Below are positions 1 to 64,000 of a stretch of DNA of 64,000 bases, piece after piece (position 1 is the stretch's first letter; every line of letters starts with the position of its first letter). The notes beneath the pieces are model-generated. The model saw nothing but the letters and a program-made list of their open reading frames with translations, made no database searches and was not told the origin of the DNA. The stretch covers positions 24,690,184-24,754,183 of the forward strand of contig CAIIXF020000012.1 of NCBI GenBank assembly GCA_903813345.2. The letters are read 5' to 3'. The DNA comes from Owenia fusiformis (taxonomy: Eukaryota > Annelida > Polychaeta > Sabellida > Oweniidae). The position numbers and the translations under genes were made by a program.

Positions 1-215
1 CGCCTTAACATTTACCCGGAATGCCGAAAAACTAATCAGTTCTAAACTTTCATAGGTAGAAACATCCCTGAGAATTTCAAATGAATCCCTCAAAAGGTTT
101 GGCTGGAAACCTGTAAACGCAAGATTATTCGGGATGCCCAACCGCCCACCCACCCAACCGCCCTCACGCGGTGCGATAAAAATCGATATGTGTTTGTAAT
201 ATTGTGTTCACTTAA
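1..215. other. Unassigned flank at window start
   Basis: No coding signal or recognisable repeat was seen. A short run of CCCACCCACCCAACCGCC-like sequence lies near 145-165. Confidence 0.4.
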
Positions 216-789
216 GGACAACTGAAATAGGTTTTCTCAACTTGCAGCTACAAAAATGTGTTTTTTTCATTGTTAGCCCAACGTAGAGTTATTGCGATAG
301 CCATTATAAAACAAATGTTAGATAACTGTTAATGGTCATAAATAACGTAATAAAATTAACTGGTCAATCAGATTGGCCCCCACGTGATTAGTAACGTCAT
401 ACATAATATATAGTTTTAATGGTTGGTTTTGGTTCCTTGGTGATCAAGACGTCACGGCAACCATATGATTGTTGTGTAAACAAATAACAAAACACCTCGG
501 TATTATGAGGTCATGATTTGATGGACCAAAACGGGCCACGTGGGGACCAGTGAGAGATCACATGGGGGCCAATAACATCACAACCTATTCGAATATTGCT
601 TATTAAGCAGCTATAACGATCGTTAGAGTGAAATAATTTTCACAATACTGATGAGAAAACATGTCTCAATACATTTATCAAAAAAATATATTGATTGTCC
701 TTTAGGTCAAAGATACCATTTCATATCTGCTTTAAGATTAAAAAACCAATTGTCATTATCACTTTCATTTGTCAACAAATATAGTGTCA

Positions 790-1162
790 AGTGACATGCA
801 GGCCTGTCAACTGTCCCGCAATTTGCGTATTTGTCACGCATTTGCTGAAGAATTTGAAGTCACGCCAGTTATTTTTGCGTGACAGAAAATGTCACGCAAA
901 TACGCATTTTACCTGGTAATTGTCAAGCAAAAATATTTCTGTAGAAAATTTTCGAAAAAAGATCGTATACACAGCAAAAATACGAACGACGGGGAAAAAC
1001 TACGCATTTCGTTCGGACTTTTCACGCGAATAACGGATATGTCACGCATTCCGTTCGAAATTTTACGTACCTAACATACCTACCACATTTTGAGGGGAGG
1101 TGTTCAACATTTCCAAGTCACTCATGTTAGGTGTTCCCAAGTTGACAGGCCTGGACATGTGA
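790..1162. mobile_element. GTCACGC-family element, copy 1
   Basis: Short element bounded by inverted GGCCTGTCAAC (from 801) and GTTGACAGGCC (to 1151), with symmetry reaching into flanking GTGACATG/CATGTGAC. Inside are repeated GTCACGCATTTG and a CGAACG...CGTTCGG stretch. Three related copies lie at 2496, 5556 (reversed) and 16068. A 61-codon open frame here is incidental. It sits inside the larger 216-2396 element and is therefore younger than it. Confidence 0.65.
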
Positions 1163-1904
1163 CGCGGGGTAGTTAATTTAGACCATCGCAGACCACATCA
1201 CCATCAAATTGCCAATATTTCAACTACCTCTTGTGAGGGCATTTTAATTTGAAACATTTTGTGTTTTAATAAAGCTGGTGCGCCCATTTTCTATATTTAT
1301 CCATGAATCATTTACTACGACTACTATATTCATTCAGGAGCCGGGTAAAGTAAACCAATCAGAGAGACAAATTGCTTCTGGTTTTTAAGTAAAACATGAT
1401 TGTTGAAAATCTAATTAGCCATGAAATGTATACATCTTTCATGTATTGTATGAAACATTGTATGATTGATTTTTAATTTAATAAATTGAATTGAATTAAA
1501 GAACGGGTTTACCCAGATTATATAAGTTGATAAATATGTGACTGGATGCAAGTTCAGTGAGAAAATAATATTCTTAATTTCAAAACTTCAAAATGTGAGC
1601 ATTAGCGAGCGGCGAATCATTTGAAAATGTTCATAATGCGAGCGAAGCGGGGTAAACAAATATTTTAAAGATTTGAATACTGCGAGCGATGGGAGTCACA
1701 AATATTTTGCACAAAAAAATTTGCACCCACCTGAGAAAAAACCCGGAGTGCTTGATCTGAAGTGAATGCTTTGACCAATGAATGTATATCAACATATGCA
1801 CTTGTTTAAATCCTCAGAAAATAGCCAAAATCCAACATATGATTGACTGAAATCTACCAATCCGACTTTATCCCTAAAAGTATATACAATGTACATGTAT
1901 TTAA
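1163..1904. other. Interior of the 216-2396 element, no gene seen
   Basis: AT-rich, without a convincing reading frame. Near 1600-1700 there are loosely repeated 'gcgagcg' motifs, and at 1715-1745 a TTTGCACCCACCTGAG stretch that recurs in the element at 25029-25229. Confidence 0.4.
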
Positions 1905-2495
1905 AGCAGATATGAAATGGTATTTTTAACCTAAAGGAATCAATATAATTTTTTGATAAATGTATTTGGACATGTTTTCTCATCAGTAGTGCGAAAACTA
2001 TTTCACTCTAACGATCGTTGTAGCTGCTTAATAAGCAATATTTGAATTGGTTGTGACGTTATTGGCCCCCACGTGATCTCTCACTGGTCCCCACGTGGCC
2101 CATAACGTCATAATGCCAAAATGTTTTGTTTTGGTTTACACTACAATCCTATGGTTGCCGTGACGTTGTGATTACTAAGGTACCAATAAACCAAAGCTAT
2201 GTTTTGTATATGACGTTACTTATCACGTGGGGGCCAATTTGATTGATCAGTTAGTTTTATTTCGTTATATATGACCGTTGGCAGTTATCTAACATTTATT
2301 TTATAATGGCTATCGCAAAAACTCTACGTTTGGCTTACAATGGAGAAAACCGCATTTGTGTAGCTGCAAGTTGAGAAAAGCTATTTCAGTTGTCCTTTAA
2401 CTCCTTCTGAACTGATCACTTTTTGAAAAACAAAAAAATGAAAAGTAAATGAATCGAGAAGCAAGAAAAGTTAGCAAGACATAGTAGGTTATACT

Positions 2496-2718
2496 GCCCT
2501 GTCAACCCTCACGCATTAGGCGTGATTGTCACGCATTTGCTGGAAAAATAGAAATCACGCATCAATTTAAATCACACATTTTGTTGAAATTTTTAAAAAT
2601 CGTTTTTTGTGAAATGCCGACATGGTAATATACCGAACGGTGAAAAAAAGCGAACGCATTTCGTTCGGTCTTTGCAAGCAATTGCCGTTTATGTCACACA
2701 TTTGGTACGAAATATGTG
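2496..2718 (+). mobile_element. GTCACGC-family element, copy 2, split by a MITE
   Basis: Starts with CTGCCCTGTCAACC and repeats 'cacgcat' motifs, then the CGAACGCATTTCGTTCGG core. It aligns along its length with the reversed copy at 5556-5829. At 2719 it is interrupted by the 2727-3300 element and appears to resume at 3309 (AAGCATTTATGCC), where the uninterrupted copy has ACGCATTTGTTTC. Confidence 0.7.
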
Positions 2719-2726
2719 TATTTATC

Positions 2727-3300
2727 TTACTCCCGTCGAGAGCTACTTAGATTTTGAAAGTATAGCTCTCTATCGCTAGAATCAACAGCTTAAGAATCCT
2801 GACTTCAAAGAAAATTCCAGGGAATTCAGCTGACTCATGTTGAACATTATATACCTGAAAATGTATCCTACGTCGCCATCTTTCATTCAGCTCAACTATA
2901 GAACGTCTCACTGCCCTATGTATCGATCAGGACTTCATTTTATTGGTCGTGTCAAAAGTTTTGGCCAGGTATATTCAATATGGCGGCTTGACGTTTCCCA
3001 AGTTGCGCATGCGTCGATAATATTTCCGTTTAACCGCCATATTGGAAATGGGTATCAAACAATGAATTCAAAAAACGATTAGAACTCCTGATCGCCATAG
3101 AAGCACATCCGCGATCCTACATGTACATGCACGGGGAAAGTAGACACATATGAGCCCATATGTAGGCTACAGTTTGAGACAAACCGTAAGCCGCTGAATG
3201 GCGCTGATCAAATTTAGATGTCACAATTCTTCAGCTGGAGATCCTCACGATGGAGAGCTATACTTTCAAAATCTAACATGGTAGCTCTCGACGGGAGTAA
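2727..3300. mobile_element. 574-bp MITE with 8-bp target duplication
   Basis: Ends are TTACTCCCGTCGAGAGCTAC and its reverse complement; the TIRs extend to about 55 bp with a few mismatches (AGATTTTGAAAGTATAGCTC is shared). The direct repeat TATTTATC flanks it at 2719-2726 and 3301-3308. An 8-bp duplication is typical of hAT-like elements, but the TIR is not the usual CAGGG type, so the superfamily is left open. The 81-codon frame inside (2837-3082) shows no transposase motif. Confidence 0.9.
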
Positions 3301-3308
3301 TATTTATC

Positions 3309-4408
3309 AAGCATTTATGCCACAGACACAGGAACAAGACAGAGTTCATTCCCCTCCCACTCGTATTACTTAGAAAAAAGATTACATTATGGCCAGGGTG
3401 CATGTTTTTCTGCATTCCTCAATTGAGTCACATGTCATTTTTCAAACAGGAATCACTCCTTCCACACATTGTCTACATCTTCAGGTTTTGCACAAAGAAT
3501 GCACTTATGTACCCTTTGCATTCGTTTGACTTCACTTCTTAAAAGAGATATTCGTCTTCACTCTTTCAAACTAAAATAAACCTGTGAACTCACCGCGCCA
3601 ATCAGTGTTCGTCGGCCAAATTTGACCGACGTTCTATATATGGTCATTCCTTCTGACATCATGGTTGAGCCCGGATTGACCAATGACATGCGCATATTTA
3701 ATTAGAACGCATTTGGTGTATGTTTCTTTAAGCTCGCTGATTGGTAGAAAAAAGGTCCGCGCGTAGGTCAAAAGTGATTTATTACCCAAACTGTCACCAG
3801 TACCCGTCGTGGGGGTGGGGATACTAAACTGTAATATGGTCTCTACTAGGCAGAGTGTAGTTTAACTAGATTCTGCACGCAGGGTAGCACTTATGTGCCT
3901 AGAAAAGACTGGTGAGAAGATTTGTTTTGTAAAATGTATAAAAAACAAGAAAATTCAGTGGTAAAAAATTCCTGAAAAGAACAGGTCCATTTAACAGACT
4001 ATTGGTCCACTTAGATTTTTTCTGAAAAACTCATTCTTCTATTTACTTTTAAAACCGATTGCAAGTTGTAGATAAACCTTTCTTCTTGAGATGTGCAATT
4101 TCAAAAAGTGGCATGAGTTTTCCGTTTCTTTGAACAATTGGCAGTAAGAACCCCTATCACAAGGCTGTCTGAATATGGGTACACACTATGTTTACCATCA
4201 AAATAATATCAAAAGTTATCATTATATAGAATTTAATATATGGAACATATGGCATACAAGTATTCGGAGAAGAAAATTGACAAAATCTAGCTATGTATGT
4301 AGTTTACCTATGCAAATCTAGAAAACATTGTCATTTTTCGTTCACTTTGTTATCAAGTTTTAGCATGGTGCTCATTCCCTTTCATTGAAAAGTTAACCGT
4401 CAGCCCAC
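3309..4408. other. Gene-less stretch
   Basis: No exon, RNA gene or clear repeat was recognised. At 3590-3760 there is moderately GC-rich sequence with CCAATCA/TGATTGG motifs in opposite orientation, which could be a promoter-like remnant or a weak inverted repeat. Confidence 0.35.
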
Positions 4409-4490
4409 ACTCCCACAAAAAAAGATATTGAAACTGTATAATGCAGAGACTGTAAAGTAGCTTCTCTGCAAATATCATTTTTGTGGGAGT
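4409..4490. repeat. 82-nt imperfect hairpin
   Basis: ACTCCCACAAAAAAAGATAT at 4409 pairs with AATATCATTTTTGTGGGAGT ending at 4490. A second stem, TGCAGAG with CTCTGCA, lies inside. The size and shape resemble either a small MITE or a microRNA-like precursor; nothing in the sequence decides between them. Confidence 0.6.
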
Positions 4491-5555
4491 CTAAAACTTA
4501 ACTTTTGTGATGAAAATAAGCCTCACTGGTTTATGTTTTCAATATGGCTGCTAACCCGGGCATAAATGTACACTACATTACTGCATGTACAGATTAGGCC
4601 ATTCAAAATTAATTATATGCTGGCATTCTGTTGCCATATATTTTATGATATATATTGAGGGTGGATTTCTCTGAATTATCTGTATTTCAAATATGGGAAC
4701 TGCAAATTGGCAAATAACTTTAAAATTAAGTGTACATTCAAACATTTAATTTCAAATGCCAAATAAAATGCCAAATGCCAATGGGCATTTAGTTAAAGTG
4801 ACCCTATAACTATTTGGAATATAGCAAACATGTTTAGAAAACTGGCGAGAAGCAATTGAAATAAGAAAATCCAATATTTTTGAAGTGCCCTTGTGTGTAT
4901 TTAATTGCAGTCATTTTATTCTAATTGCCCATGGGCATTTAAAATAATAATCACATACAAACTCTTAAAACATGCTTAGGATACTGTTAGAGTCTCAAAA
5001 GGCAACAAGAACATTCATTTTTGAAACAAGAAAATTTAGTCCCCCTAAAAATGCCCATATCGATATTTATTTTCAAGATTTTTAGGTTATTGCCCATGAT
5101 AATTTATTAAAAAATATTTTTATTTCCATTCACATGTCTTATTATCAGTAACAATCAAAATAAAGCCAATTGCTTTCATTTCTTGGATTAGAAACAGTAA
5201 AATTTTGACAAAGATAGCAACTCTCAAAGTTGACCTTTAAACCTCCCTAGTGTAAAGGTCAAATGTCAAAACTCTCAAAAATTACATTTTAAGTAATGAG
5301 TCATACTTCCTCTTCAATTCCATGTCAATATATACTTGTTTTGTAGGGGGGCTAAAAGAGGGGTTTACCGCCACCTGTCCTTTATTGAACGACGGCTAAA
5401 GATTTTACAATAGTTCATGGTGTTCCAGATGGAATCACTTCTAGCCATGGATTGGCTAGAGACTCGAGTAATACCTGGGTACCTTGGTAATTCAAGTAGA
5501 AAATCCAAATATAAATAGGCAGTTTCCTTATTATAGGTAGGGGTAGGTGTGAATA
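4491..5555. other. Gene-less stretch with CCCATGGGCATTT motifs
   Basis: No coding signal. The palindrome-centred motif TGCCCATGGGCATTTA or close variants occurs at about 4783, 4928, 5051 and 5092, and again elsewhere in the window (14180, 14270, 26790, 26850). From 5340 there is a short GC-richer segment including GGATTGGCTAGAGACTCG, which recurs near 22500. Confidence 0.4.
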
Positions 5556-5829
5556 TTTTCGAAACAAATGCGTGATATATACACATATTTTGTACCAAAT
5601 GCGTGACATAAACGGCAATCGCATGCAAAGACCGAACGGAATGCGTTCGCTTTTTTCGCTGTTCGGTATTTTACCATGTCGGCATTTCACAAAAAATGAT
5701 TTTTAAAAATGTCAACAAAATGCGTGATTTGCGTGATATTTCATCATACACGCAAAATTAATGCGTGATTTCTATTTTTCAAGCAAATGCGTGACAATCA
5801 TGTCACATGCGTGAAGGTTGACAGGGCAG
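5556..5829 (-). mobile_element. GTCACGC-family element, copy 3
   Basis: Reverse-strand copy ending GGTTGACAGGGCAG at 5829. It contains repeated CAAATGCGTGAC and the GAACGGAATGCGTTCG core. It is the uninterrupted counterpart of copy 2 and shows what the 2727-3300 insertion site looked like before insertion. Overlapping minus-strand open frames here are incidental. Confidence 0.7.
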
Positions 5830-5975
5830 TGCTATGCATGGCAACAATTCATCTTAATGTGTGAGCCTCCAATTTTTGTGAGATTTTTGAAATCTTAACT
5901 AGTTTCTACTGCATTGTGGGATAACTGAGTTCCGGTCTGAAGCTGGGTAAATGTAATACTTTTGACGGCAAAACG

Positions 5976-7131
5976 AAACCAGAACAACGGCAACGCCAAA
6001 GCGTAGCGAATCCCATCGAACAGCCATGGATGGCATTTTTACAAACAAAGTATATAGCAAAAATGGCAGCCATTTTTCAAAATGGCCGCCTTCTACCAAA
6101 AGTGTCATTAGACCATGTGCCATATTCACATACCAAATATGAACAAAATCGCTCCACTACTTTTCAAGTTATAGTAAAATACGTTAAAATGGCGGCCATT
6201 TTTCAAAATGGCCGCCTTCTACCAAAAGTGTCATTAGACAGTGTGCCATGCTTATAGTATTCACATACCAAATATGAAAAAATCGCTTCACTACTTTTCG
6301 AGTTATAGTAACATACATTAAAATGGCGGCCATTTTTCAAAGAATTTTTCAAAATGGCCGCCTTCTACCAAAAGTGTCATAGGACAGTGTGTCATGCTTA
6401 TAGTATTCACATACCAAATATGAACAAAATCGCTCTATTGTATTGTATTTTGTTTACCACCAATGAAGGTGAGCAATACCTCTTGGGTATATCCCGTATA
6501 TATACGGTCGTAATTTACGTAATTATCCTGGAAGATAGACCCAGAAACCCCTCCTTGAAGGAGCCCTGTGTTCTTTTATGTGCACTCATACATAGACATA
6601 CAAGTACACACCACAGCCTTTTGTACGAGTTGCGGACCACTCAGTCAAACACCCTGAAGTACTTCACGCAAACAAGCAAATTTAGTCTTGCCTGAACCGG
6701 GGATCGAATCCGGGACCTATTGCGTAAGAGGTACCTGCGCTACCGCTGAGCCACACGAGTTACAGCAAAAATCGTAAAATAACGAGTAAAGGCCGCCATT
6801 TTTCAAGATGGCTGCCATGTGCTTCTTAAATATCTACACTTCTAGCTTTATTAATGTCCTATATAATTTTTTTACATCTTAAACATATTGCTATTACAAT
6901 TTTACATATTGCACCTAAATTACTGTAAATTCGGCACTAAAATGGCCGCCATTTTGAAATGAGCAGCCATTTTGAAAATCAGCTTTCGAGCAGAACTTCT
7001 ACCCCCATAGGGTATATGTGTCGAAATATGAACAAAATCGTGCCAACGGTATTTTAGTTATTGCCTGGACGGACGAACGGACGGACGGAGGCGTTCCCTA
7101 TATCCCTCCGAACTTCGTTCGATGGGATAAT
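5976..7131. mobile_element. GGCGGCC-hairpin repeat element, copy 1
   Basis: Begins CCAGAACAACGGCAACGCC, then GCGAATCCCATCGAAC, and ends CGAACTTCGTTCGATGGGAT, so an inverted TCCCATCGAAC/GTTCGATGGGA marks the edges. In between are about three tandem units of ~126 bp. Each contains a hairpin, GGCGGCCATTTT facing AAAATGGCCGCC, followed by TCTACCAAAAGTGTCATTAG. A SINE (6436-6756) interrupts the third unit. The tail holds a GACGGACGGACGG run. Start and end match the second copy at 7452-8607. No transposase is present. Confidence 0.75.
6436..6756 (-). mobile_element. tRNA-derived SINE
   Basis: Reading the minus strand, a tRNA-like head carries an A box (TGGCTCAGCGGTA, 6753-6741) and a B box (GGATTCGATCC, 6711-6701) 29 bases apart, as in RNA polymerase III promoters. 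A non-tRNA body of about 250 bp follows and ends in a short (ACAAT)n-type tail at 6436-6452. The head starts flush against repeat sequence (GAGTTACAGC) that in the uninterrupted repeat lies about ten bases beyond the sequence left of the tail, so ~10 bases of target were lost or replaced. The head folds only partly as a tRNA, so it is not called as a tRNA gene. Confidence 0.75.
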
Positions 7132-7451
7132 TACCTTGTGCCCCTTGTGATAATTACAAAAAATGGCGACTTCCATGAGCTAAATTCGCCATGTCGAATG
7201 TTGCTGTTGTTTCAAATTTGCAAAGGTAAATTTGTATTTGCTTTTGATAATTTCAAATATTCCCTCCATTTTCTACTTTTCCATTATTTGTGATTTCGTT
7301 TTTTTCGTTTCGTTGCACATTTCGATATATGTAATACGCTACTGTGCATGCTCAAAAATTAAAAATGGAAAAATTGAAAAATGATCTAATGTTATCCGTA
7401 GTAAATCTTCGATAAAAGACTAAACAGTACAAATAGTATAATGTTGATGAA
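7132..7451. other. Spacer between the two hairpin elements
   Basis: AT-rich sequence with no recognisable gene. A short open frame over 7018-7293 mostly reads element tail and spacer. Confidence 0.4.
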
Positions 7452-8607
7452 GAACCAGAACAACGGCAACGCCATAGCGTAGCGAATCCCATCGAACAGA
7501 AATGGCTGGCATTTTTACAAACGAAATATATATCATAAAATAACACACATAAGAAAGGCCACCATTTTCAAAATGGTTGCTCACAAGCTAAGTTGTCATC
7601 AGAAGTAATATGCTTTTTTTATCGTATTCACATACCAAATATGAACAAAATCGCTCCACTACTTTTTGAGTTATAGTAGAATATTATAAAATGGTGGCCA
7701 TTTTTCAAAATGGCCGCCTACTACAAAAAGTGTCATTAGACAGTGTGCCATGCTTATAGTATTCACTTAATAAATATGAACAAAATCGCTCCACTACTTT
7801 TCATGTTACAGCAAAAATCGTAAAATAACAAGTAAAGGCCGAGTAAAACACATTTAAATGGTGGCCATTTTTCAAAATGGCCACCTTTTACCAAAAGTGT
7901 CATTAGACAGTGTACCATGCTTATAGTATTCACATACAAAATATGAACAAAATCGCCTCACCACTTTTCGAGTTAAATTAAAATACGTTAAAATGGTGGC
8001 CATTTTTCAAAATGGCCGCCTTCTACCAAAAGTGTCATTAGACAGTGTATCATGCTTATAGTATTCACAAACCAAATATGAACAAAATCGCTCCACTACT
8101 TTTTGAGTTATAGTAAAATATGTTAAAATGGTGGCCATTTTTCAAAATGGCCACCTACTACCAAAAGTGTCATTAGACAGTGAGCTATGCTTATAGTATT
8201 CACATACCAAATATGAACAAAATCGCTCCACTACTTAGAGTTACAACAAAAATCGTAAAATAACGAGTAAAGGCGGCCATTTTTCAAGATGGCTGCCATG
8301 TGCTTCTTTAATATCTACATTTCTTTATCAATGTCCTATATAATTTTTTTACATTTAAAACATATTGCTATTACAGTTTTACATATTGCACCTAAATTAC
8401 TGCAAAATCGGCACTAAAATGGCCGCCATTTTAAAATGAGCAGCCATTTAGAAAAACGGCTTTTGAACAGAACTTCTACCCCCATAAGGTATATGTGTAC
8501 AAAATATGAACAAAATCGGGCCGACGGTATTTGAGTTATTGCCCAGACGGACGTACAGACAGACGGACGCATTGCCTATATCCCACGAACTTCGTTCGAT
8601 GGGATAA
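7452..8607. mobile_element. GGCGGCC-hairpin repeat element, copy 2
   Basis: Same start (AACCAGAACAACGGCAACGC) and end (AACTTCGTTCGATGGGATAA) as copy 1, but with about five hairpin units (GGTGGCCATTTTTCAAAATGGCC at several phases between 7690 and 8150). It also has the shared 3' portion with ATATTGCTATTACA and the 'acggacg' run. No SINE is present, so it shows the pre-insertion structure of copy 1. Unit number differs between copies, suggesting slippage or unequal exchange. Confidence 0.75.
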
Positions 8608-9250
8608 TCTTCTTTCAACTTGCTTTGAAATTCCTTCGAGATACACGATAAGGAATAGGTTTTAAGTGTGGGGGAGAAAAACTGCCAATTCGACCCCGCA
8701 TTTGTGGGGGTATGACTGGGGGATTTAAATTGTAAATTTTACTTTTAGTTTTATGCTGATTTCAGAGGTATTTCTGTTCTTCCCTACACTGGAATTGCTG
8801 AGGCGTTGCGCCTCCAAACAATTGCAATCAAAGAAATGCGCCTCGTGGTTATTCCTTGCGCCACTTACAAACCCTACACGTTGTTTCTCCGCCTCAAAAG
8901 ATTTAAAATAACAAAAAAATCTTACCGAGAAGTCTGAGTTTTGTCAGTACACGTATGCAGTGTTTTATCGAACGCATACTTTCTTGCTTCAATTACAGGA
9001 TTAATATGGAAGAAAAGCGAACGTTCGCTATTTCAGTTGACCGATCGCAAATTCATGTCGTTCGCATCTTATATGCAGAACTTTACCGAACGCACATTTA
9101 TGTGGTTCAATGACAGATTAACGTGGACGAAACGAATTGTTCGCTATTTCAAACGACCGAACCGAACGCCAGAGGGGGAGCAGTGTCTTCAAGAAAAAAC
9201 AGATCGAATTTGTGTTAAATTACCACCCTTACATCAAAGCACAATGTCTT
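8608..9250. other. Gene-less stretch with a 118-bp duplication
   Basis: Sequence starting at 8955 (ATGCAG...ATCGAACGCATA) recurs in diverged form at 9073 (ATGCAG...ACCGAACGCACA), a 118-bp tandem duplication. It makes an open frame of 113 codons (8941-9282) that reads repeat and has no family match, so it is not called as a gene. Confidence 0.45.
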
Positions 9251-9745
9251 ATGTACACCAGGTTCGCCCCCCCCCACCTTAGTTGGCCCAGAATTTAGGT
9301 TAGTTTTTGGCTGAGACAACATAAAATGATGCTCTCAGGTTTTGGGCTCCAAAATTCTCTAAGGCCTCAAAAATGGGCCTTTTTGTTCCCAAAAATTTTG
9401 TAGTGCCTCAAAAATTGGGTCATTTAGGACATATTTTGGCATTTTTAGTCCTTTTCGACCGTTTTATCAAAATAAGCCATAACTTTTCAAAATTCGGGCC
9501 CAATTTTTGGCGATAGGGGCCCAAATAAATTTCCAGACTCAACGTCTGCCCACCCTTGTTAATTGCTGGATCCGCCACTGTAATAACACATATAAAATGT
9601 TGCACTTTGTGAGTAAAAAATATTAAAATGTTGCACTTTCAGAATCACAAAATCCCAAAATGTTGCAGTTTTACAAAAATCCAAAAAAACACAAAAATGT
9701 TACAAAATCCTCTCTACAAAAAATTCCTGGGGAGAGCACTGAATT
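9251..9745. repeat. Dispersed GGGCCC / GGATCCGCCACTG-type repeat
   Basis: A C-run (9268) is followed by GGCCTCAAAAATGGGCC-like segments and ends in CTGGATCCGCCACTG (9570). It continues as TGTTGCACTTT repeats to TTCCTGGGGAGAGCACTG (9725-9743). Related GGATCC/GGGCCC stretches occur at 10206-10380, 10980-11095, 22262-22345 and 56893-56960, so this looks like a high-copy decayed family of unknown class. Confidence 0.5.
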
Positions 9746-9942
9746 TGTACCATGGCATAACTTCTACAAATAAATTTTTGAGCATCTAGACCAAAATTCC
9801 CGGAAATCCCCATGCGATTAAACATGGGAGTTTTTTGTTTTCACATTTTTTCTCGGCCTGTAATTAACTGGGACCCCTGTAAATTTGTAAGTCATGAACT
9901 TTTTTACATATTTGTACAGAAATTGATAAATATTGCCCGTGT

Positions 9943-10064
9943 CACATTTGCTCTGATCCATCGGCCGGCGCTCGGACGATTGAGTGTTTTGCTCAATATT
10001 GTATTCGATCTTGAACGAAATACTCAATCAGCCGGGCGCCGTAGTGAAAATCGGGGCAAATGTG
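9943..10064. repeat. 122-bp imperfect hairpin (MITE-like)
   Basis: CACATTTGCTCTGAT at 9943 faces ATCGGGGCAAATGTG ending at 10064. The inverted match continues inward through GGCGCTCGG/CCGGGCGCC and GATTGAGT/ACTCAATC. A 147-codon open frame on the plus strand (9812-10255) simply reads across it. Confidence 0.6.
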
Positions 10065-10509
10065 GCCAAGGCATCGTGCATTGTTATTATCAGGACTCCC
10101 TTGAAGACCCCTTAGGACTGTGCTTTATTGCTATTCTAAGGGGTCTCCATTGGTCCCATTTTGATCATTTGCATATTCACATTTTTTTCAAAAAACATAT
10201 GGGTCTTAGGGGCGGATCTGTGAAACAACAAGGGGGGAGCAAACTTCTGGACTGAGGAAAAAATTTTGGGCCCCTAAAACCAAAGAGAGGGCCCAAATTT
10301 TGAAATTTGAGGCCCATTTTCTTCAATATTTGGCTTAAAATTAAAAAATAAGGCCTTGGAAGGCCCATTTATTTATTTTTTCCGGCTTTTATAGCCCATT
10401 TATTTCATTTATATTATACACAATATACATAATATATATTAAAGTAGAAAAACGTGTGCCAGAAAAAAAGAAAATAAAGGTAGATGTCACATTGGTAAGG
10501 AGGCTTTTT

Positions 10510-10985
10510 CATTTTTAACATAGTTTATAAGTCGGGGATGTAAAATTTGTTTACAAATGTCACACAGCGAAGATTTTTTATGCATTTTAACTAATAGATT
10601 ATTAAAGTAAAGCGCTCTGTGCAGCATTTTATATTGGAAGTACTGTAGTCTCACGTTGTTTGTTATTGTTTTTGTTAATAAGTACAGTGTTTCCAGTTAA
10701 TGTCAATGTTATTATCCAGTTTCTCTATCCATTTCGCCCGTGTCTTGTCTGGTTTACATTGACTTGGTAGGTTGGTGGTACATGAAACTATTCTGTGATC
10801 CACTGTCTAAATATCTCTCATAAAGATTTTGATTATGTGGATTTTCAACTTGTATATTTCGCTTCCATCCTTGTGGAATACCTTGTATTATACCATGTAG
10901 GTATAAGAAATTATTTCCAGTTATATCATATTTTTGTTATACTTGGTTGAAATTCATAAGTTCCCCACTGTCTCTGTATAGGCCC
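10510..10985 (-). pseudogene. Decayed L1/Tx1-type LINE ORF2, C-terminal fragment
   Basis: The minus strand encodes, in broken frames, the region that follows the reverse transcriptase domain in L1/Tx1-like LINEs. The best piece is YFQYKMLHRALYFNNLL, followed by VKMHKKSSLCDIC (about 10665-10560), the same place where the better-kept LINE at 45331-48220 has FQFKILHNILICQDKL and a CLYC zinc-binding start. A frame upstream reads KPDKTRAKWIEKLDNNI. Several stops and frame changes make it non-functional. It lies inside the GGGCCC-type repeat. The reverse transcriptase core and 3' tail are missing. Confidence 0.7.
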
Positions 10986-11467
10986 ATTTATGATAAAAAA
11001 GGGCCACTTTATGGGGTCTTAAGGCCTTTTTTGGCTCAAAAATTTTTTGGGCCTCTTTTTTTCTTGGCCAACCCAAGGGGGGACACCTAAGAGCAGTCAT
11101 TTTTAACAGCCTAATTTAATTAATTGTAAAGATATTTTGCTAGAGTTTCTGTCCGCTGAACCCATGTTTATTGAAACAAGGTACATTGATTCTCTGAGAT
11201 GCAATGGTATTGATTTTGAAATAAATTTTTGAATTGCTAACATGCCCCTAATTTTTGAAAAATGATTTTGTGTGGTCATGAGGCAAGAATGGCCCCGTGA
11301 GGCAAGAATGGCAGTTCTATCAGAAACCTTTTAATTGTAGGTGTTTCCAAAGTCTTACTGAAGTAGGGCAAAAAGGGCCACTATTTACCCCGCTGTCCCC
11401 TACATCAGAAAAATTAATTTGAGAAAAGTAAGTTGACAATAAATATCTTACGAACTCGCGGCGATAC

Positions 11468-11979
11468 TGGAGAGGTTAAGCTAACGATGTTTTTCACAAC
11501 GTAACCGTGAACGCAAAGGTACAAAAATTAACAAAGGAATGTATCGAGCGCTCATAGTTTTATGCGCGCTTAGTCTACTTCAGATACTCTTTCAGCTTCA
11601 GAGTTTCGGGTTTAGAACGGGAGATTTGAAATTTTTACGTTGGGTCAACGCGAACCATTTTACTCGTGTCTATTGAACACTATGCTGTCAATTTTGATTT
11701 CGATGCACAGTTGAATTCTTGCTGAACACGATGATGTATGTCATGCATGATTTAGCGCCAAAAATCTTACGAAACGAGCTCGTTTAAAATATGTATTAGA
11801 AAACCAGCTATAAAACCGCATCAATGACATACTATAGAATCATTACACGCTATGGTGTAGTCTAAACAAACACTGGATTTGAACGGCTATTTATATGAGA
11901 AGGCTACATGAATTTGTATATGGTCGAGTGATACGTACAGGTCCAGTTTCGATTATATATGCAAAGCTTAACCTCTCCA
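11468..11979. mobile_element. Possible 512-bp element with 15-bp TIRs
   Basis: TGGAGAGGTTAAGCT at 11468 is matched by its reverse complement ending at 11979. No target duplication is visible and the interior has no coding signal, so element status is tentative. Confidence 0.45.
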
Positions 11980-12069
11980 TTTACTGGGCACATACACGGT
12001 GACTAAGAGTTAACAGTGCAAATTGGCCGGTCGTGTTTTTTCAAACTATTTAGTCGTGTTTTGTAAGAA

Positions 12070-13797
12070 CTTGGGATGCGACATTCGTTAGAATGGAGCA
12101 AAAAGATAAGAATATTCTATATTTTACAAACTTACATATCTTGACTTCTACCTTAGATGTTCTTCTTCATACCCACGAATCTATTTTGGGGATAGATCCA
12201 TCATACTTCATATCAATCGCAATTATATACCAAAAGTGCCAGAAATATGGACTTAATTTGCATTTAGTGTTATTTAATTACGTTTAAATAGACAATCCAT
12301 TCAACAACGTGGAATAATATTCACTAGTCTAAAGATCGTGTAAATATTTTAACTGTATTTATCTTAAAATTGCCATAAATGACCATAAATGTAGAAAGTG
12401 GAGTTAACTATGGAGAAGGGACAACATAACGTCATGGACGTGTCTTATAATAAGCATGTTAACGTTTCGGAATTGTAAAGATAACGTTTTAGACGTGATA
12501 AAATTAAGGACTGAATTGTCTTGTAATAGTGTTCACATTTCACATGTTTTGTTGCTTAATAATTTGTCTGTGCTTCTTAAAATAATCGCATTAGTATTTT
12601 GAAGATGAGTGTTTGTACTACATGACTATTCACATATTTTGTTATTTCAGTTCCTCGGAATAAGTGTCACGTGTGTGCTTTCAAAAGCGCCGATAAGAAC
12701 ACGTTCCTTGAACTAGTTACAATTGTTTGCTTTTTAAACTAGTACTAAAATAAATTGAAAAACTAAATTCTTACTATCTCGTATTTCTGCTAGAAGTTAT
12801 AACTCAAAAAGTATCTTCTTAATCGATAATATAATTTATAGTTTATGTTGGTTTTATAATAATTTGCGGGCCTAATACGACACACACTATTAATCAGAAA
12901 CATGCATTATTACACAAGCAGATCCCCCACCATCTGTTCATGTATTATTATAAAACACGGGGATATATACATTAGGTGTCACCCATTTACTGTAATTTGT
13001 AGTAAAGATATGAATAGATAAGAATAAATAAAAAAGACAGATGTATGATTTAACAAGATCATCAGATGTTGTAATTTAATTCGCTAGCAAAGTATGTTAC
13101 AGTACAGTTCATAGGTCACTCATAGAACCATAGCAGCATATGTAGCGTTTTATACCTATTGCATTGTGTAAGGCAAATTAGGGAATACCATCGAATCAAA
13201 TTGTTAAAAATCTTGAGGCGAACCTAATAGATTTTGAGCACTAAATAACGTTGGAGTTATTCCTTATATTTGGTGATCATATACTAGTATATGCATTTTA
13301 TAATTTTACATGAAGTGCATCACAAACTAAACATTTCTCTCATTTTAAATAAATCTATCTACGGTCATGACAGGGGAACGTGAGTTTAGGGCCAATAGGG
13401 ACGTTTTAAAACTTATCTGAGGCAAATTCAAAAATAGCAACGAGCCATTTAATGAGCGTCGGGGCAATTAAAAAATATGAATAGTCAAATTTTCAAAACG
13501 ACGAGCGACGAGGCAAAGCTCGCTTGCATTAACCTTGCGTGTCTGATTCTAACCATCTTGATTTAAGTATCAAATTCTGTAATGATTCCATAGATCAATC
13601 TTGACAAATTATGTCGTACATTTGATTATTGTTAATCATTTATAATTAAGATAGTATTACTCAGACAACAACTTCTTCCATTTTTTGGGAGATACATAAT
13701 GTTAATTGTGCTGTTTCCCACTTCCAAATCGTTAAACCTCAATGTCTCTACACGTCTAAATGTTTCCAGTAACAAATCAACGTCATTAACCGCAATC
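12070..13797. other. Interior of the 11996-15350 element, no gene seen
   Basis: AT-rich. A 64-codon frame at 12093-12287 has no recognisable domain. At 13390-13520 there are loosely repeated 'gacgagcgacgaggcaa' motifs. Confidence 0.4.
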
Positions 13798-13805
13798 TTT
13801 TGAAT

Positions 13806-14922
13806 GGGGTCAACCCAGTTGTCCGAAACCCAGTTGTCCGAAACCCAGTTTTCCGAAACCCAGTTGTCCGAAACCCAGTTCTCCGAAAATTAGGGGATCT
13901 TATTTGAAAAATACAATTTTTTTAAACGAATCTCGTTGTCGCAACCTCTGCGAATCACAACATAACATTGGAATAACGTTGACATCATTGCAAAATTAGG
14001 CTAAATATGCTAAGTCTAGACGTTAATTGTTTAATGTTTAGCCTACGAAAGTTCATATACAGGTGATATAGATGTTCAAACAAACAAAGTTAAATCATGT
14101 TATTCTCATTGTAAAATGGCGTTTACACAACATACATAGATAGGGGTCTACAATTTTTAAACCAATTTTCTTTATGGCCCATGGGCCTTTTTTGAGAGGG
14201 AACAACATTTTTCCAATGGGTGATGAGCGTTCATAAAAGGAAAAATAGCTTTCCCAAGCCAGTGGGCATTTATTTAGTAAAGTTGACATGTACATCTTTT
14301 GAAACCAAAACTTATTCTTCATTTACGTACTCTGTTCGAGAAATAGAGATTGAATTAAAAGGATGAAGTGAGTAGTACATGGCGAAAATGAAACTTCTTG
14401 CGAATGGGAGAACATCCATTTTGATACGAGGACAGCCTGCCTTCGTTTCCAGTTGATCCCAAGTGATTAAGTTAAGAATGTTTTGTTCTTTTACGATTTG
14501 ATAAAATACAGAGACTAAGAAATTAAATGCGACGAAATATTTTGACAACGTAATATGTATACTGTTTTATTCTTAAAGTACTATATGCGTAAACTTATTT
14601 TATCTGTTTCAAAATGATTCATTTTATTTTGCCTACATGAAAGAGATTGAAGAAGATAAGATAAACTGTTCCGTAATATATATTGTGTTTTGATAACCTT
14701 TTTTTAGAATCACAATGTAAAATAAATCCCCCGTTCCTGCCCATTAATTTGGCCAAATACATGGCATGAAACTGGCCTAAGCTTAGTACGTCTCCCCTTT
14801 CTCTGGTAAATGATGACTATATTTTTCGGAGTTATGGGCTTCGGACAAGTGGGTTTCGGACAACTGGGTTTCGGACAACTGGGTTTCGGACAACTGGGTT
14901 TCGGACAACTGGGGTGCACCCC
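13806..14922. mobile_element. 1117-bp element with tandem-repeat TIRs and 8-bp TSD
   Basis: The left end has about five tandem 17-bp units (GTTGTCCGAAACCCAGT) after GGGGTCAACCCA. The right end has five such units in inverse orientation before TGGGGTGCACCCC. The flanks carry a perfect direct repeat TTTTGAAT (13798-13805 and 14923-14930). TIRs built of short tandem units are unusual. The interior contains no recognisable transposase; a proline-rich minus-strand frame at the right end only translates the 17-bp repeats. Nested inside the 11996-15350 element. Confidence 0.9.
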
Positions 14923-15357
14923 TTTTGAATACGTCTAAAGAGTTTAATCTAAAAAATAATATTCGGTCAATTGCTACTTATTTATGCTCTTCTAACTTGT
15001 GGTTTTCGCATATATTGTGAATGCTTTCCTTATGAATCGATGTATTTATTGAATACAAGTCAGGCTAGTGATTTTCAGGCAAAAATATGTATAAGACTGA
15101 CAGAATTGCTCACTTTCCGATATAACAAGACTATAGCATACGATTCGTGCAAATAACACGTTTACGGATACCTGAAGTTAAAATATATAGTATGGAAAGG
15201 AATATAAATTACTTACTTTACATAAAGTCAAGTGACAGCAATTTCATGAGCAAATTTATCAACCTACCTCTCAAATGTTAAAAAAACACGACTAAAGAGT
15301 TTGAAAAAACACGACCGGGCCAATTTGCACTGTTAACTCTTGGTCACCGTCACATAG

Positions 15358-15483
15358 CAGAAGGGGAAGGGGGATTTCCCAAATACGAGGAATGGTTTTG
15401 TTGCGCAGTTCCGAGAGAGCAAAAGCTCATGCTTGATCATATGTGGCAATCTGATTGGGCATGGGTGTGATTTTTTAAATAAA
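15358..15483. other. Short unassigned spacer
   Basis: GGGGAAGGGGGA-containing spacer; nothing recognised. Confidence 0.3.
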
Positions 15484-15801
15484 TGTTTGTTTGTATATTT
15501 CAGATTATTTAGTTTTTGTGTAATAAGCCTGTGCCCTCTTGTAATTAAAGAATTTCAGCATTGTAATCTTTGAAAATACCATGGCAGAGAAACATCAAAA
15601 TATAAGAGGCCATGTACTTTATTAGCCAAACTAGAAGCAATCCAAGATATACAAATGTAATTTATGTACAATAGGAATATATTTTTCCATATATCATCGA
15701 TGATCTTTTGATTTCTTACTGGCGCAATAAAACAATGCAATGGGCTGTAATTACAATTACAACTTTAAGTTGATACTTCTAAAAAAATATCCAATGATTC
15801 A

Positions 15802-15903
15802 CTATGGAAATTAACAGGAAATGACAAAATGGTTCAAAATATTTTCAAAATCAAGCATGGTTTTGACATTTTTTGTTTTGTCATTTCCTGTTAACTTCCA
15901 TAG
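15802..15903. repeat. 102-bp near-perfect hairpin
   Basis: CTATGGAAATTAACAGGAAA at 15802 and its reverse complement ending at 15903 form arms of about 28 bp with one mismatch around a 45-nt loop. Likely a small MITE or a folded RNA locus. Confidence 0.75.
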
Positions 15904-16067
15904 CACCTTAAAGCTTATGCTATCTTCTGGGATAAATTCTTACCAAGCCTCCTCCATTATGATTATGTGTTTTTCCAATGAACAATCTGATTGGTTGAAT
16001 AAGAAATGGCGGGAAATTATAAGGAGCATGCAAAACTGCTTGAGCATTGGGAGCATGTATTATTCAG

Positions 16068-16304
16068 GCCGTTCGTCTGTTCCACAATTTGCGTATTTGT
16101 CACGCATTTGGTGGAAAATTTGAAATCAAGCCAGTTTTTTTTGCGTGACAGAATATGTAATTAGGAAATACGCATTTTATCAATTGTCAAGCAAAACTAT
16201 TTCTGTAGAAAAACTTCAAAAAAGTGATCACCGATATAGCAAAAAAACGAACGCCGAAAAAACGAACGCATTTCGTTCGGACTGTTCACACGAATACCGT
16301 ATAT
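16068..16304 (+). mobile_element. GTCACGC-family element, copy 4
   Basis: Shares CAATTTGCGTATTTGTCACG, TTTTTGCGTGACAGAA and CGAACGCATTTCGTTCGGAC with copy 1, in the same order and spacing. It is cut at 16304 by the next element. Confidence 0.7.
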
Positions 16305-16803
16305 CGTCCCATTATTTCCACATTGTTATAACTCACTTTTTGCAGGTTTTGAGATAAATATACTATCTTGCTCAATTTTTCACGAGGAATTCATTTCTGA
16401 GGTCCATTTCAATGGATCTCATCTCCTTTTGGAGATATCCAGTGCCACATTGTTATAAGGGCAAAATGAGGAAATTCTTTAAAATACAAATAATTAGATG
16501 GGCAAACTAATGGTATACAGACAATAACAAAATGGAAGTGAACAAAATGGAAGTGAATAAAAATTCAGTTTTCAGGGTTATTTTGATATTTCAAAAACAA
16601 GAAACCATAAAAAATATGCGTTTTATTTATTGTCCATCAGTGATTTTTGTTCTGCAAAGCTTACACATACACATGATTACCCAAACGAAAAAAGAAGTTT
16701 CTAAAAATTACTACTCAGAAGTTATGAAGACCCGAATCTTCAACCTCTGATTTCTCAATATCAGCAAAAAATGCAATTATGACAATGTGGAAATAAGGGG
16801 ACG
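16305..16803. mobile_element. 499-bp MITE with 4-bp TSD
   Basis: The ends are CGTCCCATTATTTCCACATT and the near reverse complement AATGTGGAAATAAGGGGACG. ATAT flanks both sides (16301-16304, 16804-16807). Copy 1 of the GTCACGC family reads GGATATGTC at this place, consistent with an insertion at that site. No gene inside. Confidence 0.7.
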
Positions 16804-17310
16804 ATATGTCGGGGTAGTTATCAGAAATTTACACCAAGCAGGAAATGAAAAAACCATGTGGATTTTAGAATTTTTTGAAATTTTGAATTGTCTGAAACGA
16901 AAACTTGTGGTCTTAAACACTAAAAAAGATCGCTTTTCAAATCATTTTTTTCATTTTTTCTAGATTTCTCGAAATGAATTAAAATTTTCAAATCTCCTAT
17001 CATTTAAAGCAATATATTGGGCACATTTTCCTACTTTTAGCTATTTTTCAGTCACACTTTCAGAGGGCTGAAAATGTATTTCATCATCACCTGAAAAATA
17101 AGAAATCTAAAGACTATTGTGCAATATTATAAAAAAAATATTCAAATTGCACATGAATGATATTTGTATATCTTGGATTGCTTGTAAATTGGATCACCTC
17201 TTATATTATGATGCTTCTCTGCCATGTTAGTTTAGAAAAAAATTACAAGAGGGCACGGGCTTATTGCACTAAACACTAAAAATCCGAAATATACAAATGT
17301 CATTCATGTG

Positions 17311-17735
17311 AAATATGAATATATTTTTCTATATTATGGCACAGTAGTCTTTTGATTTCTTATTTCTCAGGTTCAACCCCTTGCGTTTGAAGCATTCTAA
17401 TAGACTGTATAATGAGGCATCAACATTTCAATCGTATACTCACCTCAAACTTGTACGATAAAGTCGTATTTTCCGCTGTTCATCAAGTCGTTGTTATCGT
17501 TACTGTCGGGTGGGCACAAACTTTCTCGTCATTTTGAAATTTCTTTACTTACTAAAATAAACTAGATTGACCCACACGTGGCAAAGCTCAGATCAAATGT
17601 ATGTGTCGCACAAGCATGTATTCATGGGCCCGTGTAAACTGCAGTCAGATTCCAGTTGTTGCTACACTAATTAGCTACATTATGATGAATTTTATCCAAT
17701 AAGAGACAAGGTGACTCGGAGCCTTGTTGCAGTTT
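17311..17735. other. Gene-less stretch
   Basis: Nothing recognised apart from the fading edge of the inverted repeat to about 17375. Confidence 0.35.
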
Positions 17736-19009
17736 CACGGTGTTATAGCATGACGGTTACGACACCTCTGAAAACGAGATTAGACGACTACGATCACTGA
17801 TTTATCCAATAAAATGGCTGCGATGGAACAGAAAACTAAGGTTGGTGCAGTATTTTCTTCTACGAGCTGTGTATCAATGAAAGGATAAACGATTTTTGTA
17901 GACATCGCATTCGGTGATGCATTTAGTAATGTATATTTTGAACGTATTCTTTGCAAATTGATGCCCGGGGATAACATGAAATAAGCGAAAAACTGTTGAG
18001 TTTTAAATTCAAAACTACACAAAATTTAGTAATTTGTTTATTTTTGTCGTTAGGGCATGGTCTGCATTGCCTATCGACCTCGGGGTATACAGATGTAACC
18101 TACATACGATCATAAAAAGCCAATTGAGCATTGAAAACCACATAATATGTTCTACTTAAGCCATAATATTGTATTTTTAAATTGCGGTTACGCCAAAAAT
18201 GGATTGACGGTTACGCGAAGCTTGTTCAAATATGTATCCCAGATTCATTGTTATTAATTTTGTCATATTCATCAGTACTTGATGCTACTTCTTCTTTTGC
18301 CTCTTCATTGCTATCCTTTTGACTTAAATTGGTTTCATTAATAAAGCAAGACACAATTTTTTCCTTGCCCTATAGAGGCTCAAACAAGAGCGTCTCTTGC
18401 GAGTCCTGAAAACAAGTATAAGCAATTCAATATTCCATTTCTTACCCATTATAACAATTACATGGAAAGCGGCTATCAGAACTAGCAACCTTAACTTGAA
18501 AGATGTACATGCACGTAACCGTCCGCTAAATATCTAATGTAACATCTAATACAATACGTTACCGTCCATAGAATTCATACGTAGTCGTCTAACGACATTG
18601 CGTTTGAAACCTTATTATTTACAATATGACCACGTTCCTGTTCTGGATTTGTCATTTTATGGCTTGTTTATACACAGTTTACTTACTGTTAATAGTTTGA
18701 GTGGCTCTGAGGCACATATACTGAGAAATCACGAGAATGGACTAAAAATATGAACTTGGACATCTCAGTCGGTAAGTTTACAGCTTATATTCCGCTTCTA
18801 GTAAACCACCTGGCAGATTTGACCCAGTCTTTATAACCATCCATATATACGTCACCGAATGGAACTAGTTAAAAAGGAAATCTTATCTGTGAATCTTGCC
18901 TACAGGCGAGAAAGAGGACATGCTGTCTTTCCCATCCGCCATTTTTTATTATCGTTACCGGAACATTTTGCAAATCGCCTTGTCATAACCGTCATGCTAT
19001 AACACCGTG
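17736..19009. mobile_element. 1274-bp TIR element, CACGGTG ends, 5-bp TSD
   Basis: The left end CACGGTGTTATAGCATGACG is matched by the right end CGTCATGCTATAACACCGTG, and the match continues for about 24 bp. The direct repeat AGTTT lies at 17731-17735 and 19010-19014. A CAC-initial TIR with a 5-bp duplication is the pattern known for Transib/ProtoRAG-type transposons; with no transposase present this is only suggestive. The interior repeats GGTTACG/CGTAACC motifs (18184, 18212, 18514, 18560). An 80-codon minus frame at 17780-18022 has no recognisable domain. Confidence 0.8.
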
Positions 19010-19194
19010 AGTTTGCACACTTCTTTTTTATCACTACTGGGGATCAACTGAAAACGAAAACACCATGTTTTTGGTTCAACATGGCCGGACGTCCAGAAAC
19101 AGAATTTGGTAATCCCTTTGTTTTAACTAAGAGGAGGGAAACCCCAGAGTTTAAGAGTTAACAGACACTATTACGTCTCTTGCGTACCACCTTC
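19010..19194. other. Short spacer
   Basis: No coding signal or known repeat seen. Confidence 0.3.
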
Positions 19195-19470
19195 GTTTGC
19201 ACGAATTCTCAACAGTTGGTTTTCGAATATAAAACGTCGTTGTGATGTTCTAAACGATATAAAACTTTTTCTTACGCATGTCTTCATCTTGATGTGAAAA
19301 ACAAGCTATGATATTTGTTAACGCGCCAGAAATGAACACGATATTATTCGGAGCGTATTTCGAAAATTAGAGGCCACCAAAAGTTGTCGATTTTGACCAA
19401 TCAGAGACGTGGGTCATCTAAATACCGTACAGATTTACATTATAAGCGTAGGTCATCATTGAACTCTGGG
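19195..19470 (+). repeat. Dispersed repeat, forward member
   Basis: Matches the reverse complement of 27568-27800: CATCTTGATGTGAAAA, TTTTGACCAATCAGAG and CATTGAACTCTG occur in the same order with gaps. The family is unknown. The shared CCAATCA block and surrounding order argue against chance. Confidence 0.55.
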
Positions 19471-19534
19471 ATTATTCCCCCTATTGTTTTAACTGATTTG
19501 AAATCATATTTCGAAACCTGAATCTACGCACTAA

Positions 19535-19572
19535 ATACGTGCCTGGTCGTGCCTGGTCGTGCCTGGTCGTGC
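19535..19572. repeat. Short tandem GCCTGGTCGT
   Basis: Three direct copies of the 10-mer GCCTGGTCGT plus a partial fourth. Confidence 0.85.
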
Positions 19573-20194
19573 TCAAATTTCGGGGATGTAACTTGAGTGA
19601 TCAAATCTTATCGTGAAAACAAAAATGTTATCAAATTCTGATTCCCGGGAAATTCGGCCATTTTGCAACGGACACATCATCCCTTCCTTTTCAGTTCCAG
19701 GAGTTCTTGCAACAACAACTCAGCATCCACTCATATCGCCTGTTCCATTTACACGACGCTTAAGCAATAATTTGTGAGCTTATAAATACGCTCAAACATC
19801 AAACGCACTTAAATCTAAATTATGCGAAGTGAACTGAACAAGAATAATAGGTGGCATATGTATTTAAATATCTTTAAAAACAAAATAAATATGAATAGAT
19901 ATATAACTATCAGGGGCCTAGAAAGCAATAAAAATGAGTTTATTGATGAACATCAATTAGATTCATTTTCATTAATTAAATGCATTGGCTTTCTTATCAA
20001 ATTTGAAAGTACTCTAATAACGAAAGTGAAAGTATTTGGCCGTTGTTAGGAATTCCCCAAAACAAGTGTAACAATGAATGTCACCATACCATCCAATCCC
20101 ATATTGATGAAGTAATACGCGTAGCCCACTTTTGTGAAAATAAAATATAATGTGACGTTATTACGCTAACAACGATAGCTTTGGAGAAACCCCC
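19573..20194. other. Gene-less stretch
   Basis: A 75-codon plus frame (19822-20049) is lysine/asparagine-rich, as expected from AT-rich DNA, and has no domain I recognise. Confidence 0.35.
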
Positions 20195-20199
20195 AAACT

Positions 20200-21851
20200 C
20201 ACTGGGGGGTGTCGTGATGTTTGCATCAAGATGGCCACACTTCCGGTGATAGAGTTTTGTACGATATTTTGTTTTCCCATTTTAAACCCATTTCTAGGAC
20301 GAGTTGCTCAATAATCATACACATGCAGTTAGCGCATGATCTATATTTTAAAAAACTGTCATTAGTATACATGTAGCATCATCAAGAAGCGATATATTCG
20401 CGGTTTTAATTCCTCACTATTGATGCAACAACACCACTCTGTTTATTATCGATGATGCAACAACACCAATGTGCTGATGCAAAAACGCCAATATAATGTA
20501 TCATTGAATAACAAGAGAAACTGTTTTTAGGTGTTGGTCGGGACATGAATAAAACTCGTTTCAAGTCAGTGGTCCATGAATGAAACGTATTTTGTTTGGT
20601 TTCTTAATGTATTTGTCTTTATCAAAGTTAAAAGGATATACAGGGCAAACTAAATACATAGGCTAAGTATTGAATCCCCGGGTGCCAACCTCATTGATAT
20701 TGTATTTGAAAAATAAAGATTATACATTTTCTAAATTTAATGCCCTTGATTTACCGTATGGAGAATTGTTTACAAAGAACTAATATAATTGTGGAAAGAC
20801 AACAGATATCACGCAGTCACTTTGTGTTGTATATCCTTTGATATTCCCCGAGGGCCGGGGGGAATCTGGGATTTTACCTTTTTGGGCCCTAAATCCTATC
20901 ACTTTTGTTTACCTTTTTACTCAGTCGAAGAGAAGAATCCAAAGAGAGCAATACTTCTATAATGTGCACCGTGCAAGATTTTCATAAAACGTGTTACTAA
21001 ACCTCCCTAATAAAGTCAATTAGACATTTTTACACGCTGGCTCTCCAAATAGGAGGAAACAAAGAATCATATCATATCATAGATGAAGCAATCATCCCAT
21101 CAACATGCTTCGTGAAACGCGATAAGCTCACGAATTGGTAACGTGCATCTACTAGTTTATCACTGTTCCACAGATGGATGACAGATAATTTCCAATAGCT
21201 CGTCATGTTTACCGAGAACGAAAGATGTTTGTCCACCATTTTGAATGATACTAACTGGTGTCAGGGTCATCAAGCTATGGAACGGTGGTTTATGAAAATA
21301 GATTGGGTTACTATAGCTTGCTATGTTAAAGGCGATTGAACTATGTTATACAACAACTTCCAGTACATTATTATATTTAAAAGTATAAATTTTGGAAAAT
21401 ACATATAAAGAATCTTCGCCCGCAGGACGTGTATTTTGAATGCCTTGAGAAGAACGCAAATGAGTAATGGACCGGTGTTGCAATATTAGCATTTAAAAAT
21501 CTGTTCCTCTTGAGCTTTATGGTCTTATGAAATTATACTATTAATTGGTGTTGCTGCATCATTGCTCAAATCTAGAGGAGTGTTGTTGCATCTTCGGTGT
21601 GGTGTTGTTGCATCAATAGTGAGGAACTAAAACCGTGAACTTATTGCTCCTTGATGATGCTACATGTATACTAATGACAGTTTCTTTAAATATAGATCGT
21701 GCGCTAACTGCACGTGTATGGTTATTGAGAAACTCGTCCTAGAAATGGGTTTAAATTGGGGAAACAAAATATTGTACGAAAATCTATAACCGGAAGTCTG
21801 GCCATCTTGATGCAACAACACGGTGTTGTTGCATCACGATACTCCCCAGTG
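20200..21851. mobile_element. 1.65-kb TIR element with GATGCAACAACACC repeats
   Basis: Arms of about 300 bp (20200-20500 and 21540-21851) are inverted copies, starting CACTGGGG. The direct repeat AAACT flanks the element (20195-20199, 21852-21856). Inside both arms the 14-mer GATGCAACAACACC, or its complement, occurs several times. The left arm has lost a piece of the outermost pair, where the right arm reads GATGCAACAACACGGTGTTG. The interior 20510-21530 has no recognisable gene. A second example here of a CAC start with a 5-bp duplication. Confidence 0.85.
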
Positions 21852-21856
21852 AAACT

Positions 21857-23341
21857 GTTGGTGGATATGCCACATAATTTCACATTTACAGGCATATTTT
21901 TCACATTTACATACCAAATTAACTTTAACTAGTGTAAAATAGGCGTTCTTTCATATTGCAATCGATTCCTCGTATTAATACAAATATATTAGCGTATAAT
22001 GCTTTCAAGAAATAAGTCCAAAAACGGCAATGGTATATGTATTGCCTCTTATTAAGCATGTTTTGTTAAGCATGTTTTGTCAAAGAAAACAAGAGAATAT
22101 GTAAGGAAACTGCTGACATAGTCCTGATTTTCATCTTCAATTCATCAAGTATCCAACTTCACAATTTTGAATAGGTTTCAGCTGCGGGTGAGGTTTGCTT
22201 TATCGAAATCAAAATTAAAAAAAGCAAACCGAACCCACATTTATTGGGGTACACAGAAAGCTGTAGCGGATCCAGGGTGGGGAAAACATTTTTAGAGCCT
22301 CAAAAGTTTTTGGGCCCAGAAATTTTGAAAGGCCTCAAACTTATGGAGAGGAGTGTATTACTTCGGGGAACCCATAAAGCAAGTTACGTTAACAGATCCG
22401 TTTTCGTAACAGAGTGGCGCAAACGATTTCGAATCGTTTTTGTTTTTCCATGATTTCACGAGATATAAGTAAAATCACCTTACCTTCTTCTAAGGCCAAG
22501 AATTGGCTAGAGACTCGGATAAGAATCACCGCGCGCTACCATTTTTGCACAAACGTGTATTATGTTTCAGAAAATCCAAGCTTTGCGAACGTATTTTCTT
22601 GTAAAACTACAAAACCATCAATATTCTTCCTCACTTACATGTTCAAGGTTCAATGGGCGACTTTGAATCCACTCAATTGCTATGTCAACTTAGGGTGCTT
22701 TGGCTTAAATTATAACATAATGAACATAAGATGTTAACCTACAATAAAATATTTACAGATGTATATTTCTATGTCAGACTAGATGTAAAATTAAAAAACG
22801 GCGTTTTTCGCCAGCTTGCATTTTACTGAATTTCAAGATTACCGTTTCTCCACAAGCTCAAATGCATAATGGCAATGATGAAACATCTGATTTGGATCTT
22901 GAGCTTCATTGCCTCTAAATGTACAATCTGTCGAAGAGAGTTAGATCACAAAAGTACTCACAAACTTCAGAGAAAAAGTACTTTATGCACGGGTTACTAG
23001 AGTATCCGCGTATATTGAGTATGACCGGTTCTAAGCTTACGAGTGTGACCGCATTTCTGTTCCTATAAACAGACGAGGTGAGTACTTGCTTTTTATGAAC
23101 ACTTTCGAACGTTTTCTTTTTATCCTACTTGGTCAATGAATGATACTTGGTATACTTATAATGCCAGGCATATCACAAGGGGCCTTATTCAAGAGAAAAC
23201 GTATTAATATTAGTATAGATTGAAGCCGTAAAATCCTAGTTTCCAGCATCTTTGATCAGTTTTTGTGTAACACAACGCAACTCCGAAGAGGATGACACAT
23301 CATATGTATAATATATAGCTAGATCTACGAATTAGTCATGA
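21857..23341. other. Gene-less stretch with a GGATCCAGGG-type repeat
   Basis: At 22262-22345 GTAGCGGATCCAGGGTGGGG is followed by GGGCCC and 'ggcctc' motifs as at 9251-9745. At 22040-22080 'agcatgttttgtt' is tandemly doubled. The 107-codon frame at 22414-22737 shows no domain. Otherwise nothing recognised. Confidence 0.35.
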
Positions 23342-23503
23342 ACTCGTATTCTACACCGCTCACATTCGGATAAATCCCTATCATGCACCGCATACACTCC
23401 TATTCTACACCGATAACATTCCGATCACATCAATCAGTGGGCCGTGTTACACTCGTTTCCATGTCATTTCACAAGCGTATCCTCTGGGAAAAGATAAATC
23501 CTT
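23342..23503 (+). repeat. 162-bp direct duplication, left copy
   Basis: Begins ACTCGTATTCTACACCGCTC and ends GGGAAAAGATAAATCCTT. It is almost identical to 24120-24281 with no length change. It contains an internal imperfect repeat of 'actc-tattctacaccg'. Confidence 0.85.
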
Positions 23504-23969
23504 TGGATACGACTTTTAGCGGTGACAGATGCAAAAGGTAATTCGAAATACCAGAATGTCGAGGCTCTTCAGACGCTTGCAGTAGGTCTCCAATATAAAG
23601 TGGGAAGAACTAAATAAGAGTAGATGACTTATAGTGTCAAGAGCCTATTTTTTCCAAAAGAATTCAGTTAAACGTCGACCGAAAACAATAGCCTTGTTTG
23701 ATTATAATTATGTTGTCCTATTTCAGACCTTTTGTAGATTTGTGGTTAAATCAGTTGACCCGATTTCAGAATGTTGGCGAAAGTAATGGAAAAATATGCT
23801 TTTAGAACATTTTTTATCGAATTTCAGTAATATAATAAGACAGGTTTTATACCAATACATTACAATGTATGGAAAGAAAAGTTTATCATGTATTTGAAAA
23901 TATAAACATATTACTCTGTAACCAAATTGCTGAAACTACACATTTAACTTAAAATACAACATTTTTCAG

Positions 23970-24119
23970 ATGGCAGCATCAGTAACAGTAACACCTCTTA
24001 TTGAGGAGCTTGACCTCAGTGTCATCAGTGTTGGCGCAGAAGAGGAAATGCATATTATGTCCCTGGATGAAAACAGAAATGAACTGGATAAAGTTTGTCA
24101 GTCTACCCCTACCGCATAC
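23970..24119 (+). CDS. Candidate exon, unidentified protein
   Basis: A good acceptor (ACATTTTTCAG, ending 23969) is followed directly by an ATG-starting open frame, MAASVTVTPLIEELDLSVIS and onward, ending SLDENRNELDKVCQ and STP. Composition is balanced, with acidic and leucine-rich helix-like sequence, unlike the lysine/asparagine-rich frames of the surrounding AT-rich DNA, so a real exon is plausible. I do not recognise the family. The frame runs into the 162-bp duplicated segment at 24120 and stops at 24194. After the duplicate, at 24282-24336, GGSYKLRFGDLVQ ends at a consensus-like donor (CAG|GTTAGC) but in another frame. It may be an exon disrupted by the duplication. Confidence 0.4.
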
Positions 24120-24281
24120 ACTCGTATTCTACACCGCTCACATTCGGATAAATTCCTATCATGTACCGCATTCACTCCTATTCTACACCGGTAACATTCC
24201 GATCACATCAATCAGTGGGCCGTGTTACACTCGTTTCCATGTCATTTCACAAGCGTATCCTCTGGGAAAAGATAAATCCTT
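24120..24281 (+). repeat. 162-bp direct duplication, right copy
   Basis: Second copy of 23342-23503, differing at only a few positions, lying within or just after the candidate exon. High identity implies a recent event. Confidence 0.85.
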
Positions 24282-24336
24282 CTCTTGCTCACTCTACGGG
24301 GGATCATATAAACTGAGATTTGGAGATCTTGTTCAG
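24282..24336 (+). other. Possible exon end before a splice donor
   Basis: Open sequence reading LYGGSYKLRFGDLVQ is followed by CAG|GTTAGC. It is out of frame with 23970-24119. Function unknown; listed because of its donor and non-repeat composition. Confidence 0.25.
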
Positions 24337-25028
24337 GTTAGCCATAAAAAGGTTTGGGATTTGTTTTTTTCTACTGTGATATTAATGATTTGGCTCTAAG
24401 GCGAGAAATCTGTACTTTCTGATTGATATTCCATTATGAACAGTTACATTGCTAAAATAGCTCATGTTTAACATTTTTTGTTACATTACTATTAAATACA
24501 GCATAAACTATATTCAACAAACACAATTTCAAAAAGGATAGAAGTTAACCTTTATTTTCCATTTTTAAGCAGCTGTGCCTCTCATGACTTTCCAAAACAG
24601 GTCATATTCGTAGCCAAAGAACCGGTCATACTCCATATACTGTACGTGGAAACTCTAGTAGCCCGTGTTTATGCATCAAACTTTTTCATTTGTGTAGTTT
24701 CTCGCAGTGCTATTCTACTATTATGAAAATAAAAATGCATTTGCGTAAAGGATAGAACCAAATTTGTCACAGAACACAGCAATAAAAAAAAACACCAAAG
24801 AGTACAACAGTTATAAAGAACATATTTTAAACACACTTGTATCCTGATGGATATGGCGCACATTCCTCATTTTCCATTGGTCAGCAGGCCTCGCGCTTAA
24901 CTTTTTTTATCAGGTAGTTGTTTCACTACTTACTGAATTTTCCAGGTAGCTATTATTTGAGAGAACCAGATAGTGAAGATTTCGATCTTTATTCTTATGA
25001 CTTACCAGCGCAATAATAATATATTACA
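24337..25028. other. Gene-less stretch
   Basis: AT-rich; nothing recognised. Confidence 0.35.
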
Positions 25029-25229
25029 CTGTAGTGATCTCCCCAGCAGCATTTGCGCTGCACCCACTTGAGATTTTGGTAATAGGCATGCACCCACCTG
25101 AGAATCAATTTGCACCCACTTAAAAATGAGAAAAACGTGAAAAATAGGAATATTTTTCCAAATTTGGTCTAAATTGTGAAATAAAAATTTTGCACCCACT
25201 TGAGATAAAATCCTGGGGAGAACACTGCA
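25029..25229. mobile_element. Small repeat with TGCACCCACTTGAG units
   Basis: The outer ends GTAGTGATCTCCCCA and TGGGGAGAACACTGCAC are inverted. Inside, TGCACCCACYTGAG is repeated four times. Fragments of the same family occur at 1715-1745 and 9711-9743. Confidence 0.6.
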
Positions 25230-25829
25230 CTCTCTATTAGATATATGGAAGAAGTAAAAAATCCCCGGGAATTTCATGTATGGCAAAGTTTTCTTGCCAA
25301 ATATGACTAATTTGCAACATCAATGGAATGAGAGTTTACGGTAAAGATCGCTAAATGAACCAAGAATCAATAAACAAATAAAATCAATAAACAATATTGC
25401 AAAATTCCCTAGTGGAGCCCCGCGAATTGAATGATATGTTTTCCCCGATTATCTTTATTATTTCTGCTAGAGACCGTTCGATATCGATCTAATATTATAC
25501 TGAAAGATATTTGTTCAATGATAGATCTTCATTTTCCATGTAAAAGTCGTAAGAATAACGAGAAATGTTAGAAAGAAAGAGGAAACGTCAAACTAAAGTT
25601 CATGACCTTGACCGTCATGTTGACATGTGCAAAAAAGCTGCGCGAAAGACTACTTGGTTGAATGGGGAAACGACTCTAAATTTGAACATTTCTTTCATTC
25701 ATTTCAGCCTATTTTGAGATAATATTAGTTTAGAGTTGTGTGAAAAGGACCTACTGATACATATTTATCGGGAGGATGCATCGAATTACAACATGTGTCA
25801 TTTTTGTCACGTTTTAGTGTGAGTACTCT
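25230..25829. other. Gene-less stretch
   Basis: No exon or repeat recognised. Confidence 0.35.
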
Positions 25830-26681
25830 GACGTGTCGCAAAAAGGTGACGCATTTGTTTTTTAAGGGTATCGCGTGAATGTAACTTTGATTCCCCGGAT
25901 TATAAGATAATATTCTAATTAAAGTTATATATCATTTTAAAGCTGTTTCGATGAAGTTTTTAGATCAACTACACTCCGTTCACGATTCTTGCGCGTTCTT
26001 TTTTAAAAAGGAGTTTTTACCAAAACACCTCGCAAATATCCCCTGTTGACACGTTACATTTTGAATTATTTTTCGTCTTTAAAAGCTCATAACTCAAACA
26101 ATATATGACTATTATGCTTATTTTTCGTCTTGATAAAGGTAGATGGAAGTTTTATTTCAAAGGATGAATTTTAGTAAGCGTCCCATATTGTGACGTCATA
26201 GAGTTTGAAAAATAGAATCTGTTGACAGCGACCTTTTTTGCTCATTTTTTGTTACCTTCAACTTTTGAGGTGTACATTAAACAAAAAATACGAGATCAAT
26301 TTTTAATAAATCATACATGATTATTTTGTTCTTATACTCTAGTTTATTAATAAATAGTTGATTTTGTTCGCAAAAGTATGTGTTTTCTGTTGTATGTAGA
26401 AAAGTGGAGGACGAAAGGTTTTCAAAATTCATTAAAATAAGGCTAATTTACGCCATTCGCCTATTTTCCTAATTGATTCGTATTTTATGATGCTCCTATC
26501 CCATTGTTAATACATATACGATATCAGAGTTATTCGCCTTAAATATTTTAAGATATAGAAGCAAATGTGGAGGACGAAAGGATTTCCATATGTGTACATT
26601 TTTCTCAAAAAACGTCACATTCTGTGGTGTTAAAAAGCGAAAATGTGTAACAATGTGTGCGCGACCTTTTTGCGACACGTC
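25830..26681. mobile_element. 852-bp TIR element, 3-bp TSD
   Basis: GACGTGTCGCAAAAAGGT at the left and its reverse complement ending at 26681 form the TIRs; TCT flanks both sides (25827-25829, 26682-26684). Two internal direct copies of GTGGAGGACGAAAGG lie at about 26405 and 26567. No transposase frame. Confidence 0.75.
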
Positions 26682-27008
26682 TCTATTATCGCTCACTTCA
26701 TTTCTCAGAAGTTCGATCTTTTTTCTTACCGAATCTTCGGGTCTGGCTGTGTTATAAATATTTTCCAGAGTTTCTCACGTTTAGGCCCATGGGCGTTTAT
26801 CTGAAAAAGGTGTATGAAAACGTTTTTTCCCTCTTTGTGAAACCCCATGGGCATTTATTTAAGATACTTCAGAAACTCACAGTGAGTGAAAACATTGAGA
26901 AAAGGACTAAAATTGAAGTGGCAAACAGAGCAGAGAATAGAGGTGAATTTGACAACTCATTTGTCACACATTTCCTTGAAATTTTATGTTTATGATATAT
27001 CTTTGCAG
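26682..27008. other. Presumed intron sequence before an ATP synthase exon
   Basis: Holds two CCCATGGGC-type motifs (26786, 26843). It ends in a pyrimidine-containing acceptor TATCTTTGCAG at 27008. Confidence 0.4.
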
Positions 27009-27157
27009 TCCCCATGGCAGTAGAGGAGCAGGTAGCCATCATATTCTCTGCAGTTGAAGATAAGCTGACGAAGTTGACATCCGGCAAAATTGCAGATACA
27101 AAAGAAGGAAAACTACAGAATGTGTTCTAAAATTCCCTCCATGGATTCAAAACCTGA
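27009..27157 (+). pseudogene. ATP5F1A: ATP synthase F1 subunit alpha, last exon, broken
   Basis: Follows an intron acceptor (TTTGCAG, 27002-27008). Two bases finish a split codon, then the frame reads P-MAVEEQVAIIFSAV, the C-terminal-domain motif of mitochondrial F1 alpha (the rotor-facing catalytic head subunit of ATP synthase). DKLTKL follows, then SGKIADTKEGKLQNVF, a stop (TAA, 27128-27130), and in the same frame NSLHGFKT and a second stop (27155-27157). The family ends with a GKI...KL..IV.NFL.GF pattern, so the first stop falls at one residue of an otherwise aligned tail. About 30 residues between the two blocks are missing compared with usual alpha subunits. Retained splice site means a genomic duplicate, not a processed copy. 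No other alpha exon was found nearby. Confidence 0.75.
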
Positions 27158-27567
27158 ATATAGTTCATTCTATAATGAACATGAACTAAGAGAATTAGTT
27201 CCAAATGACACTGCCAGTCTTCCTGATTTGTTTCAATGAAAAAATTAAATAGACAGTGGATAATATGTGCAGTAGTATGATCTTTTGGAGTAGCTCAACA
27301 AATTACAATGATTTGTGTTATGTTATGCAGTAAATCTTGGCCCATCAAGTATTGGGAGATTGAGGTATCTCTTGGAGCTGTCTGCTATACTACACTGCTG
27401 TGATACTGTACTACATACACAACACTGTCTAATAGCATAATTGTTAGTTTGAACCTTTGAGCCATGGAATAAGCTTCTGATAAGAATGTCTAGATCATTA
27501 TTTGTCATTGAGAGAACATAGAATAGAATCTTTACATTTGAGAAATATTACCATACACATGGATTAA
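27158..27567. other. Gene-less stretch
   Basis: Could include 3' untranslated sequence of the parent gene of the broken exon; no polyadenylation site can be assigned with confidence. Confidence 0.3.
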
Positions 27568-27800
27568 CCTCAGAGTTCAAAGATGACTACATTTATAATG
27601 TAAACATGTATTGAGATGACGTACAGTTGGTACACCTCTGATTGGTCCAAATCGATAAACAAAAATGGCGGATTCAAATTTTCTAATAACATCATGGCTT
27701 GGATTTTCACATCAAGATAAAGAAAAGCGTAATGCATATGCTTACATCCATTAAAACATCACGACGACGTGTAATATTAGAAAACTAACTCGTGAGAAGG
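27568..27800 (-). repeat. Dispersed repeat, reverse member
   Basis: Reverse-complement relative of 19195-19470, including CTCTGATTGGTCCAAA and TTTTCACATCAAGAT. Confidence 0.55.
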
Positions 27801-28333
27801 ATGTGTCCGGATATATGCCCTTTTGGTCCCTCAGTCAAATGTATGTGAAATATGGTTTTATTACTGTCCTAGTTATATTTGATAAGTATATTTACTTTTT
27901 CACGAGTTTTGATGCAAAATTAACCCCCTGCTGAGAGTCAGAATAATTATCTGAACAAATAAAGAGGGTCATTATAATAGAAAAAACACCAATGGCAACA
28001 TGTATGACATACAAAGAAGAAATAACTTAAGACCCATGAAGAATTAAAAAGAAAATCATATTTTTGAAATGTATTTTAGGATTAAAATTTTTTTCAAATT
28101 TTTGAATTACCCGCCAGTTTAATTTGAAGGGGGAAAAACAAGATGGCTGCCATTTGATGTAAGAAATATCAGAAAAAAAGTTGCTTCACTTTTAGTTTTG
28201 CACAATGAGCACAGTTTTCCGGTTTAGGTTTTTTTGACTGATTCCGACTCTTCATCACCAGAGTCATGTATAGAGATTATAATATTGAAACCAAAATGTT
28301 GTACTCAGCATGAATTTGACTGAAATATGTGTA
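27801..28333. other. Gene-less stretch
   Basis: AT-rich, nothing recognised. Confidence 0.35.
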
Positions 28334-28726
28334 AAGGACGATTCTCGGTTTGGAGAACGAAGTTCATCAATCTAAATGAGCATTATTCCTGCTTCGGACA
28401 AATTTGATTTTTTTTACATAATATAGATTTAAATGTCCTCTTTTGAATAGTCATTATTTAATTTGGGTAATATTTCTAGATTTTTCGCAAAAAAATATAC
28501 GCGCAGTCCACTGATGAACTTCTTTCCCCAAATCGAGACTTGTATTTTGTTGAATCGGTCTTATTGAGCGATATCCCTGCTTCAGACCAATTTGTTATTT
28601 TTACATCTTGTACTTTTAAATGTCCTCATTTGAATATTCATAGTTTAATGTGGGTAATATTTCTATATTTTTCATTAAAAAAATTATTAGCCCAAGAGAC
28701 TGTTCTCCAAACCAAGAATCGTCCTT
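28334..28726. mobile_element. 393-bp MITE with internal duplication
   Basis: The TIR AAGGACGATTCTYGGTTTGG at the left is matched in reverse at the right end (to 28726). The interior contains two direct copies of a ~110-bp block, each with CCTGCTTC, TTAAATGTCCTC, TTTGAATA and GGGTAATATTTCTA, about 183 bp apart. No clear target duplication. Confidence 0.65.
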
Positions 28727-29574
28727 CACCAACACAACTGAAGTCTCAAAACTGGATGCTCAGTAACTTTGAGTGACTATAATCCCTTGATTACCCAGAT
28801 AAACACCAATTCACTTATCTAGAAATACCATTCAATGTATGTACAAAGAAAGTACGCACTATTTTGGAGGATATGTTTCAAAGTTTTTGTATAAATAATT
28901 CATTTAATATTTGCCTTTGATTTGTCTTTGATGCCAATATTCTTCATCAATTGTGATACAAATTGAAATTTTTGTAATCTCAGAATAGAAGGATAAGATA
29001 TTGAAGTTTAATAATATGTGTGATTGAGTTGGTTTATCAGACATTACAATTTTCAATATTTTCTAAGTCTATACCCAAACTCATGGTAGGTGGTAGGCAG
29101 GAGACTAATATATCAGTCATCGCTAAAGCTCTGGGGGTCCACCCCTCTTTTTCAGAATTGATCTCCACAAAATACATATTACTGAGTATTTGTTCCATAG
29201 CCTAGCATATTATGAATGAATATTATTTGGTACTATATAACTGCACTTTATCTTAATTTTTAGAATTAAAACCATGTCAGCATGCTGGCATGTCAGCGTC
29301 ATGATTTTATGATTACTAGTATTGATGAAATGAAATAAATGAATAATTGGATTAAACGGTCAGCCTATATTGTTGAGAAATTATTTACTACATATAATTT
29401 TTTCCACAATATTTCCTAAAATAAGTTCATTTTCCGTGTGAAACTCCTGTGCACAGATCTATGGCAGTATACCAGTATACGGATATAGCAATGGGGGAAA
29501 AGAGTCTTGTTACGTGGAACAGGGAAGGTTCGTGAAAACGCCAGGAAAACACGAACGGGTAGGGGGGTTTTGTA
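28727..29574. other. Gene-less stretch
   Basis: AT-rich. A short doubled 'catgtcagcatgctggcatgtcagcg' palindrome is near 29275. Nothing coding recognised. Confidence 0.35.
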
Positions 29575-29817
29575 GGGTAAAGAACCGCGAGTTGTTTGTA
29601 GAATGATACACTTTAAAACATTTAATTGACTTTAAGATTGCACCATATAATCCCCAAAAATATCTCATTTTTAAGTATTATCTATGGATTAACACCCAAG
29701 TATTGTTACATAGTGTTTTAAAGTGTATTGATGTTTTTAGATGAAAAACACAAGTGGAATGCATCAACAAGCTCCCTAGATTCATTCTACAAACAACTCG
29801 CGGTCCTTTAAATACCC
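29575..29817. mobile_element. 243-bp inverted-repeat element
   Basis: GGGTAAAGAACCGCGAGTTG at 29575 is inverted at CAACTCGCGGTCCTTTAAAT (ending near 29817). A second inner inverted pair, ACACTTTAAAACA and TGTTTTAAAGTGT, is nested within. Non-coding. Confidence 0.65.
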
Positions 29818-30924
29818 ACGAAATAAATGTGCTTTTTCGGCAGTAAGTATTGTATTCGAATATTTCGCTTCCTTTCAATTATTAAATAAATAAAGTCGAT
29901 GCACTATTGATTTTCCTAAGGGCAAGGAGGATTGCCTCCCAGAGTGCAATATCCATATTCTGTCTCATATATGGGAATGTGCTTCAAAATTCGAATTCCA
30001 ACAGCCGCCATTTTGTTCACTTCAACATTTGGATCGTGAATTTTGGTCTTATTTCCTATCAAAACATTCCAAAACTGAAATTATTGGAGTCAACCCTCCT
30101 TGCACGTCGACGTTGTGCAAACTGCTACAAATTATAAAAGGTGCAATATGCGGTCAGCGTCACTGATCCATACGCTAAGCGGCTGACAGACTAAGGATGC
30201 ACAATTTACAAATTATGGCTATTAGGTGAGTGGCTCCTCGGAACATAATGCTGAAATTACCAGTACAATGTTTTTCAAAAACAATCTGTCGAGATAGTGT
30301 TTTCGAAAATTTATATCTGCATAGCCTGATAGCGGTTTTATTGGATGATTTTTAATTGGTGTTGACTTAGGGGCGTCGGGCAGAATTGTTGAATTGAAAC
30401 CGGGCATAGAAGGCATTCACAGCTCATCCGAGACTAAACAGGGGTCATTATGCTTTGAATGAATATGTATACGTGAGCTGATCATTTTCGAATAAAACAT
30501 GCCTTCGAAATAATTCGCTTAATTCGGATATTTATTCATCGTCGTGATATCCGGTGTCCGGTCTTGATATACAACCGATTTAAATACAGAGCGAGCAATG
30601 ATTGCACATTTATACAATGAATTCCCTCATTCGACAAATCGAGAAATGGAGACGGCCGCCGACCTCACAACGTAAAATTAAAAGCCGGGTATTTTGACTT
30701 TCATTGTTCAAAGTTGGAAAAGAATTCTTACTGATGTCCAACCATGCTTCAATTAATGCGCTAAAACGAGTCACATTTACGCATTTGGCGTGAAGAACGG
30801 TAACACGTAACCTGGTTTTATTGGCTGCACTCCATCGGATCATATGTAATAAGTCCATCAATGTGATGTGCTTGTGTACGTAGCTTGTGATACTCTTTTA
30901 TGTTGTATTAGATTCATACTGAAT
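29818..30924. other. Gene-less stretch
   Basis: Short frames on both strands (76 codons at 29907-30137, 83 codons reversed at 30610-30861) lack recognisable motifs. Nothing else identified. Confidence 0.35.
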
Positions 30925-31812
30925 CATTAATGCATATTGACCGAGATATGGCCATGAACAAATACATACGCGTATCAAATCTAATCTTGGTTTAAAAATC
31001 GAGAAATACGACGTCGTCATTGGTTTGCGGTAAAAGCCATGATTTTTCACTCGTCGTTACAGAAAGTTGGCAGAAATTTGTCTTCAGAGGTTTCAGAAAA
31101 AAACAATTGTACCATTGGAGAGAGCTCATTGTGGGTTAAATGTAGAGTGAAAAACATTTTTTAACTCGACGAGATTTAATAGCCCAATTAACGCGCGAAT
31201 GTGATACACATTTGTGCATTTTCAGTGAATTTCTGTGAAAAAATGTTTTACACGTTTGTACCCGTAGCTGGGTGGTATTTAATCGGGTCGAAATAACGTA
31301 TCCATATGCGCATTGCCCTTGAAATAAGCTTTCATTAACTATAAAAATGATCATTCAATGACGAATATTGACCGAGACATGGCCATGAACAAATACATAC
31401 GCGTATCAAATCTAATCTTGGTATAAAAATCGAGAAATACGACGTCATTGGTTTGCGGGAAAAAACATGATTTTCACTCGTCGTTACAGAAAGTTGGCAG
31501 AAATTTGTCTCCAGGGGTTTCAGAAAAAAAACAATTGTACCATTGGAAAGAGCTTGATGTGGGCTAAATGATGAGTGAAAAACATTTTTTAACCCGACTT
31601 GTTTTAATAGCCTATTTAACCCGCGAAAATGATACACATTTCTGCATTTTTAATGAAAAATATGTCAAAACTTAAGCGCCCGTAGCTGGCTGGTATTTTA
31701 TCTGACCAAAATAATAAATTCACATACATAATGCCCTGGTTATAAGCTTTCATTAATTATCAAATTTATAATATAATGATAAATATTTACTGAGATATTA
31801 TCGATTAGAAAT
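30925..31812. repeat. 431-bp tandem repeat next to the satellite
   Basis: GAYATGGCCATGAACAAATA occurs at 30945 and, 431 bp later, at 31375. The two units align throughout (CACTCGTCGTTACAGAAAGT, CCCGTAGCTGG, TAAGCTTTCATTAA). The start of a third, truncated unit is at about 31785. Unrelated in sequence to the 186-bp satellite that follows within about 75 bp. Confidence 0.8.
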
Positions 31813-34800
31813 GCATGTATAGTGACTGATCACTGTAGATTACTTCGCGATTTTGCCAATGGAAATGACGTCTTGGATTTCCTGGTGGGTCCGAAAATTG
31901 ACATTCAGTACATAGCCCAAAGTAAATCAGACTTGTATGACAAATTAGATACTCAATATCTCATGATTAGTATGACCAATCAACACGTCCTCGGTAGGAA
32001 AAATGTCAAAATGTATCCTGAAACATCTCACTAAATAACAAATATCATGCTGTCACCAGCGTTACGTACGACTGGTCCGAAAATTGACATTTCCTCCAGA
32101 GCACAAACTGCATCATAGATTTAAGACGAATTAGATATCAAATATATCACGAACGGGAACATCATTCATTAAATCCATTCAAGAGCATACTCCAAAATAT
32201 ATACTTAAACGTCTCACAAAATTGCAAAGGACTGGCATGTACCAGTGTGACGTACGACTCTTCGGAAAATTGACATTTCGTCAAGAGCGCAAATTGCATA
32301 AGCGATTAAGACGAATTGGATATTATATATCCCCCTAACAGAGAAGTCAATCGATACATCCCTTTTTTGGCAAACGTGAAAATATATACATTAACGTCTC
32401 ACAATATATCAAACTAGTCGCTGCTACCAGTGCGATGTACAGCTGGTCCGAAAATTGACATTCCGTACATAGCCCAAAGTAAATCAGACTTGTATGACAA
32501 ATTAGAAACTCAATATCTCATGAATAGTAAGGCCAACCAACATGTCCTCGGTAGGTAAAATGTCAAAATGTATCCTGAAACATCTCACTAAATAACGAAT
32601 ATCATGCTGTCACCAGCGTTACGTACGACTGGTCCGAAAATTGACATTTCCTCCAGAGCACAAACTGCATTATAGATTTAAGACGAATTAGATATAAAAT
32701 ATATCACAAACGAGAACATCATTCATTAAATCCATTCAAGCGCATACTTCAAAATATATACTTAAACATCTCACAAAATTGCAAAGGACTGGCATGTACC
32801 AGTGTGACGTACAAGAGCGCAAATTGCATAAGCTATTTAAGACGAATTGGATATTATATATCCCCCTAACAGAGAAGTCAATCGAAACATCCCTCCTTTG
32901 GCAAACGTAAAAATACATACATAAACGTCTCACAATATATCAAACTAGTCGCTGCTACCAGTGCGATGTACAGCTGGTCCAAAAATTGACATTCCGTACA
33001 TAGCCCAAAGTAAATCAGACTTGTATGACGATTTAGATACTCAATATCTCATGAATAGAATCACCAATCAACAAGTCCTCGGTAGGGCGCAAATGTAAAA
33101 ATGTATCTTGAAACATCTCACTTAATAAGAAATATCATGCTGCCACCAGCGTTACGTACGACTGGTCCGAAAATTGACATTTCCTCCAGAGCACAAACTG
33201 CATCATAGATTTAAGACGAATTAGATATAAAATATATCACGAACGGGAACATCATTCATTAAATCCATTCAAGAGCATACTCCAAAATATATACTTAAAC
33301 GTCTCATAAAATTGCAAAGGACTGGCATGTACCAGTGTGACGTACGACTGGTCGGAAAATTGACATTTCGTCAAGAGCGCAAATTGCATAAGCGATTTGA
33401 GACGAATTGGATATTATATATCCCTCTAACAGAGAAGTCAATCAATACATCCCTCCTTTGGCAAACGTAAAGATATTTACATAAACGTCTCACAATATAT
33501 CAAAATAGTCACTGCTACCAGTGCGATGTACAGCTGGTCCGAAAATTGACATTCCGTACATAGCCCAAAGTAAATCAGACTTGTATCACAAATTAGATAC
33601 TCAATATCTCATGAATAGTATGACCAATCAACAATTCCTCGATAGGGCAAATGTCAAAATGTATCCTAAAACATCTCACTAAATAACAAATATCATGCTG
33701 TCACCAGCGTTACGTACGACTGGTCCGAAAATTGACATTTCCTCTAGAGCACAAACTGCATCATAGATTTAAGACGAATTAGATATAAAATATATCACGG
33801 ACGGGAACATTATTCATTAAATCCATTCGAGAGCACACTCCAAAATATATACTTAAACGTCTCACAAAATTGCAAAGGACTGGCATGTACCAGTGTGACG
33901 TACGACTCTTCGGAAAATTGACATTTCGTCAAGAGCGCAAATTGCATAAGCGATTTAAGACGAATTGGATATTATATATCTCCCTAACAGAGAAGTCAAT
34001 CGATACATCCCTCCTTTGGCAAAAGTAAAAATATATACATAAACGTCTCACAATATATCAAACTAGTCACTGCTACCAGTGCGATGTACAGCTGGTCCGA
34101 AAATTGACATTCAGTACATAGCCCAAAGTAAATCAGACTTGTATGACAAATAAGACACTCAATATATCATGAATAGAATGACCAATCAACAAGTCCTCGG
34201 TTGGGCAAATGTCAAAATGTATCCTGAAACATCTCATTAAATAACAAATATCATGCTGCCACCAGCGTTACGTACGACTGGTCCGAAAATTGACATTTCC
34301 TCCAGAGCACAAACTGCATCATAGATTTAAGACGAATTAGATATAGAATATATCACGAACGGGAACATCATTCATTAAATCCATTCAAGAGCATACTCCA
34401 AAATAAATATTTAAACGTCTCACAAAATTGCAAAGGACTGGCATGTACCAGTGTGACGTACGACTGGTCGGAAAATTGACATTTCGTCAAGAGCACAAAT
34501 TGCATAAGCGATTTTAGACAAATTTGATATTATATATCCCCCTAACAGAGAAGTCAATCGATACATCCCTCCCTTGGCAAACGTAAAAATATATACATTA
34601 ACGTCTCACAATATATCAAACTAGTCGCTGCTACCAGTGCGATGTACAGCTGGTCCGAAAATTGACATTCCGTGCATAGCCCAAAGTAAAGCAGACTTGT
34701 ATGACAAATTAGATATTAATATCTCATGAATAGAATGACCAATCAACAAGTCCTCGGTAGGGCAAATGTAAAAATGTATCCTAAAACATCTCACTAAATA

Positions 34801-36444
34801 ACAAATATCATGCTGTCACCAGCGTTACGTACGACTGGTCCGAAAATTGACATTTCCTCCAGAGCACAAACTGCATCATCGATTTAAGACGAATTAGATA
34901 TAAAATATATCACCATATATCATCATTCATTAAATCCATTCAAGAGCATAGTCTCAAATATATACTTAAACCTGACTTAAACGTCTCACAAAATTGCAAA
35001 GGACTGGCATGTAACAGTGTGACGTACGACTGGTCGGAAAATTGACATTTCGTCAAGAGCGCAAATTGCATAAGCGATTTAAGACGAATTGGATATTATA
35101 TATCCCCCTAACAGAGAAGTCAATCGATACATCCCTCCTTTGGCAAAAGTAAAAATATATACATAAACGTCTCATAATATATCAAACTAGTCACTGCTAC
35201 CAGTGCGATGTACAGCTGGTCCGAAAATTGACATTCCGAACATAGCCCAAAGTAAATCAGACTTGTATGACAAATAAGACACTCAATATATCATCAATAG
35301 AATAAACAATCAACAAGTCCTCGATAGGGCAAATGTAAAAATGTATCCTGAAACATCTCACTAAATAACAAATATCATGCTGCCACCAGCGCTACGTACG
35401 ACTGGTCCGAAAATTGACATTTCCTCCAGAGCACAAACTGCATCATCGATTTAAGACGAATTAGATATAAAATATATCACGAACGGGAACATCATTCATT
35501 AAATCCATTCAAAAGCATACTCCAAAATATATACTTAAACGTCTCACAAAATCGCAAAGGATTGGCATGTACCAGTGTGACGTACGACTGGTCTGGAAAT
35601 TGACATTTCGTCAAGAGCGCAAATTGCATAAGCGATTTAAGACGAATTGGATATTATATATCCCCCTAACAGAGAAGTCAATCGATACATCCCTCCTTTG
35701 GCAAACGTAAAAATATATACATAAACGTCTCACAATATATCAAACTAGTCACTGCTACCAGTGCGATGTACAGCTGGTCCGAAAATTGACATTCCGTACA
35801 TAGCCCAAAGTAAATCAGACTTGTATGACAAATTAGATACTCAATATCTCATGAAAAGAATGACCAATCAACAAGTCCTCGGTAGGGAAAATGTAAAAAT
35901 GTATCCTGAAACATCTCACTAAATAACAAATATCATGCTGCCACCAGCGTTACGTACGACTGGTCCGAAAATTGACATTTCCGCCAGAGCACAAACTGCA
36001 TCATAGATTTAAGACGAATTAGATATAGAGTATATCACGAACGGGAACATCATTCATTAAATCCATTCAAAAGCATACTCCAAAATATATACTTAAACGT
36101 CTCACAAAATCGCAAAGGATTGGCATGTACCAGTGTGACGTACGACTCTTCGGAAAATTGACATTTCGTCAAGAGCGCAAATTGCATAAGCGATTTAAGA
36201 CAAATTGGATATTATATATCCCCCTAACAGATAGAGAAGTCAATCGATACTTCCCTCCTTTGGCAAACGTAAAAAGCGATGTACAGCTGGTCCGAAAATT
36301 GACATTCCGTACATAGCCCAAAGTAAATCAGACTTGTATGACAAATTAGATACTCAATATCTCATGAAAATAATGACCAATCAACAAGTCCTCGGTAGGG
36401 AAAATGTAAAAATGTATCCTGAAACATCTCACTAAATAACAAAT

Positions 36445-38676
36445 ATCATGCTGCCACCAGCGTTACGTACGACTGGTCCGAAAGTTGACATTTCCGCCAG
36501 AGCACAAACTGCATCATAGATTTAAGACGAATTAGATATAGAATATATCACGAACGGGAACATCATTCATTAAATCCATTCAAGAGCATACTCCAAAATA
36601 TATACTTAAACGTCTCACAAAATTGCAAAGGACTGGCATGTACCAGTGTGACGTACGACTGGTCGGAAAATTGACATTTCGTCAAGAGCGCAAATTGCAT
36701 AAGCGATTTAAGACGAATTGGATATTATATATCCCCCTAACTGAAAAGTCAATCGATACATCCCTCCTTTGGCAAACGTAAAAATATATACATAAACGTC
36801 TCACAATATATCAAACTAGTCACTGCTACCAGTGCGATGTACAGCTGATCCGAAAATTGACATTCCGTACATAGCCCAAAGTAAATCAGACTTGTATGAG
36901 AAATTAGATACTCAAAATCTCATGAATAGTATGACCAATCAACACATCCTCGGTAGGGCAAATGTCAAAATGTATCCTGAAACATCTCACTAAATAACAC
37001 ATATCATGCTGTCACCAGCGTTACGTACGACTGGTCCGAAAATTGAAATTTCCTCCAGAGCACAAACTGCATCAAAGATTTAAGACGAATAAGATATAAA
37101 ATATATCAAGAATGGGAACATCATTCATTAAATCCATTCAAGAGCATACTCCAAAATATATACTTAAACGTCTCACTAAATTGCAAAGGACTGGCATGTA
37201 CCAGTGTAACGTACAACTCTTTGGAAAATTGACATTTCGTCAAGAGCGCAAATTACATAAGCGATTTAAGACGAATTGGATATTATATATCCCCCCAACA
37301 GAGAAGTCAATCGATACATCCCTCCTTTGGCAAACGTAAAAATGTATACATAAACGTCTCACAATATATCAAACTAGTCACTGCTACCAGTGCGATGTAC
37401 AGCTGGTCAGAAAATTGACATTCCGTACATAGCCCAAAGTAAATCAGACTTGTATGACAAATTAGATACTCAATATCTCATGAAAATAATGACCAATCAA
37501 CAAGTCCTCGGTAGGGAAAATGTCAAAATGTATCCTGAAACATCTCACTAAATAACAAATATCATGCTGCCACCAGCGTTACGTACGACTGGTCCGAAAG
37601 TTGACATTTCCGCCAGAGCACAAACTGCATCATAGATTTAAGACGAATTAGATATAGAATATATCATGAACGGGAACATCATTCATTAAATCCATTCAAG
37701 AGCATACTCCAAAATATATACTTAAACGTCTCACAAAATTGCAAAGGACTGGCATGTACCAGTGTGACGTACGACTGGTCGGAAAATTGACATTTCGTCA
37801 AGAGCGCAAATTGCATAAGCGATTTAAGACGAATTGGATATTATATATCCCCCTAACTGAGAAGTCAATCGATACATCCCTCCTTTGGCAAACGTAAAAA
37901 TATATACATAAACGTCTCACAATATATCAAACTAGTCACTGCTACCAGTGCGATGTACAGCTGATCCGAAAATTGACATTCCGTACATAGCCCAAAGTAA
38001 ATTAGACTTGTATGAGAAATTAGATACTCAAAATCTCATGAATAGTATGACCAATCAACACATCCTCGGTATTGCAAATGTCAAAATGTATCCTGAAACA
38101 TCTCACTAAATAACACATATCATGCTGTCACCAGCGTTACGTACGACTGGTCCGAAAATTGAAATTTCCTCCAGAGCACAAACTGCATCATAGATTTAAG
38201 ACGAATTAGATATAAAATATATCAAGAATGGGAACATCATTCATTAAATCCATTCAAGAGCATACTCCAAAATATATACTTAAACGTCTCACTAAATTGC
38301 AAAGGACTGGCATGTACCAGTGTAACGTACAACTCTTTGGAAAATTGACATTTCGTCAAGAGCGCAAATTACATAAGCGATTTAAGACGAATTGGATATT
38401 ATATATCCCCCCAACAGAGAAGTCAATCGATACATCCCTCCTTTGGCAAACGTAAAAATGTATACATAAACGTCTCACAATATATCAAACTAGTCACTGC
38501 TACCAGTGCGATGGACAGCTGGTCAGAAAATTGACATTCCGTACATAGCCCAAAGTAAATCAGACTTGTATGACAAATAAGATACTCAATATCTCATGAA
38601 TAGAATGACCAATCAACAAGTCCTCGGTAGGGCAAATGTAAAAATGTATCCTGAAACATCTCACTAAATAACAAAT
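36445..38676. repeat. Tandem 1116-bp hexamer duplication in the satellite
   Basis: Two consecutive 1116-bp blocks (36445-37560, 37561-38676) carry the same alternation of B-monomer variants (ACTGGTCGG, then ACTCTTTGG). Their translations over 37112-37339 and 38228-38455 are identical, so the duplication is recent. Confidence 0.85.
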
Positions 38677-39889
38677 ATCATGCTGCCACCAGCGTTACGA
38701 ACGACTGGTCCGAAAATTGACATTTCCTCCAGAGCACAAACTGCATCATAGATTTAAGACGAATTAGATATAAAATATATCACGAACGGGAACATCATTT
38801 ATTAAATCCATTCAAGAGCATACTCCAAGATATATATCAAACGTCTCACAAAATTGCAATGGACTGGCATGTACCAGTGTGACGTACGACTGGTCGGAAA
38901 ATTGACATTTTGTCAAGAGCGCAAATTGCATAAGCAATTTAATACGAATTTGATATTATATATCCCCATTAAAGAGAAGTCAATCGATACATCCCTCCCT
39001 TGGCAAACGTAAAAATATATACATTAACGTCTTACAATATATCAAAATAGTCGCTGCTACCAGTGCGATGTACAGCTGGTCCGAAAATTGACATTCCGTA
39101 CATAGCCCAAAGTAAATCAGACTTGCATGACAAATTAGATACTCAATATCTCATGAATAGTATGACCAATCAACAAGTCCTTGGTAGGGCAAATGTCAAA
39201 ATGTATCCTGAAACATTTCACTAAATAACAAATATCATGCTGTCACCAGCGTTACGTACGACTGGTCCGAAAATTGACATTTCCTCGAGAGCACAAAATG
39301 CATCATAGATTTAAGACGAATTAGATATAAAATATATCACGAACGGGAACATCATTCATTAAATCCATTCAAGAGCATAATCCAAAATATATACTCAAAC
39401 GTCTCACAAAATTGCAAAGGACTGGCATGTACCAGTGTGACGTACGACTCTTCGGAAAATTGACATTTCGTCAAGAGCGCAAATTGCATAAGCGATTTAA
39501 GACGAGTTGGAAATTATATATCTCCCTAACAGAGAAGTCAATCGATACATCCCTCCTTTGGCAAACGTAAAAATATATACATAAACGTCTCACAATATAG
39601 CAAACTAGTCGCTGCTACCAGTGCGATGTACAGCTTGTCAGAAAATTGACATTCCGTACATAGCCCAAAGTAAATCAGACTTGTATGACAAATTAGATAC
39701 TCAATATCTCATGAATAGAATGACCAATCAACAAGTCCTCGGTTGGGAAAATGTCAAAATGTATCCTGAAACATCTCACTAAATAACAAATATCATGCTG
39801 TCACCAGCGTTACGTACGACTGGTCCGAAAATTGACATTTCCTCCAGAGCACAAACTGCATCATACATTTAAGACGAATTAGATATAAA

Positions 39890-40345
39890 TTCAAACATGA
39901 CCGTGCTCTATTCGAATTTCTCAACCAATCAGAATACAGCATAGCCAATATAGAACGTTCTTTAATTCTCCATAGATGCACGACCATGCTCTATTCAATC
40001 TGCAATTTGCATTGTTTTGAGTGACGTCACATCTCAGCTGCACATCTGGGGCTCTGTCCGGGGATAGCTGTTCTTTTTTACTCCCTCCGTAACTATTTTA
40101 TTTTATCAACACCCCATGTTTGCATACACCGTATCAAATCTAAAACGGGGAGTAAAATAGAACAGCCCAAACAAATTCTAAAATTTTTCTCTCCGACTTC
40201 CGAATCTTGACAGCATGCGTATTCTTCCTTCATGCCCGTTCCACATTTACTAATTTTTATGTTTTCGGTTCGTGCTTTGTACAACATTCTGTCCAACTCG
40301 TGCTGAATTTCACCATATTGAATGGCCTATCATTATTTATTCCTT
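39890..40345. mobile_element. ~458-bp unidentified insertion in the satellite
   Basis: Non-satellite DNA between satellite halves; candidate 5-bp duplication TAAAT (39886-39890 and 40345-40349). Contents: a doubled 'acga/ccRTGCTCTATTC' motif (39903, 39982), a TGACGTCAC palindrome (40022), and an inverted GCTGTTCTTTTTTACTCCC / GGGGAGTAAAATAGAACAGC pair (40066-40092, 40147-40170). No TIR at the edges and no domain in the 67-codon minus frame. Class unknown. Confidence 0.65.
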
Positions 40346-42667
40346 AAATATATCACTAACGGGAACATCATTCATTAAATCCATTCGAGAGCATACTCCA
40401 AAATATATACTTAAACGTCTCACAAAATTGCAAAGGACTGGCATGTACCAGTGTGACGTACGATTCTTCGGAAAATTGACATTCCGTCAAGAGCGCAAAT
40501 TGAATAAGCGATTTAAGAGGAATTGGATATCATATATCCCCCTAACAGAGAAGTCAATCGATACATCCCTCCTTTTGCAAAAGTAAAAATATATACATAA
40601 ACTTCTCACAATATATCAAACTAGTCGCTGCTACCAGTGCGATGTACAGCTGGTCCGAAAATTGACATTCCGTACATAGCCCAAAGTAAATCAGACTTGT
40701 ATGACGAATTAGATACTCAATATCTTATGAATAGAATGACCAATCAACAAGTGCTCGGTAGGGCAAATGTCAAAATGTATCCTGAAACATCTCACTAAAT
40801 AACAAATATCATGCTGTCACCAGCGTTACGTACGACTGGTCCGGAAATTGACATTTCGTCAAGAGCGCAAATTGCATAAGCAATTTAAGACGAATTAGAT
40901 ATAAAATATATCACGAACGGGAACATCATTCATTAAATCCATTCAAGAGCATACTCCAAAATATATACTTAAACGTCTCACAAAATTGCAAAGGACTGGC
41001 ATGTACCAGTGTGACGTACGACTGGTCGGAAAATTGACATTTCGTCAAGAGCGCAAATTGCATAAGCGATTTGAGACGAATTGGATATTATATATCCCCC
41101 TAACAAAGAAGTCAATCGATACATCCCTCCTTTGGCAAACGTAAAAATATATACATAAACGTCTCACAATATATCAAACTAGTCGCTGCTACCAGTGCGA
41201 TGTACAGCTGGTCCGAAAATTGACATTCCGTACATAGCCCAAAGTAAATCAGACTTGTATGACAAATTAGATACTCAATATCTCATGAATAGTATGACCA
41301 ATCGACAAGTCCTCGGTAGGGCAAATGTCAAAATGTATCCTGAAACATCTCACTAAATAACAAATATCATGCTGTCACCAGCGTTACGTACGACTGGTCC
41401 GGAAATTGACATTTCCTCCAGAGCACAAACTGGATCATAGATTTAAGACGAACTAGATATAAAATATATCACGAACGGGAACATCATTCATTAAATCCAT
41501 TCAAGAGCATACTCCAAAATATATCCTAAAACGTCTCACAAAATTGCAAAGGACTGGCATGTACCAGTGTGACGTACGACTGGTCGGAAAATTGACATTT
41601 CGTCAAGAGCGCAAATTGCTTAAGCGATTTAAGACGAATTAGATATAAAATATATCACGAACGGGAACATCATTCATTAAATCCATTAAAGAGCATACTC
41701 CAAAATATATACTTAAACGTCTCACAAAATTGCAAAGGACTTGCATGTACAAGTGTGACGTACGACTGGTCGGAAAATTGACATTTCGTCAAGAGCGCAA
41801 ATTGCATAAGCGATTTGAGACGAATTGGATATTATATATCCCCCTAACAGAGAAGTCAATTGATACATCCCTCCTTTGGCAAACGTAAAAATATATACAT
41901 AAACGTCTCACAATATATCAAACTAGTCGCTGCTACCAGTGCGATGTACAGCTGGTCCGAAAATTAACATTCCGTACATAGCCCAAAGTAAATCAGACTT
42001 GTATGACAAATTAGATACTCAATATCTCATGAATAGTATGATCAATCGACAAGTCCTCGGTAGGGCAAATGTCAAAATGTATCCTGAAACATCTCACTAA
42101 ATAACAAATATCATGCTGTCACCAGCGTTACGTACGACTGGTCCGGAAATTGACATTTCCTCCAGAGCACAAACTGCATCATAGATTTAAGACGAATTAG
42201 ATATAAAATATATCACGAACGGGAACATCATTTATTAAATCCATTCAATAGCATACTCCAAAATATATACTTAAACGTCTAACAAAATTGCAAAGGACTG
42301 GCATGTACCAGTGTGACGTACGACTGGTCGGAAAATTGACATTTCGTCAAGAGCGCAAATTGCATAAGCGATTTGAGACGAATTGGATATTATATATCCC
42401 CCTAACAGAGAAGTCAATCGATACATCCCTCCTTTGGCAAACGTAAAAATATATACATAAACGTCTCACAATATATCAAACTAGTCGCTGCTACCAGTGC
42501 GATGTACAGCTGGTCCGAAAATTGACATTCCGTACATAGCCCAAAGTAAATCAGACTTGTATGACAAATTAGATACTCAATATCTCATGAATAGTATGAC
42601 TAATCGACAAGTCCTCGGTAGGGCAAATGTCAAAATGTATCCTGAAACATCTCACTAAATAACAAAT

Positions 42668-45261
42668 ATCATGCTGTCACCAGCGTTCCGTACGACTGGT
42701 CCGGAAATTGACATTTCCTCAAACTGCATCATAGATTTAAGACGAATTAGATATAAAATATATCACGAACGGGAACATCATTCATTAAATCCATTAAAGA
42801 GCATACTCAAAAATAAATACTCAAACGTCTCACAAAATTGCAAAGGACTAGCATGTACCAGTGTGACGTACGACTGGTCGGAAAATTGACATTTCGTCAA
42901 GAGCGCAAATTGCATAAGCGATTTAAGACGAATTAGATATAAAATATATCACGAACGGGAACATCATTCATTAAATCCATTTAAGAGCATACTCCAAAAT
43001 ATATACTTAAACGTCTCACAAAATTGCAAAGGACTGGCTTGTACCAGTGTGACGTACGACTGGTCGGAAAATTGACATTTCGTCAAGAGCGCAAATTGCA
43101 TAAGCGATTTGAGACGAATCGGATATTATATATCCCCCTAACAGAGAAGTCAATCGATACATCCCTCCTTTGGCAAACGTAAAAATATATACATAAACGT
43201 CTCACAATATATCAAACTAGTCGCTGCTACCAGTGCGATGTACAGCAAGTCCGAAAACTGACATTCCGTACATAGCCCAAAGTAAATCAGACTTGTATGA
43301 CAAATTAGATACTCAATATCTCATAAATAGTATGACCAATCGACAAGTCCTCGGTAGGGCAAATGTCAAAATGTATCCTGAAACATCTCACTAAATAACA
43401 AATATCATGCTGTCACCAGCGTTACGTACGACTGGTCCGGAAATTGACATTTCCTCCAGAGCTCAACCTCTATCATAGATTTAAGACGAATTAGATATAA
43501 AATATATCACGAACGGGAACATCATTCATTAAATCCATTCAAGAGCATACTCCAAAATATATATTTAAACGTCTCACAAAATTGCAAAGGACTGGCATGT
43601 ACCAGTGTGACGTACGACTGGTCGGAAAATTGACATTTCGTCAAGAGCGCAAATTGCATAAGCGATTTGAGACGAATTGGATATTATATATCCCCCTAAC
43701 AGAGAAGTCAATCGATACATCCCTCCTTTGGCAAACGTAAAAATATATACATAAACGTCTCACAATATATCAAACTAGTCGCTGCTACCAGTGTGATGTA
43801 CAGCTGGTCCGAAAATTGACATTCCGTACATAGCCCAAAGTAAATCAGACTTGTATGACAAATTAGATACTAAATATCTCATGAATAGTATGACTAATCG
43901 ACAAGTCCTCAGTAGGGCAAATGTTAAAATGTATCCTGAAACATCTCACTAAATAACAAATATCATGCTGTCACCAGCGTTACGTACGACTGGTCCGGAA
44001 ATTGACATTTCCTCAAACTACATCATAGATTTAAGACGAATTAGATATAAAATATATCACGAACGGGAACATCATTCATTAAATCCAATTAAGACCATAC
44101 TCCAAAATATATACTTAAACGTCTCACAAAATTGCAAAGGACTAGCATGTACCAGTGTGACGTACGACTGGTCGGAAAATTGACATTTCGTCAAGAGCGC
44201 AAATTGCATAAGCGATTTAAGACGAATTAGATATAAAATATATCACGAACGGGAACTTCATTCATTAAATCCATTCAAGAGCATACTCCAAAATATATAC
44301 TTAAACGTCTCACAAAATTGCAAAGGACTGGCATGTACCAGTGTGACGTACGACTGGTCGGAAAATTGAAATTTCGTCAAGAGCGCAAATTGCATAAGCG
44401 ATTTGAGACGAATTGGATATTATATATCCCCCTAACAGAGAAGTCAATCGATACATCCCTCCTTTGGCAAACGTAAAAATATATACATAAACGTCTCACA
44501 ATATATCAAACTAGTCGCTGCTACCAGTGCGATGTACAGCTGGTCCGAAAACTGACATTCCGTACATAGCCCAAAGTAAATCAGACTTGTATGACAAATT
44601 AGATACTCAATATCTCATGAATAGTATGACCAATCGACAAGTCCTCGGTAGGGCACATGTCAAAATGTATCCTGAAACATCTCACTAAATAACAAATATC
44701 ATGCTGTCACCAGCGTTACGTACGACTGGTCCGGAAATTGACATTTCCTCCAGAGCTCAAACTGCATCATAGATTTAAGACGAATTAGATATAAAATATA
44801 TCACGAACGGGAACATCATTCATTAAATCCATTCAAGAGCATACTCCAAAATATATACTTAAACGTCTCACAAAATTGCAAAGGACTGGCATGTACCAGT
44901 GTGACGTACGACTGGTCGGAAAATTGACATTTCGTCAAGAGCGCAAATTGCATAAGCGATTTGAGACGAATTGGATATTATATATCCCCCTAACAGAGAA
45001 GTCAATCGATACATCCCTCCTTTGGCAAACGTAAAAATATATACATAAACGTCTCACAATATATCAAATTAGTCGCTGCTACCAGTGCGATGTACAGCTG
45101 GTCCGAAAACTGACATTCCGTACATAGCCCAAAGTAAATCAGACTTGTATGACAAATTAGATACTCAATATCTCATGAATCAGAATAGTATGACCAATCG
45201 ACAAGTCCTCGGTAGGGCAAATGTCAAAATGTATCCTGAAACATCTCACTAAATAACAAAT
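42668..45261. repeat. Two 1294-bp heptamer units in the satellite
   Basis: Each unit is a 736-bp tetramer (A with an 8-bp deletion after 'tttcctc', a B/A hybrid, B, C) followed by a 558-bp trimer. Anchors 42668, 43962 and 45262 are 1294 and 1300 bp apart; the 6 extra bases are a 'cagaat' insertion near 45183. Confidence 0.85.
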
Positions 45262-45392
45262 ATCATGCTGTCACCAGCGTTACGTACGACTGGTCCGGAA
45301 ATTGACTTTTCCTCCAGAGCACAAACTGCAAGTAATTACTTTCTTGATCACAATGACATCCCAAAAATTAATGAAGATAATAAGATATATGT

Positions 45393-47027
45393 GATAAAGA
45401 AATAACAATAGAAGAATGCCATACTTGTATAAGATCTTTTAAAAAAGGAAAGTCACCAGGAAGTGATGGTTTACCACCAGAATTTTATTTAGAATTTTGG
45501 GATCTATTAAAGAAGGATTTAGTTGAATGTTTTAATTTTTCTTTACAACAAGGTGAATTAAGTTGTAGCCAAAGGAGAGGAATAATTAGTTTAATCCCTA
45601 AAAAATCTAAAGACAGATATAATTTAGCTAATTGGAGACCAATAACATTACTTAATTATGATTATAAATTGTTGACCAAAATATTGTCTCAAAGATTAAG
45701 ATCGGAACTTCCAAATATAATTAGTGCAAACCAGACGGGATATGTAATGAAAAGATTCATGGGAACAAATGTTAGATTAATAAAAGATGTAATGCAATAT
45801 ATGGATGATACAAAACAAAATGGGCTGTTACTGTTTTTAGATTTTCATAAGGCGTTCGATTCCGTGGAATGGGAATTTATTGAACACACTTTGAAAGCTT
45901 TTGGTTTTGGAAACATTTTTATTAATTATTTTAAAAGTATTTACAAAAACTCTGAGAGCAGTATTATTAATAATGGAGAATCATCAGGATTTTTTAAAGT
46001 CAGTAGAGGAGTAAGACAAGGAGATCCACTTTCTGGCATGTTATTTATAATGATAATAGAAATACTAAGTCTAGAAATTCAAAGAAATAAAAACATACAT
46101 GGTATAAAAGTACAAGACTTAGAAATAAAGTCAGTTCAATATGCTGATGACATCACAGCAACCGTAAGTGATAAAGAGTCAGTGCAAGAAACTATAAATA
46201 TTTTAGATAGATTTGAAATATGTTCAGGATTAAAACTTAATAAAAGTAAAACAGAACTAATGTGGATTGGACAGTCAAAAAATAACCGAGAAACACTTAA
46301 TGATATACAAAATGTTAGGCAAGCTAAAGCACTGGGATATTGTTTTTCATATGATCAAAATGTTGAGTTAGAATTCAATGTTATGGATAAAATAAGAAAG
46401 ATAAAGAATAAGCTAAATATGTGGACATACAGAAACTTAAGTTTACAAGGAAGAATACTTTTGGTAAAATCTATTGGAATTTCCAAAATAACAAATATAT
46501 CAGCAATATCAATAATCCCAGAGAAATATATTAAAGAAATTGATGATGTTATATGGAATTTTGTATGGGGAAATAAGACTCCAAAGATTAAGAAAAAAAC
46601 GCTAATTGGTGAACTTCAAGACGGAGGCCTGAAAATGACAGAATTCCAATTGTTAGACCAGGCGCTTAAAGCAGTTTGGGTTAAAAGATTATCCAACGAT
46701 GAAGATGGTGCATGGAAAGCAATACCAAGAATGTTACTATCACAATTTGGACAAGATCTCCTTTTTAAGTCTAATTATGATTTTAAACATTTAGATTTAA
46801 CTAAAATGTATCCATTTTACAAGAATGTTGTAAAAGATTGGAACAAAATAAAGGATAACAGTCAACCAGAAGAAGTAGAGGAAATCCAGGAAGAGATAAT
46901 ATGGAACAATCAAAATATATTAATTGCAAATAAATCAGTTTTTCATAAGTATTGGTACAAACATGGTATTTGTAAAATAAAGCATATTGTGGATGAAAAT
47001 GGTAATTTTTACAGAAGAATGTTATAG
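45393..47027 (+). pseudogene. LINE ORF2 reverse transcriptase (main frame)
   Basis: RNA-dependent DNA polymerase used for target-primed reverse transcription. The frame is open from 45393, beginning DKEITIEECHTCIRSF and KKGKSPGSDGLPPEF, the conserved block ahead of the catalytic domain in L1/Tx1 LINEs. Counting from the leucine codon at 45669, the catalytic motifs are LDFHKAFD (57-64), RQGDP (116-120), YADD (158-161) and LKLNKSKTELMW after it, so all three metal-binding aspartates are present. A preceding piece, SNYFLDHNDIPKINED (45331 onward), is in another frame, showing one frameshift near 45391. A second shift near 47020 ends this frame at RRML-stop (47027). No ATG start is proposed because the 5' end is truncated. 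Confidence 0.9.
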
Positions 47028-47734
47028 AAGAAAAATATAATTTAAGAATCAAAGATATGGATTTTAATGGCTTAAAATCAGCAATACCTGCGGTTTGGAA
47101 AAAAATTTTAAGAGGACAAATTACAAATATTGCTAGAGTTGAAAGAAAGAGTAATGTCACTGTAGAAAATGTCACATGCAAAAAAGCACATAATACTTTG
47201 ATACAAAGTAATTTTGAAATACCTGTTTCACTCGAAAGAGTAAAACAATTTATTGAAGAAGAAGATATTCAATCACATTTTATGTTAGCAAAGAAAATTA
47301 CTAAAGATCCAAAATTACAAATATTTCAATTTAAAATACTCCATAATATACTTATATGTCAAGATAAATTGTTTAAAATGAAATTAGCTGATACACAAAA
47401 ATGTTTGTATTGCAATGAAATCCATACCCTGAAACATATGTTTGTTGATTGTAAAAAAGCAAAAGAAATGTGGAGTGAATTTTCTAAATTTGTAATTAAT
47501 GATAAAGTAAAACTACATGACAAAGATATTTTATATGGTTATAAACCTAAAGACGATGAGTATAATGTAATGAATTTAGCAATCATTATTATGAAATATT
47601 GTATATACAAAAGTTTTCTAGAAAAAACAAATGTAACCTTTTATGAGTTCAAATCATATATCAAAGATTATATAGAGAGATCCACTTTTTTTAATAAGAA
47701 TGACGAATTAGCAGTCATTTATAAAAAGTTATAA
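47021..47734 (+). pseudogene. LINE ORF2 C-terminal part with CCHC zinc motif
   Basis: Continuation of the reverse transcriptase protein in the next frame (VIEEKYNLRIKDMDFNG...), separated from the main part by a frameshift at about 47020. From the ATG at 47057 it encodes 225 residues: the FQFKILHNILICQDKLFKM segment (about 90-108) and a zinc-binding-like pattern C116-x2-C119-x7-H127-x4-C132 (CLYCNEIHTLKHMFVDC), typical of the L1/Tx1 C-terminus. It ends at TAA 47732-47734. The same region is what survives in the decayed minus-strand fragment at 10510-10985. Confidence 0.85.
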
Positions 47735-48220
47735 GAATATGTATTGTTTTTATTTTTGTATTAACTTTATATTTTCTATTGACATAATAAAAAAATTATG
47801 TGTAACAGTAATAAAAATAAATAGATATGTAACCAAAGATCATATTTAACATATTGTAAAATGTGTAATGAATGAACAGATGATTGAATGAGTGAATGAA
47901 TGTATGAATGAGGGATGTATGAATGAGGTTATTCCATAGATGCATACAACTACATATGAAATACATGTAACAAGCACAGTATCCATAAATAATACTGGAT
48001 CAATAAAAAAAACAGTAAACTTGGTAGATAAAAAGATCATAAGAACTTGTTTTGTAGATAAAGCATCATAAGAATAAGCTTTTTGTATCACTTCTTGAGA
48101 ATAAGAAATATATAACTAATGTTGGCGACAACCTTTAGCCCGTCAATTGTAAACACAAAAAATATTTATAGAATGCTGTAGTATGTATATATGAAATAAA
48201 TGAGTGAATAAAAAAAAAAA

Positions 48221-50316
48221 ATACTCCAAAATATATATACTTAAACGTCTCACAAAATTGCAAAGGACTGGCATGTACCAGTGTGACGTACGACTGGTCG
48301 GAAAATTGACAATTCGTCAAGAGCGCAAATTGCATAAGCGATATGAGACGAATTGGATATTATATATCCCCCTAACAGAGAAGTCAATCGATACATCCCT
48401 CCTTTGGCAAACGTAAAAATATATACATAAACATCTCACAATATATCAAACTAGTCGCTGCTACCAGTGCGATGTACAGCTGGTCCGAAAATTGACATTC
48501 CGTACATAGCCCAAAGTAAATCAGACTTGTATGACAAATTAGATACTCAATATCTCATGAATAGTATGACCAATCGGCAAGTCCTCGGTAGGGTAAATGT
48601 CAAAATGTATCCTGAAACATCTCACTAAATAACAAATATCATGCTTTCACCAGCGTTACGTACGACTGGTCCGGAAATTGACATTTCCTCCAGAGCACAA
48701 ACTGCATCATAGATTTAAGACGAATTAGACATAAAATATATCACGAACGGGAACATCATTCATTAAATCCACTCAAGAGCATACTCCAAAATATATACTT
48801 AAACGTCTTACAAAATTGCAAAGGACTGGCATGTACCAGTGTGACGTACGACTGGTCGGAAAATTGACATTTCGTCAAGAGCGCAAATTGCATAAGCGAT
48901 TTAAGACGAATTAGAAAGAAAATATATCACGAACGGGAACATCATTCATTAAATCCATTCAAGAGCATACTCCAAAATATATACTTAAACGTCTCACAAA
49001 ATTGCAAAGGACTGGAATGTACCAGTGTGACGTACGACTGGTCGGAAAATTGACATTTCGTCAAGAGCGCAAATTGCATAAGCGATTTGAGACGAATTGG
49101 ATATTATATATCCCCCTAACAGAGAAGTCAATCGATACATCCCTCCTTTGGCAAACGTAAAAATATATACATAAACGTCTCACAATATATCAAACTAGTC
49201 GCTGCTACCAGTGCGATGTACAGCTGGTCCGAAAATTGACATTCCGTACATAGCCCAAAGTAAATCAGACTTGTATGACAAATTAGATACTCAATATCTC
49301 ATGAATAGTATGATCAATCGACAAGTCCTCGGTAGGGCAAATGTCAAAATGTATCCTGAAACATCTCACTAAATAACAAATATCATGCTGTCACCAGCGT
49401 TACGTACGACTGGTCCGGAAATTGACATTTCCTCAAACTGCATCATAGATTTAAGACGAATTAGATATAAAATATATCACGAACGGGAACATCATTCATT
49501 AAATCCATTCAAGAGCATACTCCAAAATATATACTTAAACGTCTCACAAAATTGCAAAGGACTAGCATGTACCAGTGTGACGTACGACTGGTCGGAAAAT
49601 TGACATTTCGTCAAGAGCGCAAATTGCATAAGCGATTTAAGACGAATTAGATATAAAATATCTCACGAACGGGAACATCATTCATTAAATCCATTAAAGA
49701 GCATACTTCAAAATATATACTTAAACGTCTCACAAAATTGCAAAGGACTGGCATGTACAAGTGTGAGGTACGACTGGTCGGAAAATTGACATTTCGTCAA
49801 GAGCGCAAATTGTATAAGCGATTTGAGACGAATTGGATATTATATATCCCCCTAACAGAGAAGTCAATCGATACATCCCTCCTTTGGCAAACGTAAAAAT
49901 ATATACATAAACGTCTCACAATATATCAAACTAGTCGCTGCTACCAGTGCGATGTACAGCTGGTCCGAAAATTGACATTCCGTACATAGCCCAAAGTAAA
50001 TCAGACTTGTATGACAAATTAGATACTCAATATCTCATGAATTGTATGACCAATCGACAAGTCCTCGGTAGGGTAAATGTCAAAATGTATCCTGAAACAT
50101 CTCACTAAATAACAAATATCATGCTGTCACCAGCGTTACGTACGACTGGTCCGGAAATTGACATTTCCTCCAGAGCACAAACTGCATCATAGATTTAAGA
50201 CGAATTAGACATAAAATATATCACGAACGGGAACATCATTCATTAAATCCACTCAAGAGCATACTCCAAAATATGTACTTAAACGTCTTACAAAATTGCA
50301 AAGGACTGGCATGTAC
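48221..50316. repeat. 186-bp satellite array, block 1 continued
   Basis: Resumes after the LINE in monomer A. Anchors are 48638, 49382 (744 bp) and 50118 (736 bp), all tetramer-type units. The array breaks off inside monomer A at ATGTAC (50316), about 138 bp before a coding exon. Confidence 0.95.
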
Positions 50317-50454
50317 AGTTTGATAATGCTGCACTCATAGAACAGAAATAAAGTAAATATAGCAAGCCATAATATGTCAATTAAAATAGAACACAATGTA
50401 GACCTTTGTGTACATTTGATATTTTTATGTAATTTATTTTACTTCTATCTTCAG
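50317..50454 (+). other. Intron end upstream of a beta-hydroxylase exon
   Basis: AT-rich with a pyrimidine tract and acceptor TTACTTCTATCTTCAG ending at 50454. Confidence 0.6.
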
Positions 50455-50657
50455 GAGAGTTCAGACCAAGTGGGTGTTATCTCACTGTAGCCAAGGACAA
50501 AAGAGAATGTTGGTTAGATGATGGATGTATCTTCTTTGATGACAGTTTTCTCCATGAAGCTATACATGAAGGCATAGATTCAGAGCCCAGGGCAGTGTTG
50601 ATCTTGGACTTATGGCAACCCCCCCCCCCCCTTACCAAAAGCTGGCTACGAGCATGA
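50455..50657 (+). CDS. Aspartyl/asparaginyl beta-hydroxylase-domain protein, terminal exon
   Basis: After a good acceptor, two bases complete a split codon and the frame reads EFRPSGCYLTVAKDKRECWL, then DDGCIFFDDSFLHEAIHEG and EPRAVLILDLW. This matches the C-terminal half of the Asp/Asn beta-hydroxylase fold (iron(II)/2-oxoglutarate oxygenases; ASPH and the ASPHD proteins). FDDSFLHE holds the second iron-ligand histidine, and the PR before the last strand supplies the arginine that binds 2-oxoglutarate. The family's DLWHP appears as DLWQP. A run of 13 C follows, the frame ends LTKSWLRA-stop (50655-50657), and DLTPSRNLPRE, which looks like the normal tail after WHP, appears in another frame at 50690-50749. 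The first histidine motif and earlier exons are not visible; if they exist on this strand they lie beyond the satellite. Confidence 0.75.
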
Positions 50658-50689
50658 TTCCAATAAAACCATTTCACTTAATGTATTTC

Positions 50690-50749
50690 GACCTGACTCC
50701 ATCGAGAAATTTACCAAGAGAAGATTTAAATCCATTCCACGACTTTTGA
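50690..50749 (+). pseudogene. Displaced beta-hydroxylase C-terminal tail
   Basis: Reads DLTPSRNLPREDLNPFHDF and a stop (50747-50749), in a different frame from the preceding exon. In this family WHP is followed by a short tail such as this. The intervening ~75 bp with the C-run looks like an insertion that moved the tail out of frame. Confidence 0.5.
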
Positions 50750-51054
50750 CAAGTTTCAAACAACTCGTTCTTCTTTGTATGCAATATATATTTATATTTC
50801 ACTGAAGTTACATTATACTGTAGTTCAGTATATTACTACATTAGAGGATTCAGCACCAATGGCGCACACGTTTGAAAAGGCAATTTATGGATCAACTGCT
50901 AGATGTAAGTAACAAAGGAGTACATCATCCGATTATGAGTCCGAAATAATAATAATCAAATAATTTCATCATTAACAATTAATCGTAGGTTATGTTAAAC
51001 GCACGTGTTACGCGGAAAACATGATGCAAATATGTGTCATATTCTGCAATAAAT
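50750..51054. other. Probable 3' flank of the hydroxylase exon
   Basis: AT-rich; no distinct repeat or second exon seen. Confidence 0.35.
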
Positions 51055-51700
51055 ATGGCATATTCACTTGCGGTGTATGACAGATTCAGCTGCAGTATAT
51101 TGCATACCCACTAAGCAATGAGAACACGATACCGAAGTACGCAATTGTCAATTGCATTGATTGAACAAACGGGTAATCATTGTGTCATTTTCACCTGCGG
51201 TATATGACATATTCGGCAAGTGAGTATGACATATTCTGCAGGTGACTATCAGGTATTCACTGAAATCAGTGTATCGCATATTCATTGCGGAATATCGCAT
51301 ACTCACTTGCGGAATATGCCATAAACTGCAGGTGAGTATGGCATATACTGTATACCCGTATCACAACTACCACGCAACCATAAATGTATGCCATACTCCG
51401 CGTAACATCGTATGTGTTACGCGGAATATGGCATATATTCATGGTTGCGTGGTATTTGTGATACGGGTGTATATGCCATATTCAGCTGTGGTATATGGCG
51501 TATTCCGCAGGTGAGTATGGCATATTCCGTATTGAATATGTGATGCATTGATTTCAGTAAATACCCCATGCTCGCAGAATATGTCATACTCACTTGCAGA
51601 ATATGCCTTACACCGCAGGTGAGTATGCCATACACCGCAGGTGAATCTGTCATACTCCACAAGTGAATATGCCATATTCATTGTGGAATATGACATATAT
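51055..51700. repeat. GAATATG/CATATTC repeat field with a long palindrome
   Basis: Dense direct and inverted copies of motifs such as GCAGGTGAGTATGGCATATT. The core 51337-51480 is a near-perfect palindrome centred near 51411 (arms about 70 bp, including ACCACGCAACCAT and ATGGTTGCGTGGT). Weaker symmetry extends to about 51290-51525. Open frames on both strands follow from this symmetry and are not genes. Confidence 0.8.
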
Positions 51701-53540
51701 TTGTATCGTGTTTACCGCGTAACAATATGTCCAGGAAAATGGCTTATGCAGGACATACGATTTATATGTCCCGGATCCACGTTTGAGCGAGACATACGAA
51801 AAATATTTGCCCGGATATGGAATATATTCCTGGTTGATATGTCCCTGAAAATTATCAGGTATGGAATACAAATCATCATTATTTTAATAAATATTTAAAA
51901 ACAAAAACTTGAATGTTATTGTTAAATTATAAAAGTAGAACCTGAATTATCATGGAGACTTTGTGGTTCTCCTTTCTCTCTAAATTTCATCTTCTTGCAA
52001 CTTGGGGTGTCTTTGTTTAATACAAGACTCATTACCCTGAACATCAGGCTTCAATTAAGTTCATTCTTGAAATGATATCCACCTTTCTCCTATACATTTT
52101 GATATGGATGCAACTCTATAAAATGTTTGACGAAATCTCTGGTGGCTTGAAGTTGGAATGGAAACATTAGAAACCTGGCCCTAGAATGAAACAGTATATA
52201 TACAGTAATTATTAGAAGTACTTAACTTGGTCTTTCGTGTACGTTTATTTGAAGAACCTCAATATTTTATGTAATAGTAATTAGCTTTCCTCGTGATCGA
52301 AGCGGGTACTCGTGATATCTGCTCCTGTTTTCAGCGGGACCTCCTCATGTTTTCAGCGGGGCTTCCTCATAATTTCAGCGGGGCCACTGGCACACCTTCA
52401 ATGATGTATTTCACCCCCCACAGTGGATGTTTTTGAAAACAAACTTATCAATACATACAATGTTGGTCCAATATTCATAATGAGGTATGTATATCGTAGT
52501 TCGTGTCTCTATTTTAACCATAAAAGCAATATGTTAAAAGTAAATTATGCAAACGTGCATATTGACGCCCGTTTCTTCCATGCCAGTAAAAATAGTTATC
52601 TTTCATGTCATTGTTTGTGAAGATATACCTGTTCTGAAAGTATACCTAAAGTATCAAAGAACAGTAATGCGTATTCTTACCTTTTTGGTCCATATTTCCA
52701 GATGAATTAAATAAAAAGGACTTTGCTCGTGATTTCAGCGGGAACTTGCTCGCGACCTCTCAATTATTACGGGGCTTTGGATACAACCCGTGAAAGAGTC
52801 AATGCTTCCTGCCTTTTAAGAGGTTTGAATCTCATTGAAATTCAGAGGCACAGAATTTCAAATATATTTATTATTATCAATTATCCAAGACCTGTGTTGT
52901 TTTATCTGAAGAGGGCTCCCCCAGGGGGGGGGGTGAAGTCCCATTTGTCAATTTTAAAATAAAAAATTCGTCATTTGAAGTAGCATCTGAGACTTACGCA
53001 GAAATGATGGTATCTGATGTTGTAACATGCAAGTCTTGCACCATAGCTCTTGATTAAGCTATCTGCTTCTTATGGGGTATGTTTGAGAGGGGTACAGGAC
53101 ATTAGCAAGATACATAAAAGCATTTATCAACATCTTGTACTTTAGCAGTTTACTTGTTGGAGGGCACACTGGCATCATGTGTATACATACAGACAAAGGT
53201 TGAAGCTGTCACTTTTCAATCTTATTAGACAATACTCAGATTTCGGTAAGTAGTTACCAGGTTCACCACCAGGTGGCTCATTTGGGTCAGATAGCATGGC
53301 GGGTATAGAGGTATAAAAGAAAGTTCCATTTAACTTAAATATTTATCAGTTGTAGTGGTTCAATTTTCATATCACCCTTATGTATCTAGTCTAGTTATGC
53401 AAATTTAAATATGTCCAGTAAAAGAAAATATTATCTGTCCAATACAAGAAAATATATTTCACTTTTGTGATTTTATAACATTGGGGCTATGGGGAATCTC
53501 CCCGAACTAGAAGTCACACTATCAAAAAGATAAAAGGATA
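51701..53540. other. Mostly unassigned; short TTTCAGCGGG tandem
   Basis: At 52325-52390, and again at 52730, 'tttcagcggggcctcctcat' units repeat. At 52917 there is a CCCCCAGGGGGGGG run like other G-rich dispersed repeats. Two short plus frames (52423, 52723) have no domain. Confidence 0.4.
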
Positions 53541-53800
53541 CTAGTAGGTATCGATATGGTGAACTGAATTCAACAATGTTTTTCTCTTAAACCAATTATT
53601 GAAAACATTCTGTAAAAAACACGGTCCTTTCATTATGTAATGTTGACTGATTGGCAACAATGTAATGCAAAAATTATTTATATAACATTTTTTCTTTTTT
53701 AGTGCAATTGTTTTTTTGTTCCTTTCTACCAATTCTTGAGAATGAAATAAAATGTCTTTCCGAACCTTGTTGGAACAAAATAGCATATGCAACATTTTCC
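53541..53800. repeat. Repeat shared with 57362-57600
   Basis: TTTCTCTTAAACCA, then CTTTCCGAACC and TTGGAACAAAA, occur in the same order at 57405-57580. A direct dispersed pair of unknown class; the 108-codon minus frame is not supported. Confidence 0.5.
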
Positions 53801-53889
53801 TAGACCTCTCAATATTATAGCTTGTTATACAAAGGAAATTTTGGTTGATTTTACAAAAAGTATACAAAAACTTAAAACAAAACCCCCCA

Positions 53890-54891
53890 AAATAGATAAA
53901 AATTAAGATAAACCTTTTATTTCATTAACAAGATACTTTTTTGAAATCAACCAAACTTTTTTGTTTGATTAATTTATCATGTAAGCAGATTCTTTTAATA
54001 TGATCCCCTCACTCGTCAATAGAAAAATTGTCTTTTGGTGATCATTCATGTTTTTAAAATAACTTCACAGGTTTTCAAGTTTTTCAATGTGGGATTTTCT
54101 GATATACTCCAATTGTTTACATTTGAGTAAAAAGTATGTTTCATCTTCTCTAACCGAGTCCTTACATATTTTACAAAATCGACTATTAAGATCAGTGATG
54201 GGTTTTGTATATCGGCCTCTCTCTATCTCTAGATTGTGGGCGCTTATACGTAATCTAGTTAAATGTTTAGCGTTTGAAAGTGTCGTTTCTGAAAGGTAGT
54301 GTTCAAATCCAAAGTGCGATTTTAGTTGTTTAAATAATCTAAGTTTCCCCCCATTCCCACTTATCAGATTCTTCCAATATACTTGATATCTCTCTATTAA
54401 TTTCTTTTTGACTTTAATAGCAAGCCTATTTGTGCTCTTCTCTATGTTTACCTTATCTTCAAGATTTAATTCATCAGACATTTTTATTTTAATATGGCAC
54501 AGTATATTTTTGAGTTGTTTGTGCCATGTAAATGTGTTATTTGTTGAATCAAATGACATTGTTTTACTCATAATTAGTGAATCGTTTAGTAAACTCCCAT
54601 TTGAACTCGACTCTAAATGACCGAGGTATTTAATTTGTCTTTTTTTAATATCTACTACCAAAGGTATTCTTCCCAATTCTCCTCTTACTGCCATGTTTGT
54701 GGCTTTTCTATGACCGTAGAACATATTTTTGGAACCGAATATGATTGTTTTCAATTAAAGCACTTTCGTATTTTTGTTCAATATCTCGATTAGTTAGGCA
54801 ATCACGCTTGGTATATATATCATTACACCATATTTCCGAACCGTATAAAGCGACGGGTTTGATAAGTTGATCATACAATTTCAATTTCAGT
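53890..54891 (-). pseudogene. Non-LTR retrotransposon RT, C-terminal part
   Basis: On the minus strand, from 54891 downwards: QLKLKLYDQLIKPVALYGSE, IWCNDIYTKRDCL, then a frameshift and the 229-codon frame 54754-54065 with LRISAHNLEIERGRY and FCKICKDSVREDETYFLLKC, ending near IEKLENL. Another frame continues KTIFLLTSEGIILKESAYMI to about 53960. This order (YGSEIW, then the AHNLEIERGRY block and a CxxC...ED..FLL.C pattern) is that of the thumb and C-terminal region of CR1/L2/jockey-like LINEs, a different group from the 45331 LINE. At least two frameshifts; catalytic motifs are not in this part. The sequence joins 56217-56475 across an inserted element. Confidence 0.8.
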
Positions 54892-56216
54892 TGCTGGAAT
54901 TACACCTGGCGTTTTACAAAAGCTTCTTCGGTTTTAACCAGGTTTAAGAATTAGGTGTAATCACGATTGCGGTTTTACAAAAGCGCTTTTCTAAAACTCC
55001 AAGAACCCTTGTCACTAGTAAACGGCATAAGTCGTTAGACGTTTTAAGTATGTAGTGTAATACCGATCGGTTTTTGTAAGACACCTTACCCGGGTTTTTA
55101 CTAGTTTTTAACATTTGCCCTAAACGAAATAAGACCTCATTTCCGAAATTTCTTCTGAAATCATCATTATCCCAGGTCACATAGCAAGCTTAATAACGTA
55201 AGATATAGTACACTGTATCCGTGATATATTTATTTCGTTAAAGAGGTATCTAAATGATGATTAAGATGCATTTGTTTCATTTCTTGAGATTGACGTCCTT
55301 GGTTTCTTATACGTTGGTCATTCATCCGTCCGTTCATTATTTTGAAGTTAGATTTACGTCCAAAAGTTTATTTGATAGGTCATTTATCAGGACGTTCGTA
55401 CGTTTACGTCCATTCGTATGCATAATGATGAGTACGTTCTTTAGTATGTATTCAGTTCGTGTACGTTCATTGTACCCTCATTTGTTCCATATTTCGAATT
55501 AAAGTTCAATTTCCTCACCAAGTGTAGGTCTGTGATAAGTGCCTCGATCTTTCACGTTCCCATATCGAACGTTCTTTTCCGGTCGTTCCAAGCAAGCCAA
55601 AGAGCCCCAGCAACAAAACCATTTTTATTCTGCTTTTGCGTTCCTGCACTTCTCTCATAAAGTAAGCCCGTCTGGTCGCTCGTCTATGGAGTTTTTGCCA
55701 AGATCTTTTCAAGATGTGCTTATGCCGACCAAAGGATGAGTTGATTTTCAAAAATAATAAAGACATTTGATACATAATGAGACGTCCGGTCACGCTGCTA
55801 TCTGGCTATATCTAAATTGAAAAAATGGATGATGGTCGCCAGGTCACATCGAAATCAAGTGTTATCTTCAGAGAATAAGTACATATTTTTCTTTTACCTT
55901 TTTATTATATCTTTTCTCATAATTAAATAAATAAAAATTATGCAATATCATGCATTTTTAATCAAATTATGGAAGATCAGTTTTGTCTCAGATGCAAAAA
56001 GAATACATTTACAGGAGATGTACACATACATGTATGCTGGATATTATCCATAACTACATCTTTAAAAGTGCACGAAAGGCGTTTTAGAAAAAACAGGTGT
56101 AATTCCAAAATATAATCCCTAAGACGCTTTAGAAATGTTGGTGTAATCAGAATGGCGATTTTATAAAGCGCCTTCCACTAAAACGTTTTAGCGGATTTTG
56201 TGGTGTAATTCCAGCA
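54892..56216. mobile_element. 1325-bp TIR element inserted in the LINE (PIF/Harbinger-like?)
   Basis: The TIR TGCTGGAATTACACC is perfect at both ends; AGT is duplicated at 54889-54891 and 56217-56219. Subterminal 'ggtgtaat' plus 'gttttacaaaagcgc' motifs recur inside both ends. On the minus strand, 55793-55515 encodes 92 residues with KERSIWERERS; a neighbouring frame then reads DRGTYHRPTLGEEIEL. This resembles the start region of Harbinger transposases (an R-x-W-x-R step followed by a 'GxY..L..EL' block), and a 3-bp duplication is usual for that superfamily. The catalytic part is missing, so the copy is non-autonomous. Superfamily assignment is tentative. Confidence 0.75.
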
Positions 56217-56475
56217 AGTGAAGACTTCATCTCTGTGCCGCTTGTCAATTGATAAACTTTAAACATGGCTTTATTTGCTTTTTCTTTTATGTTTTGCTGG
56301 GCCGGTTTAAAAGATCCCGAAGCACTTATTCCCAAATATGTATACCTTTGAACATTTTGTATATTCTTACCATTTATTTGAAATCGTGCTTGACAAACTT
56401 TGCCACATTTCCAGAATTTCATAATTTTTGTTTTATCAATGTTAATTTCAAACTTCAAGTATATTCTCACACTGC
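56217..56475 (-). pseudogene. Non-LTR retrotransposon RT, upstream fragment
   Basis: Minus-strand sequence LKFEINIDKTKIMKFWKCGK, then FQINGKNIQNVQRYTYLGIS and ASGSFKPAQQNIKEKANKA, ending MKSS at the insertion site. This is the segment right after the YADD region of the reverse transcriptase palm (the 'NxxKT' and 'YLG' motifs). It continues directly into QLKLKLYDQLIKP at 54891 once the 54892-56216 element is skipped. The catalytic core and all upstream parts are missing (5'-truncated near 56475). Confidence 0.85.
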
Positions 56476-57361
56476 ATCGCACGGCACTTAGCTCAATAGT
56501 TAAAAATACAACGACTGATATTGTTTGATTATATACTAGTATGAAAGTTTGTGAACACATCTTTGTATTAAATAGTTTTAGTACGCATTAAAATACTTTG
56601 ATTTATTCAATCTTATGTTTTTATTTTGTTGTTTTATTCCATTATAGTTGACTCAAACTCCCTTAATTACTTTCTAAACTCATTTTCCGACACTTTCTCC
56701 AACCCCTTACGCCTGCCTACGGCGGGTCGTTACACAAGCATTTATTTGTCACATTTGTTCCTTTTTGAATACCCCAAAGTCACGATCCTAGTAGGCCTAT
56801 ATAGTCACATTTTTAGAGGCCAGATCACCTTATCACATACCCCTTGGGGAGTTCTCTAAGTGGTAGTAGATTTTAGACCTTTTATTTTCACTGGCGGGTC
56901 CAGGGGGCATAGAGCCCGCCCCCCTAGACCCAGAAAAAAATGTTGGCCTAAAAAGTTTTCACTGTGTCCAACATTCCGAAGTATTCACTTGTCATATATT
57001 GTCATATGGGCCTATAGGTATTAAACTTCGAATATTCAACTTTAAAAAGTGGGTTCCTCCCTGGGGGATACAAGTTTATTTTCTAGAGGTGTTCAACTTC
57101 CAGAGGTGTCAAACTTTCAGAAGTAAGCTAATGTAGGCTATTCCCTTGCCATGCATGTCATACAGGCATTCGACTTGTAGCTTTAAAAAGATTTCCTCCC
57201 TAGCCAAGGGATTTAACTTCTAGAGGTTTCAGAGCAGTCAGCTGAGGTGTTCAACATCTGGATGTGTTTAATTTTCAGAGAAATGAGTTATTGTAGTTCT
57301 AGGCCTATAGAGCATAGTTAAGCCTTGCCCAAGTCTGTATTATCTTTATCTCGATTTATAA
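56476..57361. other. Unassigned, with G-rich dispersed repeat
   Basis: 56893-56960 has GGCGGGTCCAGGGGGCATAG followed by CCCGCCCCCCTAG, a relative of the 9251 and 22262 repeats. 57040-57270 has loosely repeated 'ttcaacttccagaggtgt' motifs. No gene seen. Confidence 0.4.
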
Positions 57362-57600
57362 AAGGAGTAGTGGTATCGATATGGAGAACTTTTTGAACAC
57401 ACGTTTCTCTTAAACCAGTCATAGAAAAAATCTAAAAATTTAACACATCGTCAATTTAATGGTCATCTTTTGAATGCGTTACAATATAATTTAAAAAATA
57501 TATATTATACTTGTTTTGTTCTTGGTATCATGTTTCCAGAGTGAAATGATACATCTTTCCGAACCTCATTGGAACAAAACGACATAAACACAACATGTTT
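57362..57600. repeat. Repeat shared with 53541-53800
   Basis: Direct-orientation relative, with GGTATCGATATGG (also at 53545) and TTCCGAACCTCATTGGAACA. Confidence 0.5.
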
Positions 57601-57624
57601 AGGTATGAACCAAACCGATTTAGG

Positions 57625-59832
57625 CAAATTAGCCTCGAAATGAACCGTTTTTTATAAGAAAAGCCTCGTTTTCGCGCCAAAAAAGCCTCGAAACAAAACG
57701 TTTTTAACTTTAAAAGCCTCGTTTTTGCCCAAAATAGCCTCGAACCGAAGCGTTTTAACCTTAAAGGCCTCGTTTTTGCCCAAAATAGCCTCGAACCGAA
57801 GCGTTTATTGTAAAAAAGCCTCGAAACAAATCGTTTCTTGCATTTAAACCTCGTTTTCGCGCAAAAAGCCTCGAAACAAAACGTTTTTAACTTTAAAAGC
57901 CTCGTTTTCGCCCTAAATAGCCTCGAACCGAAGCGTTATTAATTTGGAAGGCCTCGTTTTCGCGCCAAAAAGCCTCGAAACAAAGCGTGTTTAGCTTACC
58001 AGGCCTCGGTTTCGCCCAAAATAGCCTCGAACCGAAGCGTTTTTGGCAAAAAAGCCTCGAAACAAATCGTTTCTTGCATAAAAGCCTCGTTTTCGCGCCA
58101 AGAAGCCTCGAAACAAAACGTTTTTAACTGTAAAGCCTCGTTTTCCCCAAAAATAGCCTCGAAACGAAGCATTTTTTACTCAAAAGGCCTCGTTTTCGCC
58201 CGAAATAGCCTCTATCCGAAGCGTTTTTGCAAAAAAGCCTCGAAACAAATGGTTTTTTTGCAAAAAAAGCCTCGTTTTCGCGTTAAAAATCCTCGAAACA
58301 AAACGTTTTTAAATGTAAAAGCCTCGTTTAGGCGCCAAAAAGCCTCGAAACAAAACGTTTTTAACTTTTAAAGCCTCATTTCCGCCCTAAATAGCCTCGA
58401 ACCGAAGCGTTATTAATTTGGAGGGCCTCGTTTTCGCGCCAAAAAGCCTCGAAACAAAGCGTGTTTAGCTTACCAGGCCTCGTTTTCGCCCAAAATAGCC
58501 TCGAACCGAAGCGTTTTTGGCAAAAAAGCCTCGAAATAAACCGTTTATTGCAAAGAAGCCTCGTTTTCGCCCAAAATAGCCTCGAACCGAAGCGTTTTTT
58601 TTTGTAAAAAAAGCCTCGAAACAAATCGTTTCTTGCATTAAAGCCTCGTTTAGGCGCCAAAAAGCCTCGAAACAAAACGTTTTTAACTTTAAAAGCCTCG
58701 TTTTCGCCCTAAATAGCCTCGAACCGAAGCGTTATTAATTTGGAAGGCCTCGTTTTCGCGTCAAAAAGCCTCGAAACAAAGCGTGTTTAGCTTACCAGGC
58801 AAAAAAGCCTCGAAATAAACCGTTTATTGCAAAGAAGCCTCGTTTTCGCCCAAAATAGCCTCGAACCGAAGCGTTTTTTTTGTAAAAAAAAGCCTCGAAA
58901 CAAATCGTTTCTTGCATAAAAGCCTCGTTTTCGCGCCAAGAAGCCTCGAAACAAAACGTTTTTAACTTTACAAGCCTCGTTTTCGCCAAAAATAGCCTCG
59001 AAACGAAGCGTTTTTTTACTCAAAAGGCCTCGTTTTCGCCCGAAATAGCCTCTATCCGAAGCGTTTTTGCAAAAAAGCCTCGAAACAAATGGTTTTTTGC
59101 AAAAAAAAACCTCGTTTTCGCGTTAAAAAGCCTCGAAACAAAACGTTTTTAAATGTAAAAGCCTCGTTTTCGCCCAAAATAGCCTCGAAACGAAGCGTTT
59201 TTACTCAAAAGGCCTCGTTTTAGCTTACAAGGCCTCGTTTTCGCCCAAAATAGCCTCGAACCGAAGCGTTTTTGTCAAAAAAGCCTCGAAACAAATCGTT
59301 TCTTGCATAAAAGCCTCGTTTCCGCGCCAAGAAGCCTCGAAACAAAACGTTTTTAACTGTAAAAGCCTCGTTTTCGCCAAAAATAGCCTCGAAACGAAGC
59401 GTTTTTTACTCAAAATGCCTCGTTTTCGCCCGAAATAGCCTCTTTCCGAAGCGTTTTTGCAAAAAAGCCTCGAAACAAATAGTTTTTTGCAAAAAAGCCT
59501 CGTTTTCGCGTTAAAAAGCATCGAAACAAAGCGTTTTTAGCTTACAAGGCCTCGTTTTCGCCCAAAAAAGCCTCGAACCGAAAAAAACCTCGAAATAAAC
59601 CGTCTCTTGCAAAAAAGCCTCGTTTTCGCGCCAAAAAAAGCCTCGAAGCAAAACGTTTTCAACTTTTGAAACCTCGTTTTCGCCCAAAATAGCCTCGAAC
59701 CGAAACGTTTATAGCTTACAAGGCCTCGTTTTCGCCCAAAATAGCCTCGAACCGAAGCGTTTTTAACCTAGAAGGCCTCGTTTTCGCGCCAAAAAGCCTC
59801 AAAACAAAGCTTGTTTAGCTTACCTGAGGCCT
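57625..59832. repeat. 2.2-kb GCCTCG minisatellite
   Basis: Alternating half-units GCCTCGTTTTCGCGCCAAAA and GCCTCGAAACAAAACG (variants CGCCCAAAATA and GAACCGAAGCG), each followed by an AT-rich linker, repeat every ~50-55 bp. A longer order exists: the marker CCAAGAAGCCTCG recurs at 58098, 58936 and 59327 with similar surroundings. All minus-strand frames are partly open and read RGFLARKRGF-, RLFWAKTR- or CFEAFWREN-type repeats. They are products of the repeat, not accepted as genes. Confidence 0.9.
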
Positions 59833-60000
59833 CATCACCTGCTCGTCGCAAGATTTGCGTTTGCGTCTGCGTTGCGCTTGCGAATCGACAATTTTCGCAA
59901 GCGCAACTCCTGAGTTGCGTCTTATCACGTGCCCGTCGCAACGCAGATCGCAACTTAAGTGGTAGTTTACCACATGCGATCGCAATAATGTAGAACTTCA
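59833..60000. repeat. GC-rich hairpin region
   Basis: GTTGCGCTTGCGAA and TTCGCAAGCGCAAC (about 59872-59907) form a 14-bp perfect stem. Further TTGCGT/ACGCAA motifs and a GTGGTAGTTTACCAC palindrome (59959-59973) surround it. Much more GC-rich than its neighbours. Confidence 0.7.
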
Positions 60001-60280
60001 ACTTAAATACAAATTGGCGGGGAAATCATATTAATAAAAAACAATGTCCGTGTCACAGAACTTTTTTGATGCCCATGGACTCACGTACCGGGCCTTATTC
60101 AAATACTTATCTCGAGTTGAGTTTTACTTTTAAATAAAGAAAGTGTAACGATATCACACATATAATCACTGATCTAAAGTTCAATCTTCATGGGATTTAT
60201 TTCTAAGTATATTATTCTTGTACATCATTCAGTCATTACATGAATCTCGCGATCGGGAACACATTATTTTTGTATATCAG
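60001..60280. other. Short unassigned stretch
   Basis: Nothing recognised. Confidence 0.3.
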
Positions 60281-60579
60281 TACACATTCTCACCCGAGTG
60301 CACACTGGTCATCGCATAATCCGAGTGCACCCTCGACAGGACACACTCTCACCCTAGTGCACAATCGTCAGACACTCTGACCCGAGTGCACCCTAGTCAG
60401 TACACACTTTCATTCACTCTCATCGTATTTGAGTGTGCTATCACGGCGGTGCCCTGGTTTTTTAGAGTGTACTTACAACGGTGCACTCGCCTGGTGAAAC
60501 TATTTAATGTCGAGGGTGCACCCGGGTCGCAGGTTATAGAGTATGTATGACGTGGTTTCACACGGGTGAGAGAGTGTAT
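60281..60579. mobile_element. ~300-bp element with GAGTGCAC repeats
   Basis: TACACATTCTCACCCG at the left faces CGGGTGAGAGAGTGTA at the right. Inside, 'acactctcacccgagtgcaccctagtcag' units recur about every 30-40 bp in both orientations (CCCGAGTGCAC, GTGCACTCG, GGGTGCACCCGGGT). No gene. Confidence 0.65.
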
Positions 60580-60593
60580 ATTGAGAAGGATGC

Positions 60594-60853
60594 TCAGAAA
60601 ATTGACTTTTCGTATAGAGTGAAATGTAAATCAGAGATGACAAATTAGATACTCAGTATCTCACGAATAGAAATACCACTTAACAAGTCCTTAGTAGAGC
60701 AAATGCAAAAATATATCCTTCAACGTCTCTTAAATTATCAACCAACATGCTGCTACAAGCGTGACGTTAGATCGGTCCGAAAATTGACATTGCGTCTAGA
60801 GCGCAATTTAAATCCGAGCTTTACGACAACTCCTACAAATTAGATATAGTCCA
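60594..60853. repeat. Decayed copy of the 186-bp satellite
   Basis: About 1.4 monomers: a C-like part (CAAATTAGATACTCAGTATC, AACAAGTCCT) then an A/B-like start (GGTCCGAAAATTGACATT). Much more diverged than the array copies, so it is an old outlier. Confidence 0.8.
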
Positions 60854-60879
60854 GTTGCCAAATAGGAAAATGACACCAA

Positions 60880-62095
60880 AGGTCGTTTTGTGGTAGAAAG
60901 TTTTTTTCTTTGCATTTTTGGATACCTTATTGTGTCTGCATAAAATATTAGGAAGATGCAAAATTGTGCAGGTTGAGCATTTTTTATAAAATGCCATTGA
61001 AATTATGTAATCATTTCAGAGGTGGGCGTGGCACTTTACTTAACATATTATCATATAAAGGTTGCATCTTCACCTCAATAGACTGATATCTTAAACTGTT
61101 AGCATGCTAGTAATAACTACAGATAGCTAGAAATGATTTATGAGCATAATGTAAAGCAATTAAATGATATATTACGTAACAATTTCAGGTGGATATGGCA
61201 ATTTTGCTTCTCTCTACTTATTTTCACTTTTTCAGCTGAGCTTCCCAATGTTTTTGTAACAATTCCCAAGATATGACCCAGGTATTCTATGTTTGACAAC
61301 TGAACAAATATTAGCAAGTTGCAAAATACTGCAGGTTTTTATTTTTCATAATTAGGCATTAAAATTATGTAATGATTTTAGGAGGCGGCGTGGCACTTTA
61401 CTTCAAAAACCATCATATGAAGGTTGTTTCTGCTCAAGAACCAAGGTTTTTATTTAAGTGTAAACATGCTAGTAATAACTTCAGATAGCTATAAATGATT
61501 GATGTGTAATATGTTAATTAATTACATAATTAATGACGTAACAATCTAAGGTGGGTGTGTCAATTTTGCCAACATACCAGGGGCATGGTGCTTTACTTTA
61601 CAAACCACAATATAAAGGTTGTTTCTGCACACAAACCAACTGGTGTATTGAAATTAGGATGTTAGTTATAAATCCAGCTACAGGTATAAATGGTTCATGT
61701 GTAAAATGTTAATTAATTACATCATGACGTTACAATCTAAGGTGGGAGGTTCAATTTTGTCACTGTTTGCACTTTTTTAGCAGAGTTTCTTCATATTTTT
61801 GTGACTGCTAAAGTATGACCCAAATATATATCTTCATCAATTGAAAAGGTATTACCAAGGTTTCAAAATACTGCAGGTTGAGTATTCTTCATAAATTGGC
61901 ATTGGAATTATGTAATCATTATAGATGGGGGTGTGGCACTCTCTCCACTTAAAAACACCATATAAAGGTTTTCTTTGCACATGAATCGACTGATATTTTA
62001 AAATATAAGCATGCTAGGTATAACTACAGATATTTATAAATTATTTTATGTGTAAACTAATAATTAGTTACATCATAAATTACATCATTTTATAT
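60880..62095. repeat. ~355-bp tandem repeat, about four units
   Basis: GTGGCACTTTACTT-type sequence, preceded by 'attatgtaatcattt' and followed by 'atataaaggttg' and 'gcatgctagtaataac', recurs at about 61029, 61390, 61588 (a shortened unit) and 61935. Intervals of about 360 and 350 bp mark full units. Confidence 0.75.
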
Positions 62096-62941
62096 AAAAT
62101 TGTGGTTTATAATGCTATATCACCTGTTTGATTACCTAAATGCAGATTAAGATGATAATAGCCCCAGGTGCTGTATAAATCAGTGCCATTTTACAAACAT
62201 GTTTCCTGACCAAACCACTTGACACATGCTCAGAATCAAGGCTTTGATATCATATGACAGGGAGATTCATTCCATAGTATGGTGGCCACAATACAAAGTT
62301 AGCAAGAGATAAGGGGCTTACTACATCGCTGTATATCAAACCCATTATGACGTCAATGAAACTAACAACAAAAATGGTATTGTTGATGGAAGCTCAGAGA
62401 TTTAAGCTATGATTTTGGCCAATAGTATATCATATCTACCAACGACAAGCAGAGACAACATATAGCAGTTTCAGAGCAATGGTATTACCCTGATTGTTCC
62501 TGTAAGAACATGTACATGCTGACAAGATTTATGACATCCATGGGTATGTTCATGTCAGAAATTTGTATCCAGGAAATGAAAGAAGTGTAACGACCCTCAC
62601 CGCCCTCTCTCCGCACGGCGGTGCAGAGCAAACAGAAATGGTAGCGTGAATAAGGGGAAGGGCTAAGTGAGGTGAAAGAATCGTTAGCATTAAAATCCCG
62701 GGTTCGTGTTGTGCCTGTTAATACTCTCAAGGGTCCTCAGACATGACTTATAAAATGACAAAGGGACGGAATATGTCGCGCTGCGACATAAAACATACAC
62801 TTTAACTGACAAAACAGATGAGTTAAATTAAATATATAACTAAAAGATTAAAGGTTTATTAACAACTGAACAACATGGTAATACAGTGAGGCACACAAAG
62901 TGTGCAAACAAAGCCACACATAGTCTGATAAAATGTCTGAC
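62096..62941. other. Gene-less stretch before satellite block 2
   Basis: No convincing exon. 62590-62720 is GC-richer, with CCGCACGGCGG and CCCGGGTTCGTG. An 81-codon minus frame (62485-62730) has no known domain. Confidence 0.35.
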
Positions 62942-64000
62942 AAATGTCAAAATGTATCCTGAAACATCTCACTAAATAACAAATATCATGCTGTCACCAG
63001 CGTTACGTACGACTGGTTCGGAAATTGACATTTCCTCCAGAGCACAAACTGCATCATAGATTTAAGACGAATTAGATATAAAATATATCACGAACGGGAA
63101 CATCATTCATTAAATCCCTTCAAGAGCATACTTCAAAATATATACTTAAACGTCTCACAAAATTGCAAAGGACTGGCATGTACCAGTGTGACGTACGACT
63201 GGTCGGAAAATTGACATTTCGTCAAGAGCGTAAATTGCATAAGCGATTTGAGACGAATTGGATATTATATATCCCCCTAACAGAGAAGTCAATCGATACA
63301 TCCCACCTTTGGCAAACGTAAAAATATATACATAAACGTCTCACAATATATCAAACTAGTCGCTGCTACCAGTGCGATGTACAGCTGGTCCGAAAATTGA
63401 CATTCCGTACATAGCCAAAAGTAAATCAGACTTGTATGACAAATTAGATACTCAATATCTCATGAATAGTATGACCAATCGACAAGTCCTCGGTAGGGCA
63501 AATGTCAAAATGTATCCTGAAACATCTCACTAAATAACAAATATCATGCTGTCACCAGCGTTACGTACGACTGGTCCGGAAATTGACATTTCATCAGGAG
63601 CACAAACTGCATCATAGATTTAAGACGAATTAGATATTAAATATATCACGAACGGGAACATCATTCATTAAATCCATTCAAGAGCATACTCCAAAATATA
63701 TAGTTAAACGTCTCACAAAATTGCAAAGGATTGGCATGTACCAGTGTGACGTATAACTGGTCGGAAAATTGACATTTCGTCAAGAGCGCAAATTGCATAA
63801 GCGATTTAAGACGAATTAGATATAAAATATATCACGAACGGGAACATCTTTCATTAAATCTATTCAAGAGCATACTCCAAAATATATACTTAAACGTCTC
63901 ACAAAATTGCAAAGGACTGGCATGTACCAGTGTGACGTACGACTGGTCGGAAAATTGACATTTCGTCAAGAGCACAAATTGCATAAGCGATTTGAGACGA
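62942..64000. repeat. 186-bp satellite array, block 2 (continues past window)
   Basis: Starts abruptly in monomer C (CAAATGTCAAAATG). Anchors at 62985 and 63543 (558 bp). The second unit then includes the B/A hybrid monomer seen in the right half of block 1, so this is the tetramer-bearing subtype. Reaches the window end. Confidence 0.95.

What the first reader, a model, noticed from the sequence alone, without database searches (positions are those of the whole stretch)
31886..50316. Satellite with exact three-monomer higher-order repeat (3 x 186 = 558 bp)
Monomer starts at 43424, 43610, 43796 and 43982 are each 186 bp apart, yet the three monomers differ strongly from one another while 558-bp units are nearly alike. 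This is the organisation known from primate alpha satellite; here it is in what looks like an invertebrate. The monomer length is nucleosome-sized. A centromeric or heterochromatic role is inference.
Basis: partly seen in the sequence, partly recalled or inferred. Interest (0 to 1): 0.85.

Follow-up and report, generated by a model that had tools for sequence, protein, structure and literature searches.

The report
Layered three-monomer higher-order satellite, invertebrate
A repeated DNA made of 186-base units, grouped in threes and fours like the repeats at primate centromeres, was found on three chromosomes of what is probably a marine worm, and its sequences still show the misaligned exchanges that seem to have made each new grouping.

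Summary
The window carries 93 satellite hits (84 full 186-bp monomers), all on one strand, in three clades A, B and C (within 94-96%, between 64-74%). From 31.9 to 39.9 kb the order is C-A-B: monomers three apart are 94.6% alike, neighbours 68%. From 40.3 to 50.3 kb units of three and four alternate, so "exact 3 x 186" is only partly true. The extra monomer, A2, is a B/A crossover product: 45 of 45 diagnostic sites fit one breakpoint. Its exact junction occurs 110 times in the genome; all 100 places listed lie in one 281-kb stretch of C12. Monomer C looks like an older D/E crossover; D and E survive in more diverged arrays, some as D-E-A-B. The family is not local: roughly 1.2 Mb is estimated, and 140 of 140 exact-probe places lie on three of 12 chromosomes or three unplaced contigs. 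No CENP-B box, hairpin or constrained block was found. Restriction to three chromosomes argues against a universal centromere satellite; a pericentromeric role is inference. The kind is known; the species is probably Owenia fusiformis (inferred).

The parts
31885..39890 (+). Satellite array, regular C-A1-B trimer (558-bp HOR), 44 hits including partial monomers
39891..40344 (.). 454-bp unrelated insertion inside a monomer
40345..45330 (+). Satellite array mixing C-A1-B and C-A1-A2-B (period 1294 bp); includes the monomers at 43424 (A1), 43610 (B), 43796 (C), 43982 (A1) and 44160 (A2 hybrid)
45331..48221 (+). L1-like LINE, same orientation, ending in an A-run; RT domain in ORF 45384-47027, zf-RVT in ORF 47006-47734. 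Judged 5'-truncated because full relatives have frames of over 1000 codons. The satellite stops at model position 49 and resumes at 125, so about 75 bp of the monomer are missing
48222..50316 (+). Satellite array with two complete C-A1-A2-B tetramers and partial units at both ends
60588..60892 (+). Relic of two old-type monomers, one nearly full (D) and one partial; this stretch is repeated 207.8 kb upstream on C12 (98.2% over 446 bp)
62935..64000 (+). Start of the next satellite array (A1-B-C-A1-A2), running past the window's end

Best explanation
It is a nucleosome-length (186 bp) satellite DNA organised in higher-order repeats that arose and were replaced by unequal crossing-over between misaligned monomers. 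Shown by sequence: two deep monomer lineages and ten families; an old, decayed layer with families D-J (residual orders D-G-F-I-E-H and D-E-A-B); a regular trimer C-A-B on three chromosomes; and a tetramer C-A1-A2-B, seen only in one domain of C12, whose extra monomer A2 is a B(5')/A(3') crossover product. Supported less strongly: C itself is a D(5')/E(3') product that shortened D-E-A-B to C-A-B. Inferred: the arrays are non-coding parts of pericentromeric or other constitutive heterochromatin on these three chromosomes, where low meiotic exchange and recurrent sister-chromatid exchange or break repair amplify and homogenise blocks, and where LINEs and inversions accumulate without harm. A kinetochore role is possible but not indicated.
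For: Clades and lag curves. A2: 45 of 45 diagnostic sites fit one breakpoint, 0 of 20000 permutations as good; 113 of 114 A monomers that follow an A have the B-like 5' end against 1 of 186 that follow C. The exact A2 junction occurs 110 times, 100 of 100 listed within C12:24.5446-24.8254 Mb. C-to-C units in the fetched pieces and window, 163 in all: C12 24.5-24.9 Mb 51 C-A1-A2-B, 27 C-A1-B, 14 C-A1-A2-A2-B, 5 others of 97; C-A1-B elsewhere 30 of 31 on C2, 18 of 19 on C11, 16 of 16 on other C12 pieces. Relative ages by divergence from own consensus: A2 0.016; A1 0.031, B 0.030, C 0.031; D-J 0.064-0.090. C: first 5 of 5 diagnostic sites are D-like, then 12 of 14 E-like, 64 of 20000 permutations as good. 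Half-trees of 54 sampled rows: the 5' half rejects C+E (p-AU 0.0004) and not C+D (0.077); the 3' half just rejects C+D (0.047) and not C+E (0.39). D-E-A1-B runs: 6 in 4 of 24 sources. A one-monomer misalignment gives exactly these products.
Against: The heterochromatin role rests on position and repeat content alone; no chromatin, cytology or recombination data. Clusters spread over 9 Mb on C2 and 8 Mb on C12, wide for one pericentromere unless the scaffolding is wrong. The C hybrid rests on 19 diagnostic sites, 2 of which (both in the 3' part) disagree. In the 5' half-tree C+D is not the best tree and D is not one group; in the 3' half-tree E is not one group. The old layer has only weak lag structure (0.758 and 0.762 at lags 3 and 4, but also 0.756 and 0.759 at lags 12 and 14, against 0.727 at lag 1), and the full D-G-F-I-E-H order was seen 3 times, two of them in L012 and L013, which share duplicated stretches.
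Confidence: 0.78

Rival explanations
1. It is the centromeric satellite of the species: CENP-A nucleosomes sit on the youngest arrays (for C12 the 24.54-24.86 Mb domain), and the other chromosomes use unassembled or unrelated arrays.
For: Nucleosome-length monomer, HOR organisation, a youngest variant listed in only one domain of about 300 kb, older diverged layers elsewhere in the same chromosomes, a pattern like that of primate alpha satellite (PMC5615363, passages, and recall).
Against: 140 of 140 exact-probe places are on C2, C11, C12 or three unplaced contigs, none on the other nine chromosomes. No CENP-B box beyond chance, no hairpin signal, no lower substitution rate in the conserved block. 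Copies of one class within a fetched piece are mostly 95-98% alike and down to 0.895 for B in L007, less than I recall for active human arrays.
Confidence: 0.3
2. It is a simple 558-bp tandem in which a composite unit was copied, without real monomer structure.
For: 31.9-39.9 kb alone would look like this. B and C consensuses alone do not align better than the best of 200 shuffles.
Against: Units of 2, 3, 4, 5 and 6 monomers exist; ten families share one register with 75 of 185 columns identical; crossover hybrids inside monomers.
Confidence: 0.03
3. The multiplicity is an assembly artefact (retained haplotypes or misjoined repeat contigs).
For: A ~207-kb repeat of the C12 domain: D relic stretch 98.2% over 446 bp, inversion junction 91.8% over 3088 bp. 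C483 matches C2 at 97.0% over 2893 bp and 88.5% over 3796 bp, perhaps a haplotig. Several small contigs are exactly 25 or 50 kb, as automatic scaffolders leave (inference).
Against: The trimer is on three different chromosomes and the A2 junction has 110 places; duplication of haplotypes could double counts but not create families, HOR order or hybrids.
Confidence: 0.05
4. The arrays spread as cargo of a transposable element (for example the LINE found in the window).
For: A LINE lies inside the array; solo old-type relic at 60588.
Against: The LINE looks like one insertion with a deletion of about 75 bp of the monomer. Of 79 scored (of 3922 candidates), the 96-97% relatives lie at C12:23.0, C1, C9 and C10, at none of the satellite places listed, though those lists are samples. 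None of the 25 inverted pairs listed (of 38) in the window sits at an array edge. Array edges outside the window were not examined for this.
Confidence: 0.05

Closest known systems
Primate alpha satellite higher-order repeats
   Same: Corresponding monomers of different units about 95% or more alike and monomers of one unit much less alike (human values 70-90% and >95% in PMC5615363, passages); chromosome-specific variants (same passages); hybrid monomers and age layers (recalled).
   Different: 186 bp not about 170 bp; monomers of one unit only 64-74% alike; trimer/tetramer; found on three of 12 chromosomes; no CENP-B box; a domain of about 300 kb with interruptions in the assembly, not megabases.
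Regular HORs of beetle satellites
   Same: Regular HORs in an invertebrate.
   Different: PMC5615363 (passages) calls the beetle ones usually dimeric; here trimer and tetramer, with a traceable crossover hybrid and decayed older layers.
Molluscan satellites with subrepeats (Adamussium, Donax, Pecten)
   Same: Subrepeat structure, with HOR units ascribed to unequal exchange (PMC5874043, passages).
   Different: In the passages I saw these are composite monomers known from cloning and blots; no succession of units along chromosomes was described there.

Membership tests
HOR-organised satellite DNA (general kind) | Head-to-tail tandem monomers of fixed length | tested here: met
   185-187 bp spacing in 73 of 88 pairs
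HOR-organised satellite DNA (general kind) | Monomers within a unit much more diverged than corresponding monomers of different units | tested here: met
   0.64-0.74 against 0.94-0.96; lag curve; clades
HOR-organised satellite DNA (general kind) | More than one locus, long arrays | tested here: met
   5320 core matches genome-wide; the window and 11 fetched pieces between C12 24.54 and 24.86 Mb are 63% satellite (105534 of 167000 bases)
Primate alpha satellite | About 170-171-bp monomer | tested here: not met
   about 186 bp
Primate alpha satellite | Sequence homology to alphoid consensus | not tested
   no alphoid sequence was fetched
Primate alpha satellite | CENP-B box in a subset of monomers | tested here: not met
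   best match has 2-3 of 9 mismatches in each of 11 consensus sequences, reached by 52-271 of 300 shuffles; single monomers were not scanned
Centromeric satellite | Present on all (or most) chromosomes | tested here: not met
   three exact probes: 140 of 140 places on C2, C11, C12, C124, C265, C483; diverged relatives or unassembled arrays elsewhere cannot be excluded
Centromeric satellite | CENP-A occupancy / kinetochore site | not testable with these tools
   needs ChIP or CUT&RUN

The most novel reading that the evidence does not exclude
An independently evolved analogue of alpha satellite in a lophotrochozoan worm: a centromeric HOR satellite in which four successive generations can be read in one assembly (D-G-F-I-E-H relics, D-E-A-B, C-A-B, C-A1-A2-B), the last two with their founding crossovers identified, the youngest marking the active centromere of C12.
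Probability: 0.2. Interest if true: 0.8.

Novelty: new member of a known kind. Interest (0 to 1): 0.52.

Why it matters
How HOR arrays are born and replaced is argued mainly from primates (my general knowledge). Here one assembly, probably of an annelid, seems to hold parent and product arrays, with one founding crossover visible as a hybrid monomer whose listed copies all lie in one 281-kb stretch. This makes the layered-expansion model testable in another phylum and gives FISH probes for three chromosomes of a worm used in developmental studies (if the species inference is right).

Tried and rejected
CENP-B box search: no better than shuffles. Hairpin/dyad at the monomer junction, tempting because the junction reads like a broken palindrome: folds of three 80-nt junction consensuses have z -1.42, -0.83 and -0.69, with 18, 43 and 55 of 200 shuffles folding as well. 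Constraint on the block conserved between families (53 columns): within-family rate not lower (70 of 188 shifts as low in young, 164 of 188 in old families); but sites identical in all ten family consensuses vary somewhat less within families (0.022 against 0.033 young, 0.072 against 0.093 old), so weak constraint is not excluded. LINE as satellite-specific element: not supported. Species by mitochondrial COX1: no match. rDNA linkage: the 18S family search failed on the machine; the 5.8S search (39 of 14450 candidates scored) gave one match on unplaced contig C501, uninformative. Whole-genome monomer map: not possible, since lists are cut at about 100-150 places and only the best candidates are scored; sampled with exact probes instead. 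Literature: ten searches, of which I saw the listed titles and abstract starts only (5 of the 10 found more papers than were listed), showed no description of this satellite; passages of PMC12692304 were not relevant; 'Owenia' with 'satellite DNA' gave 0 papers. Only open-licence PMC text is searched, so this does not show that it is unpublished.
Full report
Observation. The window is G000:C12:24690184-24754183 of a 498.3-Mb assembly. C1-C12 are 31.9-62.2 Mb each and together 477.5 Mb, so no further contig can be larger than about 21 Mb. Tandem Repeats Finder reports 186-bp arrays at 32.0-39.9, 40.3-45.3, 48.2-50.3 and 63.0-64.0 kb.

Higher-order structure. From 31885 to 39890 the order is C-A1-B throughout, with two truncated monomers in B position and one cut at the end; identity at lag 3 is 0.946 against 0.682 at lag 1. 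From 40345 to 50316 trimer and tetramer alternate (best of lags 1-10 is lag 7, 0.936). So the 558-bp unit is real but not the only unit.

Hybrid monomer A2. The second A of each tetramer equals B up to about column 55 and A1 afterwards: 45 of 45 diagnostic sites, 0 of 20000 permutations as good. It is found in 113 of 114 A monomers that follow an A and 1 of 186 that follow C. A single exchange between a B and an A misaligned by one monomer gives C-A-(B/A)-B, as seen. The exact 44-bp junction occurs 110 times in the genome, all on one strand; the 100 places listed all lie on C12 between 24544625 and 24825421. The lists appear to run in contig order, so exact copies on C1-C11 should have come first; the last 10 places are not shown.

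Older layers. Twenty-three further stretches were fetched, chosen where matches had been listed. With the window they hold 1095 profile hits and 926 full monomers; the 169 partial hits were left out of family counts, and 12 full ones stayed unassigned. Families D-J are 0.064-0.090 from their own consensus against about 0.03 for A1, B and C and 0.016 for A2. The tree of 126 sampled monomers splits into {C,D,E,G,I,J} and {A,B,F,H} with 100/100 support; nine of ten families are one side of a branch, E is not. Monomer order in old arrays keeps D-G-F-I-E-H (3 complete runs, 2 of them in L012 and L013, which share duplicated stretches) and D-E-A1-B (6 runs in 4 of 24 sources, 4 of them in L012 and L013). 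The lag signal there is weak.

Origin of C. Against D and E, C is D-like at the first 5 of 5 diagnostic sites and E-like at 12 of the remaining 14; 64 of 20000 permutations do as well. Half-trees agree: the 5' half rejects C with E (p 0.0004), the 3' half just rejects C with D (p 0.047); C with D in the 5' half (0.077) and C with E in the 3' half (0.39) are not rejected, although neither is the best tree found. An exchange between D and E of misaligned D-E-A-B units would leave (D/E)-A-B. I hold this as likely, not shown.

Distribution. A degenerate core pattern with up to two mismatches has 3187 + 2133 places (reversed control 1 + 0). Scaled by the fetched stretches and window (867 core places for 189435 satellite bases) this is about 1.16 Mb, 0.23% of the assembly; those stretches were chosen for satellite and the core suits A-C better than D-J, so this is rough. 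Three exact probes of different families gave 35, 43 and 62 places, 140 of 140 on C2, C11, C12 or unplaced C124, C265 and C483. Clusters run over C2 9.9-18.9 Mb, C11 7.3-12.7 Mb and C12 17.3-25.7 Mb. The trimer is shared by all three chromosomes. Mean identity of one class within a piece of the C12 domain is 0.949-0.979; C12-domain to C2 it is 0.937-0.961 for C and A1 and 0.908-0.965 for B; the lowest within-piece value is 0.895 (B in L007). The C12 domain holds a repeat about 207 kb apart that may be a segmental duplication or a retained haplotype; 24.6505-24.6902 Mb was not looked at.

Function. No CENP-B box, hairpin or constrained block was found. Presence on three of 12 chromosomes, as far as exact probes tell, speaks against a general centromere satellite. 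A pericentromeric heterochromatin satellite is the most likely reading by analogy and remains inference. The LINE in the array looks like an ordinary insertion, with 96-97% relatives at C12:23.0, C1, C9 and C10.

Organism. Twelve chromosome-size contigs and 498 Mb resemble Owenia fusiformis (haploid assembly 505.8 Mb, 12 chromosome-scale scaffolds; PMC9977687, passages; that look-up counted no 'satellite' or 'centromer' in its main text). This is inference: no marker gene was matched.

Known or new. HOR satellites are a known kind. A review calls regular HORs in beetles usually dimeric and reports complex HORs in several mammals and in insects (PMC5615363, passages). Ten searches listed no description of this satellite, which does not prove there is none.

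Noticed in passing
window 57625-59823: About 2.2 kb of a 52-bp minisatellite (GCCTCGAAACAAARCGTTTT-type) with reported periods up to 391 bp (among them 104, 132, 184, 204, 279), itself HOR-like.
   Followed up: no
window 13803-14924: 85-nt inverted arms (92%) made of a 15-bp tandem repeat (AACCCAGTTGTCCGA), 952 nt apart: perhaps a foldback-type element with tandem repeats in its ends.
   Followed up: no
window 6060-6435 and 7842-8236: Two tandem arrays of related 135-146-bp units containing a near-palindromic AAAATGGCGGCCATTTT motif.
   Followed up: no
window 20221-21815; 260-2350: Long inverted repeats (217 nt at 91%; 158-164 nt at 87-93%), as in foldback or MITE-like elements.
   Followed up: no
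L003:7225-7258 and L040:2587-2598: Same kind of junction between young + strand A/B/C arrays and old - strand monomers, at two places about 207 kb apart on C12.
   Followed up: partly
L012 and L013: C483 (317 kb) matches C2:17.864-17.874 Mb at 97.0% over 2893 bp and 88.5% over 3796 bp, perhaps an unpurged haplotig.
   Followed up: partly
G000 genome-wide: The L1-like LINE group is abundant: 3922 first-look candidates, many of the 79 scored with open frames of over 1000 codons, suggesting recent activity.
   Followed up: no
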